From assembly GCA_903828455.1 (NCBI GenBank), contig CAIKMJ010000008.1, forward strand, positions 1 to 64,000: DNA of 64,000 nucleotides, in the 5' to 3' direction. The notes under the pieces are model-generated. The model was not told where the DNA came from. It did not search any database and saw nothing but the letters and a program-made list of their open reading frames with translations. This DNA comes from an uncultured Acidobacteriia bacterium. GTDB taxonomy: Bacteria > Acidobacteriota > Terriglobia > Bryobacterales > Bryobacteraceae. Of the stretch, positions 1 to 64,000 are shown one piece after another. The first letter of the stretch is position 1; each line of letters begins with the position of its first letter. A program made the position numbers and the translations under genes.

Positions 1-1668
1 GCGATGCTGCACGACATCGGCAAGCTGGCGGTGCCGGAACACATTGTTTCGAAGCCGGGCAAGCTGACGCCGGAAGAGTTCGACAAGATGAAGATTCATC
101 CGGTGGTGGGGGCGGAGATTCTGGAGCGGGTGCAGTTTCCGTATCCGGTGGCGCCGATTGTGCGTTCGCATCATGAGAAGTGGGATGGGACGGGATACCC
201 GGACGGGCTGAAGGGCGAGGAGATTCCGATCGGGGCGCGGATTTTGTCGGTGGTGGATTGTCTGGATGCGCTGGCGTCGGACCGGCAGTACCGGAAGGCG
301 CTGCCGCTCGATGAAGCGATGCGGCAGGTGGAGGCGCAGGCGGGCCGGAGTTTCGATCCGGCGATTGTGACGATCCTGAAGCGGCGTTACGTGGAGCTGG
401 AGGCGAAGGCGCGGCAGAGTCCGGTGGAGGTGGTTTCGCTTTCGGAAAGCGGACCGGTGGCGCGCGGGGAGCGGCCAGCGGCGGGGTTCCAGGAGACGCG
501 GGCGGATGCGTCGGCAAGCGACAAGCTGGGCTTCCTGACGTCGATTGCGTCGGCGCGGCAGGAGGTGCAGAGTTTGTTCGAGCTGTCGGGCGATCTGGGC
601 AATTCGATGTGCCTGACGGACACGCTGGCGATCTTCGGTTCGAAGCTGAAGGTGATGCTGCCGCACGATCTGCTGTGCATTTACACGATTCGCGACGGGG
701 TGCTGTTCCCGACGTTTGTTTCGGGAGCGGAGCAGCAGTTGTATGCGGGGCTGCGGATTCCGGTGGGGCAGGGGCTTTCGGGCTGGGTGGCGGAGAATAA
801 TTCGTCGGTGGCGAACGGGAATCCGGCGGTGGAGCCGGGGTATCTGAACGACCCGACGGTGATTACGAATCTGAAGGCGGCGCTGGCGATTCCGCTTGAG
901 GAAGACGGCAGCGCGATCGGCGTGATGACGCTGTATTCGCGGGAGAAGAATGCGTTCAGCCGGGACCATCTGCGGATTCTGCAGGCGCTGGGGCCGCGGC
1001 TGGGAGCGGCGCTGAGCCATGGGCGCAAGCTGAGCGAGGCGCAGGACAGCGCGGTGACGGATTATCTGACGGGGCTGCCGAATTCGCGCTCGCTGTTTCT
1101 GCATCTGGATTCGGAGATGGCGCGGTGCCGGCGGCGCGATGTGGGGCTGGGCGTGTTTCTGTGCGATCTGGACGGGTTCAAGCGGATCAACGACGAGCAC
1201 GGGCATCTGGAAGGCAATCGCGTGCTGAAGGCGGTGGCGGTGGCGCTGAAGGATGTGTGTCGTTCCTACGACTACGTGGCGCGGATGGGCGGCGATGAGT
1301 TTGTGGTGCTGATTCCGGAGACCGAGCACGAGGGGCTGGAAGAGAATCTGCAGCGGCTGCGGGCGGCGGTGGAGCTGACGGGCGTGCAGTTGGGCTTCCC
1401 GGGGCTTTCGCTGAGCGTGGGCGCGGTGTTGTTCCTGGCGTCGGAAGGCGACCAGGATGCGGATACGCTGCTGGCGGAGGCCGATCGCAGGATGTATGCG
1501 AACAAGCGGCGCAGCAAGGACCTGAAGGCGCTGGCGGCGGCGACGGCGGCCGCGGCGGAGGCGAAGCGGGTGGCGCGGGCGGCGGAAAAGGCCGTGGACC
1601 TCACGGTGGCGTCGGTGACGACGGGGCCGTACGGGCGGCCGGCGGTGGGCCAGTTGATGCTGCAGTAG
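1..1668 (+). CDS. HD-GYP / GAF / GGDEF signalling protein (5' truncated by window edge)
   Basis: Cyclic-di-GMP signalling protein whose start lies before the window: the reading frame is open from base 1 and the first visible residues (LHDIGK) already belong to the HD motif. Order of domains, counted from the ATG at base 4: HD-GYP phosphohydrolase (HD at 3-4, then HHEKWDGTGYP near 56-66), GAF sensor domain about 185-340, GGDEF diguanylate cyclase about 350-500 with an intact GGDEF at 429-433. An Ala-rich helix (about 505-530) follows. Both a c-di-GMP-degrading and a c-di-GMP-making module are present; both signature motifs look intact, so which activity dominates cannot be told. The TAG at 1668 is 15 bases from the end of the convergent next gene. 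Confidence 0.93.
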   Translation, partial: AMLHDIGKLAVPEHIVSKPGKLTPEEFDKMKIHPVVGAEILERVQFPYPVAPIVRSHHEKWDGTGYPDGLKGEEIPIGARILSVVDCLDALASDRQYRKALPLDEAMRQVEAQAGRSFDPAIVTILKRRYVELEAKARQSPVEVVSLSESGPVARGERPAAGFQETRADASASDKLGFLTSIASARQEVQSLFELSGDLGNSMCLTDTLAIFGSKLKVMLPHDLLCIYTIRDGVLFPTFVSGAEQQLYAGLRIPVGQGLSGWVAENNSSVANGNPAVEPGYLNDPTVITNLKAALAIPLEEDGSAIGVMTLYSREKNAFSRDHLRILQALGPRLGAALSHGRKLSEAQDSAVTDYLTGLPNSRSLFLHLDSEMARCRRRDVGLGVFLCDLDGFKRINDEHGHLEGNRVLKAVAVALKDVCRSYDYVARMGGDEFVVLIPETEHEGLEENLQRLRAAVELTGVQLGFPGLSLSVGAVLFLASEGDQDADTLLAEADRRMYANKRRSKDLKALAAATAAAAEAKRVARAAEKAVDLTVASVTTGPYGRPAVGQLMLQ

Positions 1669-1683
1669 GGGCGGCGGCCGGGT

Positions 1684-2133
1684 CTAATTGACGATGGCGG
1701 CGGCGCGGGCAAAGGCGCCGGCGGCGAGCGTGACGGCGGCGGGGCTGGCGGCTTCGGCGGTGATGGACATGCCGGCGGAGAGCGCGGCGGTGGCGATGGC
1801 GATGGCCGCGGGCGCGTGGTTGAGCAGGCCGAACTGCACCTTGGCATCGGCGGCGGCGGCGCGGATGGTGCGGAGATCCGATTCGAGAGAAGGCCAGAGG
1901 GCGAGCACCTCGTCGGTACGCAGCAGGTTGGCCTGATCGTCGAGCTTCTGAGCGAGAAACTTGAGGGCGACGAGCAGGTCGCGCGGGGTGGAGGCGCGGA
2001 TTTTCTCATCGAGACGGAAGTCGTCGAGGGCGAGGGCGAGTTCGCTGAAGAGGTCGGCGAGGTGGCCCGCGTCGTCGCTGTGGACGCGGGCGGCGTCGTC
2101 ATCGGAAAAGAAGAGAACCGGGTCGTCGATCAA
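1684..2133 (-). CDS. hypothetical protein, about 149 aa, probable TTG start
   Basis: The reading frame ends at a TAG (1684-1686). There is no ATG between the stop of the upstream gene (2180) and the middle of this frame, so I place the start at TTG 2131-2133, preceded at about 11 bases by AGGAAAG. The product is acidic at its N-terminus (FFSDDDAARVHSDDAGHLAD), then helical with many Leu and Asp, and ends in an Ala-rich stretch that could be a membrane or packed helix (about 105-149). No family recognised. It follows the LVIVD-repeat gene on the same strand after 46 bases and may be co-transcribed. The start is the weak point. Confidence 0.5.
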   Translation of the reverse strand: MIDDPVLFFSDDDAARVHSDDAGHLADLFSELALALDDFRLDEKIRASTPRDLLVALKFLAQKLDDQANLLRTDEVLALWPSLESDLRTIRAAAADAKVQFGLLNHAPAAIAIATAALSAGMSITAEAASPAAVTLAAGAFARAAAIVN

Positions 2134-2179
2134 GCGGGAGTGGCTTTCCTGCGCGTGGCCGGTGGTTGGTTGAGCGCCA

Positions 2180-3592
2180 TCAGTCGAGCGGGACCGAGCC
2201 GGTGTAGCGGAGGATGTAGAGGCCGCCGCTGTGACGGTCGTTGGCGTAGATGAGGCCGTTTTCATCGACGATGGCGTGATTGATCTGCGGCATGCCGCCG
2301 GGGTTTTTGGGCAGCGCCGGGGGGGTGTAATAGCCGATTTCCTCGATGTGGGGCGGGATGTTGGGGATGCCGGCGGGGCCGGGCGCGGCGCGGTAAATGC
2401 GCACGCCGCCGTTGAACCAGCTGCCGACGGTGGTGTTCTGCAGGCGGCGGTACTGGGGGCCGGGGAAGTTGGGGCTGACGTTGTGGGCGCCGAAGCGGCC
2501 GCCGGCCTTGCACAGGTTGCCGTCATCGGGATGGAGCGGGGCGGTGTCGATGACCATGGGGTTGGCTTCGGAGCGGATGTCGAGCAGCCAGAGGATGCGC
2601 GGCATGTCCTTGCAGTTGTCGGCGGTGTCTTCGTCGGACATCCAGGCGATACCGTTCTTAAAAGTCGGCTCGACGGTGTGGGTGAAGCCGGTGTAGGGCG
2701 GCGAAGTGTTCAGGTGGCCGAGGGGCTTCGGGGTGAAGGATTTGGCGCGGCCGGCTTTGACGTCGGCGAGACCGGAGATGTCGAAGATGAAGGCGCCGCC
2801 TTCGATGTAGGCGACGTAGGCGCGGTCGGGATGGTCGGGGAAGACTTCGGTCTGGTGGGGGCGGTAGCCGCTGTCGAATTGCGGGTGGCGGGGCGGGGCG
2901 CAGCCGGGCAGGCAGGCGTCGCCTTTCCGGGTGCCGGGATACCACCAGCGGCCGACCTCTTTGGGGTTTTTGGGGTCGCGGACGTCGACGATCATGTAGA
3001 ACTGATAGTCGTTGGGGTGGCTGGGTTCGAAGTCGGCCGAGCCGGTGGCCATGTGGACGAATTCGCCGTCGACGAACCAGACGCAGTGGACGCCGCGGGA
3101 GAAGGGGCCGGAGGTGTCGAAGAAGGAGAGCTTGAGGTCGTCGAGCTTTTTGGCCTGTTTGACGCGGGTTTGATCGGAGACGTCGAGGATCCAGAGGCCG
3201 GCGGTCTTCTGGCCGACCTGCAGGGTCTGGTTGGCGATGACGAGGACGTTGCCGGAGAGGCCGAGCGAGTTGCAGCGCGTCATGCCCGGGGTGGGGACGG
3301 GGAGCTGGTTGAGGAGGACGGGGTTTTCGGGTTTGGTGACGTCGAGAATACTGATGCAGGTGTCCTGGCCTTCGTGGGCGAGGTAGAGGATGCGGTGGCC
3401 GTCGGGGGTGACCTGGATGGCGAGACCTTCGCCGCCGTCGCCTTTGCCGTTGAGGTCGTTATGACCGACGAGGGAGATGTTCTTCGACACCCCGGAAGGG
3501 GAGGCGCCGCTCTGCTGGGCTGCCAGGGGCAAGGCCAGGGACAGGGAGAGGCTGAGAGAAACGGAGAGTAGAAGCGCGCTTCGGGCGTACAT
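2180..3592 (-). CDS. secreted LVIVD-repeat (beta-propeller-like) protein
   Basis: 470-residue exported protein. The N-terminus is a clear signal peptide (MYARSALLLSVSLSLSLS then LPLAAQ). The body carries repeats of the LVIVD type, such as LWILDVSDQTR, MIVDVRDPKNPKEVG and ILWLLDIRSEANPM, which are expected to form a propeller. Several Cys pairs (CLPGC, CKDM, NLCKAG) and His residues suggest disulphides or metal sites. I chose the ATG at 3592; a GTG at 3610 would add six residues. Function unknown: the family occurs in secreted proteins of acidobacteria and others, some annotated as choice-of-anchor or surface proteins. Followed downstream by the small gene at 1684-2133. Confidence 0.85.
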   Translation of the reverse strand: MYARSALLLSVSLSLSLSLALPLAAQQSGASPSGVSKNISLVGHNDLNGKGDGGEGLAIQVTPDGHRILYLAHEGQDTCISILDVTKPENPVLLNQLPVPTPGMTRCNSLGLSGNVLVIANQTLQVGQKTAGLWILDVSDQTRVKQAKKLDDLKLSFFDTSGPFSRGVHCVWFVDGEFVHMATGSADFEPSHPNDYQFYMIVDVRDPKNPKEVGRWWYPGTRKGDACLPGCAPPRHPQFDSGYRPHQTEVFPDHPDRAYVAYIEGGAFIFDISGLADVKAGRAKSFTPKPLGHLNTSPPYTGFTHTVEPTFKNGIAWMSDEDTADNCKDMPRILWLLDIRSEANPMVIDTAPLHPDDGNLCKAGGRFGAHNVSPNFPGPQYRRLQNTTVGSWFNGGVRIYRAAPGPAGIPNIPPHIEEIGYYTPPALPKNPGGMPQINHAIVDENGLIYANDRHSGGLYILRYTGSVPLD

Positions 3593-3658
3593 GCGTAAAG
3601 ATCGTATCACGCGGCGAGGCCGGTGTCTTTCGCATGGTGAACTGATTTTTTTCGCCGG

Positions 3659-3925
3659 TTAGCGGGCAGCAGCGGCGGCCTTGCGGGCGGCCTTGGGCGC
3701 AGGCGCGGCAGCGGCGGGCGCGGTCTGCGGGGGGAAGTTCTTGCGCAACCAGTCGTGGATGCCTTCCTTCTGCGCAGCATTGACGACGCGCTGCCATCTG
3801 GTTTCGCCGCTTCGTTCGCTGTATTCGGCCACCAGGTAGGAATTCCCGGTGAAGACCGAGATGCGGGCGTCGTTCTGAACTCGACCGCAGTAGTACATGC
3901 TGTTGATTACCTGACGATCTGTCAT
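3659..3925 (-). CDS. small hypothetical protein (about 88 aa)
   Basis: Begins MTDRQVINSMYYCGRVQN and ends in an Ala/Pro/Lys/Arg tail (PAPKAARKAAAAAR). An ATG at 3943 would add six residues; neither start has a good ribosome-binding site. The core (about 1-65) reads as an alternating hydrophobic/charged small fold with RWQRVVNAAQKEGIHDWLRKNF near its end; the basic Ala-rich tail resembles tails of nucleic-acid-binding proteins but that is only a resemblance. No family recognised. It stands alone between the LVIVD gene and phhB. A 12-base piece coding for YYCG recurs just upstream at 3962-3973. Confidence 0.6.
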   Translation of the reverse strand: MTDRQVINSMYYCGRVQNDARISVFTGNSYLVAEYSERSGETRWQRVVNAAQKEGIHDWLRKNFPPQTAPAAAAPAPKAARKAAAAAR

Positions 3926-4086
3926 GTGAACTAATTTTAGCATGATTTAGCCGAGGAGCCTACCGCAGTAGTAAACTAGCGCGCGAAATGGCGTAAGAGG
4001 ACGGCGGGGGATGATTGATTCCGCGCAGGAGGAGGGTTCGTTGGGGGCGGGGCCGGTGGCGGGGGCGGGGCCGGTGGTGCTGGTGG

Positions 4087-4425
4087 TCAGGCGCCGGGGT
4101 TGAGACGGCTGATTTTGGCGGCGAGGATGAAGTCGGCGAGGCTGAGTCCGCCGATGGCGTGGGTCCAGATGGTGAATTCGGCTTTGCCCCAGGCGAGGAG
4201 GATGTCGGGGTGGTGGGCCAGCTCTTCGGCGAGGAGGGCGGACTGGTTGACGAAGTCGAGGGCGGAGAGGAAGTCGGGGAAGGCGAAGGCGCGGCGGAGG
4301 CGGGGGCCGGGCTCGATTTCCCAATCGGGCAGCTGGGCGGCGAGGGTGGCGATCTCGGCGGGCGTGAGTTTTGGGGTGGCGGCGGTGCAGGGCGGGCAGG
4401 ACTGGTCTGCGAGATTTTGGGACAC
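4087..4425 (-). CDS. phhB: pterin-4a-carbinolamine dehydratase
   Basis: 112 residues, the usual size. The enzyme dehydrates 4a-hydroxytetrahydropterin, recycling the cofactor of aromatic amino acid hydroxylases; cytosolic. The family signature is present: EELAHHPDILLAWGKAEF with the two active-site His, then W(T)H and the Asp of LSLADF near 98-103. The N-terminus has LTPAEIATLAAQLPDWEI, typical of the first helix and strand. No phenylalanine hydroxylase is in the window, so the partner is elsewhere or the protein has another role. Divergent from rsmB with about 60 bases between starts, so the two may share a control region. Confidence 0.9.
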   Translation of the reverse strand: MSQNLADQSCPPCTAATPKLTPAEIATLAAQLPDWEIEPGPRLRRAFAFPDFLSALDFVNQSALLAEELAHHPDILLAWGKAEFTIWTHAIGGLSLADFILAAKISRLNPGA

Positions 4426-4487
4426 GGATACCTCTGCGCTGTGGGATGCGCGGCGGGGCGGTTGGGGTTCAGGCTATAAACTGGGGC

Positions 4488-5627
4488 TTGCGTCTCGCAC
4501 CTGCCCGTAAGGCCGCGTTTGCCGCACTGCTCGCCGTGGATCGCGGCGCGTGGTCGGCCGAAGCGTTGGCTGCTAAATCGATGGAACTTGACCCGCGCGA
4601 TGCGGGGTTGGCGTCCGATGTGGTGTTCGGGACGCTGCGGAGGCAGGGGCAGCTGGATGCGCTGATCGATGCGTATTCGAGCCGGCCGGCGGCGAAGATG
4701 GATGCGCCGATCCGGATTGCGCTGCGGATGGCGCTGTACCAGATGCGGTTTCTGGACCGGATTCCGGCGCATGCGGCGGTGAACGATGCGGTGGAGCTGG
4801 TGCGGCGGGCGGGGAAGGCGTCGGGCGCGGCGATGGTGAACGCGGTGCTGCGGCGGTCGCTGCGGGAGCCGGTGGAGATTGGCGAAGCGGCGGCGACGCC
4901 GGGGTGGCTGCTGGAGCGGTGGAGGCGGCAGTTCGGGGCAGATGCGGCGGCGGGGATTGCGCACGCGAGTCTGGAGGCGCCGACGCGGTACATTCGCGTG
5001 CCGGAGGGGCGGGTGCCGCCGGAGGGTGCGGTGGCAACGGAGGTGGCGGGCTGCTACGAGCTGGCGGCGGGCGAGCCGGGCGGGTACCGGTTTCAGGATA
5101 TTGGGTCGCAGGCGATTGTGCCGTTGCTGGAGATTGAGGCGGGGCAGCGCTTTCTGGATGTGTGCGCGGCGCCGGGGAATAAGACGGCGCAGGCGCTGGA
5201 GCGGCATCCGGCGAGCGCGATTGCGTGCGAGCTGCATCATTCGCGGGCGCGGGGGCTGCGGGAGCTGGGGATTCCGGTGGTGACGCTGGATGCGACGGTG
5301 GCGCTGCCGTTTCGGGCGAAGTTCGACCGGATTCTGGTGGACGCGCCGTGTTCGGGGACCGGGACGCTGGCGCGCAATCCGGAGATCAAGTGGCGGCTGC
5401 GGGCGGAGGATCTGGCCGATCTGCCGGGGCGGCAGGCGCGGATTCTGCGGAATGCGCTGGGGGCGCTGGCGGAGGGCGGGCGGCTGGTGTATTCGACCTG
5501 TTCGCTGGAGCGCGAGGAGAACGAAGACGTGGTGGCGGCGAGCGGGGCGCGGGTGCTGCGGACGGTGCAGCGGCTGCCGGGGCGCGAGGCGGGCGACGGA
5601 TTCTTTGCGGCGCTGCTGGCGGTTTGA
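4488..5627 (+). CDS. rsmB: 16S rRNA m5C967 methyltransferase
   Basis: 379 residues from a TTG start; an ATG at 4446 would add 14 residues of low-complexity sequence. An N-terminal NusB-like RNA-binding domain (about 1-130, with FGTLRRQGQLDALI and IPAHAAVNDAVELVRRAG) is followed by a Rossmann methyltransferase. Motif I is FLDVCAAPGNKTAQAL; motif IV is ILVDAPCSGTGTLARNPE with one catalytic Cys; motif VI is YSTCSLEREENE with the second Cys. All RsmB hallmarks are kept, though the protein is somewhat shorter than the usual 430-450 residues. The role is methylation of C967 of 16S rRNA in the cytosol. Confidence 0.9.
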   Translation: MRLAPARKAAFAALLAVDRGAWSAEALAAKSMELDPRDAGLASDVVFGTLRRQGQLDALIDAYSSRPAAKMDAPIRIALRMALYQMRFLDRIPAHAAVNDAVELVRRAGKASGAAMVNAVLRRSLREPVEIGEAAATPGWLLERWRRQFGADAAAGIAHASLEAPTRYIRVPEGRVPPEGAVATEVAGCYELAAGEPGGYRFQDIGSQAIVPLLEIEAGQRFLDVCAAPGNKTAQALERHPASAIACELHHSRARGLRELGIPVVTLDATVALPFRAKFDRILVDAPCSGTGTLARNPEIKWRLRAEDLADLPGRQARILRNALGALAEGGRLVYSTCSLEREENEDVVAASGARVLRTVQRLPGREAGDGFFAALLAV

Positions 5628-5776
5628 AGGGCGGCCGGCTGAATCTGGTTACGGAACGGTTTCAGCGGCGGTGAATTGCGGGCGGCGGGTATGGACACGT
5701 CCGCCTCGCGGGGGCGAGAATAGAGAATTCCGTTCACGCTTCAGGGAAACGCTCTCGTTTCCGGCCAGCCATTGAC

Positions 5777-7075
5777 ATGACCCGACATACCGGACACGAC
5801 ACCCCGGCGACACGCCCGCAAAAACCGCGACGGCCATTTTCCTTCCGCATGGTGCGGTTCCGGCTGATGGCGCTGCTGGCGGTGCTGGGGCCGGGCTTCA
5901 TTACGGCGAACGTGGACAACGACCCGGGCGGGATCCTCACGTATTCGCAGGCCGGGGCGAAGTATGGCTATGCGCTGCTGTGGACGCTGATTCCGACGAC
6001 GATTGCGCTGATTGTGGTGCAGGAGATGGCGTCGCGGATGGCGGTGGCGACGGGCAAGGGGCTGTCGGATCTGATCCGCGAAGAGTTCGGGCTGCGGGTG
6101 ACGTTCTTCACGATGATCGTGCTGGCGCTGGCGGATCTGGGGAATATTTTCGCGGAGTTTGCCGGGATTGCTTCGGGGATGAGCATTTTCGGGGTGTCGA
6201 AGTATATTGCGGTACCGATCGGGGCGGCGATTGTGTGGGGCGTGATTGTGAAGGGCTCCTACAAGCCGGTAGAGCGAATCCTGATCATTTTCTCGTTCAT
6301 ATATTTCGCGTATCCGGTATCGGCGTACTTTGCGCATCCGGACTGGCACGCGGCGCTGGTGCAGACGTTTGTGCCGGAGTTCCGGGCCGATTCCGGCTAC
6401 ATCACGATGATGGTGGGGCTGATCGGCACGACGATTACGCCGTGGATGCAGTTTTATCTGCAGGCTTCGGTGGTGGAAAAGGGCACGACGAAGAAAGACT
6501 ACAGGCTGGCGCGCTGGGACGTGGTGCTGGGCTGCATTGTGACGGACGTGATTGCGTTCTTCATTGTGGTGGCGTGCGCGGCGACGCTGTTTAAATCCGG
6601 GCACGGGGAGATCAACGACGCGGCGGAGGCGGCGCTGGCGCTGAAGCCGTTTGCGGGGCAGTTTGCGGCGCTGCTGTTCGGCATCGGGCTGGTGAATGCG
6701 TCGCTGCTTTCGGCGGCGATTCTGCCGCTGGCGACGGCGTACAACGTGTGCGAGGGGATGGGCTTCGAATCGGGCATCGACAAGAGCTTTTCCGAGGCGC
6801 GGATTTTCTATTCGCTGTACACGTGCCTGATTCTGCTGGGCGCGGGGGCGGTGCTGATTCCGCATATTCCGCTGCTGAAGGTGATTCTGCTGTCGCAGGT
6901 GGCCAACGGTATCCTGATTCCGTTTGTGCTGATCTTCATGCTGAAGCTGGTGAACCGGGAAAAGCTGATGGGCGATATGAAGAACGGCCGGATGCAGAAC
7001 GTGATCGCGGTGGCGATGACGGCGGTGATGCTGGTGCTGACGGCGATGATGACGTATTTTTCGATTACCGGATAA
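5777..7075 (+). CDS. Nramp-like divalent metal transporter with atypical metal site
   Basis: 432-residue, about 11-helix membrane protein of the Nramp (SLC11) family. The TM1 motif is DNDPGG (residues 47-52), so the usual DPGN has Gly in place of Asn. In TM6 the usual MPH is replaced: GTTITPW (217-223), with Thr221 where Met normally ligates Mn/Fe and Trp223 for His. Loss of the soft Met ligand is what is known for Nramp-related magnesium transporters (NRMT) and aluminium transporters, so a hard-ion substrate such as Mg2+ is likelier than Mn2+. That is inference. Stands alone between rsmB and the VOC gene. Confidence 0.85.
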   Translation: MTRHTGHDTPATRPQKPRRPFSFRMVRFRLMALLAVLGPGFITANVDNDPGGILTYSQAGAKYGYALLWTLIPTTIALIVVQEMASRMAVATGKGLSDLIREEFGLRVTFFTMIVLALADLGNIFAEFAGIASGMSIFGVSKYIAVPIGAAIVWGVIVKGSYKPVERILIIFSFIYFAYPVSAYFAHPDWHAALVQTFVPEFRADSGYITMMVGLIGTTITPWMQFYLQASVVEKGTTKKDYRLARWDVVLGCIVTDVIAFFIVVACAATLFKSGHGEINDAAEAALALKPFAGQFAALLFGIGLVNASLLSAAILPLATAYNVCEGMGFESGIDKSFSEARIFYSLYTCLILLGAGAVLIPHIPLLKVILLSQVANGILIPFVLIFMLKLVNREKLMGDMKNGRMQNVIAVAMTAVMLVLTAMMTYFSITG

Positions 7076-7107
7076 GCGGGCGTTGCGTTGCCGCGCAATC
7101 TGATAAT

Positions 7108-7126
7108 GTGATTCGGGGAGAATCAC
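7108..7126 (+). promoter_or_regulatory. hairpin abutting the VOC-gene start codon
   Basis: GTGATTC - GGGGA - GAATCAC: a perfect 7-bp inverted repeat with a 5-base loop, ending on the base before the ATG at 7127. The loop plus next base reads GGGGAG, the only Shine-Dalgarno-like sequence available. It could act as an RNA hairpin displaying or hiding the ribosome-binding site, or as a DNA operator. Both are inferences. Confidence 0.4.
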
Positions 7127-7624
7127 ATGCGCAGACTCATCCACAGCCTTGCATTATTCGCGGCGGGCCTTGTGGCAGGCCATTTCCTGCCGCAGCCGAC
7201 GCAGGCGCAGGACACGCGGCTGACGGGCATCGGGCTGAATCATTACGGCGTTGCGGCGAAGGACTGGGACGCGACGATCGATTTCTACACGAAGACGCTG
7301 GGCTTCAAAGAAGCGTTCAATTTCAAGGACAAGGACGGCAACGTGACGACGTCCTACGTGCAGATGAGCAAAGAGAATTTCATTGAGATTTCGCGTGCCA
7401 CGGCGGCGAATCCGGCGGGGGTGAATCATGTGGGGATCCGGGTGGACGATCTGAATGCGACGGTGGCGCGGTTGCGGCAGCGCGGGGTGACGGTGGCCGA
7501 TCCGCATACGGGCGGCAGCAAGGCTCCGCTGACGAATATTACCGATCCGAACGGAGTGCGGCTGGAGCTGCTGGAATATCCGGCGGATTCGCTGCAGAAG
7601 AAGGCGATGGACGGGTATCGGTAG
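7127..7624 (+). CDS. exported glyoxalase/VOC-family protein
   Basis: 165 residues. An N-terminal signal peptide (MRRLIHSLALFAAGLVAG, then FLPQPTQAQ) precedes one VOC module pair: strand-helix units start at GIGLNHYGVAAKDWDATIDFY and VNHVGIRVDDLNATVARL. Likely metal-site residues are the His of NHYGV, the Glu of NFIEIS, the His of NHVGI and the Glu of VRLELLEY, so the usual H-E-H-E set looks complete. Extracytoplasmic VOC proteins of this size are common in acidobacteria but their substrate is not known. A hairpin sits directly before the start codon. Confidence 0.85.
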   Translation: MRRLIHSLALFAAGLVAGHFLPQPTQAQDTRLTGIGLNHYGVAAKDWDATIDFYTKTLGFKEAFNFKDKDGNVTTSYVQMSKENFIEISRATAANPAGVNHVGIRVDDLNATVARLRQRGVTVADPHTGGSKAPLTNITDPNGVRLELLEYPADSLQKKAMDGYR

Positions 7625-7693
7625 ACGGTGCGCGGGCGACGCGGCTGAATGCGGTTGGTCAAGCGGTAGCGGGCCAGGGGCCGGAAGGAAAAT

Positions 7694-8407
7694 ATGGCGA
7701 GCTCGGCGTACATTCCGGACGTGAAGGGGGACGACGAGGACGCCGTCGTGCATTCGGCGGCGGTGCGGATCACGCACTGGATCAACATGATCAGCTTCAT
7801 CGGACTGCTGGTGAGCGGGATCGCGATTCTGCTGGTGCATCCGCGGCTGTATTGGGGCGAGACGGGGAGCGTGGAGACCGGCTCGCTGATCGATCTGCCG
7901 CTGCCGTTTGTGCTGAAAGGCCAGAACGGGTGGGGCCGCTCGCTTCACTTTCTTTCGGCGTGGTTCAGCGTGGTGAACGGGCTGGTGTATGTGGCGTCCG
8001 GTCTGGTGACGCGGCACTTCGGAAGGAATCTGCTGCCGGCGCGGGCCGATCTGACGTGGAGTTCGGTGACGGCGTTCGTCAGCGAACTGCGCATGCGGAG
8101 GGAGGCGAAGGATGCGCTTGCTTACAACGTGCATCAGCGGCTGGCGTATGCGGGAGTCATTTTCGTGTTGTTTCCCGTGCTGATCTGGAGCGGTTTTGCG
8201 ATGTCGCCGGCTTTGACGTCGGTGTTTCCGGTGCTGGTGAATCTGCCGGGCGGGCAACAATCGGCGCGCACGATTCACTTTTTCGTGGCGTCGGCGCTGG
8301 TGCTGTTCCTGGTGGGCCACGTCGGGATGGTGTGGCTGACCGGTTTCACGAAACAACTGCGGGCGATGATTACGGGGCGCGGCACGAGAGGAAGGGAGCG
8401 GGGATGA
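7694..8407 (+). CDS. cytochrome b561-type membrane subunit
   Basis: 237 residues with about four to five membrane helices. His residues suited to haem b binding: RITHW near the start, SLHFLSAW, NVHQRLAY and TIHFFVASALVLFLVGHV near the end. This is the pattern of the bacterial b561 / Ni-Fe hydrogenase b-type / formate dehydrogenase gamma superfamily. It overlaps the next gene, a molybdopterin oxidoreductase, by four bases (ATGA), so the pair probably forms one membrane complex passing electrons between quinone and the periplasmic Mo enzyme. It plays the part of MsrQ but is a different type of cytochrome. Confidence 0.85.
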   Translation: MASSAYIPDVKGDDEDAVVHSAAVRITHWINMISFIGLLVSGIAILLVHPRLYWGETGSVETGSLIDLPLPFVLKGQNGWGRSLHFLSAWFSVVNGLVYVASGLVTRHFGRNLLPARADLTWSSVTAFVSELRMRREAKDALAYNVHQRLAYAGVIFVLFPVLIWSGFAMSPALTSVFPVLVNLPGGQQSARTIHFFVASALVLFLVGHVGMVWLTGFTKQLRAMITGRGTRGRERG

Positions 8408-9171
8408 GCGACTATTCGCGGCGCAGGATCATCACGGCCGGATTGAGTACGGTGGCGGGGGCGGCGGGGCTGGCGGTGGCCGCGCGCCTTGCGAGCCGGT
8501 ACGGGCTCATGCCGCCCGATAGCGGTGGCGTTTACGGGATCGGAGAGTCGCTCACGTATGCGACGCAGCGGCTTGTAATGGCGCAGGGCTCGGCGGCGAG
8601 GGAGTTCGAGCGCAGCCGGATTTCGGCGAAACCGCATGTCAATTACCCCGCGGGTCCGCCGCGGGACGAGGAGTTCGGGAGGCTGCGGGCGGGGCAGTTC
8701 GCGGAGTGGCGTCTGATTGTGGACGGACTGGTGGAGCGGCCGGGGGCGCACTCGGTTGCCGGGCTGAAGGGCATGCCGCGCGCGACGCAGATTACGCACC
8801 AGGCGTGCGAGGAGGGCTGGTCCTACATTGCGGAATGGAGCGGGGTGCGGTTATCGCACTTGCTGCAACTGGCAGGGGTGAAGCCGCAGGCGCGGTACGT
8901 GGTTTATTACTCGCATCAGCCGCACTGGTGGGACAGCATCGATATGGCCGAAGCGCTGCACCCGCAGACGCTGATCGCCTATGAGATGAACGGCGAGGAT
9001 TTGCCGGAGCCGCACGGGGCGCCGCTGCGGATGAAGGTTCCGAGGCAGCTGGGCTATAAGAACGTGAAGCACCTGGTGCGGCTCACGGTGACCGATAGTC
9101 TGAAAAACGTTGGCAATGGGCTCGGTTCATCGGCGCCGAGCGTTGGGTTTGCCTGGTACGCGGGCATCTGA
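8404..9171 (+). CDS. molybdopterin-dependent oxidoreductase (sulfite oxidase / MsrP-like), Tat-exported
   Basis: 255 residues. Twin-arginine leader SRRRIITAGLST followed by a hydrophobic stretch predicts folded export by Tat. The sulfite-oxidase fold is recognised from THQACEEGWSYIAEWSGV, in which Cys135 is the expected Mo ligand, and from PHGAPLRMKVPRQLGYKNVKH near the C-terminus. No dimerisation domain follows, so the size is like YedY/MsrP rather than eukaryotic sulfite oxidase. Coupled by a 4-base overlap to the b561 gene. The substrate (protein Met sulfoxide, sulfite or another S/N oxide) cannot be decided from the sequence. Confidence 0.88.
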   Translation: MSDYSRRRIITAGLSTVAGAAGLAVAARLASRYGLMPPDSGGVYGIGESLTYATQRLVMAQGSAAREFERSRISAKPHVNYPAGPPRDEEFGRLRAGQFAEWRLIVDGLVERPGAHSVAGLKGMPRATQITHQACEEGWSYIAEWSGVRLSHLLQLAGVKPQARYVVYYSHQPHWWDSIDMAEALHPQTLIAYEMNGEDLPEPHGAPLRMKVPRQLGYKNVKHLVRLTVTDSLKNVGNGLGSSAPSVGFAWYAGI

Positions 9172-9226
9172 ACGGACGCCTGGCTGGCGCGTGGTTACCG
9201 GCGCCGACCTTTTTCGGCCGCGGCGT

Positions 9227-10201
9227 TTAGCGGGCCGGGGCCGGCGGGCGGACCATGCGGGGGCAGCAGCCTTCGGCGCAGGGGTTGGGGATGCCGTCGC
9301 GGAGGGCGTCGCGCACGAGGTCGTGAATGCCTTTGACGAAGAGCGGGTGGGTTCCGGCGGTGCCGGCGCGTTCGAAGGCGATGCCGCGATCGGCGGCGAC
9401 CTGGGCGGCTTCGGTATCGAGATCCCAGGCCACTTCCATGTGGTCCGATAAGAAGCCGATGGGGACGACGATGAGGCGTTTGGCGTCGGTGGCGCGGATG
9501 TAATCGCAGATATCGGGTTCGAGCCAGGGCTGGGTGGGCGGACCGCTGCGGCTCTGCCAAACGAGTTCGGGCTCGCCGAGATTCAATCGTCGATTGACCA
9601 GGGCGGAGGCGGCGCGGAGTTGCTGCACGTAGGGGCTGCCGTCCGACATCGAAATGGGAATGCTGTGCGCGGTGTAGACGACTGTTGCGCCGGGCAGGCG
9701 GGACTGGGCGACGCGGACGCGGTCGACCATGGTGTCGATGAAGCCGGGGTGTTGCCAGTAGGGCGGCAGTTTGTCGATGCGCGGCGCATCGGGGACGGCG
9801 GCGCGGGCGGCTTCGATGTCCTCGCGGTACTGGCGGCAGCCGGAATACGAACCGAAGGCGGAGGTGGCGAGGGCGAGGGCGTGCTTCACGCCGTCGTTGC
9901 GCATGTGGCGCACGGTTTCGGCGAGCATGGGGTGCCAGTTGCGGTTGCCCCAGTAGACGGGAAGCGAGGTGCCGTTTTCGGTGAATTCGCCTTCGAGCGC
10001 GTCGATGAGGCGGCGGCACTGTTCGTTGATGGGGCTTTTGCCTTCGAAATGGTAGTAGTGTTCGGCGACTTCGAGGAGGCGCTCGCGGGGCACGTTGCGG
10101 CCGCGCAGCACGTTTTCGAGAAACGGGATGACATCCTCATGCTTTTCGGGCCCGCCGAAGGAGATGAGCAGGAGGGCGTCGTAACGGTCACTGGTCGGCA
10201 C
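9227..10201 (-). CDS. hemH: ferrochelatase, [2Fe-2S] type
   Basis: 324 residues. Inserts Fe2+ into a porphyrin in the last stage of haem synthesis. Catalytic His is in VVYTAHSIPISM and the conserved Glu in GFLSDHMEVAWDLD. Four Cys match those that bind a [2Fe-2S] cluster in actinobacterial enzymes: Cys122 in SGCRQYRED and Cys308, 312 and 313 in NPCAEGCCPR. The TAHSIP pattern and the Cys set suggest the coproporphyrin-dependent route (CpfC), although HemW-like protein at 60639-61745 does not settle this. Same strand as pgm, 53 bases downstream of it in the opposite reading order (pgm ends at 10255). Confidence 0.92.
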   Translation of the reverse strand: MPTSDRYDALLLISFGGPEKHEDVIPFLENVLRGRNVPRERLLEVAEHYYHFEGKSPINEQCRRLIDALEGEFTENGTSLPVYWGNRNWHPMLAETVRHMRNDGVKHALALATSAFGSYSGCRQYREDIEAARAAVPDAPRIDKLPPYWQHPGFIDTMVDRVRVAQSRLPGATVVYTAHSIPISMSDGSPYVQQLRAASALVNRRLNLGEPELVWQSRSGPPTQPWLEPDICDYIRATDAKRLIVVPIGFLSDHMEVAWDLDTEAAQVAADRGIAFERAGTAGTHPLFVKGIHDLVRDALRDGIPNPCAEGCCPRMVRPPAPAR

Positions 10202-10254
10202 AAGTCCAGTATAGGGATTGGTGCGCGACGCCGGGAGCGCGGAGGCGGCGCGGG

Positions 10255-11940
10255 TCAGCGGCCGAGCGCGCGGCCGAGGAGAGTCTGGGCTTCGGCGACG
10301 ATCTCATTGAGATGAGCGCGGGAGCGGAGGCTTTCGGCGTAGAGCTTGTAGATGTCTTCGGTGCCGGAGGGGCGGGCGGCGAACCAGCCGCTGTTGGTGA
10401 CGACTTTGAGTCCGCCGATGGAGGCGTGGTTGCCGGGGGCGTGGGTGAGGGTGGCGGTGATGGGGTCGCCGGCGAGGGTGGTGGCGGGGAAGTCCTGGGG
10501 GGTGAGGCGCTTGAGGGCTTCGCGTTTTTCGGCCGTGGCCGGTGCGTCGATGCGGGTGTAAAAAACGTTGCCGTAGCGGGAGACGAGATCGCGCCAGTGT
10601 TCGCCGGGGTCGCGCGAGGTGACGGCGCAGATTTCGGCGGCGAGAAGGCCGAGGATGAGGCCATCCTTATCGGTGCTCCAGACGGTGCCGTCGCGGCGGA
10701 GGAAGCTGGCGCCGGCGCTTTCTTCGCCGCCGAAGCAGCAGCTGCCGTCGAACAGGCCGGGCGCGAACCACTTGAAGCCGACGGGAACTTCCCAGAGGAT
10801 GCGGTGGCGGTCGCGGACCACGCGGTCGATGACGCTGCTCGAAACGACGGTCTTGCCGATCATGGCCGAGGCGGGCCAGTGGGGGCGGTGGGAGAGCAGG
10901 TACTGGATCGCGACGGCGAGGTAGTGATTCGGATTCAGGAGGCCGGAGGAGCGGGTGACGATGCCGTGGCGGTCGGCGTCGGGATCGTTGCCCCAGGCGA
11001 TGTCGTAGCGGTCGGGCGCGGCGCCGGGGGCCTGGGCGCCGGCGATTTTGTGGACAAGGCCGGCCATGGCCTGGGGGCTGGAGCAGTCCATGCGGATCTT
11101 GCCGTCGTGATCGACGGTCATGAAGCCGAAGCGGGGGTCGAGCTTCGGATTGACGATGGTGAGATCGAGGCCGTAGCGTTCGGCGATGGGTTCCCAGTAG
11201 GCGAGCGAGGCGCCGCCGAGAGGGTCGACGGCGATTTTGGGGGCGCTGGTGCGGATGGCTTCCATGTCGATGACGGAGGCGAGGTCGTCGACGTAGGGGC
11301 GGATGAGGTCCTGCGAGTGGGTGGTGGGGGCGCGCAGGGCCCACTCGTGGAGGATGCGTTTGACGTCGCGGCAGCCATCGCGAAGAAGATCGTTGGCGCG
11401 GTTCTGGATCCAGCTGGTGACGCTGGTGTCGGCGGGGCCGCCATCGGGCGGATTGTATTTGAAGCCGCCGTCTTCGGGAGGATTGTGCGAGGGCGTGATG
11501 ATGATGCCGTCGGCGAGGGCGGCGCCGGGATTGCCGTAGCGGTGGCGGTTGTGGGTGAGGATGGCGTGGGAGACGACGGGCGTGGGGGTGCAGCCATCGT
11601 TTTCCTGAATGATGGTTTCGACGTTGTTGGCGGCGAGGACTTCGAGGGCGGTGCGCTCGGCGGCGGCGGAGGCGGCGTGGGTGTCCTTGCCCATGAAGAC
11701 GGGGCCGAGCGTGCCGTTGCGCGAGCGATAGTCGCAGATGGCCTGGGTGATGGCGAGGATGTGGGATTCGGTGAAGGTGCCGTTGAGGGGCGAACCGCGG
11801 TGGCCGCTGGTGCCGAAGGAGACCAGTTGCGCGGGGTTGGCGGGGTCGGGGCGGCGCTCGTAATACTGGCGTTCGAGATCGGCGGTATCGATGAGGAGTT
11901 CGGGCGGCGCCGGACGGCCTGCAAGGGGGTTGAGAGGCAT
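10255..11940 (-). CDS. pgm: phosphoglucomutase (alpha-D-glucose phosphate-specific)
   Basis: 561 residues, close to the 546 of the E. coli enzyme. Interconverts glucose 1-phosphate and glucose 6-phosphate. The N-terminal [11 protein letters not shown] and the catalytic loop [15 protein letters not shown] (phosphoserine Ser151) are exact for the family. A metal loop ([13 protein letters not shown]), a sugar-binding loop ([11 protein letters not shown]) and the C-terminal phosphate-binding [12 protein letters not shown] are also seen. I start at ATG 11940; the open frame continues upstream to 12255 but that part overlaps the end of the next gene and has no family similarity. Fits the 6-phosphogluconolactonase gene at the other end of the window only in theme. 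Confidence 0.95.
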
Positions 11941-11996
11941 GACGGTTGTTCCGAAAACGTTTTCGTCGCTGTCGTTCCCTACATTATCGGCGACGG

Positions 11997-13832
11997 CTAT
12001 TGTTTTCCCTGAAGACTGGCGGGAGGGAAGTATTCGCCGAGCAGTTGGCGCTTCCACCAGTTGCCGGTGCGGCGGCGCTCGTCGTAAGTGGTGAAGGTGT
12101 ACTGGTATATCATGGCGCGCACGTATTTGGGCGGGCCGCCAGGAAAGGGGTTGACGCCGAGCAGTTCGAGGACGCGCGGCTCGCCTTCGAGAAGGCGCGA
12201 GATGAGGCGGATGAGCCAGGGATTTTCGCGATAGGAGCCGAGGGCGGCGAACCACATCTGCCAGTCGAGGCGAGGCTGCGCGGGGGCGACCCAGGAGGGT
12301 GGGCGTTCGAGGGGGCCGGCTTTGTAGCGGAAGACGTAGGGGGTCCAGGTGACGTTGTCGTTGGAACCTTCGAGGGAGATTTCCGGGCGGGTGGTGGTCA
12401 TGTTGGCGAAAAGACCGTAGCCGTTGACAATGCCGTAGGTGGCGGGCCAGGAGAGCGCTTCGTGCACGGCGGGCGGGGTTTCGACGCCGAAGGAGGAGGC
12501 GACCATGGGGAGCGAGATCGCGACGATGACGGTGACCAGAACGGCGGAGACAAGTGAGTTGGCACGCAGCGGTTTCGGCTCGCGACGTTCGCGCCAGAGC
12601 CGGCGGGCGGGCGCTCCGGATTTTGGTACACGGGGCCCGAACCAGCGGGAGAGCAGCGCGTCATCGAGCAGGAACAGGCAGAGCGCGATGGTCAGCAGGT
12701 TGAAGAAAGTGTAGTTGCCGGTGAGCAGGATGAGGGTTTCGAGGAAGACGAAGCCGGCGGCGGCGAGTTGTTTGCAGCGGCGCGGGCCGAAGATGAAGAA
12801 GGGCAGGATGAGTTCGATGACGAAGACCATCAGCGTGGAGAGCTGCTGGAACCAGAGCGGGAGCTGCGCTGCGTACCAGGCGAGCGGCGTGGGGAGCGGC
12901 TGCGTCATGTAGTGGAAGCTGAGCGCGGTGAGGTTGTGCCAGGTGAGGTCGCCGCTGGCGAGCTTGACGACGCCGGACTGGAACATGAGGCGGAACAGCA
13001 GCCAGCGGAAGAGCCAGACGCGCGGCCAGGAGGGCTTGAGGAAGATGGCGAGGAAGCCGGCTTCGAGCAGAAGATAGTCCCACTGGTAGGACATGAAAAC
13101 CTGTGCGCCGTTCACCACGGACAGGTAGTAGACGAACAGGACGATGAAGGCGGCCTTTTGCCCGGCGGTGTGCGGGCGCGCGATGGCGGCGACGAAGGCG
13201 AGGACCGCGCCGCCCCAGACGAGCGAGAGCAGGGCGAATTCGCTGTGGGCCCACCAGAAGAGCGTGGGGACGCGCCAGATGGCGGCCGGGCCGATCTGGC
13301 GGGTGAGCGCGGCGAGCGTTTCGGCGACGGGCTGGAGGCCTTTTGCGCCGATGAGTCCGCGCACCTGCTGGCCGAAGGAGACGAAGGCGATCAGGTAGAT
13401 GAAGGCGACGGCGCGGGAGAAGAGCGACGAGGCAAGAGTGTACGAGGGCGGTTCGACGTGGCGGCCCCACAGCGCGCGGGTGATTTTGTAGCCGGCGTTG
13501 CGATGGCTGGCGATGCGGCGATAGACGAATTCTGAGAGCGGGGCGAGGCCGGGGACGTTCGAGAAAAGCCAGAGCAGGCAGGCGAGGCCGGGGACGAGGG
13601 CGAGCAGGTGAAAGACGGCTTCGGCACCGCTGTAGCGACGGTCTTCGAGGAAGAACTGGACGGAGCGGCGGAAGTCTTCGGGCGGCACTTCGGGGAAACG
13701 CGGGGCGACTTTCTGAAACGGCTGATAGTCGACGGCGTCGCCGGTGAGTTTGTTCCAGTAGCCGACCCAGAGGCGGCAGAAGGAACAGTCGCCGTCGAAT
13801 ACGAGAAGCGGCCGTGGAGAGCGGGCAGGCAC
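11997..13832 (-). CDS. DCC thiol-oxidoreductase - lipase maturation factor-like fusion protein
   Basis: 611 residues. Residues about 8-120 are a DCC (DUF393) domain with FDGDCSFC (Asp13, Cys16, Cys19), a thioredoxin-like redox motif. About 130-420 contain several membrane helices and the signature of lipase maturation factor proteins, for example [18 protein letters not shown] and [22 protein letters not shown]. The rest (about 450-611) is a soluble C-terminal domain with [18 protein letters not shown] and [13 protein letters not shown], also typical of the LMF family. A fusion of a disulphide-active domain to a membrane chaperone suggests oxidative folding of secreted enzymes. No lipase gene is nearby. 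Confidence 0.85.
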
Positions 13833-13944
13833 GATCCAGAACTAACACAGGGCGAGCGGCGGCGCGGGGCGCGGGTGCGCGGGGGCGGGCGAAGAAGTAG
13901 TTGTGCGATAAGTAGAATTTAGAAATCTGCGCGAGGTAAGTGTC

Positions 13945-14499
13945 ATGTTACGAAAAGTAATTTCATACGGGTTCGTTGTTGCCGCGATGGCCGGTGCGCT
14001 GGTTTTCGGTGCGCTGGTTTTCGGTGCGCCGAAGAAGGCGACGCCGGCGGAGCTGAATCTGACGGATCTGGACGGCAAGAAAGTTCATCTGAAGGATCTT
14101 CGGGGCAAGATCGTGGTGGTGAACTTCTGGGCCACGTGGTGCGGGCCGTGCAAGGAAGAGATGCCGGTGTTTGTTGAGCTGGAAAAGAAGTGGGCGGCGA
14201 AGGGCGTAACTTTCATTGGCGCGTCGCTGGACGATAAGAAGACGCAGAAGAACATTCCGGAATTTGTGAAGAAGTATCAGATTGATTTTCCGGTGTGGAC
14301 GGGCACGTCGGGCGACGACCTCTTTAAGCTGGGGATGGGGGAGGCGGTGCCGGATACGGCGTTTGTGGATACCGACGGCGTGGTGCTTCTGCGCGTGCAG
14401 GGTGAGATTCACCGGGCGGAGCTGGAGGAGCGGCTGGAGTGGATGACGGGCGACCGTTCCAAACCGTCGCCGAAGCCGTTGTTACACAATCTGCCGTAA
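13945..14499 (+). CDS. TlpA/ResA-like thioredoxin-domain protein
   Basis: 184 residues: an N-terminal hydrophobic anchor (about 5-28) and a TlpA-type thioredoxin fold. WCGPC active site (Cys66, Cys69) in VVVNFWATWCGPCKEEMPVF; cis-Pro region GEAVPDTAFVD. Expected to be membrane-tethered on the outer face of the inner membrane and to reduce disulphides, for instance of apocytochrome c. The window encodes a multihaem cytochrome that would need such a reductase. The anchor contains a perfect 15-bp tandem duplication giving GALVFGALVFG. GAGGTAAG precedes the ATG. Confidence 0.9.
   Translation: MLRKVISYGFVVAAMAGALVFGALVFGAPKKATPAELNLTDLDGKKVHLKDLRGKIVVVNFWATWCGPCKEEMPVFVELEKKWAAKGVTFIGASLDDKKTQKNIPEFVKKYQIDFPVWTGTSGDDLFKLGMGEAVPDTAFVDTDGVVLLRVQGEIHRAELEERLEWMTGDRSKPSPKPLLHNLP
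13996..14025 (+). repeat. perfect 2 x 15-bp tandem repeat in the TlpA-like gene
   Basis: The unit GCGCTGGTTTTCGGT occurs twice in direct succession, adding five residues (ALVFG) to the membrane anchor of the TlpA-like protein without a frameshift. Perfect identity implies a recent slippage event. Confidence 0.9.
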
Positions 14500-14684
14500 G
14501 TGCGCAGAACGCAAAAGCGGTTGTATTCGCACTAATGGTTTTGAATTAGCTGCGCGCGGGCGGCCGGCGTTGTAATGGATTTCTGTTATTGTCCGGTGCC
14601 GACATTGTTTCCTAGGATGGATTAAAGGGCCAGTAGTGCGAGGCGCTGCGCCCCGAAGTCCTGACTGACAACGGAGACAAAGTT

Positions 14685-15872
14685 ATGAAATTCGGATTTT
14701 CATTTTATTCACGGCCCCTGCTGACGGCGGCCGCGGCGCTGCTGAGTGTGGCGTCGGTGCAGCCGGTATTCGGGCAGGGCTGTATTATTTCGCGTTCGAA
14801 CGGGCAGGTGGGCGGTCCGGCGAGCGATGGCGGTTACATGTCGCCGGGTGACATTCAGGTGGGCGATTCCTACCGGCATCAGTTTTCGTTCCGTCACTTT
14901 GTCGGACCGACGGAGCAGACACAGCGTCAGGTGCTGGGCAACGAGGTCGAGAATAAGATCAACCTGCAGAACTTCAATGTGACTTATCAGCTGACGAGCC
15001 GGTTCAGTGTAAGTGCGGATATGCCGCTGCTGACGGCGAGCCGCCACACGAATAACTCGCCGATCGTTTATACGACGCAGGGGATTGGCGACATTGCGTT
15101 CATGGCGAACGGCTGGGTGTTCAATACCAGTGAAAACTCGCGCGGTAACGTGCAGCTGGGCGCGGGACTGCTGTTGCCGACGGGGCGGAACAACCTGGCG
15201 AACACGGTGGACGCGTATGACGGGAAGGGGCCGCATCCGGTGGTAGTGGATTATTCGATTCAGCCGGGGCAGGGAGGCTGGGGCATCCCGTTCCAGTGGC
15301 AGTCGTTTGTAAACGTCGGGTCGACGCAGTTGTATTTCAACGGCAACTACACGGCGATGCTGCAGAGCATCAACATGCATACGATCCGCAGCGCTACGGT
15401 AAATCCGGTGACGCTGACGCAGTACAACTCGATTTCCGATCAGTATCTGCTGGAGGCCGGCGTTGCGCATGCGGTGCCGAAGGTGAACGGACTGAGCGTG
15501 ACGGTGGGACCGCGCATGGAAGGAGCGCCGGCGCGCAACCTGTTCCCTGGAAGCAACCTCGGATTCCGGCGGCCTGGTTTTGCGATTTCCATCGAGCCGG
15601 GTGTGCAGTACGCGCACGGCGGGCATATCTTTACGGTGCAAATGGGTAAGGCGTTCTACCGCGACCGCACCCACAGCGTGCCGGATGTGCTGACGGGCGG
15701 GCACGGCGATGCGGCGTTTGCCGACTATGTGTGGCTGGCGAGCTATTCGTATCGCTTCATGCGGGGCCATTCGGCCGCGGCACACGGCCACGATTCGGCC
15801 GACCATGTGAGCGGCAATTCGACGCCGTCGGCTCCGGCACTGCCGCGGACGACCGGCAACGGCGGCTGCTAA
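14685..15872 (+). CDS. putative outer-membrane beta-barrel protein, His/Gly tail
   Basis: 395 residues with signal peptide (cleavage after VQPVFGQ, about 31). The mature part has alternating aromatic/hydrophobic strands separated by polar turns, e.g. NFNVTYQLTSRFSVSADMPL and GNVQLGAGLLLPTGRNNLAN, like proteins of the phenol-degradation MetA/transporter outer-membrane group. The final strand YVWLASYSYRFMRG is followed by a His/Ser/Ala-rich tail (about 360-395) ending in Cys, with GHSAAAHGHDSADH as a possible metal-binding stretch. GGAGA lies 9-13 bases before the ATG. A strong terminator follows at 15970-16008. Exact family not certain. Confidence 0.7.
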   Translation: MKFGFSFYSRPLLTAAAALLSVASVQPVFGQGCIISRSNGQVGGPASDGGYMSPGDIQVGDSYRHQFSFRHFVGPTEQTQRQVLGNEVENKINLQNFNVTYQLTSRFSVSADMPLLTASRHTNNSPIVYTTQGIGDIAFMANGWVFNTSENSRGNVQLGAGLLLPTGRNNLANTVDAYDGKGPHPVVVDYSIQPGQGGWGIPFQWQSFVNVGSTQLYFNGNYTAMLQSINMHTIRSATVNPVTLTQYNSISDQYLLEAGVAHAVPKVNGLSVTVGPRMEGAPARNLFPGSNLGFRRPGFAISIEPGVQYAHGGHIFTVQMGKAFYRDRTHSVPDVLTGGHGDAAFADYVWLASYSYRFMRGHSAAAHGHDSADHVSGNSTPSAPALPRTTGNGGC

Positions 15873-15969
15873 TCGTTTCAACGGTTGCCGCCGGCAGAGA
15901 CTGGCGGCAATACCGGTAGTTGGGCGACGCTGTAAGTCAGACGACTGTAAGTCAGCAAAGGTAAGTGAG

Positions 15970-16008
15970 AAGGCTGCGGGGACCGGACATGGTTCGCGCA
16001 GCCTTTTT
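15970..16008 (+). terminator. rho-independent terminator after the outer-membrane-like gene
   Basis: AAGGCTGCG (15970-15978) pairs with CGCAGCCTT (15997-16005) around an 18-base loop and is followed by a T-run (16004-16008). About 100 bases downstream of the stop at 15872. Confidence 0.8.
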
Positions 16009-16078
16009 GCTTTTGGGTAGTGGAGAGGACGAGGCGGCGGAGTCGCTCAGCGGACGAGGAGAGTCGCTGCGCGGCGGC

Positions 16079-16138
16079 GATGCGAGGGTCGACGATGCGA
16101 GGGAGGGCGATGCGAGGGTCGACGATGCGAGGGAGGGG
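16079..16138 (+). repeat. 4 x 15-bp tandem repeat in an intergenic region
   Basis: Four units in alternating versions: GATGCGAGGGTCGAC, GATGCGAGGGAGGGC, GATGCGAGGGTCGAC, GATGCGAGGGAGGGG. This is equally a 30-bp unit repeated twice. It lies in the 400-base gap 15873-16272, between a terminator and the 3' end of the convergent CRTAC1 gene. Apart from the terminator, this repeat and G-rich sequence I see nothing else in that gap. Confidence 0.9.
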
Positions 16139-16272
16139 TTGCGGTGCGGGCCGGTAGAGGGGGCGGAAGGTCGCGGAGTGGAGACTAAAATGGCGGCGCC
16201 ATCGTGCAGACTGGCGCCGCCATTATTGTTTGCCGAAGCGAACGGGGCGTTTGGGCCCCGCGTATCACTGCG

Positions 16273-17943
16273 CTACTTCGCCGCCGGAATCAGCCCCTTG
16301 GCTTCGTCGATGGTGAAGCGCTGGTTGGCCGGGACGTTATTGAAGCTCTGCTTCGTGCCGCTCGGCCATTCCACCTGCACTGTCTTGACGACCGTATCGG
16401 CACCGAGTCCGAAGGTCAGCGCCAGATCGCTTTGCGATGCGTAGCTCGATCCGCTGCGGACGGTGCTCCACTGCTTGCCGCCGGCGCTTTCGATGCGAAC
16501 CACGGCGCCGATGCCGTCGCGGTTGGATTTGGTGCCGCTGGTGCGGAACGAGACCCAATGATTCTTGTTGCCGCCGTCGTTGCGGTACAGATGGGCCGCG
16601 CCGCCGTTGGTGGTGAGGATCACGTCGAGATCGCCGTCATGATCGAAATCGGAGTAGATCGCGCCGCGGGCGACGATGGGCTTGGTGAAGTCGGCGCCGA
16701 CTTTGGTCGACATATTGTCGAACTTCTTCGAGCCGAGGTTGCGGAACAGCAGCGGCGGTTCCTCATAGTGGATCTTGGGCTGAACCTTGCCGATCTCCTC
16801 TTCAATGTGGCCGTTGGCGGTGAGGATGTCGGGGTAACCGTCGAGATCGTAGTCGAAGAAGAAGACGCCGAAGGCGAGCGACAGAAGGCTTTCGCGGCCG
16901 ACGGTGGAGAGCGGGGCTTCGTCGACAAAGAGGCCGTTGCCTTCGTTGTGATAGAGGCCGAGCATCTGGTTGGAGAAGTTGCCGACCAGCAGATGGGCGC
17001 GGCCGGTGCGGTCGTAATCGCCGGAATCGACGCCCATGGCGCCGCGCGCGACGCCGTCTTCGCCGTAGGCGACGCCCGCGGTCATGCCGTTTTCCGAGAA
17101 CGTGCCGTTGCGGTTGTTGTGGTAGAGCTTATTGGGCTGCGTATCGTTGCAGACGAAGACATCGGGCCAGCCGTCGCCATCGATATCGACGATGGAAACG
17201 CCGAGCGACTTACTTGTTGCGTCGCCCATGCCGGCTTTTGCCGTAACATCTTCAAACTTACCGTTGCCGAGGTTGTGGTAGAGCTTGCTCTGCGTTCCTT
17301 TGTAGGATTCCGGGGTGCAGTAAGACTTGGTGTTGCCGTCGAGCGAGCACCAGATGTCGCCCTTCTGCGTCCACTGAACATAGTTGGCGACGAAGATATC
17401 GAGCTTACCGTCGCGGTCGTAATCGAGGAAAGCAACGCTGGTGCCGAAGCTGGCGTTATTAATGCCGGAGCCGGCGGTCACGTCCCTGAACTTACCGTTG
17501 CCTTCGTTGTGGAATAACTTATCGCCGTCGAGGGCGGTGATGTAGATGTCATCTTTACCGTCGTTATCGAAATCGCCGACGGCGATGCCGATGCCGTAGA
17601 TTTCCACGTCGAGACCGGAGCCTTTGGTGACGTCGACGAACTTGCCGTGATCGTTGTGATAAAGGGTGGCGGTGGTGCGGCGGCCCCTGGGCGTCCAGTC
17701 CTTGCCGTTGACGAAGACGACGTCCGACCAGCCGTCGCCATCGTAATCGATGAAGGCGGCACCGGCGCCGAGCGTTTCCGGCAGGTACTTCTTGCCGGTC
17801 TTGCCGGCGTTGTGAACGAACTTAATGCCGGATGCGGCGGTGGCATCGGTAAAGGTAACGGGATTGGCCGGACCGACGGCGGCGAGCAGGGCCGCGGTGA
17901 CGCCGATGGCTCCGACTCCGGTGAGTGCCGAGAACAACTTCAT
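16273..17943 (-). CDS. CRTAC1 family protein (FG-GAP/VCBS repeats + ASPIC/UnbV domain)
   Basis: 556 residues. Signal peptide or anchor at 1-25, then a seven-bladed integrin-like propeller with Ca-binding loops of the form DxDxDG: FIDYDGDGWSD, VGDFDNDGKDD, FLDYDRDGKLD, IVDIDGDGWPD, FFDYDLDGYPD and SDFDHDGDLD. The C-terminal ASPIC/UnbV domain is at about 455-545 (NHWVSFRTSGTKSNRDGIGAVVRI, then VKTVQVEWPSGTKQSFNNV). Secreted or periplasmic; function of bacterial CRTAC1 proteins is unknown. The ATG follows the TAA of the multihaem cytochrome with no gap (TAAATG), so the two are translationally coupled. A close relative is encoded at 23235-24992: both have SYCTPE, NYV and NDTQPNKLY. Confidence 0.93.
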   Translation of the reverse strand: MKLFSALTGVGAIGVTAALLAAVGPANPVTFTDATAASGIKFVHNAGKTGKKYLPETLGAGAAFIDYDGDGWSDVVFVNGKDWTPRGRRTTATLYHNDHGKFVDVTKGSGLDVEIYGIGIAVGDFDNDGKDDIYITALDGDKLFHNEGNGKFRDVTAGSGINNASFGTSVAFLDYDRDGKLDIFVANYVQWTQKGDIWCSLDGNTKSYCTPESYKGTQSKLYHNLGNGKFEDVTAKAGMGDATSKSLGVSIVDIDGDGWPDVFVCNDTQPNKLYHNNRNGTFSENGMTAGVAYGEDGVARGAMGVDSGDYDRTGRAHLLVGNFSNQMLGLYHNEGNGLFVDEAPLSTVGRESLLSLAFGVFFFDYDLDGYPDILTANGHIEEEIGKVQPKIHYEEPPLLFRNLGSKKFDNMSTKVGADFTKPIVARGAIYSDFDHDGDLDVILTTNGGAAHLYRNDGGNKNHWVSFRTSGTKSNRDGIGAVVRIESAGGKQWSTVRSGSSYASQSDLALTFGLGADTVVKTVQVEWPSGTKQSFNNVPANQRFTIDEAKGLIPAAK

Positions 17944-20937
17944 TTAATTTCCCCCCGCGGCGTAGCCCTGGCTGTTGTTGCGGGCGACCGGCGTAGATTT
18001 TGGTGTGGCTGTATTTGGTGAGGCAGTCTTTGGTGTGGCTGTGCTTGTTGATGCAGTCTTTGTTGAGGCAGTGCCGGGTGTGGCTGCAACATTTTTGAGC
18101 GGCGACGGAGACGGCGTGATTTTGCCGTTCAGCGGGGCGCTTTCGTGATCGTGAATATTCTGCCGCTCGTTGTTGTCTTCCGGGCTGAGCAGGCGGCGTT
18201 TGGCGGTGATGGCCTGCGCCGACTCTTCGGTCTTAAAGCGCTGGAAGAGTTTCTGTTCGCGGTCGGCCTTTTCCTTATCGCCGAGGCCGCGGTAAGCGAG
18301 CATGGCGGTGTAGTGCATCTGGAGATCTTCCGGATCGACGGCGTTGACTTTCAGGAGCGCGTCGATGGAGCCCTTGTAGTCGCGCTTGAGGAAGAGTAAA
18401 CGCGCCACCTGATTCCAGACGACGCGGTCGCGCGGGTACTTGGCGGTGACGATGGCGAGCGACTTTAATGCCGCGTCGTAATCGCCGTCGGCCTTTTCGG
18501 TGAGGGCTTTGAAGTAGTAGATGCGGCCGAGTTTCGGATCGGTTTCGAGCGCCTTTTTGATGAAAGGCTTGGCGCGCTCGGTCTCGCCTTCCTGGATGAG
18601 CGCGCGGGCCACGTTCAGCCAGCCATCGGCATAGCCGGGTTCGGCTTCGGTGACCTTGGTGAAGGCGTATTCGGCGCCTTTGACGTCGCCCTGCAGCAGG
18701 AGGCCGATGCCCCAGTCGTTCCAGCGTTCGCGGGTTTTCTTGTTGGTGACCTGTTCCCACTTTTGTTCTTTGGGGTCGTTGGTCAGGTCGACGGAGGCCT
18801 CGGCGGAAGCCAGCACGGTGATGGGCGTGGAGGGAACTTCGTGCTTGAACTCGGCCGATACGTTGGCCGGAATGTTCTTCGGATCGAAGCTGTATTCGAG
18901 GCTGTTGTGGTTGACATCGACCAGCGAGGGATCCTGACCGGGCTTCGGCTGGCCGGCGAAGGCGAACTGCGTGTAATACCAGGAGAACTTGCGGTGATTC
19001 AGCTTCGCCTTGAACGTGATGGGCCCTTTGGCATCTTTGGGAATCCGCACTAAATAATGTACGGTGTCGGCCGCGCCGGGCTGGATGGCATGCACGTATA
19101 AAACGCTGCGCGCCTGCCAGGCATTGCGTTTGTCGATCTGGTTGCCTTCGGCGTCGAGCTGATAGGCCTTGTACATGTGGGCGCCGGGATCGACCGGGCC
19201 CTTGCCGTTGTCTTCCACGCCGCCGTTGAGATAGATCACCTTGCCGGTGGCGTCGGTGGCTTCCAGTTCGAGCCAGATGTCGAATGAATCGAGCGTGCCG
19301 CCGGGGAAGAAGTGGCCGATCTTGCGGGTACGGACCACGACGTCGATGCGGGCGGACTTGCCGGGGACGAGCTTCGGCTTCGCCACATCGATGGGCCCGG
19401 CCACCTGACCCACGTCACGGATTACGGTTTCGGTGGACTGTTCGGCTTCTTCACCGATGGCGCCGCCGGTGCTCAGTTGCGGACCCTGCGCGGCGCGGCG
19501 AACCATGTTGGTTTGTTTGCCGTTGTCTTCGACCGGCTGGGCGCCGAAGATGTCGACGGTGATGAAGCCGGAGGTGAGGAACTTCTGCTCCTCTTCAAAC
19601 TGCTTCTGCTCCTTGTTCGAATAAGACAGCGCGGTGTTGGCGGCCGGGAAGCTGTGGGAGTGGCCCTTGCCGTTCTTCGAGCCGAGTTCGGTGGAGTCTT
19701 CGAGCGGCATGTGGCAGCCCGAGCAGGTCTTGCCTTCGGGCGGATAGTAGAACGAGCGGGCGCCTTCGCCGAAGCCGGAGGCCTGCCAGTTGTCGTAATC
19801 GTTGAAGCCGCGGAACCAGCGGTAGTTGTTGACCGGCACGTCGAGGTGGACCTTGTGGCAGGTGGAGCAGTATTCCGAGGACTGGGCCGTCATGAACGGC
19901 TTCAGGAACGTCTGGCTGTGCGGCTTCGGATTGAGATACGTCATGAAGTCCACCATGGTGCGGACGGCCTTGTTCTTGCTCGTCATCATTTCGTGGAGCG
20001 GCGGATATTCAATGGTGAAGCCGTTATTGCCCATGGAACTGTCGACGTGGGTGATGGCGTGGCAGGAGGTGCAGGCGAGGCCGGCGTGGGCTTCGGGGGT
20101 ATCGATCTGATCCTTGATCGGCTTGTCGAAGCGGCCGTTGAAGAAGACGGCGTGATCGTGGCATCCGGCGCACCAGCGGCTGCCGTTGGGCGAACCCTGA
20201 ACGTCCTGCATCACTTCGATGGCCTTGCGATAGAACTGATTGTTGAAAGATCCGTAGTGGTGGGAAGAGGCCTTCCACTCTTCGTAGATCTTTTTATGGC
20301 ATTCGCCGCAGGCTTCCGAGTCCATAAAGAAGTTGGACGGGATGATGCCTCCGACGTTGGTCTGCGCCGAGGCGGGGAAGAACGGGGATTTCGGTCCGCC
20401 GCCCTCTTCCTGCATGGAGGTGGGGACGACGGTGGGGTTGACGATCTTGTCTTCCGGATGCGGCACCGCATTGCGCCACATGTAGCCGAGGGCGGGCAGC
20501 ACCACGAGCAGGACCAGGGCCTGGCTGAAGCGGGTGCGGAATTCGAGCCAGCCGTCGTTCTCCTTCATGCTGTTGACGGCGGCGGCGGCCTTTTTCCAGA
20601 CGTAGGGAATGAGGGTCAGGACGCCCAGAATCGAGGCGCCGATGTGGGTCCAGAGCATCCAGGCGTTGGCGTGGATGTTGCCGAGCCAGGTGATGGCGCC
20701 GGCGAAAACGACCGAGACGAGGAAAAAGCCGAGTGAGGCCGGCACGGCCGAGGCCAGTCCGGTTTGGCCAAGCGTGAGCACCACGGCGACGGCGAGCGCC
20801 GCGCCGAGCGCGAGGTGGATCATCACGTTGCCCATGTAAAACACGGTGGCGGTGGGGAACGAGGCGATATACGCGGTGTTCACCAGCAGCACAATAAAGA
20901 AGATCGCGATCCACTTTTGCAGGCTGTAATTTTTCAT
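17944..20937 (-). CDS. membrane-anchored five-haem cytochrome c with C-terminal TPR domain
   Basis: 997 residues. Four hydrophobic segments (about 8-28, 35-57, 65-85, 95-115) and a further one near 140-155 anchor it. The periplasmic part has five CxxCH haem-binding motifs: CGECH (210), CAGCH (256), CTSCH (289), CSTCH (357) and CSGCH (405), with extra His for axial ligation. A beta-rich middle (about 530-700) resembles domains of cytochrome c554-like multihaem proteins. TPR-like repeats follow (about 735-890: WLNVARALIQEGETERAKPF and so on). The tail is a Ser/Thr/Pro/Ala pentapeptide repeat (about 945-985). Immediately precedes, and is coupled to, a CRTAC1 gene. Likely an electron-transfer subunit; donor and acceptor unknown. 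Confidence 0.9.
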   Translation of the reverse strand: MKNYSLQKWIAIFFIVLLVNTAYIASFPTATVFYMGNVMIHLALGAALAVAVVLTLGQTGLASAVPASLGFFLVSVVFAGAITWLGNIHANAWMLWTHIGASILGVLTLIPYVWKKAAAAVNSMKENDGWLEFRTRFSQALVLLVVLPALGYMWRNAVPHPEDKIVNPTVVPTSMQEEGGGPKSPFFPASAQTNVGGIIPSNFFMDSEACGECHKKIYEEWKASSHHYGSFNNQFYRKAIEVMQDVQGSPNGSRWCAGCHDHAVFFNGRFDKPIKDQIDTPEAHAGLACTSCHAITHVDSSMGNNGFTIEYPPLHEMMTSKNKAVRTMVDFMTYLNPKPHSQTFLKPFMTAQSSEYCSTCHKVHLDVPVNNYRWFRGFNDYDNWQASGFGEGARSFYYPPEGKTCSGCHMPLEDSTELGSKNGKGHSHSFPAANTALSYSNKEQKQFEEEQKFLTSGFITVDIFGAQPVEDNGKQTNMVRRAAQGPQLSTGGAIGEEAEQSTETVIRDVGQVAGPIDVAKPKLVPGKSARIDVVVRTRKIGHFFPGGTLDSFDIWLELEATDATGKVIYLNGGVEDNGKGPVDPGAHMYKAYQLDAEGNQIDKRNAWQARSVLYVHAIQPGAADTVHYLVRIPKDAKGPITFKAKLNHRKFSWYYTQFAFAGQPKPGQDPSLVDVNHNSLEYSFDPKNIPANVSAEFKHEVPSTPITVLASAEASVDLTNDPKEQKWEQVTNKKTRERWNDWGIGLLLQGDVKGAEYAFTKVTEAEPGYADGWLNVARALIQEGETERAKPFIKKALETDPKLGRIYYFKALTEKADGDYDAALKSLAIVTAKYPRDRVVWNQVARLLFLKRDYKGSIDALLKVNAVDPEDLQMHYTAMLAYRGLGDKEKADREQKLFQRFKTEESAQAITAKRRLLSPEDNNERQNIHDHESAPLNGKITPSPSPLKNVAATPGTASTKTASTSTATPKTASPNTATPKSTPVARNNSQGYAAGGN
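17999..18088 (-). repeat. degenerate 6 x 15-bp repeat encoding the cytochrome's Thr/Pro-rich tail
   Basis: Six consecutive 15-base units, starting at 17999, 18014, 18029, 18044, 18059 and 18074; for example TTTGGTGTGGCTGTA and TTTGGTGAGGCAGTC on the plus strand. Read on the minus strand they give pentapeptides of the form A-S/T-x-x-T/S (ATPGT, ASTKT, ASTST, ATPKT, ASPNT, ATPKS). Likely a flexible, cell-wall-spanning tail. Confidence 0.85.
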
Positions 20938-21232
20938 GGCAGTTTCAGTCCCCGAACCGGTTCATTCGCGGGCCGGATGTCGGCTCCGTTTATTCAGTGT
21001 GGCCAGTTGCGTCGTTGTTGCAACGCACGCTGGCGTAATTTCCCCAAGGTAGCGGGATAGTATTCAGTCTACGGACTGGCGGGAAAACCCATCAATACTA
21101 GAAAACCACTAGCCCGCAGGCGGCGGATGCGGAAGGAGCCGGGGCGGGGGAGCGGATCCGGCCGCAATTTCCGCGGGCGCGGGGTGCGAAGAATTGCGAT
21201 AATTCCTTTTTAGCCGCAATTGGATCGCAATT
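20938..21232. other. divergent control region between the multihaem cytochrome and the two-component operon
   Basis: 295 bases with no gene. It contains a perfect palindrome GTTGCAAC (21017-21024) inside a larger TGCGT...ACGCA arrangement, and in its last 70 bases four copies of CGCAAT/ATTGCG (listed separately). I cannot assign a convincing -35/-10 pair for either direction. Confidence 0.5.
21163..21231. promoter_or_regulatory. cluster of CGCAAT/ATTGCG motifs upstream of the histidine kinase
   Basis: CGCAAT at 21163-21168, ATTGCG at 21193-21198, CGCAAT at 21215-21220 and 21226-21231. The second and fourth are part of a longer inverted repeat: ATTGCGAT (21193-21200) and ATCGCAAT (21224-21231). 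The last copy ends two bases before the TTG start. The same motif as an inverted pair lies before the 798-residue CRTAC1 gene (25062-25089). Candidate response-regulator binding sites; inference. Confidence 0.45.
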
Positions 21233-22612
21233 TTGGCAAAGCGAATTCCATCGCCGACCGGACCACTGATCGCGGGCCTCGCCGTGACGCTCGGCATCGT
21301 GGCCGCCTTCTGCTTTTATACGCTGTACCAGATTGGCGGATTGCGGCGGATGCAGAACGAAACGATTGACCGCGACCGCCGGGATTCGTTGCAACTGCTG
21401 CGGATTCAGAACGATCTGAGTGCGCTGGGCCTCGCGATGCGGGACATGATGACGGGCGGCGAGCCGTATCCGTTGTACGCGTGGTCGGCGCAATTCGAAA
21501 GAATTCATAAAGATATGGACGATGCGCTGCGGATTGAGGGGGCGCTGTCGCCCTCGCTGCACGGGTCGGACCGGACGGGGTTTTCACGGGGGCTGGCGCA
21601 GTTCTGGATTTCGGCGGGACAGATGTTTGCGATGGCGCGGGAGGGCAAGACGGACGAGGCGAGTGCGCTGGTGCGGACCTCGCTTGAAGCGCAGCAGACG
21701 GCGCTGGTGAGCGCGGTGTCGCGATTGCTTGTGGAAAACAGCGATGCCGAGCAGCGAACGGCGGCGCGGGTGGCGGAGATTTACGACAGGGTGGAGCGGC
21801 AGATCTACTGGCTGATCGCGGCGGCGCTGATCTGCATCACCGGGACCAGCCTGATGCTGATTCGCGCGAACCGGACGGTGTTTCAGGCGATGCGGGCGCT
21901 TTCGGACCGGCGCAGCGCGCTTGCGCAGAAGCTGATTACGGTGCAGGAGGAGATGTTCCGGTCGATTTCGCGCGAACTGCATGACGAATTCGGCCAGATG
22001 CTGACGGCGGTGGGGGCGATGCTGGCGCGGGCGAGAAAGCAGCACTGTCCGCCGCAGCTGACCGGCGACCTCGACGAAATCCGCGCGGTGGCGCAGCAGG
22101 CGCTCGACAAGACGCGCAGCCTCACGCAATCGCTGCATCCTTCGATTCTGGACGATGCCGGCTTTGAAGAGACGCTGGACTGGTACCTGCAGGTGTTTCA
22201 AAAGCAGACCGGAATTGCGGTGGCGCTGGAGAAATCGGGCACCGGGCGGGATATGGGGCCGGACCGCCTGATCCACGTGTACCGCGTACTGCAGGAATCG
22301 CTGAACAATGTGGCCAAGCACTCCGGGGCGCGGACGGCGCGGGTGCGCGTTCGCTTCCGGCAGGACCGGCTGGAGATGGGGATCGAGGATCACGGCATTG
22401 GTCTGCAGCCGGAAGACGGGCTGGGCGAGCGGCGCGGCATGGGGATCATCGGGATGCGGGAACGGGCCGAATTGCTGAATGGAACGATCGAGTTTCTGCG
22501 GCCCGACGGGGGCGGTACGCTGGTACAACTGACCATGCCGTTGCCGCCGCCGGATGTGCCGGTGAAACTGGCGGAAGCACCGCCCCATGGAGTCGCAAAC
22601 AGCGCCGCATGA
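21233..22612 (+). CDS. sensor histidine kinase, NarX/DegS (HisKA_3) type
   Basis: 459 residues from a TTG start. Membrane helix about 12-32, a periplasmic helical sensor region of about 155 residues, second helix about 190-211, then a HisKA_3 dimerisation domain with the phospho-acceptor His250 in SISRELHDEFGQMLTAVG. HATPase domain: N-box QESLNNVAKHSG, G-box GIEDHGIGL and RRGMGIIGMRERAELLNG. Overlaps its response regulator by four bases (ATGA). Placed between the cytochrome/CRTAC1 pair and two further CRTAC1 transcription units, so it may control this block. The long helical sensor region has no recognised ligand pocket. Confidence 0.92.
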   Translation: MAKRIPSPTGPLIAGLAVTLGIVAAFCFYTLYQIGGLRRMQNETIDRDRRDSLQLLRIQNDLSALGLAMRDMMTGGEPYPLYAWSAQFERIHKDMDDALRIEGALSPSLHGSDRTGFSRGLAQFWISAGQMFAMAREGKTDEASALVRTSLEAQQTALVSAVSRLLVENSDAEQRTAARVAEIYDRVERQIYWLIAAALICITGTSLMLIRANRTVFQAMRALSDRRSALAQKLITVQEEMFRSISRELHDEFGQMLTAVGAMLARARKQHCPPQLTGDLDEIRAVAQQALDKTRSLTQSLHPSILDDAGFEETLDWYLQVFQKQTGIAVALEKSGTGRDMGPDRLIHVYRVLQESLNNVAKHSGARTARVRVRFRQDRLEMGIEDHGIGLQPEDGLGERRGMGIIGMRERAELLNGTIEFLRPDGGGTLVQLTMPLPPPDVPVKLAEAPPHGVANSAA

Positions 22613-23238
22613 CGACAGATATCCGGGTTTTGCTTGCCGATGACCATTCCCTGGTGCGAAAGGGATTTCGCCGGCTGCTCGAAGACGAACCGGGCATTCA
22701 GGTGGTGGGAGAGGCCTGCGATGGCGCCGAGGCGGTGGATCAGGCGCGGAAGCTGCGTCCGGACGTGATTGTGATGGACATGTCGATGCCCGGACTGAAC
22801 GGCACGCAGGCGACGATCGAGATCCTGAAATTTCTGCCGGGCGTGGGCATCGTGATTCTGAGCATGTACGAGGAGGCGAACTACGTGCGGAATGCGCTGC
22901 GCGCGGGGGCTCGCGGGTATCTGCTGAAAAATGCATCGGATGTGGATCTGGCGGCGGCGATCCGTTCGATTGCGCGCGGCCGGAAGGTGATCGATGAGCG
23001 GCTCACGCACCCGTTCGAGATGGAGCCGGAGGGCGAATCGCCGCTGACGCCGCGCGAACGGCAGATTTTGCAGCTGATTGCGGAAGCCAAATCGACGCGT
23101 GAAATCGCCACGCTGCTCGACCTCAGCGTGAATACGGTGGCGGTTCACCGCGCCAATATCATGGATCGGCTGGGCCTGCACAAAACGGCCGAACTGGTGA
23201 TGTACGCGGTCAGGCACGGCATCGCGCAGGTGTCATGA
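22609..23238 (+). CDS. response regulator, NarL/FixJ family
   Basis: 209 residues. Receiver domain (about 5-120) with acidic pocket Asp11/Asp12, phospho-acceptor Asp57 in [11 protein letters not shown] and Lys in YLLKNAS. LuxR-type HTH at about 143-205 ([25 protein letters not shown], split here as [16 protein letters not shown] then [19 protein letters not shown]). Pairs with the overlapping upstream kinase. It also overlaps the downstream CRTAC1 gene by four bases, an unusual arrangement that puts a secreted propeller protein in the same operon as its probable regulator. Likely binds the repeated CGCAAT motifs nearby (inference). Confidence 0.93.
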
Positions 23239-24992
23239 GGGGCGGCGGGCCGCTTTCGCTCGTCTCCCGCGCGGGTCTTGTGTCGGCCGGTGGGGCGTCG
23301 CTGGCATTTGTTCCGTTGATATTGGCGTCGCTGGGAGTGCTTTGGGCGGCGGCGCTTCCCGGGCCCGACCCGGGCATCCGGTTCACCGACGTTACCGCTA
23401 AGGCCGGCATCGCTTTTCGCCACAATAATGGCGCTTTCGGAGGGAAATACCTGCCGGAAACGCTCGGCTCGGGAGCGGCCTTCCTTGATTATGACCGCGA
23501 CGGCTGGCAGGACATTCTGCTGGTCAATGGCGCCGACTGGCCGGGACACCGGATGCGGCGCACGACGCTCGCGCTCTATCGGAACAATCATGACGGCACG
23601 TTTACGGATGTGACGAGAAGCGCCGGGCTCGATGTGGAGATGTACGGAATGGGCGTGGCGGCGGGGGATTTCAACAACGACGGTTTTCCCGACCTGCTGA
23701 TCACGGCAGTGGGGCAGAGCCGCCTGTTCCAGAACAACGGCGCGGGCGGATTTTTCGACGTGACGGCAAAATCGGGCCTCGGGGGACACAACGGGTTCAG
23801 CACGTCGGCGCTCTGGTTCGACTACGACCGCGACGGCAAGCTGGACCTATTTATTGCCAATTACGTGAAATGGTCGCCCGATCAGGACGTATTTTGCAGC
23901 CTGGACGGTAAACACAAGTCGTACTGCACGCCGGAAGCGTATCGGGGGGAGAGCAACTGGCTGTTTCACAATCGGGGCGACGGCACGTTCGAGGATGTGA
24001 CGGCGAAGAGCGGTATTTTTGACAGTTCGTCGAAATCGCTTGGGGTCGCCATGCTGGATTACGATGCCGATGGGTGGCCCGATCTGTTCGTGGCCAACGA
24101 TACGCAGCCGAATAAGCTCTATCGGAATAATCACGACGGGAGCTTCCGCGATGTGGCGATTGAGGCGGGGGTGGCGTTCAGCGAAGATGGCAAGGCGCGG
24201 GCGGGAATGGGTGTGGATGTGGCGGACTTTGAAAATTCCGGCTATCCGGGGCTGGCGGTGACGAATTTCGATGGCGAAATGCTGGGTTTTTATCGGGGGA
24301 CTCCGCAGGGAATTTACCGGGATCTGGCGCTGACGACAGCTGTAGGCCGGATCAGCCGGCGGAGTCTGGGGTTTGGCTGTTTCTTCTTCGATGCCAATCT
24401 GGACGGGCTGCTCGATCTGCTGGTGGTAAACGGGCATATTGACGATACGGTGCGGAATATTAACCGCGACGCGCAGTATGAGCAGCCGCCGAATTTGCTG
24501 ATTCATACGGGCCGGGAGAGCAGCGGATATGACGGCTTTTATGACGCGGCGCGCGCGGTGGGAGGCGGGTTTGCCGAGCCGAAACTGGGTCGCGGCGCGG
24601 CGTACGGCGATTTCGACAACGACGGCACGCTGGATGTGCTGATCACATCGAACCACGCCTCGGCCGCGTTGTACAGGAACGATCAGACGGGCCGGAGGCG
24701 CAACTGGATCCGGTTTCAGCTGGCTGGCGTGCAGTCGAACCGCGACGCGATCGGGGCGGTGGTGCGGATCTATTACGGCAGTCATTATGCGTCGCGAGTG
24801 GTGAAGGGCGGGTCGAGTTATTTGTCGCAGTCCGAGCTGCCGGTGACGTTCGGTCTGGGGGAAAACACCGGGGTGGATCGGGTTGTGGTGGAGTGGCCGG
24901 GCGGGCTGCGGGAGACTGTCAACGGATTGAAACCAGGCAGCTATTTGTGGACCGAAGGGCGCGGCGCAAAAAAAATTATTCCCCCCGCGTAA
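23235..24992 (+). CDS. CRTAC1 family protein (FG-GAP repeats + ASPIC/UnbV domain)
   Basis: 585 residues. N-terminal hydrophobic segment (about 18-42) for export or anchoring. Propeller blades with FLDYDRDGWQD, AGDFNNDGFPD, WFDYDRDGKLD, MLDYDADGWPD, FFDANLDGLLD and YGDFDNDGTLD. ASPIC/UnbV domain at about 480-570 (NWIRFQLAGVQSNRDAIGAVVRI; VDRVVVEWPGGLRETVNGL). Strongly similar by eye to the 556-residue protein at 16273-17943, including KYLPETLGSGAAFLDYD versus KYLPETLGAGAAFIDYD. Third gene of the kinase-regulator operon (ATGA overlap). Function unknown. Confidence 0.93.
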   Translation: MRGGGPLSLVSRAGLVSAGGASLAFVPLILASLGVLWAAALPGPDPGIRFTDVTAKAGIAFRHNNGAFGGKYLPETLGSGAAFLDYDRDGWQDILLVNGADWPGHRMRRTTLALYRNNHDGTFTDVTRSAGLDVEMYGMGVAAGDFNNDGFPDLLITAVGQSRLFQNNGAGGFFDVTAKSGLGGHNGFSTSALWFDYDRDGKLDLFIANYVKWSPDQDVFCSLDGKHKSYCTPEAYRGESNWLFHNRGDGTFEDVTAKSGIFDSSSKSLGVAMLDYDADGWPDLFVANDTQPNKLYRNNHDGSFRDVAIEAGVAFSEDGKARAGMGVDVADFENSGYPGLAVTNFDGEMLGFYRGTPQGIYRDLALTTAVGRISRRSLGFGCFFFDANLDGLLDLLVVNGHIDDTVRNINRDAQYEQPPNLLIHTGRESSGYDGFYDAARAVGGGFAEPKLGRGAAYGDFDNDGTLDVLITSNHASAALYRNDQTGRRRNWIRFQLAGVQSNRDAIGAVVRIYYGSHYASRVVKGGSSYLSQSELPVTFGLGENTGVDRVVVEWPGGLRETVNGLKPGSYLWTEGRGAKKIIPPA

Positions 24993-25337
24993 TGGCGTGA
25001 AACAATCCGCTGGACGGCGTCACTAGCATTTGTACGAAATCTCTCATGGAGCAGGGGTTTTCATTGCGGGGCTAAAAAAAACCGCAATGGTGCGGGTAGT
25101 TCCTGTAAAATTAAAGCCATAAGCGGAACGCTGTATTTTTCGCGCGGCGAGCATGGCGCGGGCGCGTTCGCCGGATGTCGATTGCCGGGTCCTTGTTCGT
25201 TCCGGTGCATCACTGAAATCTGTTTCATCAATACTTGCGGTGACTGCCGGCACTGGAGCTGTTTCTCAACGCTATCGACTGAGAGGGATGCTGGAATTGA
25301 TTCAAAACACAACATGTTGCGGGGATCGGGTCGGATT
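24993..25337. other. gap before the long operon, with an inverted repeat
   Basis: 345 bases without a convincing gene between the 585-residue and 798-residue CRTAC1 genes. AT-richer than its surroundings. It holds the inverted repeat at 25062-25089 and an A-run (25074-25081). The long operon that ends at 45632 would have its promoter here, but I cannot pick out -35/-10 boxes with confidence. Confidence 0.5.
25062..25089. promoter_or_regulatory. inverted repeat CATTGCGG...CCGCAATG
   Basis: Perfect 8-bp arms at 25062-25069 and 25082-25089 with a 12-base spacer containing an A-run. The cores are the same ATTGCG/CGCAAT hexamer found four times before the histidine kinase gene. There is no T-run after it on the plus strand, so it is more likely an operator than a terminator, though the latter for the upstream gene is not excluded. 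Confidence 0.45.
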
Positions 25338-27734
25338 ATGACGAAAAGGTCGGGAGCGTCGGTAAAAGGGTTTTTGATCGGGCTGGCGATATTCGTCGGG
25401 GTGAGCCTCGCCGGAATGTACTGGCTGAATTCCACGGGCCTGAAGTTTTACGGGACCGGCAAGGAAATTGTTTCCACGCTGGGCAGCCTGGCCCACGCGG
25501 TGAAGGCGAAGGATTATTCGGCGATCGAAGGTTTTTACGCGGAGAACTACAAGGGTTCGCTGCTGGGCATCGCGACACTCAAGGAAACTGAGTCCCGCGA
25601 CGGCATCCACAAGCTGGTGTTTGCCAGCAGCGGCGAGGCGCCGACGCGCAATGCCGCCATGGATGAGTGGAAGGCGTACCTCGGCGGGTTTGAATCGATT
25701 GAAGAGGCGAATCTTCACATCGACAAGCTCACGAAGTGGAGTTCGCGCGACGACCTCGAAGCCCGTGTTCGCTTCGAGTTGATTGGCAAGCCGAAGGGCG
25801 CGGCGTATTCCGGCATCGACCGCGGCTACTTTATCTTTTCCTTCCGCGGCGACGATAAGGGAATCAAGATTACCGGCACGAAGCTCGATTCGGGCGATCG
25901 CTCGATCGGCGACAAGCCGCACTTCGTGAATGTGGCGACCGAAGCGGGCGTTGGCTTCAAGAATCAGTACTACCCGGCGTTCCTGCAGCAGAAGCTGAAG
26001 TTCGCGATGATTCGTTACGGTCCCGCCGGTATTTCGACGGCGGATTACGATAACGATGGACTTTACGACCTTTTCATTCCGGACGGCGTGGAATCGAAGC
26101 TGTTCCACAATCTGGGCAACGGGAAGTTCGAAGACGTGACGGCGAAGGCTGGTCTGGCGGGACTTGACGGCGTGAGCGTGGCGCTTTTCGCGGACTACGA
26201 TAACGACGGCCAGAAGGATCTGTTCGTCAGCCGGACGTTCAAGCACAATCAGCTTTTCCATAACAATGGCGACGGCACGTTCACGGATGTGACGGCGAAA
26301 TCGGGCATCGGGGAAGACTGCTGCACTACGGTCGCGTCCTGGGCCGATTACGACAACGACGGTTACCTCGACCTGTACGTGGGCCGCTATCTGGACCCGC
26401 GCCTCGACATTCCGACGACGTTCTATGCGCGCAACGGGCTGCCGAATCAGCTGTATCACAACAACGGCGACGGGACGTTCACGAACGTGACCGAGAAGGC
26501 CGGCGTGGGCGAAGTCGGGCTTTGCCTCGGCAACGTGTGGGGCGATTACAACGATGACGGCTATCCCGATCTCTACGTTGTGAACGACTTCGGACGCAAG
26601 ACGCTTTACCGGAACAACAAGAACGGCACGTTTACCGACGTGACGGTGGAATCCGGCACGCTCGCCTACGGCGCCGGTATGAATGCCAGCATGGGCGATT
26701 ACGACAACGACGGCAAGCTGGATATTTACGTCACCAACATCCGCTCCGAAGAAGCCTGGTATGCAGAGTGGCCGACTGTTGGCCGCTACATGATCAACTC
26801 ATGGCGACAGGGCGTGTGGGTCACCGACATGCCGCTCTATATGCAGGTGTTCCGGCAATCCGGCTTCGACTTTGTGAAGGTGTTCAAGGAAATGGCGGCC
26901 GGCAACAATCTGCTGCACAACAAGGGCGACGGCACCTTTGAAGATGTGACGGCGAAGAACGGGGCCAATCCGGTGGGCTGGTTCTGGGGCGCGAGCTTCG
27001 CGGATTTCGATAACGACGGCTGGCAGGATATCTACGCGGCCGACGGCTGGGTCTACAACGACCGCGACACTGAGATCGAACTCGACTTCCTCAATAACGT
27101 GGTGAGCGAACAGAAGCTGTATAAGACCGGCATCCTGTTCGACCCCGCCCATTTCGGCCACACGTCGTGGCACGGCTGGGAACATAACCGCTACATGCGG
27201 AACCGCGGCGACGGCACGTTCGATGAGATCGGCCGCGCGGCGGGGAACGATCTGCTGCTCAATTCGCGCGGCGTGGCGGTGGCCGACTTCTGGAATCGTG
27301 GTGTGATGGACATTGCGGTTTCTGCTTCGACCGATAATCATGCGCTGCTGAAGAATGTGGTCGGCGAAGGGCGCCATTATCTGCAGGTGGAGCTGGTGGG
27401 TTCGAAGTCGAAGACGAATCCGAAGGGTTCGAATCGCGACGCGGTGGGCGCGCGCGTCACGATCAAAGACGCCAGCGGCAAGCTGCAGATGCGCGAAGTG
27501 ACGCTCGGCGATGGTTACGGATCGCAGAATTCGCTGCGGCAGCACTTTGGTCTTGGCCAGGCGGAGTCGGCGGCGGAACTCACGGTGAAGTGGCCGGCTT
27601 CCGGCATCACGCAGACCTTCCACAATGTGGCGGGGCAGCGCATCATCGAGATCACCGAAGGCAAGGACGAAATTGTGGAGAAGCATTATGGCGCTCCGGT
27701 CCAGAAGGCGGCGGTGAAGGTGGCCAAAAAGTGA
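25338..27734 (+). CDS. large CRTAC1/UnbV FG-GAP protein with N-terminal anchored domain
   Basis: 798 residues. One membrane helix (about 10-29), then an extra domain of about 180 residues (35-215; contains VKAKDYSAIEGFYAENYKGS, which reads like a cystatin/NTF2-type helix-strand unit), then a long propeller with DYDNDGLYD, DYDNDGQKD, DYDNDGYLD, DYNDDGYPD, DYDNDGKLD and DFDNDGWQD loops, and a C-terminal ASPIC/UnbV domain (SNRDAVGARVTIKD...AAELTVKWPASGITQTF). I start at ATG 25338; in-frame ATG at 25314 is an alternative. First gene of a chain of overlapping genes; the next start overlaps its stop (GTGA). Confidence 0.92.
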   Translation: MTKRSGASVKGFLIGLAIFVGVSLAGMYWLNSTGLKFYGTGKEIVSTLGSLAHAVKAKDYSAIEGFYAENYKGSLLGIATLKETESRDGIHKLVFASSGEAPTRNAAMDEWKAYLGGFESIEEANLHIDKLTKWSSRDDLEARVRFELIGKPKGAAYSGIDRGYFIFSFRGDDKGIKITGTKLDSGDRSIGDKPHFVNVATEAGVGFKNQYYPAFLQQKLKFAMIRYGPAGISTADYDNDGLYDLFIPDGVESKLFHNLGNGKFEDVTAKAGLAGLDGVSVALFADYDNDGQKDLFVSRTFKHNQLFHNNGDGTFTDVTAKSGIGEDCCTTVASWADYDNDGYLDLYVGRYLDPRLDIPTTFYARNGLPNQLYHNNGDGTFTNVTEKAGVGEVGLCLGNVWGDYNDDGYPDLYVVNDFGRKTLYRNNKNGTFTDVTVESGTLAYGAGMNASMGDYDNDGKLDIYVTNIRSEEAWYAEWPTVGRYMINSWRQGVWVTDMPLYMQVFRQSGFDFVKVFKEMAAGNNLLHNKGDGTFEDVTAKNGANPVGWFWGASFADFDNDGWQDIYAADGWVYNDRDTEIELDFLNNVVSEQKLYKTGILFDPAHFGHTSWHGWEHNRYMRNRGDGTFDEIGRAAGNDLLLNSRGVAVADFWNRGVMDIAVSASTDNHALLKNVVGEGRHYLQVELVGSKSKTNPKGSNRDAVGARVTIKDASGKLQMREVTLGDGYGSQNSLRQHFGLGQAESAAELTVKWPASGITQTFHNVAGQRIIEITEGKDEIVEKHYGAPVQKAAVKVAKK

Positions 27735-29449
27735 AGCGCGCCATCGCGATTGCCGCTGGTTCGGTAGCGTTCGCGGCGGTGGCAGCTGTTGCCGCGGAAC
27801 AGGTGTCCGAACGCTGGTTTCAGGATGTGACGGCGAAGGCCGGGGTCGCGGCGAAGCATACAAATCGCGAATTCAACAATCCGTACGCCAAGATTATGGC
27901 GGGCTACACGGCGCTCGGAGCGTCGGTGGCCGCGGCGGATTATGACGGCGACGGTCTGGAAGACGTCTTCGTCACCGATTCCAAGCTCGGCGGCAAGAAT
28001 CACCTTTATCACAACAACGGCAATTTCACCTTCACCGACGTTGCCGAACAGGCCGGCGTGGCTAACGGCAACGATGAGAATAATGCCACGGCCGATTGTC
28101 TCTGGTTCGACTACAACAATGACGGACGCCCGGATCTGCTCGTCATTCGTTTCGGCCGCAATCAGTTATTCGAAAATCTGGGCGGCGGTAAGTTCCGGGA
28201 CGTGACGAAGAAGGCCGGACTCGAGCGCTATATGAACGCCATCACGGCGGTGGCATTCGATTACGATCGCGACGGTCAGGTGGATCTGTTTGTCGGCTCG
28301 TACTTTCAGCCGATCAATATCTTCAATCCCGAGTCGCCGCGATTCTTTCCGGAGAGTTTCGAAACCGCGAATAATGGCGGCGGCGTGACGGTGTTCCACA
28401 ACAACGGCAACGGCACCTTCACCGACGTGACGGCGAAGACCGGTCTGCAGACCAGCGGCTGGACGCTCGATCTGGGCAACGGCGACGCCGATAACGACGG
28501 CTTCGACGATCTCTACGTCGCCTGCGATTTCGGCACGGACCGCTTCTTCCACAACAACGGCAACGGCACCTTCACCGATATCACCGAGAAGGCGATCGGT
28601 TTCGATTCCAAGAAGGGCATGAATGTCGACTGGGGCGATTACGATAACGACGGACTGCTCGACATCTACGTGACTAACATCACCGACGACTATATGCGCG
28701 AGGGTAACTTCCTCTGGCATAACAACGGCGATCTGACGTTTTCCGACGTATCGCGCGAGACCGGCACCGCCGAGACCGGCTGGGGCTGGGGCGCAAAGTT
28801 CTTCGATTACGATAACGACGGCTGGCTCGACTTATATGTTGTCAACGGCTGGGTTTCGGCGGGTAAGGAAAGCTACGTGCCGGATATCTTCGAGATGGTT
28901 ACAAGGCCCGGCATTGATTTTGCCGACGCCCGTAACTGGCCGCCGATGGGGAACAAGAGTCTGAGCGGCTACGAAAAGAAGAAGCTGTTCCATAACGAGA
29001 AGGGGCAGATCTTTAAAGACGAAGCGGCAAAGCACGGCGTCGATTCGGTCCGTGACGGCCGCGGCATCGCGATTGCGGATTTCGATAACGACGGGCGTCT
29101 CGATATGTTCGTCGCTAATGCCAACGGTGAGCCGTTCCTGTATCGCAATACGGAAAACACGCGGAATCACTGGGTGCAGTTTGCGCTGCGCGGCACGAAG
29201 TCGAATAAGTCGGCGGTCGGGGCGCAGGTGCGGCTCAAGGCCGGCGGCATGAACCGGCTGCAGTTTATCAGCGGCGGAAATAGTTTTGCGGGCCAGTCTT
29301 CCAACCGTGTGCATTTCGGTCTGGGCGAGGTGGCGAAGGTCGATCAGATTGAAGTGCGCTGGCCCACGGGACAGCGTGAAGTGTTCACCGGCATTGCCGT
29401 GGACAAACTGAACAAAATCGTTGAAGGGAGCGGTAAACCGGTCAAATGA
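27731..29449 (+). CDS. CRTAC1 family protein
   Basis: 572 residues from a GTG that overlaps the preceding TGA (GTGA). Signal peptide MKRAIAIAAGSVAFAAVAAV. Mature protein begins SERWFQDVTAKAGV, then propeller loops AADYDGDGLED, WFDYNNDGRPD, AFDYDRDGQVD, GDADNDGFDD, GDYDNDGLLD, FDYDNDGWLD and ADFDNDGRLD. ASPIC/UnbV domain about 480-560 (NHWVQFALRGTKSNKSAVGAQVRL; VDQIEVRWPTGQREVFTGI). Together with the protein at 30273-31994 it forms a paralogous pair of nearly equal length flanking a TPR gene; both contain MREGN/MKECN-type segments (TNITDDYM, TNITDEYM) and the W-G-W-x-A-K-F sequence. Confidence 0.93.
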   Translation: MKRAIAIAAGSVAFAAVAAVAAEQVSERWFQDVTAKAGVAAKHTNREFNNPYAKIMAGYTALGASVAAADYDGDGLEDVFVTDSKLGGKNHLYHNNGNFTFTDVAEQAGVANGNDENNATADCLWFDYNNDGRPDLLVIRFGRNQLFENLGGGKFRDVTKKAGLERYMNAITAVAFDYDRDGQVDLFVGSYFQPINIFNPESPRFFPESFETANNGGGVTVFHNNGNGTFTDVTAKTGLQTSGWTLDLGNGDADNDGFDDLYVACDFGTDRFFHNNGNGTFTDITEKAIGFDSKKGMNVDWGDYDNDGLLDIYVTNITDDYMREGNFLWHNNGDLTFSDVSRETGTAETGWGWGAKFFDYDNDGWLDLYVVNGWVSAGKESYVPDIFEMVTRPGIDFADARNWPPMGNKSLSGYEKKKLFHNEKGQIFKDEAAKHGVDSVRDGRGIAIADFDNDGRLDMFVANANGEPFLYRNTENTRNHWVQFALRGTKSNKSAVGAQVRLKAGGMNRLQFISGGNSFAGQSSNRVHFGLGEVAKVDQIEVRWPTGQREVFTGIAVDKLNKIVEGSGKPVK

Positions 29450-30276
29450 GTTTTCGGAAGCGTATCTTCTCTATGGGTGTCACTTCAGGCCTGTTCTTAG
29501 CTGGTGCGTTGCTGTGCGTCGGGACGTTGTCCCCGGCCGCGGCGGCCACTGCCGATGAGTCCTACGCCAAAGCGGCGCAGGCGATGGCGTCGAAGGATTT
29601 CAACGGCGCAATCCCGCTGTTGCAGGCCGCGGTGGAAGGCGATCCGGAAAGCCTCCGCAACGCCAGCGAACTCCGGCAGGCCGTGGTGAAAATGAGTATG
29701 GCCGCGCACCCGAAAACCGAAGGCGCGGTGGCGGATTTCGATAACGAAATTTCATTCTTTGAAAAGCTGGTCGCCGCTCATCCCAACTCATCCAACGCTT
29801 ATCTCAATTTTGGATTTTCCTACGTCGACAAGATTCCGGCCGCAGGCGCCATCACGCAGGTGATCCTTGCTAACACGGCGCTGACGCAGTTTTCCAAATC
29901 GATTGAACTGAAGCCGACCTGGATTGCGCTTTATACGCGCGGCAACAGCTATCTGTACTGGCCGAAGGTATTCGGGCGGGCCTCGCTCGGTGTGTCCGAT
30001 CTGGAAAAAGCCTATGCGATGCAGAAGGCCGACAGCAAGAAGAGCTATCACGTTCGCGTCTACATTTCGCTGGGCGACGGTTACTGGAAGACGGACCAGA
30101 TGGACAAGGCGACCGCCATGTGGAAGGAAGGTCTGGCGGCGTTTCCCAACAGCCAGCCGCTGAAGGACCGCCTGGCACGGCAGGGTGACGATCTCGCCAC
30201 CTACATCAATAACGTGCTCGACCCCAATAAGCGCGTCGATACCGATCTGCGCGAACTCTGGAGCACCGGCCAGTGA
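29446..30276 (+). CDS. secreted TPR-like protein
   Basis: 276 residues. Signal peptide about 1-33 (LFLAGALLCVGTLSPAAAA). The rest is all helical: YAKAAQAMASKDFNGAIPLLQAAVEGDP is a standard TPR, followed by NAYLNFGFSYVDKI, SIELKPTWIALYTRGNSY and KSYHVRVYISLGDGYWKTDQ with TPR spacing. Overlaps both neighbours by four bases (ATGA before, GTGA after). Sandwiched between two near-equal CRTAC1 proteins, it is a plausible scaffold holding them together in the periplasm; inference from order and coupling only. Confidence 0.85.
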   Translation: MSFRKRIFSMGVTSGLFLAGALLCVGTLSPAAAATADESYAKAAQAMASKDFNGAIPLLQAAVEGDPESLRNASELRQAVVKMSMAAHPKTEGAVADFDNEISFFEKLVAAHPNSSNAYLNFGFSYVDKIPAAGAITQVILANTALTQFSKSIELKPTWIALYTRGNSYLYWPKVFGRASLGVSDLEKAYAMQKADSKKSYHVRVYISLGDGYWKTDQMDKATAMWKEGLAAFPNSQPLKDRLARQGDDLATYINNVLDPNKRVDTDLRELWSTGQ

Positions 30277-31994
30277 CACGAGCACGCAAGTCCGTAATAG
30301 CAGCCGCGCTCGCCCTCCCGCTCAGCGTCTGGGCTTTCGCAGAAATTGAAGCGAAGATTCATTTCGAGGATGTCTCGGCAAAATCCGGCACGCAGGTGCA
30401 GCACCACACGCGGCGCTTCAATGGCCCCAATGCCGACGTGCTGCGGATGTTCACCTCGGGCGGCGCTTCGGCGGCCGTTTATGATTACGATGGCGACGGC
30501 CTCGACGATATCTTCGTTACCGATTCCGACAACGGCAAGGTTAACCATCTCTTCCATAACAACGGCAACATGACGTTTACCGACGTCGCCGTGCAGGCCG
30601 GCGTGGCGAAAGGAAACGATCCCAATACCATTGTTGCCGACGCGCTTTGGCTTGACTACGACAATGACGGTAAGGAAGATCTGCTGGTCGCCCGCTTCGG
30701 CACGCCGATCCTTTATCACAACGAAGGTCACGGCAAGTTTAAGGATGTCTCGGCCGCATCCGGCCTGAATAAGTTCGGCAACACCATTGCGGTCATTGCC
30801 TTCGATTACGATAACGACGGCTATGTCGATATCATGCTGGGCAATTACTTTAAGCCCGTCAATCTGCTCGAACTGAAGGATCCGCATGTGCTGCCCAACG
30901 ATCTGGACAATGCGGTGAATGGCGGCGGCGTCACGCTCTGGCATAACAACCACAACGGAACGTTCACTGACGTCACCGAAAAGGCCGGCTTCAGCAAGCA
31001 CACCGGCTGGACGCTCGATCTGGGCCACGGCGACTTCAATAACGACGGTCTGCAGGACGTGTATCTCGCGTGCGACTATGGCACCGACCGCATCTTCTTC
31101 AACAACGGCGACGGCACTTTCACCGAGAAGACCCAGACCGCCATCGGCTTCGACACCCGCAAGGGCATGAACGTCGATATTGCCGATTACGACAACGACG
31201 GCTGGCTCGATATCTACGTCACCAACATTACCGACGAATATATGAAAGAGTGCAATATGTTGTGGCATAACAACCATGACGGCACCTTTACCGACGTTTC
31301 GAAAGAAACCAATACCTGCGAAACGCTGTGGGGCTGGGCGGCAAAGTTCGGCGACTTCGATAACGACGGCTGGCAGGATCTGTTCGTCGTCAACGGACTG
31401 CGCTCGGGCAGCAAGGATAACTATATTCCGGTGCTGGTCAATCTCATCACGCAACCGGGTGTCGATTTCACGGACGTGCGTCTGTGGCCGAACATCGGTG
31501 AGATGAGCTGGAGCGGTTATCAGAAGAAGAAGATGTTCCGCAATCTCGGCGGCCAGGCGTTCAAGGAAATCTCGGCCGAAGCCGGTGTCGATAATGACAA
31601 AGATGGCCGCGGGCTCGCCATGGGTGATTTCGATAACGACGGCAAACTGGATTTCTTCCAGAGCAATGCCGACCAGTTGCCGATCTTCTACCACAACAAC
31701 ACGCAGGGCTCCGGCAACTGGGTACAGTTTGCGCTGACCGGAACGAAGTCGAATCGCGAAGCCATCGGCGCGCGCATCTCGATCACGGCCGGCGGACTGA
31801 CGCAGATTCAGGAAATCAACGGCGGCAACGGTTATGCCGGGCAGAGCATGCGCCGCGCGCACTTTGGTATCGGCAAAGCGACGAAGATCGACTCGGTCGA
31901 AATCCACTGGCCGAGCGGAGCCAAGGAAAAGATCACCAACGTGGCGATGAACAAGCTCAACAAGGTGACTGAAGGAAAGGGCCTGCAGCACTGA
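30273..31994 (+). CDS. CRTAC1 family protein
   Basis: 573 residues, GTG start overlapping the stop of the TPR gene. Signal peptide about 1-23 (ALALPLSVWAFA). Propeller loops YDYDGDGLDD, DYDNDGKED, FDYDNDGYVD, GDFNNDGLQD, ADYDNDGWLD, GDFDNDGWQD and GDFDNDGKLD; ASPIC/UnbV domain about 485-570 (NWVQFALTGTKSNREAIGARISI; IDSVEIHWPSGAKEKITNV). Close paralogue of the product of 27731-29449, so the operon holds a duplicated pair. One-base overlap with the next gene (TGATG). Confidence 0.93.
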   Translation: MTRARKSVIAAALALPLSVWAFAEIEAKIHFEDVSAKSGTQVQHHTRRFNGPNADVLRMFTSGGASAAVYDYDGDGLDDIFVTDSDNGKVNHLFHNNGNMTFTDVAVQAGVAKGNDPNTIVADALWLDYDNDGKEDLLVARFGTPILYHNEGHGKFKDVSAASGLNKFGNTIAVIAFDYDNDGYVDIMLGNYFKPVNLLELKDPHVLPNDLDNAVNGGGVTLWHNNHNGTFTDVTEKAGFSKHTGWTLDLGHGDFNNDGLQDVYLACDYGTDRIFFNNGDGTFTEKTQTAIGFDTRKGMNVDIADYDNDGWLDIYVTNITDEYMKECNMLWHNNHDGTFTDVSKETNTCETLWGWAAKFGDFDNDGWQDLFVVNGLRSGSKDNYIPVLVNLITQPGVDFTDVRLWPNIGEMSWSGYQKKKMFRNLGGQAFKEISAEAGVDNDKDGRGLAMGDFDNDGKLDFFQSNADQLPIFYHNNTQGSGNWVQFALTGTKSNREAIGARISITAGGLTQIQEINGGNGYAGQSMRRAHFGIGKATKIDSVEIHWPSGAKEKITNVAMNKLNKVTEGKGLQH

Positions 31995-34900
31995 TGAAAC
32001 CCGCGCGCGCTTTTGCCGTAGTCGCTGCCACCGGCGTCGCCGGACTTCTGGCGGCCGTTGTGCTGCATGGGTTCCAGCAAACCGGACCCACGGCACAGCA
32101 GGACGCGCTGCAGCAGGCGCGCAATCTGGGGAAGGCGTTTTTTGAAAACCCCACCACGCAGACGCAGGCTGTGGGCGAGTTCAAGAAGGCGCTCGATATG
32201 GCGCCCGACTCGCCTCGGGAGCGCGTCAACTACGGCCTCGCGCTGATTCATGCGGCGAAGACGGCCGAAGGAATCGCGGAACTGCAGAAGGCGCAGCAGC
32301 AGGATCCGAAGATTCCGCACACCTGGTTCAATCTAGGCATCCAGTATAAGAAGGCATCTGAGTACGACAAGGCCATCGCGCAGTTCGAAGGCATGGCCAA
32401 ACTGGTGCCGGATGAGCCGATTACTCACTACAATCTCGGCGTGCTCTACAAGCTGACGGGTAAAGCCGACGAAGCGGTAAAAGAGTTCGAGGTCAGTTCA
32501 AAGCTGAATCCACGGCTCGCGGGTCCTCACTTTCAGCTTTACAACGCATATCGCGCCGCCGGCCGCACCGATGACGCGAATCGCGAGCAGCAGGTGTTTC
32601 AGGACATCAAGAAGGCGCAGGTTGGCGCGGCCGTTCCCGAGGATCTGGAATGGAGCTTTTACGCCGAAATATACGACGTAACCGATGCCGGTCTTGCAGC
32701 TGAAGCGGTGGCGGCGAAGCCGATCAAACTTACGGCGAAGAAGCTTGGCGAGGGACTCGACGCCGCAACCGCCGGGATGACTTCGGCGGATATTGACGGC
32801 GACGGGAATCCGGAACTTATCGCGTGGTCGGAGAAGGGAATCGTCATCTATAAGAACGGCGCGGCGGCGGCTGTCGATGCCGGCCTCGGCGATGTGAAAG
32901 ATGTCGTGTCGGTCACGGCCGGCGATTTCAATAACGACGGTCTGGCGGATCTTGCGATCATTACGAAAACCGGCGCCGAACTTTGGGTCAACGCCAAGGG
33001 TAAGTTCTCGAGGTCGGCAGTTACGCTGCCTGCGGGAAAGTACGCCAGGGCGGTCTGGATCGATTACGACCACGACTACGATCTCGATCTCTTTCTGCTC
33101 GGCGATAAGTCCGTACTCATGCGCAACAACGGCGCTGCCGGATTCAGCGACGTTTCCGACACGTTCCCGTTTGTCAGCGGTAAGGCCGTTGATGGCACGC
33201 TTTACGATCTGGTTCCGGATACCGATGGCATGGATCTCGTGGTTGCGTACTCTGATCGCGCCGGCGTGATCTATGTCGACAAACTCGGCGGACGTTACGT
33301 GGCGCAGGATCTGCCGGCACTGGGGGCCGGCGCAAAGTCGATAGCGGCGATGGATCTCGATAACGATGCCGCTACCGATCTGATTGTTGCCACAACGACC
33401 GGCGCCTACCCGATCTTCAATCGCCGCGGGACGCTCGAAAAGGGTGCTCCCCTCGCTTCGGCCAACGGCGCGCTGGCGCTGGTGGATCTCGAAAACCGCG
33501 GGCTTGAAGACGTGGCGCTTTCCGCCGCGATCTTCCGCAATGAAGGCCTCGGTAAGTTCTCTTCTCAGTCAGCCGCCGGCATTGGTGACTCAGTGGTGCT
33601 CGGGGCGCTCGACTTCGATGGCGACGGCCGCAGCGATCTCGCCGCCGTCGGCAAAGACGGTGTTGTCACGCTCCTGCATAACGATACCGACGCCAACCCC
33701 TGGCTGCGCGCCACGCTGCAGGGCGTGAAGAATATCAAACTGGCCTATGGGGCGAAGATCGAACTCAAGGCCGGGGCGCATTATCAGAAGCTGACTTACT
33801 TCGGTCAGCCGCTCGTGTTCGGCATGCGTGGTTATAAGGAGACGGAAACCGTCCGCATTACGTGGCCGAATGGACTGATCCAGAACGAAGTCCACCAGGC
33901 GGCGGGCAAGGCCTTCACTTACAAGGAAGCGCAGCGCCTGTCCGGATCCTGCCCCATGATCTTTACGTGGAACGGTCATGGCTTCCAATTCCTGACGGAC
34001 GTGCTTGGTGTTGCGCCGCTCGGCGCCAGTTCCGGCGACGGCAATTACTTCCCGGTGGATCACGATGAGTATGTGCAGATCCCCGGTGAAGCCATGCAGC
34101 AGAAGGACGGTAAGTACGAGATTCGCATTACTGAAGAGTTGCGCGAAGTATCTTATCTCGACCGTATTCAGTTAATCGCGGTCGATCATCCGGCCGGGGC
34201 GGCTCTCTATACGAACGATAAGTTCAAGTCGCCGCCGTTTCCCGAATTCCGCCTGTTCGGAGTAACGAACGCCATCCACCCGAAAACCGCGCGTGACGAT
34301 TCCGGTCGTGACGTTCTGCCGAAGCTGCTGAAGAAAGACCAGACTTATCCCGATGGCTTCGATCGCGACTTCACCGGCACCGCCGCACTCCATCATCTGG
34401 ATCTCGATTTCGGCAACGTGGCCCGCGACAATCGCGCCGTCCTCGTTCTAAGCGGCTGGGTTGACTGGGCCGATGGCAGCACGTTCCTCGCCCGCTCGCA
34501 GGAGACGAAGGAAGGTCTTATCATGCCGTACCTGCAGGTGAAAAATGCAAAGGGCGAATGGCAGACCGTGATTCAGGATATGGGCATCCCGGCAGGCAAG
34601 CCGAAGACTATTTCGGTGGATCTTACCGGTAAGTTCCTTTCTTCTTCCCGCGAAGTCCGCATCGTGACGAATCTTTGTGTGTACTGGGATGAGATCTTCC
34701 TCAGCGAGCAGACAGGCAAGCCCGAAACGATTCAGACGCCTCTCGACGCGCAGACCGCAGACCTTCACTTCCGAGGGTTTTCAAAACCTGTGATCCATCC
34801 GCAGCGCCGTCAGCCGGAGGACTTTATTTACGATCAGGTCACAGCGACTTCCACGTGGAATCCCACGCCCGGTAACTACACTCGTTATGGAGACGTTCGC

Positions 34901-35221
34901 CCGCTGCTCGGCGCCATCGACGACAAGATGGTTCTGATGGGTTCGGGCGACGAACTTACCCTGCGTTTCGATCCAGCCGCCCTGCCCGCGCTTCGAGCCG
35001 GCTGGAAGCGCGACTTCCTGCTTCTGGTCGACGGCTGGGCCAAGGATGCCGACGCCAATACGGCCTTCCCGAAATCTGTGGAACCGCTTCCATTCCACAG
35101 CATGAGCGCTTATCCTTATTCCAATAAGGAGCGTTATCCGAACGACGCGGAACATCGCGAGTATCTCGATCAGTACAACGTCAGACCGGCCCTCCGCCTG
35201 ATCAGGCCACTGACGAACTAA
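31994..35221 (+). CDS. TPR - FG-GAP/UnbV fusion protein with distinctive C-terminal domain
   Basis: 1075 residues. N-terminal export signal or anchor (about 5-25), TPR array about 35-215 (PHTWFNLGIQYKKASEYDKA, ITHYNLGVLYKLTGKADEAV), degenerate FG-GAP propeller about 245-570 (SADIDGDGNPE, AGDFNNDGLAD, MDLDNDAATD, LDFDGDGRSD), ASPIC/UnbV-like unit about 575-645 (YGAKIELKAGAHYQKL; ETVRITWPNGLIQ), then a 420-residue C-terminal region starting SCPMIFTWNGHGFQFLTD, a motif I recall from other TPR/UnbV proteins. The propeller loops are less Ca-like than in the shorter paralogues. Its stop is 21 bases before the ACP start, so secretory and biosynthetic genes look co-transcribed. Confidence 0.9.
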   Translation: MKPARAFAVVAATGVAGLLAAVVLHGFQQTGPTAQQDALQQARNLGKAFFENPTTQTQAVGEFKKALDMAPDSPRERVNYGLALIHAAKTAEGIAELQKAQQQDPKIPHTWFNLGIQYKKASEYDKAIAQFEGMAKLVPDEPITHYNLGVLYKLTGKADEAVKEFEVSSKLNPRLAGPHFQLYNAYRAAGRTDDANREQQVFQDIKKAQVGAAVPEDLEWSFYAEIYDVTDAGLAAEAVAAKPIKLTAKKLGEGLDAATAGMTSADIDGDGNPELIAWSEKGIVIYKNGAAAAVDAGLGDVKDVVSVTAGDFNNDGLADLAIITKTGAELWVNAKGKFSRSAVTLPAGKYARAVWIDYDHDYDLDLFLLGDKSVLMRNNGAAGFSDVSDTFPFVSGKAVDGTLYDLVPDTDGMDLVVAYSDRAGVIYVDKLGGRYVAQDLPALGAGAKSIAAMDLDNDAATDLIVATTTGAYPIFNRRGTLEKGAPLASANGALALVDLENRGLEDVALSAAIFRNEGLGKFSSQSAAGIGDSVVLGALDFDGDGRSDLAAVGKDGVVTLLHNDTDANPWLRATLQGVKNIKLAYGAKIELKAGAHYQKLTYFGQPLVFGMRGYKETETVRITWPNGLIQNEVHQAAGKAFTYKEAQRLSGSCPMIFTWNGHGFQFLTDVLGVAPLGASSGDGNYFPVDHDEYVQIPGEAMQQKDGKYEIRITEELREVSYLDRIQLIAVDHPAGAALYTNDKFKSPPFPEFRLFGVTNAIHPKTARDDSGRDVLPKLLKKDQTYPDGFDRDFTGTAALHHLDLDFGNVARDNRAVLVLSGWVDWADGSTFLARSQETKEGLIMPYLQVKNAKGEWQTVIQDMGIPAGKPKTISVDLTGKFLSSSREVRIVTNLCVYWDEIFLSEQTGKPETIQTPLDAQTADLHFRGFSKPVIHPQRRQPEDFIYDQVTATSTWNPTPGNYTRYGDVRPLLGAIDDKMVLMGSGDELTLRFDPAALPALRAGWKRDFLLLVDGWAKDADANTAFPKSVEPLPFHSMSAYPYSNKERYPNDAEHREYLDQYNVRPALRLIRPLTN

Positions 35222-35242
35222 CAGAAGAATACGGAGATTACC

Positions 35243-35509
35243 ATGGCTGAAACTTACACAGAAGATCAGATTCGCGCCGAGGTGAAGCGCCTCATTGCCA
35301 ACGTGACCGAACGCGAGCCGGAGGAGGTTTCCGACACCGCCTCATTCAGCGAGGAACTGGGCGTCGATTCCCTGATGGCGATGGAAGTGATGATCGCCGT
35401 GGATAAGAAGTTCAAGATCGATATTCCGGAAGAAGAGTTCAGCAAAGCCACGAATGTGAACGAATCCGTCGCGCTGGTGCAGCAGTGGCTGGCCAAGGCG
35501 TCGGCCTGA
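35243..35509 (+). CDS. acyl carrier protein
   Basis: 88 residues. The phosphopantetheine attachment Ser43 is in EELGVDSLMAMEVM, the standard DSL helix. Acidic overall, with four predicted helices. GGAG lies eight to nine bases before the ATG. This is not the housekeeping FabD-G-AcpP context; it opens the biosynthetic half of the long operon and is followed at 18 bases by a ketosynthase gene, so it is most likely a dedicated carrier for the pathway encoded at 35.5-44 kb. Confidence 0.94.
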   Translation: MAETYTEDQIRAEVKRLIANVTEREPEEVSDTASFSEELGVDSLMAMEVMIAVDKKFKIDIPEEEFSKATNVNESVALVQQWLAKASA

Positions 35510-35527
35510 TTCGGGCGAGCTGAATCC

Positions 35528-36745
35528 ATGCGACGAGTCGTTATCACGGGTGTTGGAGTCGTTTCCCCCGTCGGCACGGGAAAAGACGTGTTCTGGAACG
35601 CGCTTATGACGGGGAAGTCCGGCATCGGGCCCGTGACGGCGTTCGACAGCACGGCCTATGCGGCGCACATTGGCGGAGAGGTGCGGGATTTCGATCCCGC
35701 GCTTTACGTCACGAAGCAAAAGCCGCAGGATCTGGGCCGCGCGTCGCAACTGGCGATTGCGGCCGCCCGCCTTGCCTTTGGCGATTCGTCCATTGACCTC
35801 GGGGGCATCCCGCGCCGCCGCATTGGTGTTTCGATGGGCACCACGTCGGGCGAACCGCTCTTTGTGGAAGAGTACAACGATAAGCTGCACGCGGGCGGTC
35901 CGGACGCTGTGCCCGCACACTGCTTTGCCCGCTACCCGTGTCATGTGATGCCGGCACATGTGGCGATTGAGTTCGATCTGCAGGGGCCTTCGATCATGAT
36001 CCCCACCGCCTGCGCCGCCGGCAATTATGCCATCGGCTACGGCTTCGACCTCATCCGCACCGGCCGCGCCGATCTGATGATTGCAGGTGGGGCCGACGCC
36101 TTCTCCCGCATCCCGTATCTCGGCTTTGCCCGGCTCGGAGCGATCGCTCCGGAGCGCTGCCAGCCATTCGACAAGAACCGCAAGGGCATGATTCCCGGTG
36201 AAGGTGCCGGAATGCTGGTCCTTGAACCGCTCGATACCGCGCTCGCCCGCGGCGCCAAAATCTACGCAGAAGTTCTCGGCTATGGTGTCAGCTGCGATGC
36301 TCACCACATGACGGCCGCGCATCCCGATGCCGACGGCCCTATCCGCGCCATGAGCGCCGCGATGCTGGACGCCGGCGTTACCACCGACGACATCGATTAT
36401 CTCTGCGCGCACGGCACGGGCACGCCCACCAATGACCGCATCGAATCGCTCGCCGTCCGCACGCTGTTCGGCGAACGCGCGCCCAAGGTACCGATGAGCT
36501 CGATCAAGTCGATGCTCGGGCACACGATGGGCGCGGCCAGCGCGATTGAAGCCATCGCCTGCGCGCTGGCTCTGGATACGGGCTGGATTCCGCCCACCAT
36601 CAATCACGAAGAGCCGGATCCGGACTGCGGCCTCGACATCGTGCCGAATCATGCCCGGCAGACCAATCCGCGCGTGCTTCTCAACAACGCTTACGCCTTC
36701 GGCGGCAACAACGCTTCGCTTTGTCTCGGACGCTTTTCCAACTAA
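35528..36745 (+). CDS. beta-ketoacyl-ACP synthase (FabF/KSalpha-like), catalytically complete
   Basis: 405 residues. Thiolase-fold ketosynthase performing decarboxylative Claisen condensation on ACP-bound chains. Complete catalytic set: Cys162 (TACAAGNYAIG), His295 (AHGTGTPTND), Lys327 and His332 (SSIKSMLGHTMGA). The N-terminus RRVVITGVGVVSPVGTG is canonical. It is followed directly (7 bases) by a second, degenerate ketosynthase, the layout of KSalpha/chain-length-factor pairs in type II polyketide, aryl polyene and ladderane-type clusters. It could also be a plain FabF paralogue, but the company of HMG-CoA reductase and a desaturase argues for specialised metabolism. Confidence 0.93.
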   Translation: MRRVVITGVGVVSPVGTGKDVFWNALMTGKSGIGPVTAFDSTAYAAHIGGEVRDFDPALYVTKQKPQDLGRASQLAIAAARLAFGDSSIDLGGIPRRRIGVSMGTTSGEPLFVEEYNDKLHAGGPDAVPAHCFARYPCHVMPAHVAIEFDLQGPSIMIPTACAAGNYAIGYGFDLIRTGRADLMIAGGADAFSRIPYLGFARLGAIAPERCQPFDKNRKGMIPGEGAGMLVLEPLDTALARGAKIYAEVLGYGVSCDAHHMTAAHPDADGPIRAMSAAMLDAGVTTDDIDYLCAHGTGTPTNDRIESLAVRTLFGERAPKVPMSSIKSMLGHTMGAASAIEAIACALALDTGWIPPTINHEEPDPDCGLDIVPNHARQTNPRVLLNNAYAFGGNNASLCLGRFSN

Positions 36746-36752
36746 CGACGCC

Positions 36753-37973
36753 ATGCCTACAAACTCTCTGTCTCCGCGCATCGTCGTCACCGGAACCGGC
36801 GTGATTTCGCCGCTCGGCGCCGGCCCCGACGCCTTCGCCGACGCTCTCTGGAGCGGCACTTCCGCCATCGCCGCCAGCGAACGCTTTCCGGGTAGTCACA
36901 TCGCCGAATTCAAGGAATTCAATCCCGCTCCGTGGCTTGGCAACAAGGGCGTCCGGATACTGGACCGCGGCACACGCTTCCTCTGCGTGGCGGCGCAAAT
37001 GCTGCTCGACTCTACCGGTCTGCTTCAGGACCCGGCCAGTCAGGGCGACGCCATGCTTGGCCTCGTCTGTGGCACCATGTTCGGCGGCATCCACAGCATC
37101 GCGACCTTCGACATGAGCGGCCTGACCGAAGGCCCCAGCATGGTCAGCCCCATGGAGTTCCCCAACACCGTGATCAATGCGCCGGCCGGCCAGGCCGCCA
37201 TTAAACACAAGTTGCGCGGTGTTAACTCCACCATTTGTTCCGGGCTTGCTTCGGGCCTGGCAGCCATCAGCTATGCGGCGGAGTTTTTGCGTTTCAATCG
37301 TGCCCGCTACCTGATGGCCGGCGGCATGGAAGAGGTTTGCGACGAGGCCTCGCTCGGTTTCCGCAAGCTCGGCCTGCAGTCCGCCAGCGGTTCGGTGCGT
37401 CCGTTTGCCGATGGCCGCGATGGCACTGCTGCCGGAGAGGGCGCTGCGCTCTGGATGCTCGAAACAGAAGAGACTGCGGCGGCGCGCGGTGCAACGCCCA
37501 TCCTCGAAGTTTGCGGCTTCGGTTCGGCTCACGATGCCATCGACAGCATTCGCTTCAACCCGGATGCGAGCGGGGCCACGGCCGCCATCGGGCAGGCACT
37601 TGAAGAATCGGGCATCGGCCCCGAGCAGATCTCCTGCATAATCTCCGGCGCGAGCGGCAGCCCCGAGGGCGATGCCATGGAAGCGAAAGCGCTGCACGCG
37701 GTGTTCGGCTCGCTGCTCGAAAGCATCCCCGTTTCGGCTCCCAAGGCCGCTACCGGTGAAGTGATGGGCGGCTCGGGCGCATTCTGCGCTATCGCGGGCG
37801 GTTTGGCGCTGCTGCGGCAGGAAGCGCCGCCCACGGCGGGCTTCACCGGTTCGTCGCTCGGCCTGCGGCTCTCCGGCTCGGCGCAGCCCTTCAGTGGCGA
37901 TTACGCGCTGGTGAACGCATTCAGCTGCGATGGCAACAATGCCTCTCTGGTGATTCGCAGATGGACAAAGTAA
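36753..37973 (+). CDS. ketosynthase-like protein lacking both catalytic His (KSbeta/CLF-like)
   Basis: 406 residues, aligned end to end with the upstream ketosynthase. The nucleophile is kept (Cys162 in STICSGLASGLA), and the Lys is kept (Lys331 in APKAATGEVMGG), but the HGTGT motif reads SGASGS (298-303) and the second His is Glu336. Without the two His it should not decarboxylate malonyl-ACP. Classical chain-length factors instead lose the Cys (usually Gln), so this is a different kind of degeneration. Likely a heterodimer partner of the KS at 35528-36745, perhaps binding or transferring an acyl starter through Cys162. Overlaps the next gene by 13 bases. Confidence 0.88.
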   Translation: MPTNSLSPRIVVTGTGVISPLGAGPDAFADALWSGTSAIAASERFPGSHIAEFKEFNPAPWLGNKGVRILDRGTRFLCVAAQMLLDSTGLLQDPASQGDAMLGLVCGTMFGGIHSIATFDMSGLTEGPSMVSPMEFPNTVINAPAGQAAIKHKLRGVNSTICSGLASGLAAISYAAEFLRFNRARYLMAGGMEEVCDEASLGFRKLGLQSASGSVRPFADGRDGTAAGEGAALWMLETEETAAARGATPILEVCGFGSAHDAIDSIRFNPDASGATAAIGQALEESGIGPEQISCIISGASGSPEGDAMEAKALHAVFGSLLESIPVSAPKAATGEVMGGSGAFCAIAGGLALLRQEAPPTAGFTGSSLGLRLSGSAQPFSGDYALVNAFSCDGNNASLVIRRWTK

Positions 37974-39184
37974 CGCCGCCTGGGCCCGTTGAAATCGGGC
38001 CGGACGACCTTCTCCCGCGGTTGCGCGACAACGGTTACGACGCGGAGCGCGTCACGCGCCGCCGCGCCTGGATCGAGCGCAAGACCTCTGCCGAACTGAC
38101 GCATATCGGCAGCATCTCCTGGGATTCGGAGATGATGCGCGGTAATATTGAAAACCCGATCGGCGTCGCGCAGGTGCCTATGGGCGTCGCCGGCCCGGTG
38201 CTGGTTAACGGCCTGAACGCCAATGGACTTTTCTACGTCCCGATGGCGACCACCGAAGGCGCGCTGCTGCGGAGTTACGAGCGCGGCATGGTGGCGCTCA
38301 CCAAATCCGGCGGCGTGCAGACGGCGCTTCTCGCCGATGAGAATCAGACCGCGCCGGCATTCTTCTTCAACGACACCGCCGAGGCCGCCGCTTTCGCGCC
38401 ATGGCTCGACGCCCACATGGATGATCTCCGCCGCGCCGCCGCCGAAACCACGCGCCACGGCAGGCTGACCAGCCTCAAGTGTTACCAGACCGGACGTCAG
38501 GTCATCGTCAACTTCGGTTTCCATACCGGCGACGCGCAGGGCATGAATATGATCGTGCGCGCCACCGACGCCTGCTGTAAGTGGATTCAGGCGAGCCACC
38601 CCGGCCTCACGTATTTCCTCTTCAGCGGCATGTGCGGCGAAAAGCGCGCGAGCGGCTTCCTCATGTCGCGCGGCAAAGGCAAGCGCGTCACCGCCGGAGC
38701 GTTGCTGACGCACGAAGTGCTGCGCCTCTACCTGCACACGACGGCCGATCAGATGTGGCGGCTCTGGCAGTCGACCATTGTCGGCAACATTCAGGCCGGC
38801 GCCATCGGCTACACCGGACACGCCGCCAACGGACTGACCGCGATCTTCATCGCCACAGGGCAGGACGTTGCCAACGTGGTGAACTCTTCCTGCGCCGCCA
38901 CGATCTTTGAGCCGCATCCGAAGGGTCTCTACGTGAGCACCACGCTCTCCGCTCTTTCGGTCGCCACCGTCGGCGGAGGCACCGGTCTTCCCACCCAGCG
39001 CGAAGCCCTGAAAATTATGGATTGCCACGGCGCGGGCAAGGCCGCCAAGCTGGCCGAAATCGTCGCCGCCGCCATCCTTGGAGGCGAAGTCTCCATGGGC
39101 GGCGCCATCGCGTCCGGCGAGTTTGTCGGCGCCCACGAACTTTATGGCCGCAATCGCCCGGCTGCGGCGGAGGAAACCAGGTGA
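37961..39184 (+). CDS. HMG-CoA reductase-like enzyme (class I type)
   Basis: 407 residues. Family motifs in order: NIENPIGVAQVPMGVAGPV, TTEGALLRSY (catalytic Glu), HTGDAQGMNMI (substrate/NADP region), GEKRASGFLMSRGKGKRV (catalytic Lys in EKR, where DKK is usual), GQDVANVVNSS (catalytic Asp) and GAHELYGRNR (catalytic His). The four catalytic residues therefore appear present. The known reaction is NADPH reduction of HMG-CoA to mevalonate. No HMG-CoA synthase or mevalonate kinase is in the window, and it is locked into a ketosynthase operon by overlaps on both sides (13 bases, then GTGA), so it may reduce a different thioester. Confidence 0.92.
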   Translation: MDKVTPPGPVEIGPDDLLPRLRDNGYDAERVTRRRAWIERKTSAELTHIGSISWDSEMMRGNIENPIGVAQVPMGVAGPVLVNGLNANGLFYVPMATTEGALLRSYERGMVALTKSGGVQTALLADENQTAPAFFFNDTAEAAAFAPWLDAHMDDLRRAAAETTRHGRLTSLKCYQTGRQVIVNFGFHTGDAQGMNMIVRATDACCKWIQASHPGLTYFLFSGMCGEKRASGFLMSRGKGKRVTAGALLTHEVLRLYLHTTADQMWRLWQSTIVGNIQAGAIGYTGHAANGLTAIFIATGQDVANVVNSSCAATIFEPHPKGLYVSTTLSALSVATVGGGTGLPTQREALKIMDCHGAGKAAKLAEIVAAAILGGEVSMGGAIASGEFVGAHELYGRNRPAAAEETR

Positions 39185-39924
39185 GTGACTCCAGCGAAAA
39201 GAAAGTTGTCCTGATAACCGGCGGCAGCCGCGGCATCGGCGAAGCTATCGTACAGCGTTTTGCCGAAGCCGGATATTCCGTCGCCTTCACGTACGCTTCC
39301 AATCAGGCCGCGGCGGACGCAGTCGTTTCCCGCATCGCCGCCGCCGGCGGTTCCGCACTGGGACTGGTTGCCGACGTCCGCGATTTCCCGCGCGCCTGCG
39401 ACGTTGTGAAGGAAGTGCAGGACGCCCTCGGGCCGATCACGGTGCTCGTTAACAACGCCGGCATCAAGAAGGACATGCCGCTGATGAAGATGGATCCGGC
39501 ATCGTGGCAGGATGTGCTCGATACCAATCTCACCGGCACGTTCAATTACACGCGCGCGCTTATCGGCTCGCTCGTTCGCACGGGCGGTTCGGTGATCAAC
39601 GTGGCCAGCACCAGCGGCGTCACCGGCATGGCCGGCCAATCGAACTACAGCGCATCGAAGGCCGGCGTCATCGGCTTCACGCGCGCGCTGGCCAAAGAGG
39701 TGGTTCGCTTCGGCGTTCGCGTCAATGCGATTGCCCCCGGCTTCATCGAAACCGACATGACCGCTTCCATCGACGAAGCCGTGCGCAAAAAGCTCTACGC
39801 GCAGATCCCCATGGGACGCGCCGGCTCCGCCCGCGATGTTGCGCAGCTGGCGTTGTATCTCGCCGGCGACGACACCACATACGTCACCGGGCAGGTCTGG
39901 AACATGGATGGCGGTCTAACATAG
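39181..39924 (+). CDS. 3-ketoacyl-ACP reductase (FabG-like SDR)
   Basis: 247 residues from a GTG overlapping the previous TGA. Classical SDR: cofactor loop TGGSRGIGEA (Gly-rich TGxxxGIG), NNAG at 88-91, catalytic Ser in NVASTSGVTG, YSASKAG with catalytic Tyr and Lys, and IAPGFIETDM. The Arg after the Gly-rich loop and general likeness to FabG suggest NADPH-dependent reduction of beta-ketoacyl-ACP, supplying the ketoreductase for the KS pair upstream. No dehydratase gene of the FabZ/FabA type is seen in the operon. Confidence 0.92.
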   Translation: MSDSSEKKVVLITGGSRGIGEAIVQRFAEAGYSVAFTYASNQAAADAVVSRIAAAGGSALGLVADVRDFPRACDVVKEVQDALGPITVLVNNAGIKKDMPLMKMDPASWQDVLDTNLTGTFNYTRALIGSLVRTGGSVINVASTSGVTGMAGQSNYSASKAGVIGFTRALAKEVVRFGVRVNAIAPGFIETDMTASIDEAVRKKLYAQIPMGRAGSARDVAQLALYLAGDDTTYVTGQVWNMDGGLT

Positions 39925-39943
39925 CGTTTACGGTCGAGCACCT

Positions 39944-41521
39944 ATGAGCGACAGTCCGTACACTATATTCGGACGCGAATACCCCCGCAGTTACGACGCC
40001 ATCATCATCGGCGCGGGCATCGCCGGTCTGTTCTGCGCCAACATTCTCGCCAAAGGCGGGATGAAGGTTCTGCTGCTTGAGCGCCACTTCATGCTCGGCG
40101 GCTTCTGCTCCACTTTCCGCCGCAAAGGTTTCATCTTCGACGCAGCCACGCACTTCTATCCGCTGCTCGGCAACCCCACCACTCTCACCGGAAAGCTTTG
40201 CAAGGAACTCGGCGTCGAAACTGAATGGGCCCGCATGGACCCGGTGGACCAGTTTCATCTCCCCGGACTGCCCACCTTTACCGTTCCCGCCGAACTCGGC
40301 CCGTACGTGGAACGGCTCAAACAATGGTTTCCCGACGAAGCCGCCAACATCGATAACTACTTTCAGGAACTCCGTCAGGCCTACATGTACGGCCTGCTCT
40401 ATTACTTCAAGGGCGTATCCAACGATCAGGCCGAGCGCCTCGAAAAGTACTCGATGCTCGATAAGCTGAACGAGCATTTCCGCGACGAGCGCCTCAAAGT
40501 CATCCTCATGGGCGACGCCCCGCACTGGGGCTCTTCGCCCGATGCCACGTCGTACGTCTTCGACGCCATGCTGCGGCTGTCCTACTTCCTCGGCAATTAT
40601 TACCCGATGGGCAGTTCGCAGAAATTTGCCGACGATCTGGGTAAAGCCTTTACCGAGCGCGGCGGCAAGATCCTCAAGTGCGCTTCGGCCGACGCCATCC
40701 TCACCGAGAACGGCAAAGTCACGGGCGTTCGCATCCACACCGTCACCAAACGCGAGCCGGAATATTTCGACTTTCACGCCCCGGTCGTCGTATCCAACGC
40801 CGACGCTCTGCACACCTACCGCGACCTGCTCGGCGAGGAGCACCGCAGCGAATGGATGCTCCAGCATCTCAGCTCGCTCAAGCCCTCCTTTGCCTGCTTT
40901 CTGACGCACGTTGGCCTGCGCGGCATGGATCCCAGGCGGCTCGAAGAGGCCGAAGGCTACTACTGGAACACGCTCGACCCGAAGAACATCGTTCGCGACG
41001 TCTTCAAGATCTTCGTGCCCACGCGGTTCGATCCCTCCATTGCGCCGCCCGGCTGCCAGATCATCATCGTGCAGCGTCCCACGCCCAAACGCGTTGTCGA
41101 TATTGCCGATTACGATGCCTATAAGGCCGAAGTCCACGAAAGCACGATGGCGCGTTTGCGTGAACGCCTGCCCGGAATTGAAAACCACGTGGTGACGGCA
41201 TCGAGCGCCTCGCATCACACGTCGTATCGCTTCACCAACAACTACCAGGGCGCGATGCTGGGCTGGGAGATGTCGCCCGATCAGCTTGGCCCGCGCCGTC
41301 TGCCCATCTATACGCCCGTCGATAACCTGTACCTGACCGGCCACTGGACGCAGCCTGGCGGCGGTATCACCCCTGTCATCGTTTCCGCCCAGCGTGTCGC
41401 CCGCGCCATTCTGACCGGGCGCGACAGCGGGCGCGACCTCGCCGAACAATACTTCGGCTTTAATTCCTCAGCCCGCGCCGGCTATGCCGCAGAGAGTCAA
41501 CACCACGGAGTGAATAAATGA
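39944..41521 (+). CDS. FAD-dependent phytoene desaturase/carotenoid isomerase-like oxidoreductase
   Basis: 525 residues. FAD-binding Rossmann motif YDAIIIGAGIAGLFCANIL, then LLERHFMLGGFCSTFRRKGFIFDAATHF, the pattern of the CrtI/CrtISO family; C-terminal FAD motif VDNLYLTGHWTQPGGGITPVIVSAQRVARA. The substrate of such enzymes is usually a long isoprenoid or polyene; here it might desaturate or isomerise the chain built by the ACP/KS pair. Starts 19 bases after the reductase gene and overlaps the TetR gene by four bases (ATGA). No other carotenoid gene (crtB, crtE) is in the window. Confidence 0.9.
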   Translation: MSDSPYTIFGREYPRSYDAIIIGAGIAGLFCANILAKGGMKVLLLERHFMLGGFCSTFRRKGFIFDAATHFYPLLGNPTTLTGKLCKELGVETEWARMDPVDQFHLPGLPTFTVPAELGPYVERLKQWFPDEAANIDNYFQELRQAYMYGLLYYFKGVSNDQAERLEKYSMLDKLNEHFRDERLKVILMGDAPHWGSSPDATSYVFDAMLRLSYFLGNYYPMGSSQKFADDLGKAFTERGGKILKCASADAILTENGKVTGVRIHTVTKREPEYFDFHAPVVVSNADALHTYRDLLGEEHRSEWMLQHLSSLKPSFACFLTHVGLRGMDPRRLEEAEGYYWNTLDPKNIVRDVFKIFVPTRFDPSIAPPGCQIIIVQRPTPKRVVDIADYDAYKAEVHESTMARLRERLPGIENHVVTASSASHHTSYRFTNNYQGAMLGWEMSPDQLGPRRLPIYTPVDNLYLTGHWTQPGGGITPVIVSAQRVARAILTGRDSGRDLAEQYFGFNSSARAGYAAESQHHGVNK

Positions 41522-42123
41522 AGCCGCTCGATTCCGACCGTCAGCGCCAGGTTCTGGATACCGCCCTCCAGCTGTTCGCCAAAGAAGACCTGAAAGACAT
41601 CACGCTGGATAAGCTGACCAAAGCCTCCGGTGTGCCTGCCTTCGACATCATTCGCCATTTTCATTCGAGCGACAACATCCTCAAAGCCGTGCTGGAGCGC
41701 GAGCTCGAACTCATGGCAGCCGCCGCCCAGGCGCCTGAGCTGCGTCTGCCCGGTGAAACGCTTGCCGATGAGCTCCACGTCGTCGCCGGCGTGATTCTCG
41801 ACCAGTACCGCCGCCGGCTCCCCTTCATGACGAAGTTGCTGCAGGAGACGGTCACCGATCCCAAGGTGGGCGCGCTCTTCTACAGCACCTTTATCGTGCA
41901 GGGCCGGCTGCTGTTTACCGAATTTCTGCGCGTCCGCAAGGAGGTCGGCGAACTGCGGGACGACATCGATATCGAAGTCGCCGCGGCGATTTTTCTCGCC
42001 GGGCTGACCGGTACATTTGTCACTTACGAGATTTACGGCGGCCGCCAGGTGGAAACGCTGGACGATGAAAGACTCCTGAAGCACATGTGTGCTACTTTTT
42101 TACACGGCGTCATTAAGCCGTAG
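41518..42123 (+). CDS. TetR/AcrR-family transcriptional regulator
   Basis: 201 residues. N-terminal HTH: RQVLDTALQLFAKEDLKDITLDKLTKASGVPAFDIIRHFHSSDNIL, shown here only to mark its extent (about 10-57), with helix 2-3 at TLDKLTKASGVPAFDI; ligand-binding all-helical domain about 65-195. Probably a local regulator of the operon responding to an acyl or polyene intermediate. It lies inside the operon it may control, so regulation would be autogenous. No palindromic operator was found with confidence. Confidence 0.88.
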   Translation: MKPLDSDRQRQVLDTALQLFAKEDLKDITLDKLTKASGVPAFDIIRHFHSSDNILKAVLERELELMAAAAQAPELRLPGETLADELHVVAGVILDQYRRRLPFMTKLLQETVTDPKVGALFYSTFIVQGRLLFTEFLRVRKEVGELRDDIDIEVAAAIFLAGLTGTFVTYEIYGGRQVETLDDERLLKHMCATFLHGVIKP

Positions 42124-42152
42124 CCGCCGCATCGCCGCAGGAGGGTGTTGCC

Positions 42153-43754
42153 ATGAATATTGCCGTTGCCGGATTCGACGGGCCTCTTTCGCGCGCCGTC
42201 CGCGTCGAACTGCAGCTGCGCGGGCATTCCGTGGTGGATGCCAAATCCGGCTGGCACATGGATGCCGCCATCTTCCTGCCCGGCGACCTCGGTGAATTGC
42301 AGGCTCTGGCGGCGCGGCCCGATCTGCCGCGCCTCGTCGTGCGCAGCCACGCCTACGCCTACGGCTCCAATCCCAAAAACCCCGGCCACATGGATGAGAG
42401 CCGCATCTCGCTGCTCCCTCCCGGCGACCCGGCGCAGCGCTGGCTTCGCGCCGAAGAGGCCGCCGCCGCGCATCCCAACTGGGCCGCCATCCGCCTCACC
42501 AATGTGACCGACCCCGGCGAGGGCGATCTCATCATCCGGAAGCTCTCGGCTTCCATCGCGACCCGGCCCGCCGGCCGCGACGCCAATCTGCAGTTCATCG
42601 GCCTCGCGGATGCCGCGCGCGCGCTCGTCGCCGCTGCCGAATCAAGTGCCCCCGGCATCTTCAACGCCGCCTGCCCCGGCGCCGTTCCGCTGAAGGAAGC
42701 TTTCAAGGCCGCCGGAACGCGCGGCATCGGCCTGCCCGAAACGGGCGAACTCAAACAGTTCGCCTTCAACTGGCATGTCTCCGGCGATCGCGCCGAACGC
42801 GAACTCGGCTTCCGCCCGCAACAAACCACCGTCGAAGCGCTTCGCGAATTCCTCGCGAAAAAGCCCGGCGCCAACCCCGGTCTGCTGAAAGACCGCTATG
42901 ACGACTGGGGCCTCGGCGTCGATTACATTCGCGCCTGGGGCTGGTGGTTCGCCTTCCTTCGCAACATCTACTGGCGCATCGAGCACGAAGGCATGGAGAA
43001 CATTCCCGCCACCGGCAAAGCCCTGTTCGTCTCCAACCACCGTGGCTTCATGCCGCTTGACGCGGTGATGCACCTGTCGCTGATTTTCACCCACCGCCAG
43101 CGGGTTCCGCGCTTCCTCATCATCCATTCGCTGCTGCGGATGCCGTTCCTTTCCAACTTCCTTACCAAGCTCGGCGGCGTCGTCGCCAGCCAGGAAAACG
43201 CGGACCGTCTGCTCGACCAGGGCGAACTCATCGGCATCTTTCCCGAAGGCATCCGCGGCACCTTCTCGCCGCTGAAGACCACCTACCGGCTGCGCAATTT
43301 TTCGAAGAGCGGCTTCGTCCGTATGGCCATCGAGCATCAGGTGCCCATTATTCCGTGTGCCGTCATCGGTCACGCTGAAATCTTTCCGATCGTCGGCCGC
43401 ATCGATTCCGGTTTCGTTGTGAAGGAACTCGGCTGGCCCTATCTGCCCATTGCGCCGCCGTTTCCGCTCGCGCCGGTGCCGCTGCCATCCAAGTGGCACG
43501 TCCGCATCCTGCCGCCGGTGCCTGTGGATCAGTTCGGCCCTTCCGATCTGGAAAACGACCGCCTGATGAAGAACTTCAGCGACTACATCCAGCACATTGT
43601 CCAGGCCAACCTCGACGATATGCTGCCGCGCCGCAAGAGCATCTTCCGGGGCAGGGAGGTGCTCAACGGCAAACCGCCCGCCGTGGAACCTTTTACGCCC
43701 TCGCGCCGCAGCCTCCACCGCGCGCCGGCCGATTCCGACAGCCCGCCGGCCTGA
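42153..43754 (+). CDS. SDR/epimerase-like - PlsC-type acyltransferase fusion
   Basis: 533 residues. N-terminal about 1-245 is an NAD-epimerase-like half with a degenerate Gly motif (AVAGFDGPLSRAV) and RAHAYAYGS-type sequence (VVRSHAYAYGSNPKNPG). The C-terminal about 255-500 is a glycerolipid acyltransferase domain with SNHRGFMPLDAVMH (His and Asp six apart, the spacing seen in MGAT-like members), FLTKLGGVVAS and IGIFPEGIRG. Ends in a basic Pro-rich tail. AGGAGGG is placed about ten bases before the ATG. Likely transfers the finished acyl chain to a lipid or sugar acceptor; inference. Confidence 0.85.
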   Translation: MNIAVAGFDGPLSRAVRVELQLRGHSVVDAKSGWHMDAAIFLPGDLGELQALAARPDLPRLVVRSHAYAYGSNPKNPGHMDESRISLLPPGDPAQRWLRAEEAAAAHPNWAAIRLTNVTDPGEGDLIIRKLSASIATRPAGRDANLQFIGLADAARALVAAAESSAPGIFNAACPGAVPLKEAFKAAGTRGIGLPETGELKQFAFNWHVSGDRAERELGFRPQQTTVEALREFLAKKPGANPGLLKDRYDDWGLGVDYIRAWGWWFAFLRNIYWRIEHEGMENIPATGKALFVSNHRGFMPLDAVMHLSLIFTHRQRVPRFLIIHSLLRMPFLSNFLTKLGGVVASQENADRLLDQGELIGIFPEGIRGTFSPLKTTYRLRNFSKSGFVRMAIEHQVPIIPCAVIGHAEIFPIVGRIDSGFVVKELGWPYLPIAPPFPLAPVPLPSKWHVRILPPVPVDQFGPSDLENDRLMKNFSDYIQHIVQANLDDMLPRRKSIFRGREVLNGKPPAVEPFTPSRRSLHRAPADSDSPPA

Positions 43755-43834
43755 GTTCGCTTCCGCCCGCTTGCCGAACGAATTGGCGCCCGGCAAAGTT
43801 GGAGGTTCGCCCTCCGGTGCGCTAGCTTGGTTAC

Positions 43835-44881
43835 GTGGATCAACGCGCAAATTTCGGCCTGGCTCTCGACGTCATGCAGCGCAGCGCAGGACTCGCTGCG
43901 CAGTTCCTTCCCGGCCACGAATTTCAGGAGGCCCGCAACAAGATTGAAGCCTTCCGCCTTTTCGCCTTTGTCGATGAGGAACTGAATCTTCCGAAGGACC
44001 GCACCGAAGCGCTTCCCGCCATGATTCGCCGCGCCTCCGCGCTCGGCGCCTACCGCTCCATCTGGGCCATGGAGGGCATTGCCCACCGCCACACCGAAAC
44101 GCTGCTGGCCAGCCGCGAACACGTCTCCGGTATGCTTGCCGATCCCGAAATTCCGGAGACCTCCATGGTCCCGATGCACGCCGGCATGGGCACAGCCTGC
44201 GCCGGTTTCCTGCTGGATAAGATGCCCGATGCCCCCGGCGCCGCCGTGCTGCACGATACCGTGCGGCGGTATTTCGATTTCTGCGCCATCAACTCGCGCA
44301 CCGGGTGGTTTGAGAATGCCGTCGAACCGCTCGGCCTCGGCGTCCGCAGCATGCATCCGCACCTGCTCGGCCCGATGAGCGACGCGGTCGCCGCCGTCGA
44401 CCCCCGCGCGTGCAATCTCTTCTGGCACGGCGTCGGCCGCTCGCTTTATTTCGTCCCCAGCAATTTCAACACGTTCGGCTCCGCGCATGCGCGCGCCATC
44501 CAGTCCGCGCTCGCCGAAGCGCCCACGCCCGAAGCCCGGCACAACGCTGTCGCGGGACTCGTTTGGGCCATCGCGCTCGTCAACATTCGCCACGCCGCCG
44601 TGCTGAAGAACCTGCTCCGCTCGACGCGCGACATCGCCATGCCCGAGGCCGTCATCAACGGCATCACCTCTGCCCTCATGGTCTGGAAGCATATGGTCCC
44701 CGCCGACGCCGCGTTCCTCCCGCCTTACCTGCGGCTCGCCTCAACAAACGATGCGGACGACCATCTCTGGAACGATCGCGTCGCCATCCCCTCGCTCCGC
44801 GCCTTCGCGGAGACTTATCCCGACCTGCTCAGCCACCACCGCGTCGCCACGCTCTTTGCTTATCGAGGACTACATGAGTAA
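43835..44881 (+). CDS. conserved protein, tentatively DUF1702/UnbL-like
   Basis: 348 residues from GTG. No membrane helix or signal. Sequence features: MVPMHAGMGTACAGFLLDK (about 112-130), a short DFCAINSRTGWFENAV segment, NLFWHGVGRSLYFVPSNF (about 192-209) and GLVWAIALVNIRHAAVL (about 240-256). The spacing of an H-x-G-x-G segment, a G-x-GRSL-x-FV segment and a later W-A-I/hydrophobic segment reminds me of DUF1702 proteins, which sit beside CRTAC1 (UnbV) genes in enediyne clusters (as UnbL). This is recognition by eye and could be wrong. Overlaps the DinB gene by eight bases. A GGAGG-TTCGC-CCTCC hairpin lies at 43801-43815. Confidence 0.55.
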   Translation: MDQRANFGLALDVMQRSAGLAAQFLPGHEFQEARNKIEAFRLFAFVDEELNLPKDRTEALPAMIRRASALGAYRSIWAMEGIAHRHTETLLASREHVSGMLADPEIPETSMVPMHAGMGTACAGFLLDKMPDAPGAAVLHDTVRRYFDFCAINSRTGWFENAVEPLGLGVRSMHPHLLGPMSDAVAAVDPRACNLFWHGVGRSLYFVPSNFNTFGSAHARAIQSALAEAPTPEARHNAVAGLVWAIALVNIRHAAVLKNLLRSTRDIAMPEAVINGITSALMVWKHMVPADAAFLPPYLRLASTNDADDHLWNDRVAIPSLRAFAETYPDLLSHHRVATLFAYRGLHE

Positions 44882-45632
44882 CTTACCCGTGAAGCCGGCA
44901 GTTCGCACGCAGACCGGCACCCTGGCCCAGACCAGCGCTCTGCTTCATGCCATCGATGGCGTCATCTCCCGCGTCGTGCGCGATCTGGTGACGCCCGGTC
45001 CCGCGCCCGGGCAGGAACTCCCGGTCGCCATGCGGAATTTCAGTGATGTCCGCCAGCGCACGCTCGAATTCGCCTGCAACATGACCTCCGCGCAGGCCGG
45101 TTTCCAGCCGGCGCCGGGCGCCTGGTGCATCGCTGAAGTTCTCGACCATCTGCTGCTCACCGAGCAGGCTTACCGCTCGCAGCTGCAGCGCCTGATCGAA
45201 CTCGCCCGCGCGGGCAAGGCCACTTCCCTCAGCATTTCCATGAAGGAGATGAATCCGTCCGTCGGACCCATTCCGCGCGACGTGATGCCGCTGTTTGAAA
45301 CGCCGCTGCGGATGATGAATCCCTTCATCCCGCACGCCTTCCGCGAAGCCATGATCCGCTTCCCGCTCATTGCCGCCATCAACCCCAGCAACACTGACCC
45401 GGCGCGCAGGGATATCGCGCTTCTTCGCGCCGAGCTGATCTCCTCGCTCGACGCCACCAAAGCCATTTTTGAACAGGACATACCGGCGCGCCTGAGCGAG
45501 ATGACCGTCTCTCACCCGGTGCTCGGCAACAATAATGTTGTGGAAATATTCAGCCTGATGACCGCCCACGAGCAGCGCCATCACGGGCAGATTCGCACGA
45601 TCCTCGCCAACCCGCGCCTGCCCGCCGGCTAG
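44874..45632 (+). CDS. DinB-like four-helix metalloprotein
   Basis: 252 residues. DinB/DUF664-type bundle: the first metal His is in WCIAEVLDHLLLTEQAY, the other two in MTAHEQRHHGQIRTIL near the C-terminus, so the three-His site of the family is intact. Such proteins include thiol transferases (bacillithiol or mycothiol dependent) and many of unknown role. The N-terminus (1-45) has no family match. Last gene of the long plus-strand chain; overlaps the preceding gene by eight bases and is followed by a hairpin. Confidence 0.82.
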   Translation: MSNLPVKPAVRTQTGTLAQTSALLHAIDGVISRVVRDLVTPGPAPGQELPVAMRNFSDVRQRTLEFACNMTSAQAGFQPAPGAWCIAEVLDHLLLTEQAYRSQLQRLIELARAGKATSLSISMKEMNPSVGPIPRDVMPLFETPLRMMNPFIPHAFREAMIRFPLIAAINPSNTDPARRDIALLRAELISSLDATKAIFEQDIPARLSEMTVSHPVLGNNNVVEIFSLMTAHEQRHHGQIRTILANPRLPAG

Positions 45633-45643
45633 GCGCGGCGCGC

Positions 45644-45672
45644 GCAGCCGGCGCGTTCGTTACGCCGGCTGC
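45644..45672. terminator. hairpin between convergent genes (possible bidirectional terminator)
   Basis: GCAGCCGGCG (45644-45653) and CGCCGGCTGC (45663-45672) form a perfect 10-bp stem with a 9-base loop, 12 bases after the DinB stop and overlapping the last codons of the minus-strand gene. No T-run on either side, so rho-independent function is uncertain. Confidence 0.45.
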
Positions 45673-46631
45673 TTGGCGATCCAGTTCTGCCAAACCGTCG
45701 AGGTGCCGTCCATCAGCAACTGGTGCACCGAGCAGTGCTCGTTCAGCATGGTCGTATCCATCATGTCGTGCAGCCACCGGGAATCGAAGGCTCCCAGCGT
45801 CAGCTTCTGCATCAGATCGGCCAGGCCGTAGACGGGGTCGAGCCCCTTCAGGTCGAACACCTTCTCCGCGCGCGGCGCCGAGGCAAACTCCATCACCACT
45901 TTGATCTGGCCGTCCGCCGTCAGGAAGAACGAATACAGCTTCACCGCGATGCCGAACTTGCCCGGCCCGTAGCCGAAGAAATTCGGGATCGGCGCGTAGT
46001 CGATAAACGGATACCCGATCGAGACTTCCAGCACGTACTCCGGCGTCGGATTCTTCACCACGTGCATGAACTCGGGCAGTGGTACTACGCACGCCGCCTC
46101 GTTCAGGTACTGTTTCATCGGGCCCATCTTCAGCGAAAAGTCATTGATGAGCACGGTCAGCATCATCCACCGGTACTTTGTACCCATGTCGCGCCAGTCC
46201 ATCGCGCCCGCCTGTTCGGTCTTCGGCGTCTGGCCGTACTCGCCGTCCACGGTTTTGTACAGGCTGTGAGTGATGCCGAAACCGCCGGGGTGTCCGTCCT
46301 CGTTTTTCCAGTGCGCCAGGGTGAGAAACTGCCCCAGCACGAACTCCTGCAGCAGTTCAGCCGCGCGCGGGTGGTCGCACCGTGCGAAGTCGATGTACTG
46401 ACGGCAGCCCATCACCGTCCGCCCTTCGCCGTTCAGCATGATGTTGCCGAAGTATCCCTCGGCGCGATTCTTCAGTTTGAATACTCCCGGCGAGAGAGCG
46501 AACTCCTGGCGGGCTCCGCCGCCGCTTTTACACCATTGTTCCAGCGTGATCCCGTCGCGGATCGCGTCTTCACACTTCTGAATGAGAAATCGGTCGTGAT
46601 TGGTCAGTGCGGGCGCAGTTGTCGTAGCCAT
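45660..46631 (-). CDS. conserved hypothetical protein (323 aa)
   Basis: Soluble protein without signal peptide. Notable segments: CEDAIRDGITLEQWCKSGGG at the N-terminus, GRTVMGCRQYIDFARCDHPRAAELLQ, LTLAHWKNEDGHPGGFG, WRDMGTKYRWMMLTVLINDFSL and LHDMMDTTMLNEHCSVHQLL near the end. Several Cys and His, but no arrangement I can name. GGGGAG lies before the ATG within a small GCACT...AGTGC inverted repeat. It converges on the long biosynthetic operon and may or may not be related to it. Function unknown. Confidence 0.8.
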   Translation of the reverse strand: MATTTAPALTNHDRFLIQKCEDAIRDGITLEQWCKSGGGARQEFALSPGVFKLKNRAEGYFGNIMLNGEGRTVMGCRQYIDFARCDHPRAAELLQEFVLGQFLTLAHWKNEDGHPGGFGITHSLYKTVDGEYGQTPKTEQAGAMDWRDMGTKYRWMMLTVLINDFSLKMGPMKQYLNEAACVVPLPEFMHVVKNPTPEYVLEVSIGYPFIDYAPIPNFFGYGPGKFGIAVKLYSFFLTADGQIKVVMEFASAPRAEKVFDLKGLDPVYGLADLMQKLTLGAFDSRWLHDMMDTTMLNEHCSVHQLLMDGTSTVWQNWIAKQPA

Positions 46632-46734
46632 GCACTCCCCAGTGTAGTGCTTTTTGACCCGCTTTCTCCCGAAAAATGCGCTCTCACCGGCCGCAAATTT
46701 CTCTGCGCGCCACCGGAATTATGCGGAGTGGCCG

Positions 46735-47115
46735 CTACCGGCGCCAGTAGCCCGCCATGTAGCGTCCGCCGACGAATCTCGGTCCCACCCAGACCGCTCC
46801 GGCGAACGGCCGACGCGCCCAGTAACCGCCGCGCCATGCGTAGCTCGCACCGGCGGGATAGTATCCGCCCGCGACCCAAACCATCCCCGGTTCGGGCGCA
46901 ACGCCATACGGAGCGACCGCCACCGGAGCAGCAACCGGAGTCGGCGCGTAGTAGGCAGGCGCCGGCGCATAATAGACCGGCGCGGGCGCATAGTATCGGT
47001 AACCCGGATATACCCCGCCGAAGCCGAATCCAATCCCCACGCGCATGCCGGCCGTCGCCGTCCCGGCCAGGCTCACCGCCAGAATCGCCGCTGCCACCAT
47101 CATTTTGGTTTTCAT
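46735..47115 (-). CDS. small secreted Tyr/Pro/Gly-rich protein
   Basis: 126 residues. Signal peptide MKTKMMVAAAILAVSLAGTATA. Mature part rich in Tyr, Pro, Ala and Gly, with repeats YYAPAPVYYAPAPAYYAPTP and a C-terminal half of W-x-GGYW type (VWVAGGYYPAGASYAWRGGYW). Proteins of this build are often surface or envelope proteins; none has a known enzyme activity. A strong GGAGGG ribosome-binding site precedes the ATG by about eight bases. Stands alone. Confidence 0.8.
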   Translation of the reverse strand: MKTKMMVAAAILAVSLAGTATAGMRVGIGFGFGGVYPGYRYYAPAPVYYAPAPAYYAPTPVAAPVAVAPYGVAPEPGMVWVAGGYYPAGASYAWRGGYWARRPFAGAVWVGPRFVGGRYMAGYWRR

Positions 47116-47343
47116 CTTCGAACCCTCCTTGCGACCTTCCGGATTGCAACGCAGATTCCAAAATGCAAGTAGTTGAAAAAACGCTGATTGCCGCGGGATC
47201 CATCCACGCCCTGCTCGCGCTTCACCACCGCCGCTGGTGGATTTCGGCCAGTTGCAGGATTTCCGTGCGCCGACGGCCGGGGTGTATTTTCACCCCCTCT
47301 TGCGCGCCGAACATGTTAGAGTGGCTGAACAAGCGAGGCTTCG

Positions 47344-50300
47344 ATGACCGTGCGGTTCACGTCGTTGTTCTTGTTCGCAGTCGCCAACCTGGTGACACCT
47401 GCCCTGGTGGCCAACGAGGTAACCGATCGCGCCCATCTCCGCGAAGATGCGGGCGACCTGGCGGGTGCCCGCCAGCTTTACTCCGCGGCGCTTCCGGCTG
47501 CCGACGCCGAAACCCTCAGCGGATACGCGGCCTTCCTCGAACGCTTCCGCGATCCGCAGGCCCGCGAAGCCTGGCGCCGCGCCTCGGCATCCCAACGCGC
47601 GGCCGGTCACGCTCCCGCCGCACTCGCAGCTTTGCGCCGCGCCGTGCTGCTCGACCTGATCGCCTCCGACCGGAGCGCCGCCGAAACCGACCTCGCCGCC
47701 TATCGCCAACTCGGCGGCGCCGATCTCCAGTTGCCGGAAATTTCCTCCCGGCCCGCGGCGGTCTCGGTCAACATCCCCGGCCCCATCCGCTCCTTTGCGC
47801 GTATGGCCGCCCTCAATCCGGATGCCACGGCGGACGACTTCTTTACCACCCTCGCCCGCAACATCGTCACCAACGGCTACCAGGCCGCCCGCGGCCGCGA
47901 TGAACTGGAGCCCACCGAGTACCTCAAGCTCATCAAGCGCTACGTCGCGCAGGCGCGGGAACTCGAACGGCTCGCCGGCACCGATAAGATCATCCGTGTC
48001 GCCACGTGTGAATCCACGCAGACCAACGACCTTCTGCGCGTCCTCGGCTTCCGTATCCGCGGCAGTTGCGGCAGTGAGCTCGTGCTGGAAACCGTCAACG
48101 CGGCGCGCGCGTTCATCACCACCGATTCCGGCTTTCCCCTCGCCGAACTCGAACAGTCGCTCCGCGCCGACAAGCCCTTCTCGTACGACTACCGCCCATC
48201 TTCCGCCACCGTCGTCTTCGGACCCAACTATTGGCTGAACAACAAGGGCGGCGACTTTCTCGATGCCATGATCGGCGACCCGGGCCTCTGCCGCTTCTAT
48301 CTCGCGATGTCGAAGCTCGACCCCGGCACCGCCGCCGCGCTGCGCGATGCGGTGCAGCCCGCCCGGCTCCGCGCCTTTGCCGGAACGCTCGACTTCTTCG
48401 GCAGCGAATTTGAGATCCGCGACGGCCATGCCATCGTGCCCGGCGGAGCCCGCGCCGCCCCCGCGTGGGCCGAACTCACCGGCGCCTGGCCGGAAACCGG
48501 TCCTCAGTTCTTCGACCGTCTGCTGGCCAAAGACGACGGCTGGCTCGCCAGTCTCTTCGATGCGCTGTCCCGCATCGATGGCCCGGTCCGCGACTACCTC
48601 ACCGAACCCGCGCGGCTCAAGCGCTTCTACGCCGCCATCCGCGGCCGCATCAGCACGCCCGGCCCGGCGCGCCCCGTCTTCCGCTCCAATGCCGAGATGA
48701 TGCTGCTCACCACCAGGCTCCATCTCGATCCCGACGGCCGTCCTCATCTCCCCGGCGGTCTCGACGTCTGGAAGGATCTGTTCGCAAAGAGTCCGAAAGA
48801 TAAGTACGATCCCCGCCTGAGCCGCGAAGCCCCGTCCTGGAAAGCGCCCGACGATGTTGTAGAAGCTCTCTTCGCGCTCAGCCGCAAGCCGACCGACAAT
48901 GAGCCGCTGAACATCTTCATGGCGCTCACCGACATCGACCGCAACCGCGCCCAGCCGCTCGCGCCCGCCACTGTCGCGCGACTGATCAAAGGGTGGAACA
49001 TTTACGGCGCGCAGATCTCGGTGTTTAACGATGCGCCATCCGTTTCCGATAAGACCATCCTTGCGTGGCTCGATACGGCGCAGGCCATCGACACGCTTCG
49101 TGATGTCTCGTTCCGGCAGGACGTCGTCGGTACGATGCAGGGGCTGACGTCGCTGTGGCAGATCTTTTGCCGCCAGGGCAGCATCGCGCCCGCCAAAGCA
49201 GACGAGACGCTGGCGTCGCTCGCCATGCCCTTTGCCACCGTTCGCAACAGCCGCGAGTTGTTCGATGCCGGCCGCGGCGGCATCGCCGTGCTGCTGCGCG
49301 CCACCGCCACGGCCGCCGGAGCCAACCCGCAGCAACGTATGATGGCGCTGCTGGCGGGCGGACCAGTTGCCGACGATTCCGCCGAGCGCGCCGAAGTCGT
49401 CGCGCAGGAACAGCGCATCTTCGAAGGCCAGCGTTTACTCGCGCTCGACCTGCTCTTCGACCTCTCCGACAACCTGACCGGCGTCGCCAAAGGTGAAAAG
49501 TTCAACGCCGCCCTCGCGCAGAAGCTCGCCGCGCGCGTCGGCGACATCCAGTTGCCGCGCAACTCCATGTCCGGCGCCGAAAAGAACGCCATGTCGTTCG
49601 GCTTCTGGGTCGATAAACACATTGACGACGAACGCAAGGTGAACCTCCGGGCCCTGATCGAGAAGGCGGCCAAAGATCCCGAGAAGCTGAAAGATATCCG
49701 CGGCCAGCTTGCCCAGGCGCTGCGTGACACCATCGTCGGCTTCAGCTACGTCCACTACGCTCCGCCCGGCGCGCAGATTCTTCTCACCAATCCGCTGTTC
49801 GTTCGCGGTCACGACTTTATCGGCTCGCAGGACGGTAATCACAGCTGGAAGGCGGCGCAGATGTATGGCACCGGCTGGCCGGCCAATGCAGGCGGCCGCC
49901 TGATCGGTTCGCTCGAAGGCCTCCCTTATGCGCTTGCCGAGGCCGAGCAAAACTTCCTCGTCCCGACTCACACACAAGCTCTGATCTGGGGCGACCTCGT
50001 GCCGCAGATGCTGATCACGGCCCGCACGCCCCGGTTCTGGACGGTGACGCCGGCGCAGGTCCACTGGGTCGGGCTGCACATGCGTCAGGCCGAAGCCATG
50101 CTCGCCGAAGCCGCGCTGAATCCGGCACGCCGCGCGGCACTGGCGGAGCTGATCGATCAGGCTTCGAATCCCTACCGGACCGCCACCGTGATGCGCTATC
50201 TTGCCGATGCGGACGTGGCCGCCGCCCTGAGCGCGCTCACGCCCGCCGAGATGTATTCGCTCGCTGTTCGAAGTGCGGAAAGCGCGGCCGACGATCCCTC

Positions 50301-50691
50301 GGCCGCCGAAATCGCGCGCCTCGCCCGCGGCGTGCCGGACCAGGTCAGCGCGTCTGCCATCTCGCGCGCCTGGGGTTCGCCCAAGCCGACGCTGGCGAAC
50401 TCGTGGCGTCCCGAACTGCTCAGCCTCCGCACCTTCCCAACGCTGATGGGTTACTCCAGCCGCATCATGGCCGAGGGCTGGGAATCCAGTCAGCTCTACT
50501 GGGCGGACGTGGCGGATCAGGCCGGCATCGCACCGCCCCGCCTCAATGTGCTGGTGCCGGAGTGGACTCGCAGCGTGGTTGAGCGGATCTTCGCATCGCA
50601 TCTGGAGGACTGGCCGGCGCTGCTGAAAAGTCTTCGTTCGGTGGGTGAGGAGCTTCGCAATCCGGCGGCGGCGCGGGAGAAAGGATTTTGA
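47344..50691 (+). CDS. large exported protein of unknown function (1115 aa)
   Basis: Signal peptide about 1-23 (FTSLFLFAVANLVTPALVA). The first 130 residues are helical with TPR-like spacing (DLAGARQLYSAALPAADAET; REAWRRASASQRAAGHAPAA). The middle is a very long, mostly helical sequence with no motif I recognise; segments such as TNDLLRVLGFRIRGSCGSELV, LDFFGSEFEIRDGHAIVPGG and IVGFSYVHYAPPGAQILL mark possible strands. Ends in a helical region with LLKSLRSVGEELRNP. Probably periplasmic or surface-associated. Its stop (TGA 50689-50691) lies two bases before the VWFA gene ATG, so both are likely one operon. Confidence 0.85.
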   Translation: MTVRFTSLFLFAVANLVTPALVANEVTDRAHLREDAGDLAGARQLYSAALPAADAETLSGYAAFLERFRDPQAREAWRRASASQRAAGHAPAALAALRRAVLLDLIASDRSAAETDLAAYRQLGGADLQLPEISSRPAAVSVNIPGPIRSFARMAALNPDATADDFFTTLARNIVTNGYQAARGRDELEPTEYLKLIKRYVAQARELERLAGTDKIIRVATCESTQTNDLLRVLGFRIRGSCGSELVLETVNAARAFITTDSGFPLAELEQSLRADKPFSYDYRPSSATVVFGPNYWLNNKGGDFLDAMIGDPGLCRFYLAMSKLDPGTAAALRDAVQPARLRAFAGTLDFFGSEFEIRDGHAIVPGGARAAPAWAELTGAWPETGPQFFDRLLAKDDGWLASLFDALSRIDGPVRDYLTEPARLKRFYAAIRGRISTPGPARPVFRSNAEMMLLTTRLHLDPDGRPHLPGGLDVWKDLFAKSPKDKYDPRLSREAPSWKAPDDVVEALFALSRKPTDNEPLNIFMALTDIDRNRAQPLAPATVARLIKGWNIYGAQISVFNDAPSVSDKTILAWLDTAQAIDTLRDVSFRQDVVGTMQGLTSLWQIFCRQGSIAPAKADETLASLAMPFATVRNSRELFDAGRGGIAVLLRATATAAGANPQQRMMALLAGGPVADDSAERAEVVAQEQRIFEGQRLLALDLLFDLSDNLTGVAKGEKFNAALAQKLAARVGDIQLPRNSMSGAEKNAMSFGFWVDKHIDDERKVNLRALIEKAAKDPEKLKDIRGQLAQALRDTIVGFSYVHYAPPGAQILLTNPLFVRGHDFIGSQDGNHSWKAAQMYGTGWPANAGGRLIGSLEGLPYALAEAEQNFLVPTHTQALIWGDLVPQMLITARTPRFWTVTPAQVHWVGLHMRQAEAMLAEAALNPARRAALAELIDQASNPYRTATVMRYLADADVAAALSALTPAEMYSLAVRSAESAADDPSAAEIARLARGVPDQVSASAISRAWGSPKPTLANSWRPELLSLRTFPTLMGYSSRIMAEGWESSQLYWADVADQAGIAPPRLNVLVPEWTRSVVERIFASHLEDWPALLKSLRSVGEELRNPAAAREKGF

Positions 50692-50693
50692 AT

Positions 50694-51701
50694 ATGTTCG
50701 GAGGAGCCTTCAGAAGAGTGGCACGCGGCGGCCTGATCGCCGGCGGACTGGCCGCGCTCGGCGGCGGCTGCTGGCTGCTGGCGCAGGATGCCACGTTCCG
50801 CGCCTCGGTCGATCTTGTGGTGCTCAGCTTCACCGTGACAGACAGCAAGGGCAAGTATGTGAACGGCCTCAAGCCGTCCGACTTCCGGATTCTGGAAGAC
50901 GGCATTCGTCAGAAGATCTCCACCTTTTCCGAGGGCAACCGGCCGGCGATGCAGATCGCCGCCGATGGCTCCATGAAACCGCTGCTGCCGAACGATCCGG
51001 AGGCCGCCAAACTCGCCGCAGGCACCAGCGAAGCCTTCGTTGGCACCAACGTCTTCGTTCTTTTCGATACCAGCAACTTCATGTACAAGGGCTTCGTGTA
51101 TGCCGAAGACGCCATCGCCGACTTTGTGCGGGGGCTGGACCGCGCCGATTCGGTGGCCGTCTATACCTTCAGCCGCAACCTCTCCCGCGCCGCCGAACTG
51201 ACGCAGGATCGCGGCGAGGCGCTGCTCGGGCTGCGCAAGTCGGTGGCGGGCGACAGCACCGCGCTCTACAACGGCCTGCTGCTCACGTTGCGCGATGCGG
51301 CCAAAGTTCCGGGGCGCAAGGTGGTGATCGTGTTCTCCAACGGGCCCGACAACGCCAGTATGGTGGCGCCTGACGACGTGCGGGCCGTGGCGGAAGATGA
51401 AGGCATTCCGATCTACGTCATTTCGACGAACGATGTGGGCAGCGATTCGATTTCGAGCAGCGTCTTCCGGCGCATCGCCACGCGGACCGGCGGCAAGGCG
51501 TACTGGGCGAAGACGTGGCAGAAGCAGGTGGAGGCGTTCGAATCGATCCGCGAGGACCTGGGCAACTCTTATACCGTTACCTACTATCCGGCTGCCAATC
51601 CGAACGAAGGCTTTCGCAAGATCGATATTCAGATCGTGACCGACGCGGGCAAGAAGTATCGCGTGCGGGCAAGGCCGGGCTACAGGCCGCGAGCCAACTG
51701 A
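50694..51701 (+). CDS. VWFA-related acidobacterial-domain protein
   Basis: 335 residues (a TTG at 50688 could add two). Hydrophobic N-terminus (about 12-32) for export. The beginning of the mature part, FRASVDLVVLSFTVTDSKGK then VNGLKPSDFRILEDGIRQKI, is the hallmark of the family named VWFA-related acidobacterial domain. The von Willebrand A fold follows; its MIDAS-type sequence is LFDTSNFMY, i.e. DxSxF rather than DxSxS, so metal binding may be weakened. RKVVIVFSNGPDN and EGIPIYVISTND are typical later strands. Cotranscribed with the 1115-residue protein; a strong terminator follows. Confidence 0.9.
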   Translation: MFGGAFRRVARGGLIAGGLAALGGGCWLLAQDATFRASVDLVVLSFTVTDSKGKYVNGLKPSDFRILEDGIRQKISTFSEGNRPAMQIAADGSMKPLLPNDPEAAKLAAGTSEAFVGTNVFVLFDTSNFMYKGFVYAEDAIADFVRGLDRADSVAVYTFSRNLSRAAELTQDRGEALLGLRKSVAGDSTALYNGLLLTLRDAAKVPGRKVVIVFSNGPDNASMVAPDDVRAVAEDEGIPIYVISTNDVGSDSISSSVFRRIATRTGGKAYWAKTWQKQVEAFESIREDLGNSYTVTYYPAANPNEGFRKIDIQIVTDAGKKYRVRARPGYRPRAN

Positions 51702-51717
51702 CAGGAAGCACAAAACG

Positions 51718-51751
51718 AAAAGGAGGGTGCACGGGGCACCCTCCTTTTTTT
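51718..51751 (+). terminator. strong rho-independent terminator after the VWFA gene
   Basis: AAAAGGAGGGTGC (51718-51730) pairs with GCACCCTCCTTTT (51736-51748) round a five-base loop and runs into TTT. The A-run on the left makes it usable in both directions, so it may also stop the minus-strand TPR gene that ends at 51788. Confidence 0.92.
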
Positions 51752-51787
51752 GTCTGTGCTGGTCTTGTTGTCCGGTTGCTCGGGCTA

Positions 51788-52522
51788 CTAACCGATGCGC
51801 CCGAGCAGACCCTGAATCTGTTGGGTCTGGATCTTGTCGGGCTTATCGGCAAGCGCGGCCTGGCATTCCTTACGGGCGTGTTCGCGGTCGCCCTTCTGCA
51901 TGAGCGCCATCGCGTAGTGGTAGTGGTAGGTCGCGGTCTGCGGAGCCTGCACCACCAGGTTGCGGAAGGTGTCGAGCGCGTTGTCGGTGAGGTTCTTCTT
52001 GAGGTAGATCCAGCCGAGCGTGTCGTTGACTTCCGGATGCTGCGGCAGACGCTGCTTGGCGCGCGTGGCATAGGTCAGCGCCACGTCGAGATCGCCGTTC
52101 GATTCCGAAATCAGGTAGGCGAGATTGTTGAGCGCCAGCGGATTGTTGGGATCGATCTTGATGGCCAGCTCGTAGTACTTGCGCGCCACATCCATCTTGT
52201 TCTGCATCTCATAGAGCATCGCGAGGTTGGTGTCGATGTTCGGATTGTTGATGTCCTGCTGGCGGGCCTTTTCGAGCGAGTTGATGGCCTGCTGCGTGTC
52301 GCCCTTGTGCAGGTAAGCTTCGCCGATGCGCGTCCACAGATCGGCCAGCGAGCGGGGATCGGTCAGCCGCCCCTGCAGGCTCTGGAAGGTCGCCACTGCC
52401 TTGTCGTACTGCGCGGCCGCACCCTCGGCATTGCCCAGTTCGCGAATCAGATCGAGCCGGTTCGGATGCTTGTTGGCCTCCTCCTGGATGATCTGCACGG
52501 ACTTATCCGGCTGGCCTTCCAT
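51788..52522 (-). CDS. C-terminal part of a split TPR protein
   Basis: From the first downstream ATG (52522) this gives 244 residues of TPRs: LADLWTRIGEAYLHKGDTQQAI, IDTNLAMLYEMQNKMDVARKYY, NPLALNNLAYLISESNGDLD and NDTLGWIYLKKNLTDNALDTF. The frame is open a further 31 codons upstream (to 52615, KSKEAEDLFRRAFEADPN and on) where it meets the TAG that ends the gene at 52616-54136; those 31 codons are themselves a TPR. So this is the second part of one ancestral TPR protein. Whether it is translated by restart, readthrough, or not at all is unknown. Confidence 0.75.
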   Translation of the reverse strand: MEGQPDKSVQIIQEEANKHPNRLDLIRELGNAEGAAAQYDKAVATFQSLQGRLTDPRSLADLWTRIGEAYLHKGDTQQAINSLEKARQQDINNPNIDTNLAMLYEMQNKMDVARKYYELAIKIDPNNPLALNNLAYLISESNGDLDVALTYATRAKQRLPQHPEVNDTLGWIYLKKNLTDNALDTFRNLVVQAPQTATYHYHYAMALMQKGDREHARKECQAALADKPDKIQTQQIQGLLGRIG

Positions 52523-52615
52523 CAGGTAAGCGCGCGATTCGCCCAGCAGGCCGCGAAGATTGTTCGGATCCGCTTCGAAGGCCCGGCGGAACAGGTCTTC
52601 CGCTTCCTTGCTCTT

Positions 52616-52618
52616 CTA
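52616..52618 (-). other. in-frame TAG splitting a TPR lipoprotein gene
   Basis: CTA on the plus strand at 52616-52618 is TAG in the gene direction, in context Leu-Ser-Gln-stop-Lys-Ser-Lys. Upstream and downstream reading frames are identical and both sides are TPR sequence in phase. A single base change (for example from CAG, AAG, GAG, TGG or TAC/TAT) would create it. Confidence 0.85.
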
Positions 52619-54136
52619 CTGGCTGAGGTTGAGGATGCCGAGTTCAAGCAGCGTTTCGACCTGCTTCGGATTCTTCTCCAGAACCTCGTTGAGCATGGTG
52701 CGGGCCTCGTCGATGCGGCCCAGACGCTGCAGCGCCGCGGCCTTCATAACGCGAGCCTGCACGGTTCCGGGGGAGATCTTGAGAGTCTCGTCGGCCGATT
52801 TCAGCGCAGCATCGTTGTCGCCGCGCAGCATGGCCACCTGTGTGGCGGCAAGCCGGGCCGGAACGTAATCCGGGCGGAGCTGGATGGCGGCATCGAACTC
52901 CTGGCGCGCCTGTTCGTATTCGCCGCGCGCGAAGTGGGCGCGGCCCAGATTGAAGCGCGCCACGTAGTTGTTTGGCTTGGCGGTGACGACGGACTGGAGT
53001 TCGGTCATCGCCTGGTTCACGTCGCCCTTGTCGAGCATGAAGGTCGCCTTCAGTCCGCGCGCTTCCGGATCCTTTGGATCGTTCTTCAGGATGGCCTCGT
53101 TTTTGGCGTACGCCTGATCGGCCTTCCCTTCGCGAACGTAGGCTTCGATCTCGTGCTTCAGATATGTATTGCGGCGGGCCGGATCCTTCTGCACGCCTTC
53201 CTCGTATTCTTTCAGGGCATCGTCGAAATCGGCGACGCGCAGATAGAAATCGCCGGCTTCCAGATAGGCATCGGGGAAGTCTTTCAGGTTGCTCTTCATC
53301 TGGTTGAGCAGCTTGATGAGCTCATCGCGCTTATTGGTGCTGAAGTAGAACTGCGCCAAAGTGAGGCGGAGCTGCGGGTTCTTCGGATTGGCCGTGATGG
53401 CTTCCTTGAGCAGACCTTCGGCTTCGGGAATTTTGCGCTGCGAAAGGTTGACCCGATAAAGCTCGTAGTAGGCGTTCAGATTCGTCTTGTCCTTGTTGAC
53501 AAGGCCGCGGAACAGAGTCTCGGCCTCCGCCGATTCGCCGTCCACGACGAGCGTGCGGGCGAGCGCCATGGTGATGGTCGAATCGCCGGGCTTGGCGGCA
53601 AGTGCCGTCCGGTATTCGGCGATGGCGGCTTCCACGGTCTTCTTGCCTTCGGGCCCCTGCTTGTTGCGATAGAGGGAGCCGGCTTCCAGCATGTCGAGAT
53701 CGCCGGTCAGTTTGTGACCTTCCCAGCCGTTCGGCTTGCGCTTCATCAGGCCGGCCACCATGTCCTTGACGTCCTTGATTACCGAAGGATTTGCGTTCTG
53801 ACCCTGCGAGGCCATCAGCATGATCTCGCAAAGCTTGAGCGTGGCGTCATCGGAATCGGCGCTGCCGGGCGTCAGCAGTTCCACGGCGCGGCGCAGCGCC
53901 GGCACCGCATTCGGAATGGAACCGAGCTGCAGGTCTGTCAGCGAAAGGTGATAATATGCCGGGCCGAATTTCCGGTCGGTTTCGATGGACTTGCGGTACA
54001 TGATCGAAGCTTCCTTGTAGCGCTTGGCTTCGAAGTATTTGTTGCCGCTGTCGAGATATTTTTGCCGCAGGTAGATGGGATCCCGGCTGCAGGAGATCAG
54101 CGAGAGGGAAATGAGTGCCAATACCAGATATCGCAT
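52616..54136 (-). CDS. TPR lipoprotein, N-terminal part of a split gene
   Basis: 506 residues from ATG 54136 (an ATG at 54154 would add six). Lipoprotein signal MRYLVLALISLSLISC with lipobox Leu-Ile-Ser-Cys. About a dozen TPRs: KYLDSGNKYFEAKRYKEASI, FGPAYYHLSLTDLQLGSIPN, LNAYYELYRVNLSQRKIPEA, YVARFNLGRAHFARGEYEQA and so on. Ends at a TAG after GILNLSQ, in phase with further TPR sequence (see 51788-52522); the undivided protein would be about 780 residues. This general form (outer-membrane TPR lipoprotein) resembles PEP-CTERM/XrtA-associated PrsT-type proteins, but no exosortase gene is present. On its own it may still be a functional scaffold. Confidence 0.85.
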   Translation of the reverse strand: MRYLVLALISLSLISCSRDPIYLRQKYLDSGNKYFEAKRYKEASIMYRKSIETDRKFGPAYYHLSLTDLQLGSIPNAVPALRRAVELLTPGSADSDDATLKLCEIMLMASQGQNANPSVIKDVKDMVAGLMKRKPNGWEGHKLTGDLDMLEAGSLYRNKQGPEGKKTVEAAIAEYRTALAAKPGDSTITMALARTLVVDGESAEAETLFRGLVNKDKTNLNAYYELYRVNLSQRKIPEAEGLLKEAITANPKNPQLRLTLAQFYFSTNKRDELIKLLNQMKSNLKDFPDAYLEAGDFYLRVADFDDALKEYEEGVQKDPARRNTYLKHEIEAYVREGKADQAYAKNEAILKNDPKDPEARGLKATFMLDKGDVNQAMTELQSVVTAKPNNYVARFNLGRAHFARGEYEQARQEFDAAIQLRPDYVPARLAATQVAMLRGDNDAALKSADETLKISPGTVQARVMKAAALQRLGRIDEARTMLNEVLEKNPKQVETLLELGILNLSQ

Positions 54137-54259
54137 AGTGTTACGCAACTCCATTGTCCTACAAATCCCGTGCGTTGCGCGATGAAGAAAGTTAACAGGG
54201 GTACAGCCGCGTTCCGGTACCGGAGTACTGCGGTGGCTCCGCTGTGAATGAAACGGCAG

Positions 54260-57200
54260 CTAGTTAACGGCCACGGTGGGAGGCACGGGACCGGTGGTCG
54301 AACTGGAGACGGTGCCAACTTTAATCGTTACAGGCACCGCCTTACCGGCGATGTGAGTGCCGGGGATGTCCACGTTGATTTGATAAACGCCGATGAGGCC
54401 CGGAACAAGGCCGGCCCATTCGACGATTACCGGCGACCGGGTGTCGCCGACGGGGCCGAAATACACGGCCACGCCCGCCTTTTCGCAGGAGATCTGATCC
54501 GTGCAAAGAGTGGCAAGGGGGCTCGAAGGCGACGGGGTTCCCGTGGTCACTTTGCCACCCGTGGTGGCGCCGAGGCCAATGGCGAAGATCATCAGATTTT
54601 CGTCGCGGCTGGCGGGGTTATCCGGGGTGACGAATGCGCCATCGAGGTGCTCGATTGCCGCCTGCCCGCCGTTGCCGATCAGCACGGCCGGCGCGACCTT
54701 CGCCACGCTGACGCTCGTGGCGACAGAGGCGGACCTGGCGGCGATATTGTGCACCACCAGCGAGTAGTTGCCCGCAGCGAGCGTTACCGGAATCTCAGCA
54801 TTGATCTGGCCGGTGGAGGCAAGCGTCAGCGGGATCGCCTGGTTGCTCAGCGTGACGCAGGCGCCGCCGAGGATGGTGGGCAGCGGAGCGACGCCGGTTG
54901 CGGTTGAGGTCGCGAGGTTGCGGCCGAAAATGGTCATGTAGCCGCCAGCCGCCAGTGGCTTCGTGTAATCGGCGAGATTGACGACACCGCCCGTATTAAC
55001 CGCAGGGAGTGTGGCGTTGGCCGCGGCCAGTCCGCCTGCAATTCCGCCGCCGTTAAAGCCGCCACCGTTAAATCCACCGCCACCACCCCCCGCGCCAATC
55101 GCGGCCGCCGCTACGACGGGAATCACAGAGAGTCCGGATGCGGTGACAACGTAGGCCGTTGCCGCGGCGGAATCGATCGCCATGGTGCGGGCGAATGCGG
55201 TAGTGCGTCCGTTGCCCGTTACGGTGGAGGGCGCTCCCTCGAGTGTGGAGACAATGCCGGTGAGTGAGCCGGCCGTCAAATTGTAGAGTTCGATTTGTCC
55301 GGCGTCCGTCACGGCAGCCGTGGTGCTGGTCCGGACCGGTTGGGAGAACATGGCGACTGAGTTGGCCGACACGGCGGACACGGCGGCCACCGGGCGGCCC
55401 AGGGGAGACGAGGAACTGGTGCCGGTGTTGGTCAGCGGTCCGAGCGAGGCGTCGAGCAGCACGCCGCCCACGGCGAAGTATTTTCCGCCGGGACCGGCCG
55501 TTACCGGGCCGATGTAGCCGGTGAGGGGTGCGGTGAGAACGGCACGGGCAACGGTGAAATCGTCCGCCGCGTCGTCGTAGAGATAAGCATTGCCGGTTGC
55601 CGTCATCAGCATGACGTACTCACCGCCGGGTGTGGCGGCCATGCTCCAGGTGGCAGGATTGCCGCCCGACACCGTACGGGCCGTGGCGCCGAATACGGCG
55701 GGATTGAGGGTGCGGGGAATGGCCTGGTTGCCGTCGATTTTCCAGATACTGCCGTCCGACATGACGAATTGCGGACCGCGGCCGGCGGCGGCTATGGCAA
55801 CCGGCGTACTCAGCGTGACGGAGGCGTTGAACGGCAGGGCGGGAAATACGACAGTGCCGGTCTGCACGCCCTTATCCAGATTGACGATGCTGATGGACTC
55901 GCCACCGTTATTGGCCACGTAGAGCGTGACGCCGTCGGAACTGAGAGCCATGGCGTGAGGCAACTGGCCGACCTTGATCGGCGTGGACAACTGGCCGGCC
56001 TGCGTGTCGTAGACTTCGATGCGGTTCATGCCGGAATTGGTCATGTAGACCTTTTTGCGGGTGGCATCGAAAATGATGTCGGTGAGACCTTCGCCCGCGC
56101 TGGCATTGAGCGCGATGGGGACAATTGTGCCGGCCGATTCGGAAGAGCGGTTGTTCTGATAGACGTGAACGTTGCCGGGAATATTAATGGCCTCGGTGGA
56201 GAGCACGGTGAAATCCGATGGTCCAACGGTGCCGGGGCTGGTGGCGGCTTTGGAGTTGTACTGGAAATTGAGCGTGACGGCGCTGGTTCCGTTATTGACG
56301 GAAGCGATGGGGCCGTTGGCCGTGGCCGCGGCAGCCGTGGTTGTGGTGCCTCCGCCTACCGCACCTCCTCCGACTGCGCCACCACCTGCCGCACCTCCTC
56401 CGGTCGCCCCGCCGCCGCCCGGAACCGGAATGACGATACCGCCGCCACCCGGAACAGGAATAACAATGCCGCCGCCGGGACCGCCGAAGCCGCCGATTGT
56501 GATGCCGCCGAAGCCACCGCCGAGGCCGGGGATGCCCGTGATGCCGCCGGTCGTGGCCGTTGGCGTGCTGCCGGTGTAGGCCTGGAGGCTGGCAGTGAAC
56601 CGGCCCTTACCGGCATTATTCAGAGTGTCCGTGGCCGTGGCTTGGGCTGCGTAGACCCCGCAGGCATCGTTCGTCAGCAGGACGATCTGAGAGTTGGGTT
56701 GCGCGAGTGGGGAGTTGGCGATGGTGGAAACCGGCAGGATCGTCATGCCGGATGCCGAAAGGGCGTAGACGGTGGCGCCGGCGGGATCGATGACCATTTT
56801 CCCGGAAAGATTTTCGGGCAGCTGAATGCCGAGTTTGATGAGAAGATTATCGGGATCGTTCACCAGCAGTTCGACGGTGTGGGTGCCGGTGGCGCTGCCG
56901 ACGGGCGCCATATTGAATGCAGCGTAGATGGCCGAGCCGTCCGGCGTAAACACGCTGCCGCCCTGGTTGTTCTGCGTATTGAAGTTGCCGGCCGTGCCGG
57001 CGGGGAAGGCGAAGGGTGCGTTGGCGGCATTCTCCTGCGCGATGACCTGGAGCGTCTTTGTGTTGAACAGGGTGGACCCGGCCATGAACTTCGAGTTGTC
57101 CGGAGCAATCGCAAGCGTGCTCGAAAGATTGGTGACGGCGCGGCTGACGAGCACGGTACCGGAAGCCACCTGATAGACGAACACGACTTTAGCCGTGTTC

Positions 57201-57793
57201 GACGTGCCGTTGGAGCCAACGATGATGCTGCCGTCGGCACTGGCGAGCAGGCGGCCGCGCGGCGAATTGTAAACCACGTTGCTCGGGGCCGGCAGCACGG
57301 GCGAAGTGGGAGCGGGCGGCACCACGGAGACAGAATTCAGAGATCCCGCGACCGGGTCATAGATGAGCAGAGTATTGGTGGAGTTGTTCCCCGTGGCAAT
57401 GGCGGAAATGAGCACACGGCCGTCGTTGCCCACCGCGACGCCTTCCGGGTTGGAGGGCAGCGTCACAACGTTGGAAACAATATTTTTGGAGAGGTCGATG
57501 ACGTCGAGCGCCGAGCCCGTGTAGGCGCTGACGTAGAGAAAGCGGCTGTCCGGCGACAGCGCCGCTGATTCAGGCCCGGCGCCGACCGTGATGGAAGGAA
57601 GAAAGGCCCTGGTTCTGATGTTGTAGATCTCGACCCGGTTCAGCGCATTGTTGAGCAGATAAATCTGGCTCCGGGAATTATCCAGAACAATGTCGCTGTA
57701 GTTGGCGCCGTTGGCCACAACCGTTCCGAATGTCGCCGCGCAGAGGTGTGCCGCGAACAGGGCTGCGAATGCCAGGAACCGGAGGGGACGCAT
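54260..57793 (-). CDS. secreted YVTN-type propeller protein with Gly-rich linkers and Solibacter-type C-terminal domain
   Basis: 1177 residues. Signal peptide about 1-20 (FLAFAALFAAHLCAA). Two propeller halves of YVTN/YncE type (about 25-380: RSQIYLLNNALNRVEIYNI, SRFLYVSAYTGSALDVIDL; and about 545-900: RKKVYMTNSGMNRIEVYDT, VTLYVANNGGESISIVNLD). They are joined by a Gly-rich linker (about 410-475) and followed by a second Gly/Asn linker (about 892-915). The C-terminal about 930-1165 has the pattern of the Solibacter uncharacterised C-terminal domain (TIGR03437): GGYMTIFGRNLA, LASTGQINAEIPV, NLMIFAIGLGAT and GLVPGLIGVYQINVDIPG. Surface or secreted; function unknown. Confidence 0.9.
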   Translation of the reverse strand: MRPLRFLAFAALFAAHLCAATFGTVVANGANYSDIVLDNSRSQIYLLNNALNRVEIYNIRTRAFLPSITVGAGPESAALSPDSRFLYVSAYTGSALDVIDLSKNIVSNVVTLPSNPEGVAVGNDGRVLISAIATGNNSTNTLLIYDPVAGSLNSVSVVPPAPTSPVLPAPSNVVYNSPRGRLLASADGSIIVGSNGTSNTAKVVFVYQVASGTVLVSRAVTNLSSTLAIAPDNSKFMAGSTLFNTKTLQVIAQENAANAPFAFPAGTAGNFNTQNNQGGSVFTPDGSAIYAAFNMAPVGSATGTHTVELLVNDPDNLLIKLGIQLPENLSGKMVIDPAGATVYALSASGMTILPVSTIANSPLAQPNSQIVLLTNDACGVYAAQATATDTLNNAGKGRFTASLQAYTGSTPTATTGGITGIPGLGGGFGGITIGGFGGPGGGIVIPVPGGGGIVIPVPGGGGATGGGAAGGGAVGGGAVGGGTTTTAAAATANGPIASVNNGTSAVTLNFQYNSKAATSPGTVGPSDFTVLSTEAINIPGNVHVYQNNRSSESAGTIVPIALNASAGEGLTDIIFDATRKKVYMTNSGMNRIEVYDTQAGQLSTPIKVGQLPHAMALSSDGVTLYVANNGGESISIVNLDKGVQTGTVVFPALPFNASVTLSTPVAIAAAGRGPQFVMSDGSIWKIDGNQAIPRTLNPAVFGATARTVSGGNPATWSMAATPGGEYVMLMTATGNAYLYDDAADDFTVARAVLTAPLTGYIGPVTAGPGGKYFAVGGVLLDASLGPLTNTGTSSSSPLGRPVAAVSAVSANSVAMFSQPVRTSTTAAVTDAGQIELYNLTAGSLTGIVSTLEGAPSTVTGNGRTTAFARTMAIDSAAATAYVVTASGLSVIPVVAAAAIGAGGGGGGFNGGGFNGGGIAGGLAAANATLPAVNTGGVVNLADYTKPLAAGGYMTIFGRNLATSTATGVAPLPTILGGACVTLSNQAIPLTLASTGQINAEIPVTLAAGNYSLVVHNIAARSASVATSVSVAKVAPAVLIGNGGQAAIEHLDGAFVTPDNPASRDENLMIFAIGLGATTGGKVTTGTPSPSSPLATLCTDQISCEKAGVAVYFGPVGDTRSPVIVEWAGLVPGLIGVYQINVDIPGTHIAGKAVPVTIKVGTVSSSTTGPVPPTVAVN

Positions 57794-57864
57794 GAATCTC
57801 TTAAGAATATAACCCGTGGGAGTGCCGAAAGTTACACCGGAGGCGGCGGAAAGCGAGCAACCGC

Positions 57865-59553
57865 TCAGGGGGACACCCGGCGGGCCACGATGAGGGTCAC
57901 GTCGTCGGCCGGGGGCGCGTCGGCGGTGTAGACCTTCAGGGCAGCGTTGACTTCATTGATGATGTTGGCGGCGGGCTCGGAGCGGTGCGCCGCAACCACG
58001 GCGGCGAGGCCGTCGATATCGAATTCGTCGCCGGCCGGGTTGGTGGCCTCGGTGACGCCGTCACTGTAAATAACCAGAGTGTCGCCAACGTCGAGATTGG
58101 CCTGAAACTGTTTGTATTCAATAAACGGCAGGATGCCGACAACCGGTCCGCCGCCCTTCAGTTGCACGTGGCTGCCGTCGGCGCGAACGATAAGGGGCGG
58201 ATTATGGCCGGCATTGCAGAAGGTCAGCTCACCGGTTTCTGCGTTCAGAATGCAGAAGAAAAGCGTGATGAAGCGGTTGGGCGGGCAATTGGCGGAGGTG
58301 ATGCGGTTGAGGCGGGTCATCACGTCGGCCAGGTCCTTGGGCTCTTCGATGAGAACCTGAACGCGCGCCTGAAGGCCCATCATCAGCAGGGAGGCGGGCA
58401 TGCCTTTGCCGGAAACGTCGCCGAGGACCATGGCGAGGTGATTGTTTTCGTAGGGGAAAAAATCGTAATAGTCGCCGCCGACGGTGCGGCAGGGGGCGTT
58501 GTGGCCGGCGACGTCGAGCCCCTGCACCGCGGGCGGGCCGGCGGGGAGAAAGCCGCGCTGGATTTCGGCGGCCTGTTCGAGATCGCGGGCGAGCAACTGG
58601 CGCGCGCGTTCGATTTCGGCGAAGCGGGTGTGTTCGATCCGGATGGCGGCGACGTTGGCCATGACGGTGAGCAGGTTGAGGTCGTCGCGGGTAAATTCGC
58701 GCATCAGCGACGGCGAATCGAGGTAGATGATGCCGATGATCTGATCGGCCGTCTGCAGCGGGACGGCCATCAGTGTGCGGATGTGCTGTTCCACGATGCT
58801 GCGGCGCTCGCGGAGGGCGTCGTCGAAGGCGGTGTCGCGGACAAGGACGGAGGCGCCGGTGTTGAGGACCCGGTCGCGCACGGCGCTGCTGATGCGGAAG
58901 CCTTCGCCGCGATGGGCGCGGATGGTGAGTTCGCCGTTATCCACGGTGAGCAGCACGCCGCGATCGGCGGCCACCGCTTTAATGGCGAGATCGAGGATGA
59001 AGGGGAACAGTTCCGCCAGCGGGCGGTTGCCGGCCAGTTCATTGCCGGCGCGGATGAGGGCCGAAATATGATTGGCGGCGAGCGCGGCGGTGGCGGCGGC
59101 GCTGTCACCGCGAACGTTGCTGATTATGGTGGCGCCGGCCGTGGCGCTGGCTTCCAGAGGATCGAAGACTACGACGGGGTTGAGAGGTTTCGCGGTGCCG
59201 TCTCCGCAGGTCAGGATGAGGTGGCCGGCGGTGAGGCGGTCGCCTGGCTGAAGCCGTGTTCGTTCCGCCAGACGCGCGCCGTTCAGCGTGGTGCCGTTTT
59301 TGCTGCCGAGGTCGGCGGCAAACCACTCGCCGGTGGCGGAATCCTTTTCGAAGCAGAAGTGCTGGCGGGATAAGCCGTTGTCGTCGGGATAACTGAGGTC
59401 CACGGAAGGAGCGCGGCCCACCACGAAGCGCTCGCTGGCCAGCTGAATGGTTCGGCTGCGGCCGTCGGGCGAAAGGATCTCGAGTTCGGTTACCGGGCGC
59501 GCGCCGGCCGGACTGCCGTCTTGCTTCGAAATGGGGGCCACTTGCGGAACCAT
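57865..59553 (-). CDS. FHA - GAF - SpoIIE/RsbU-type serine phosphatase
   Basis: 562 residues. FHA domain about 20-118 (RFVVGRAPSVDLSYPDDNGLSRQHF, then LGSKNGTTLNGARL), GAF domain about 160-315 (RTLMAVPLQTADQIIGIIYLDS), linker coiled coil (ARQLLARDLEQAAEIQRGFLP) and PP2C-like SpoIIE domain about 345-560: GGDYYDFFPY, VLGDVSGKGMPASLLM, CNAGHNPP, YSDGVTEATN and ADDVTLIVARR. Metal-binding Asp residues are intact. Cytosolic; it would join phosphothreonine recognition and a small-molecule or redox signal to dephosphorylation, as in partner-switching regulation. No anti-sigma partner gene is adjacent. Confidence 0.93.
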   Translation of the reverse strand: MVPQVAPISKQDGSPAGARPVTELEILSPDGRSRTIQLASERFVVGRAPSVDLSYPDDNGLSRQHFCFEKDSATGEWFAADLGSKNGTTLNGARLAERTRLQPGDRLTAGHLILTCGDGTAKPLNPVVVFDPLEASATAGATIISNVRGDSAAATAALAANHISALIRAGNELAGNRPLAELFPFILDLAIKAVAADRGVLLTVDNGELTIRAHRGEGFRISSAVRDRVLNTGASVLVRDTAFDDALRERRSIVEQHIRTLMAVPLQTADQIIGIIYLDSPSLMREFTRDDLNLLTVMANVAAIRIEHTRFAEIERARQLLARDLEQAAEIQRGFLPAGPPAVQGLDVAGHNAPCRTVGGDYYDFFPYENNHLAMVLGDVSGKGMPASLLMMGLQARVQVLIEEPKDLADVMTRLNRITSANCPPNRFITLFFCILNAETGELTFCNAGHNPPLIVRADGSHVQLKGGGPVVGILPFIEYKQFQANLDVGDTLVIYSDGVTEATNPAGDEFDIDGLAAVVAAHRSEPAANIINEVNAALKVYTADAPPADDVTLIVARRVSP

Positions 59554-59574
59554 GGAAAAACCTGGGTAAACGGC

Positions 59575-60642
59575 TTAGACTCGCACGCCTTGCAGCACTT
59601 CGTCAAGGGCGGCGGCGGCGGCGAGGCACTGGTCGCGGCTGACGTCGTAGTGGGTGAGGGCGCGCAGAAAGGCGTTGTTCACCGGATTGACCAGAATGCC
59701 GCGGGCGCGCAGAGCATCGGAAGTTTCGCGCGGGGAAACGCCGGCCGGCAGATGGAAAATCACGATGTTGGTTTCGACCGGGCTGACGCGAACGCCCTCG
59801 ATGGTGGCGAGCTTTTCGGCGAGCAGGCGGGCATTGGCGTGATCGGCGGCGAGCCCCTTAGGACTTTCTTCCAGCGCGACGAGGCCGGCCGCGGCCAAAA
59901 CGCCGACCTGACGCATCGCTCCGCCCAGTCGCTTGCGCAGCATGCGGGCCTCATCGATCAGGGCCTGCGGACCCGCGAGAATGGAGCCGACCGGAGCGCC
60001 GAGCGCCTTGGAGAGGCAGAACATCACGGTGTCGGCCTTTTGGGCGATGCGGGCGACGGACTGGCCGGTGGCTTCGGCGGCATTGAAGATACGCGCGCCA
60101 TCCAGATGCACGTTGACGCCGCGTTCGTGGGCGCGGTCGCAGACTTCATCGAGCACGGCCTGCGGATATACGCGGCCGCCTGACATATTGAAGGTGTTTT
60201 CCAGTTCGATGGCGCCGGTGCGGGTGGCGAAGGCACTGCCCGGGCGCAGGAGTTTTTCGATCGCGTCCCAGGTGAGGATGCCGTCCTCGGTGTTGGCGGC
60301 GCGGAACTGGCAGCCGGAGAACCAGGCGGACATGGCGAGTTCCCAGTCGAACAGGTGCGCGCGGGAGTCGCAGATCACTTCTTCGCCGTGCTTCGTCAGC
60401 AGCTTGATAGCGATGGTGTTGCCCATGGTGCCGCTGGGGACGAAGACGGCGGCCTCCTTGCCGATGATGGCGGCGGCGCGGGCTTCGAGACGGTTGACGG
60501 TGGGGTCTTCGCCATACACGTCGTCGCCAACTTCGGCTTCGGCCATGGCGCGGCGCATGGCCGGCGTGGGACGCGTGACCGTGTCGCTCCGCAGGTCAAT
60601 GGGGCGGGGGGTAACGGGAATGCGGAACGCTGCGTCGTTCAT
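59575..60642 (-). CDS. ltaE: low-specificity L-threonine aldolase
   Basis: 355 residues. PLP enzyme cleaving L-threonine to glycine and acetaldehyde. N-terminal [19 protein letters not shown] is diagnostic, [16 protein letters not shown] follows, and the PLP Lys212 is in [28 protein letters not shown] supplies the PLP-contacting Asp and Arg. Family-typical length. The start codon overlaps the stop of hemW by four bases, so the two are translated from one message. Confidence 0.95.
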
Positions 60643-61745
60643 GCGACGAACTCCTCGAATATTTCGTTGGAAATCATGATGCCGCGCGGCGTGAGGCGGA
60701 GGCGGTCCTGATCGCTGATCGTGACGCGTTCCATGAGCCCGCCATCGAGGAAGCGATGGAAGGCGGGGCCGAAGCGGTCCCAGTCGGAAACGTCGGCATG
60801 GACGCCTTCGGAGAGCCGGAGGCCGACGAAGAACTTCTCTTCCGTGGCGACGGCGGATGTGGTTTCGATGCGGACGGACTCGCCGCGCAGGTGGCGGGCG
60901 AGGTAGTCGGCGGCGGACTCGGCGTTTTGCCAGCGGCGGACGCCATCGAATGAGTGGGCGTCGGCGCCGAAGCCGATGTAGGGTTCGCGACGCCAGTATT
61001 TCAGGTTGTGGCGCGATTCGTAGCCGGTGCGGGCGAAGTTGGAAATTTCGTATCGCTCAATGCCGATGCGATGGAGGTGTTCGACGGCGAGTTCGTAAAA
61101 GGCGGCGATTTGCTCATCGCCGGGGACATCGGAAGCGCCATAGCGAGTGCCGCCGAGCAGCAGTTCGGAGCCGAGTCGCGAATCCTCGTCGACTTCGAGC
61201 ATGTAGACGGAGACGTGCGGCGGCGCAAGTTGTTCAATGGCGGTGAGAGATTCGCGCCAGCTGGCTTCGGTCTGGCCGGGGAGGCCGGCGATGAGGTCGA
61301 GATTGATGTTGGCAATGCCGGCTGAACGGAGCAGTGCGACGTCCTGCGCGACTATGGCTGCGTCATGGCGGCGGCCGGTGCGGGCAAGTTCGGCTTTCAC
61401 GAACGACTGAACGCCGAGGCTGACGCGGTTGAAGCCGGCGGCGAGCCAGGCGTCGATCCGTTCAGACGTGATGGTGCCGGGGGCGCATTCGAGCGTTGCT
61501 TCGGCCCAGACCGCTGCGGGCAGGGCTTGCACGATGGCGGCGAGCGTGGCGGGGTCGATGGAGCTTGGCGTGCCGCCGCCGATGTAGAGCGTCTCGGGAG
61601 GCCACTGCCAGGCGTGCGCTGCGATTTCGGCGATCAGCGAGTCCGCGTATTGCGACTCGAGATGCTTCGGCATTACGCCGGACGCGAAGTTGCAGTAAGT
61701 ACACTTCTGCGCGCAAAACGGCCACGAAATATATACGCCTGACAC
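60639..61745 (-). CDS. hemW: HemW-like radical SAM protein (coproporphyrinogen III oxidase-like)
   Basis: 368 residues. N-terminal [17 protein letters not shown] carries the radical-SAM Cys11, Cys15 and Cys18; [10 protein letters not shown] and [16 protein letters not shown] are typical SAM-barrel motifs. Length and ISWPFC start (no extra N-terminal 40 residues as in HemN) indicate HemW, the haem chaperone, rather than the oxygen-independent coproporphyrinogen oxidase. [21 protein letters not shown] is the HemW-type late motif. Coupled to the threonine aldolase gene and 42 bases downstream of the glycosyltransferase gene. Confidence 0.92.
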
Positions 61746-61787
61746 GGAAATACCATCATAGCGGTTGAGGCGGCCGACTGGCTGCCG

Positions 61788-62909
61788 TCATACGTCCTGC
61801 GCGCGGCCCTTCCACTGGCCCCCGCGGCCGGTCTTGTAGAGCCATGCGGATTCCAGCGTTGCGGCGAGATAGAAGGCCGCGATGGCGGGAAGGCAAAACA
61901 CGGTCCAGCGCGGCGCCCCGTATTCCCGAACGACGGGATCGAAAAGGATAGTTCCGAGCAGCCATGCGGAAAAGCCGAGCGAGGCGGAGAAGCGGTCGCC
62001 GCTGAACAGCAGGAGCAGTGGCGCGATGTAGGTGACCAGCATCCCAAGCACGGTTCCCGCAAGCAGCAGCAGCGAATGATCGAGTTGCGCGAAGGCGGCG
62101 CGGGCGATCATGCGGCGGATTTCGCGGGCGGGCCCGTAGGAGCGGATGCTGGCGAGATCCATGGGCGTGGTGCCGAGCCAGAGGCGGCCGCCGGTGGCGC
62201 GGATGCGGGCGGCGAGCGTGCAGTCGTCAATCAGCGCGTTGCGGATGCTTTCGATGCCGCCCGCGCGGGAGAGAGCATCGGCGCGGATGAGCATGCAGCC
62301 CCCGGCAGCGGCGGCGAGGCGCCCGGAGGCGACCCACGCAGGCGGATAGAGCTTGAAGAAGAAAAACACGAAAGCCGGGATGAGGAACTTTTCGGCCGAC
62401 GAAGCCGTGGAGAGGCGCACCATGATGCTGACGAGATCGTAGCCGGATTCGGCTTTGGCGAGCAGGGCGGCGAGGAGGCGCGGATCGGCGTACTCGATGT
62501 CGGCGTCCGTGAGGAGGAAGTAGTCAGGCGCGGCTGGCTCGGAGTGAATGCCGTTGGCGACGGCCCACAGTTTCCCCTTCCAGCCGTCGGGGCGCGCCGG
62601 CACGCGGATGACGAGGGTGGCGCCGGCGGCGCGGGCGGCGTCGGCGGTGCGGTCCGAACTCTCATCGTCGGCAACGACGATTCGCAGGCTGCCGGGGAAA
62701 TTCTGCCGGAGAAGGGAACTGACGGTCAGGCCGATCGTCTCCTGCTCATCGCGAGCGGGAATGACGGCGGTGATGCGGGCGGGCCCGGGAGGCGAAGCGG
62801 GCACGGCGAGGCGCTCGCGCAGTCGCCAGAAGCGGCCGCGGAAGAGGGCGAGGAAGATCCAGATGGCGAGCGAAAGGGCTCCTGCCAGGCGTGCGGCGAT
62901 GACGAACAT
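61788..62909 (-). CDS. hopene-associated glycosyltransferase HpnB-like
   Basis: 373 residues. N-terminal membrane helix (about 5-22), a GT2-type domain (VIPARDEQETIGLTVSSLL; VADDESSDRTADAA; TDADIEYADPR as the DxD site; DDCTLAARI), and two to three C-terminal membrane helices (about 285-360). The final sequence YKTGRGGQWKGRA is the characteristic ending of the HpnB family, which lies in hopanoid gene clusters. No squalene-hopene cyclase or other hpn gene is in the window. Divergent from the phosphogluconolactonase gene. Confidence 0.9.
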   Translation of the reverse strand: MFVIAARLAGALSLAIWIFLALFRGRFWRLRERLAVPASPPGPARITAVIPARDEQETIGLTVSSLLRQNFPGSLRIVVADDESSDRTADAARAAGATLVIRVPARPDGWKGKLWAVANGIHSEPAAPDYFLLTDADIEYADPRLLAALLAKAESGYDLVSIMVRLSTASSAEKFLIPAFVFFFFKLYPPAWVASGRLAAAAGGCMLIRADALSRAGGIESIRNALIDDCTLAARIRATGGRLWLGTTPMDLASIRSYGPAREIRRMIARAAFAQLDHSLLLLAGTVLGMLVTYIAPLLLLFSGDRFSASLGFSAWLLGTILFDPVVREYGAPRWTVFCLPAIAAFYLAATLESAWLYKTGRGGQWKGRAQDV

Positions 62910-63016
62910 CCTTACTCATCATGCACAATGCCGCACGAACGATGCACAATACCGCGGCGCGCGGCGCACCACAACCGAAAGCAAACGGCTCATCGGATAC
63001 TGGGGGCGGAGGCCTC

Positions 63017-63730
63017 ATGTCGTCCAACCTTTCCATCTCCGAAACTCCGCTGGCCGCGGCCGAGGCGTGCGGGGCGCGAATCTTCCGGCTGCTCGAAGGT
63101 GCGCGGAAGCGGCGCGGGCGGGCGTTTCTGGCGGTATCGGGAGGCTCCACGCCAAAGATGATGTTCGAATGGATGGCGCGGCAGGGCTTTGACTGGAGCG
63201 GCGTGGAACTGTTTCAGGTGGATGAGCGCTGCGTGCCGCCCGATCATCAGCTGAGCAATTACCGGATGATGCGGGAAGCGCTGCTGGATGCTGCCGCGAT
63301 TCCGGCGGCGCAGGTGCACCGGATTGCCGGCGAGGCTGAGCCAGCTGTGAGCGCCTCACAATATGAGGCCGAGATCCGTCACGTACTCGGCGCCGGAGCC
63401 GGTGAGATTCCGGTGTTCGACGTGATTCATCGGGGCATGGGCGGCGATGCGCACACGGCGAGTTTGTTTCCCGGTGAGCCTTTAATTGCGGATCGCGCGG
63501 GAGTGGTGGCGGCAGTTTGGGCGGAAAGCATGCAGCAGCATCGCGTAACGCTCTTGCCCGCGGTGCTGGAGGCGGCGCGGCATTCGCTGTGCCTTGCTTG
63601 TGGCGCTGACAAGGCGGGGCCGCTGAAAAGCGTACTGCAGGGCGAGTCCGATCCGTTGCGCTTCCCCTCCCAAATTGCGGCAGCGCGCACGGAGTGGTTT
63701 CTGGACAGAGCGGCAGCCGCGGCGCTGTAA
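63017..63730 (+). CDS. pgl: 6-phosphogluconolactonase
   Basis: 237 residues, typical size. Hydrolyses 6-phosphoglucono-lactone in the oxidative pentose phosphate pathway; cytosolic. Motifs: FLAVSGGSTPKMMFEWMA, FQVDERCVPPDHQLSNYRMM, and HRGMGGDAHTASLFPG, where the catalytic His follows Asp-Ala (Asp-Gly is usual). The start at 63017 has GGAGG nine bases upstream; the frame is open from 62921 but that extension is low in complexity and includes repeated MHN. Its 3' end is five bases from the convergent partial gene. Confidence 0.93.
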   Translation: MSSNLSISETPLAAAEACGARIFRLLEGARKRRGRAFLAVSGGSTPKMMFEWMARQGFDWSGVELFQVDERCVPPDHQLSNYRMMREALLDAAAIPAAQVHRIAGEAEPAVSASQYEAEIRHVLGAGAGEIPVFDVIHRGMGGDAHTASLFPGEPLIADRAGVVAAVWAESMQQHRVTLLPAVLEAARHSLCLACGADKAGPLKSVLQGESDPLRFPSQIAAARTEWFLDRAAAAAL

Positions 63731-63734
63731 AAGT

Positions 63735-64000
63735 TTAGTCGATGCGGCGCTTCAGGACGGCGGTGCCGGAGACCAGTCCCTGCTGGCTGCCGAGTTCGCT
63801 GGCGGTCCACTCCACGCGTAACTGATTTTCGCTGGTCAGCTTCAGCGTCACTTCACCTCTGGCGCCACCCACGCCGACCCACGTGTAGGGGCCGGCGGAC
63901 CCGGCCGGACCGCGGAAAGTGAAATTGACGTCGGGTGAAATGGCGCGGTCGACAATCTGAAACCGGGAACGATACCGTCCATTCACCACTCCGTTTGCTT
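63735..64000 (-). CDS. hypothetical protein, 5' part beyond the window
   Basis: The minus-strand frame is open from the window edge to a TAA-type stop at 63735 (about 88 codons visible). The visible end reads as beta strands: RYRSRFQIVDRAISPDVNFTF, GEVTLKLTSENQLRVEWTA and GLVSGTAVLKRRID, like the last part of a lipocalin- or jelly-roll-like domain. No in-window start is convincing (two GTG codons at 63984-63989 are possible). Not identified. Confidence 0.6.
   Translation of the reverse strand, partial: ANGVVNGRYRSRFQIVDRAISPDVNFTFRGPAGSAGPYTWVGVGGARGEVTLKLTSENQLRVEWTASELGSQQGLVSGTAVLKRRID

Follow-up and report, generated by a model that had tools for sequence, protein, structure and literature searches.

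A conserved KS-CLF gene cluster, found mainly in Acidobacteriota, with a possibly repurposed relative of HMG-CoA reductase

The gene unit and its upstream neighbours

The window, a stretch of 64,000 nucleotides from an uncultured Acidobacteriia bacterium, contains one tight unit of ten genes on the forward strand at 35243-45632 (Table 1). The first-pass annotation had described ten genes of one direction with short gaps or overlaps, and all ten were recovered at these positions. Three starts were refined: the CLF gene begins with ATG at 36753, the KR gene with GTG at 39181, in a 4-base overlap with the HMGR stop codon, and the DinB gene with ATG at 44874. Pfam matches back the ACP, both ketosynthases, the HMG-CoA_red protein, the SDR/FabG-type KR, the flavin oxidoreductase, the acyltransferase and the DinB_2 protein. 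A type I polyketide synthase (PKS), which the annotation had reported as missing, was not found among the ten genes using Pfam and NCBIfam.

The KS carries the motifs TACAAG, AHGTGT and LGHTMG, so that its Cys-His-His set is complete. Its partner, initially annotated as a His-less ketosynthase, indeed lacks both histidines and, in addition, has no cysteine in the active-site column; one cysteine of the window copy lies three residues ahead of this column. The unit thus contains the features of a type II PKS, namely a KS with Cys-His-His, an adjacent CLF without catalytic residues, and a discrete ACP with a DSL serine. The second-best PDB match of the KS was 6kxd (381 bits). The closest solved relatives of the ACP, 7auf and 7ax5, are presumably anammox ACPs. 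The KS genes are not the only set of the genome, a possibility that had been raised at the outset, because two further strong KS genes were counted on other contigs.

For the KR, the TIGR01830 score was 276.5 bits (below the cut-off of 297.75) and the NF009466 score was 248.6 bits (above the cut-off of 222). The CrtI-like protein did not reach the NCBIfam crtI_fam cut-off for a phytoene desaturase, and it resembles its counterpart in anammox-type clusters (33-37%). In the TetR gene, TetR_C_7 was barely above and TetR_N barely below the respective cut-off; the family also occurs at loci L082, L084-L086 and L046, and DinB_2 at L082, L041 and L046. The annotated SDR-acyltransferase fusion was verified for the acyltransferase (73.6 bits), but the SDR half of the window copy had no Pfam match, even at E 0.5. 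In three relatives, Epimerase was above the cut-off for this half in L093 and L091, and below it in L082. The gene at 43835 had no Pfam match, and PF08012 (DUF1702) yielded 0 matches across the genome. Although below any Pfam match, the guess of a possible DUF1702/UnbL protein was borne out as a remote homology: comparison of its family with DUF1702 gave an hhalign probability of 93.6, the controls being at most 0.5 for 11 other families, at most 0.4 for 20 column shuffles, and 2.0 for the reversed profile. The value dropped to 45.4 when the DUF1702 side was represented by its three strongest rows alone.

The ACP gene starts 21 bases past the preceding gene, as annotated; the UnbV match of that gene is below the cut-off (16.4 versus 23.4 bits). 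A TPR/FG-GAP gene lies directly 5' of the ACP gene in four relatives (L079-L082), and an UnbV gene has this place in L087. The 4.4-Mb genome was found to contain 8 UnbV domains, 5 of them at 16.3-32.0 kb of the window, and the numbers of UnbV proteins ranged from 8 to 26 per genome in the six genomes counted. The listed ORF start at 27590 overlaps the previous gene, and the true start is probably further downstream. The histidine kinase and the LuxR-type response regulator might control the unit; genes of both families also lie ahead of the ACP gene in L112. At 16273-20937 there is a further UnbV gene together with one for a multiheme-cytochrome-like protein.

Table 1. Genes of the unit and of the region upstream of it
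Product	Position	Strand	Evidence
Histidine kinase + LuxR-type response regulator	21233..23238	+	HisKA_3, HATPase_c, Response_reg, GerE
FG-GAP/UnbV protein	23235..24992	+	Domain matches
FG-GAP/UnbV protein	25182..27734	+	Also L087
FG-GAP/UnbV protein	27590..29449	+	Also L079-L082, L087
TPR protein	29446..30276	+	Also L079-L082, L087
FG-GAP/UnbV protein	30273..31994	+	Also L079-L082, L087
TPR/FG-GAP protein	31994..35221	+	UnbV below cut-off; same position in L079-L082
ACP, phosphopantetheine site DSL	35243..35509	+	Pfam PP-binding 53.6 bits; closest solved relatives 7auf/7ax5
Ketosynthase (KS), Cys-His-His	35528..36745	+	Pfam; top PDB chain 9s5h_B 506 bits; tree
CLF-like KS partner	36753..37973	+	Pfam; top PDB chain 9s5h_C 222 bits
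HMG-CoA-reductase-family enzyme (HMGR)	37961..39184	+	Pfam HMG-CoA_red 356.5 bits
FabG-like ketoreductase (KR)	39181..39924	+	TIGR01830, NF009466
CrtI-like flavoprotein	39944..41521	+	TIGR02734 169.7 bits, below cut-off 238.1
TetR-family regulator	41518..42123	+	Pfam, weak
PlsC-type acyltransferase with a fused, degenerate epimerase-like SDR part	42153..43754	+	Acyltransferase 73.6 bits
All-helical protein, remote DUF1702/UnbL relative	43835..44881	+	Profile-profile comparison
DinB_2 protein	44874..45632	+	Pfam 48.9 bits

The HMG-CoA-reductase-family enzyme

In the numbering of human HMGR, we take Glu559, Lys691, Asp767 and His866 to be catalytic, and Arg590, Asp690 and Lys692 to bind HMG. The equivalents of E559, K691, D767 and H866 are retained in 44 of 44 close rows, including the window. 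In contrast, the window enzyme has Thr, Glu and Arg at the equivalents of R590, D690 and K692. The R590 equivalent is lost in 43 of these 44 rows, which contain duplicates; the exception (L113) is a locus without the cluster. After removal of the duplicates, all 41 rows without R590 carry Glu at D690, and 37 of the 41 carry Arg or His at K692. All three residues are kept in 70 other HMGR rows. On a quick tree (LG+G4, SH-aLRT only), which included the copies L118 and L153 and thus 72 instead of 70 other loci, the loss of R590 was a single change with an SH-aLRT of 100.

The enzyme resembles class I HMG-CoA reductases (6hr7, human) in sequence family and in the catalytic Glu, Lys, Asp and His, but it has lost the Arg that binds the HMG carboxylate, and its genome has no HMG-CoA synthase match. 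It scored far above the Pfam HMG-CoA_red cut-off, and 306.7 bits with the NCBIfam HMGR model, below the cut-off of 441.8. It is the single HMGR of its genome, in which DXR is present and PF01154 (HMG-CoA synthase) had no match; mevalonate is therefore unlikely to be its product. Compared with a bona fide HMGR, the catalytic residues are thus in place, but the HMG-binding residues and the mevalonate context (PF01154, DXR) are not.

Conservation and kinship with known systems

The relatives analyzed were the best 80 of at least 558 confirmed, and the clade-a HMGR records named among them are all MAGs. The synteny counts omit the copies L100, L101, L104, L118, L124 and L153 and the HMGR fragments L046 and L075, while a 302-residue fragment (L045) was assigned to clade a by hand and a locus with a broken frame (L114) was counted apart. 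Within 10 kb of the 41 clade-a HMGR genes, KS/CLF were present at 31 loci, CrtI at 35, ACP at 25, UnbV at 23, acyltransferase at 22, KR at 12, FAD halogenase-like genes at 11, ABC1 at 10, and RPE65 at 9, whereas KS/CLF, CrtI and UnbV were each found at 0 of 70 other HMGR loci. When loci with at least 6 kb on both sides were considered, the values were 20/23 (KS/CLF), 21/23 (CrtI) and 14/23 (UnbV), versus 0/50 for other HMGRs. The clustering of these genes exceeds chance. The synteny of KS, CLF and HMGR near UnbV genes, which the first-pass annotation had proposed to look for in other genomes, is therefore real, and its idea that a type II-like biosynthetic unit goes together with UnbV genes is supported: the unit represents a conserved biosynthetic gene cluster, mainly in Acidobacteriota.

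The composition of the cluster varied. No KS/CLF is seen at 10 of the 41 loci; upstream DNA was shorter than 1.5 kb only in L090, and L043, L044 and L098 lack KS/CLF despite 9-10 kb on both sides. The product of this KS-CLF may therefore not be the HMGR substrate in every case. No UnbV is seen at 18 of 41 loci, nine of which have more than 6 kb on both sides, and CrtI is missing at 6. At eight loci (L043, L044, L089, L091-L093, L098, L111), same-strand UnbV genes are situated between CrtI and the acyltransferase.

Enediyne clusters carry UnbL, UnbV and UnbU together with an iterative type I PKS. Like them, the window combines a polyketide-type synthase with neighbouring UnbV proteins and a remote DUF1702/UnbL relative, but this synthase is a type II KS-CLF. 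The ishigamide KS-CLF (6kxd, a reducing type II PKS) has the same KS-CLF-ACP logic; however, the window KS is nearer to 9s5h_B (506 bits), and its partners include the HMGR, the CrtI-like protein and UnbV. Aryl polyene clusters encode a dehydratase, an ammonia lyase and an MMPL exporter, none of which Pfam identified in the ten genes. No description of an ACP-KS-CLF-HMGR-CrtI-UnbV gene set was found in open-licence PubMed Central full text, and the accessible parts of PMC9821293 and PMC3174227 contained nothing further on it. As far as the accessible part goes, a catalogue of type II PKSs lists Acidobacteria among the phyla with KS-CLFs (PMC10132072), and its tables may therefore already include some of the KS-CLFs considered here.

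The core of the unit is homologous to and collinear with an anammox cluster that is a candidate for ladderane biosynthesis. In a quick KS tree (SH-aLRT only), 26 cluster KS and 8 anammox-type KS formed one clade of 34 rows (SH-aLRT 100). Of the 16 rows with a FabF label, 13 grouped in a separate clade and the other three (L197, L198, L211) were on the CLF side. Near copies (L080, L081), copies (L100, L101, L104, L209) and every second anammox-type locus were excluded from this tree. The order ACP, KS, CLF, CrtI was common to all 16 anammox-type loci read, from 32 genomes. HZS_alpha was detected in 24 of 32 high-CLF genomes and not found in 8, and it was detected in 1 of 8 lower-CLF genomes (G677, 24 matches); positive genomes account for 14 of the 16 anammox-type loci whose gene order was read, and for 7 of the 8 represented in the KS tree. 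According to the accessible text of PMC4790861, kuste3603-3608 encode ACP, FabZ, FabF, a non-canonical FabF, phytoene desaturase and radical SAM, and no ladderane was formed upon expression in E. coli, so that the ladderane role is unproven. The window has homologues of its ACP, KS, CLF and CrtI, arranged alike, but adds the HMGR and KR between CLF and CrtI as well as the acyltransferase, UnbV and UnbL-like genes. Conversely, the anammox core is accompanied by a FabZ-type dehydratase and a B12-radical SAM protein, both encoded in L186 and radical SAM also in L195, whereas Pfam recognised neither FabZ nor radical SAM in the scanned genes of the window. For this reason, we do not call the unit a ladderane cluster.

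A possible pathway and its alternatives

Judging from homology and gene context, the unit probably makes an unusual fat-like product with unsaturation, which would be freed by a repurposed HMGR relative. KS-CLF would elongate an ACP-bound chain, and the KR (or housekeeping FabG where the KR is missing) together with a housekeeping dehydratase would yield an unsaturated chain, in which the CrtI-like flavoprotein may introduce or isomerise double bonds. The HMGR-like enzyme would then perform a four-electron reduction of the ACP- or CoA-bound acyl thioester, the type of reaction known for HMG-CoA, and thus release the chain as a primary alcohol. The PlsC-type acyltransferase could esterify the product, RPE65-type and halogenase-like flavoenzymes could tailor it in some variants, and FG-GAP/UnbV, UnbL-like and ABC1-kinase-like proteins might handle the hydrophobic product or place it at the envelope. 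RPE65 and halogenase-like genes in the variants would fit a polyene. The window unit has no recognised dehydratase, and just 12 of 41 loci have a KR nearby; either housekeeping enzymes must therefore be relied on for chain reduction, or the chain made is no polyene. For the product, our guess is an unsaturated alcohol or ester. This overall explanation, a conserved cluster for an unsaturated chain with HMGR-like release, esterification and envelope placement, has in our estimation about an even chance of being correct. That the HMGR clade has taken over chain release in a type II polyketide/fatty-acid line, where it would reduce an unsaturated acyl chain on the ACP to the alcohol, is a tentative proposal that we view with some doubt. 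While type II KS-CLF clusters are a known kind, the release enzyme is possibly new.

If this proposal is true, a very well-studied enzyme family gains a second job, chain release from an assembly line. Ladderane biosynthesis is a long-standing question, and the KS-CLF-CrtI core suspected of a part in it would be placed in other bacterial phyla, which may be easier to work with, given a cultured carrier. Because KS-CLF and CrtI are common with the anammox candidate, the product of the core could be learned by proxy from an acidobacterial carrier, which could also reveal a role of UnbV/UnbL outside of enediyne clusters. Linking these unexplained enediyne proteins to a second kind of synthase narrows their possible roles.

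Other explanations were weighed. The HMGR might be an ordinary mevalonate-pathway enzyme located in a lipid operon by chance, in line with its Pfam score and catalytic residues; this is very improbable in view of the lost R590 and changed D690 throughout the clade, the low NCBIfam score, the DXR-containing genome devoid of an HMG-CoA synthase match, and a KS-CLF neighbourhood not seen for other HMGRs. Alternatively, the HMGR could be an extra tailoring step in a pathway shared with kuste3603-3608 that leads to a polyunsaturated or ladderane-like membrane lipid. The common KS clade, the shared gene order, the presence of HZS_alpha in 24 of 32 genomes, and ACP relatives that are presumably anammox proteins all agree with such a lipid. 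It is nevertheless unlikely, as no FabZ-type dehydratase or B12-radical SAM was identified in the scanned genes of the window, the anammox cluster itself is unproven for ladderanes (PMC4790861, accessible text), and ladderanes are described, in the part of PMC7298704 available, as known only in anammox bacteria. We also consider it improbable that a specialised fatty-acid operon forms a branched or otherwise unusual saturated membrane fatty acid or an ether-lipid precursor: FabF- and FabG-like members, the PlsC-type acyltransferase and the lack of a proven dehydratase or other polyene-specific enzyme would suit it, but unsaturated chains are indicated by a CLF without catalytic residues and by the RPE65, CrtI-like and halogenase-like partners.

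The UnbV/FG-GAP genes could instead form a separate surface-protein or redox module that lies beside the KS unit by chance, since UnbV proteins are common in the genomes counted, 18 of 41 clade-a loci have none within 10 kb, and the multiheme-cytochrome-like gene farther upstream is accompanied by another UnbV gene. This is rather unlikely, because UnbV was absent within 10 kb of all 70 other HMGR genes, a TPR/FG-GAP gene immediately precedes the ACP gene in four relatives, and at eight loci same-strand UnbV genes are embedded in the stretch from CrtI to the acyltransferase.

Gene content of the ten-gene unit

The window genome, which belongs to the phylum Acidobacteriota, comprises 4.40 Mb and is 98.6% complete. 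Pfam and NCBIfam assigned the ten genes to an ACP, a FabF-like ketosynthase (KS), a second KS, the HMG-CoA reductase (HMGR) family, a FabG-like ketoreductase (KR), a CrtI-like flavoprotein, TetR, a PlsC-type acyltransferase with an additional N-terminal portion, a protein without match, and DinB_2. The first-pass annotation had described same-strand genes with short gaps or overlaps, and this arrangement was borne out. It had also described the second KS as lacking His; indeed, both His are absent, the active-site Cys is missing as well, and the protein is therefore chain-length-factor (CLF)-like. Genes for a histidine kinase and a LuxR-type regulator precede the FG-GAP/TPR block.

Coordinates of the features in the window
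Feature	Position	Strand	Remarks
Ten-gene unit	35243-45632	one strand	intergenic gaps ≤80 bases, several short overlaps
Five FG-GAP proteins (UnbV over cut-off in four) and one TPR protein	23235-35221		upstream of ACP
Gene of the putative UnbL relative	43835-44881		no Pfam match
UnbV protein together with a multiheme-cytochrome-like TPR protein of 997 aa	16273-20937	minus	

The HMGR clade and its gene neighbourhoods

In an alignment of 116 HMGR rows, the equivalents of the catalytic residues E559, K691, D767, and H866 (human numbering) were conserved in every group. R590, the residue that binds the HMG carboxylate, was present in 59/59 and 13/13 other HMGRs, but was gone from 43 of the 44 close-group rows; the sole row keeping it, L113, is from a locus with no other cluster gene. 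After removal of copies, all 70 other HMGRs had Arg, Asp, and Lys at R590, D690, and K692, while the 41 rows without R590 had Glu at the D690 position throughout and Arg (34), His (3), or Lys (4) at the K692 position. The loss of R590 was a single change on the HMGR tree (SH-aLRT 100). An HMGR clade that has lost the HMG-binding Arg is among our three most solid new statements. In the window genome DXR was found; a second HMGR and a match to HMG-CoA synthase (PF01154) were not.

The HMGR search of the phylum yielded matches in 68 of 396 genomes. Named relatives were the best 80 of 558 from one contig scan. Among these, one locus (L082) reproduced the window gene order gene for gene from an UnbV gene to DinB, three (L079-L081) shared the window's gene content over the UnbV-to-CrtI portion, and L087 had UnbV and TPR genes ahead of the ACP. 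The core was partly or wholly kept in remoter loci of Acidobacteriota, Poribacteria, Zixibacteriota, Latescibacterota, and one Planctomycetota record, some with an RPE65-type oxygenase, a halogenase-like flavoprotein, ABC1-kinase-like proteins, or patatin.

Genes within 10 kb of HMGR were counted for 41 loci without R590 (copies dropped, window excluded) and 70 loci with R590. The former contained KS/CLF in 31 cases, CrtI in 35, ACP in 25, UnbV in 23, acyltransferase in 22, KR in 12, an FAD halogenase-like protein in 11, ABC1 in 10, and RPE65 in 9, whereas the latter had no KS/CLF, CrtI, or UnbV, and acyltransferase, KR, and ABC1 in 4, 7, and 8 cases. For loci with at least 6 kb on each side (23 versus 50), the numbers were 20 versus 0 for KS/CLF, 21 versus 0 for CrtI, and 14 versus 0 for UnbV. 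The check for synteny in relatives thus found that the genes stay together, and the conserved unit is likewise among the three most solid new statements. Counting against this picture, KS/CLF was not found within 10 kb in 10 of the 41 loci, of which L043, L044, and L098 extend 9-10 kb on both sides, and UnbV was not found within 10 kb in 18, of which 9 have more than 6 kb on both sides.

L043 and L098 carry HMGR-CrtI-UnbV-acyltransferase clusters in which the flanking 9-10 kb on each side contain no KS, CLF, or ACP; these may be minimal versions of the cluster or parts of a split one. Other HMGRs that keep R590 (about 37-48% identity, including a 42-48% group; L113, L115-L158, L050-L078) are widespread, occurring in Gammaproteobacteria, Bacteroidota, Chloroflexota, Actinomycetota, Acidobacteriota, and further groups; in none of these loci did the 10 kb around HMGR give a match to KS/CLF, CrtI, or UnbV.

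The HMGR-like enzyme would retain four-electron thioester reduction and act on an acyl substrate other than HMG, in the simplest case the chain built by the adjoining KS-CLF. The chain chemistry is inferred: the CrtI-like enzyme, the kinship with anammox, and the RPE65-type and halogenase-like proteins that variants add suggest a polyene or otherwise unsaturated chain, while the fact that no dehydratase was recognised in the window unit and the patchy occurrence of KR across loci count against it.

Kinship with the anammox-type cluster

The closest solved relatives of the window KS and CLF were chains B (506 bits) and C (222 bits) of PDB entry 9s5h. A CLF profile over 392 Planctomycetota genomes gave 405-444 bits in 32 genomes, followed by the CLF of a Singulisphaera cluster (353 bits) and others (≤338 bits). 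Hydrazine synthase alpha, an anammox marker, was found in 24 of the 32, and the order ACP, KS, CLF, CrtI in all 16 neighbourhoods read. At L186, one of these loci, the ACP and KS genes are separated by a gene for a FabA/FabZ-type dehydratase, and CrtI is followed by a gene for a B12-radical SAM enzyme, which was also confirmed at L195. The L186 KS and CLF matched 9s5h_B and 9s5h_C with 816 and 753 bits.

In an 87-row tree, 26 cluster KS formed one clade (SH-aLRT 98), which was joined by 8 anammox-type KS (SH-aLRT 100) and was separate from 13 of 16 rows labelled FabF; the remaining 3 were on the CLF side. The CLFs formed two groups, each a single clade, whose relative placement was not settled. 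A KS clade common to the window cluster and anammox, as the tree indicates, completes the three most solid new statements. The gene order at L186 equals that of kuste3603-3608 (PMC4790861, PMC2649909), a cluster whose proposed part in making ladderanes is not proven.

The Singulisphaera loci L111 and L209 (Planctomycetota record) contain a cluster of KS, CLF, HMGR, CrtI, UnbV, UnbV, acyltransferase, and ABC1. In a planctomycete genome outside the high-CLF group (G677), the hydrazine synthase alpha domain was matched 24 times.

UnbV and UnbL-like proteins

UnbL and UnbV are members of enediyne clusters. Eight UnbV domains were found in the window genome, five of them in this region. The protein without Pfam match had been proposed as a possible DUF1702/UnbL protein. 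Its family resembled DUF1702 at the profile level (hhalign 93.6 local, 96.9 with another setting), with the common motifs EG, HxGxG, and GxGRxxxF, and the controls were low (11 other families ≤0.5, 20 shuffles ≤0.4, reversal 2.0). The value fell to 45.4 when only three DUF1702 rows were used. The protein is likely, though not certainly, a remote UnbL relative.

The 997-aa TPR protein has Cytochrome_C554 and MtrC/MtrF-like matches, and its relatives lie together with a UnbV gene upstream of the ACP at L084-L086. A phasin-like, probably helical protein of about 140 aa is encoded between ABC1-kinase-like genes at L046 (3558-3989), with relatives at L042, L086, and L101; three of these four proteins match the UnbL-like family by BLAST.
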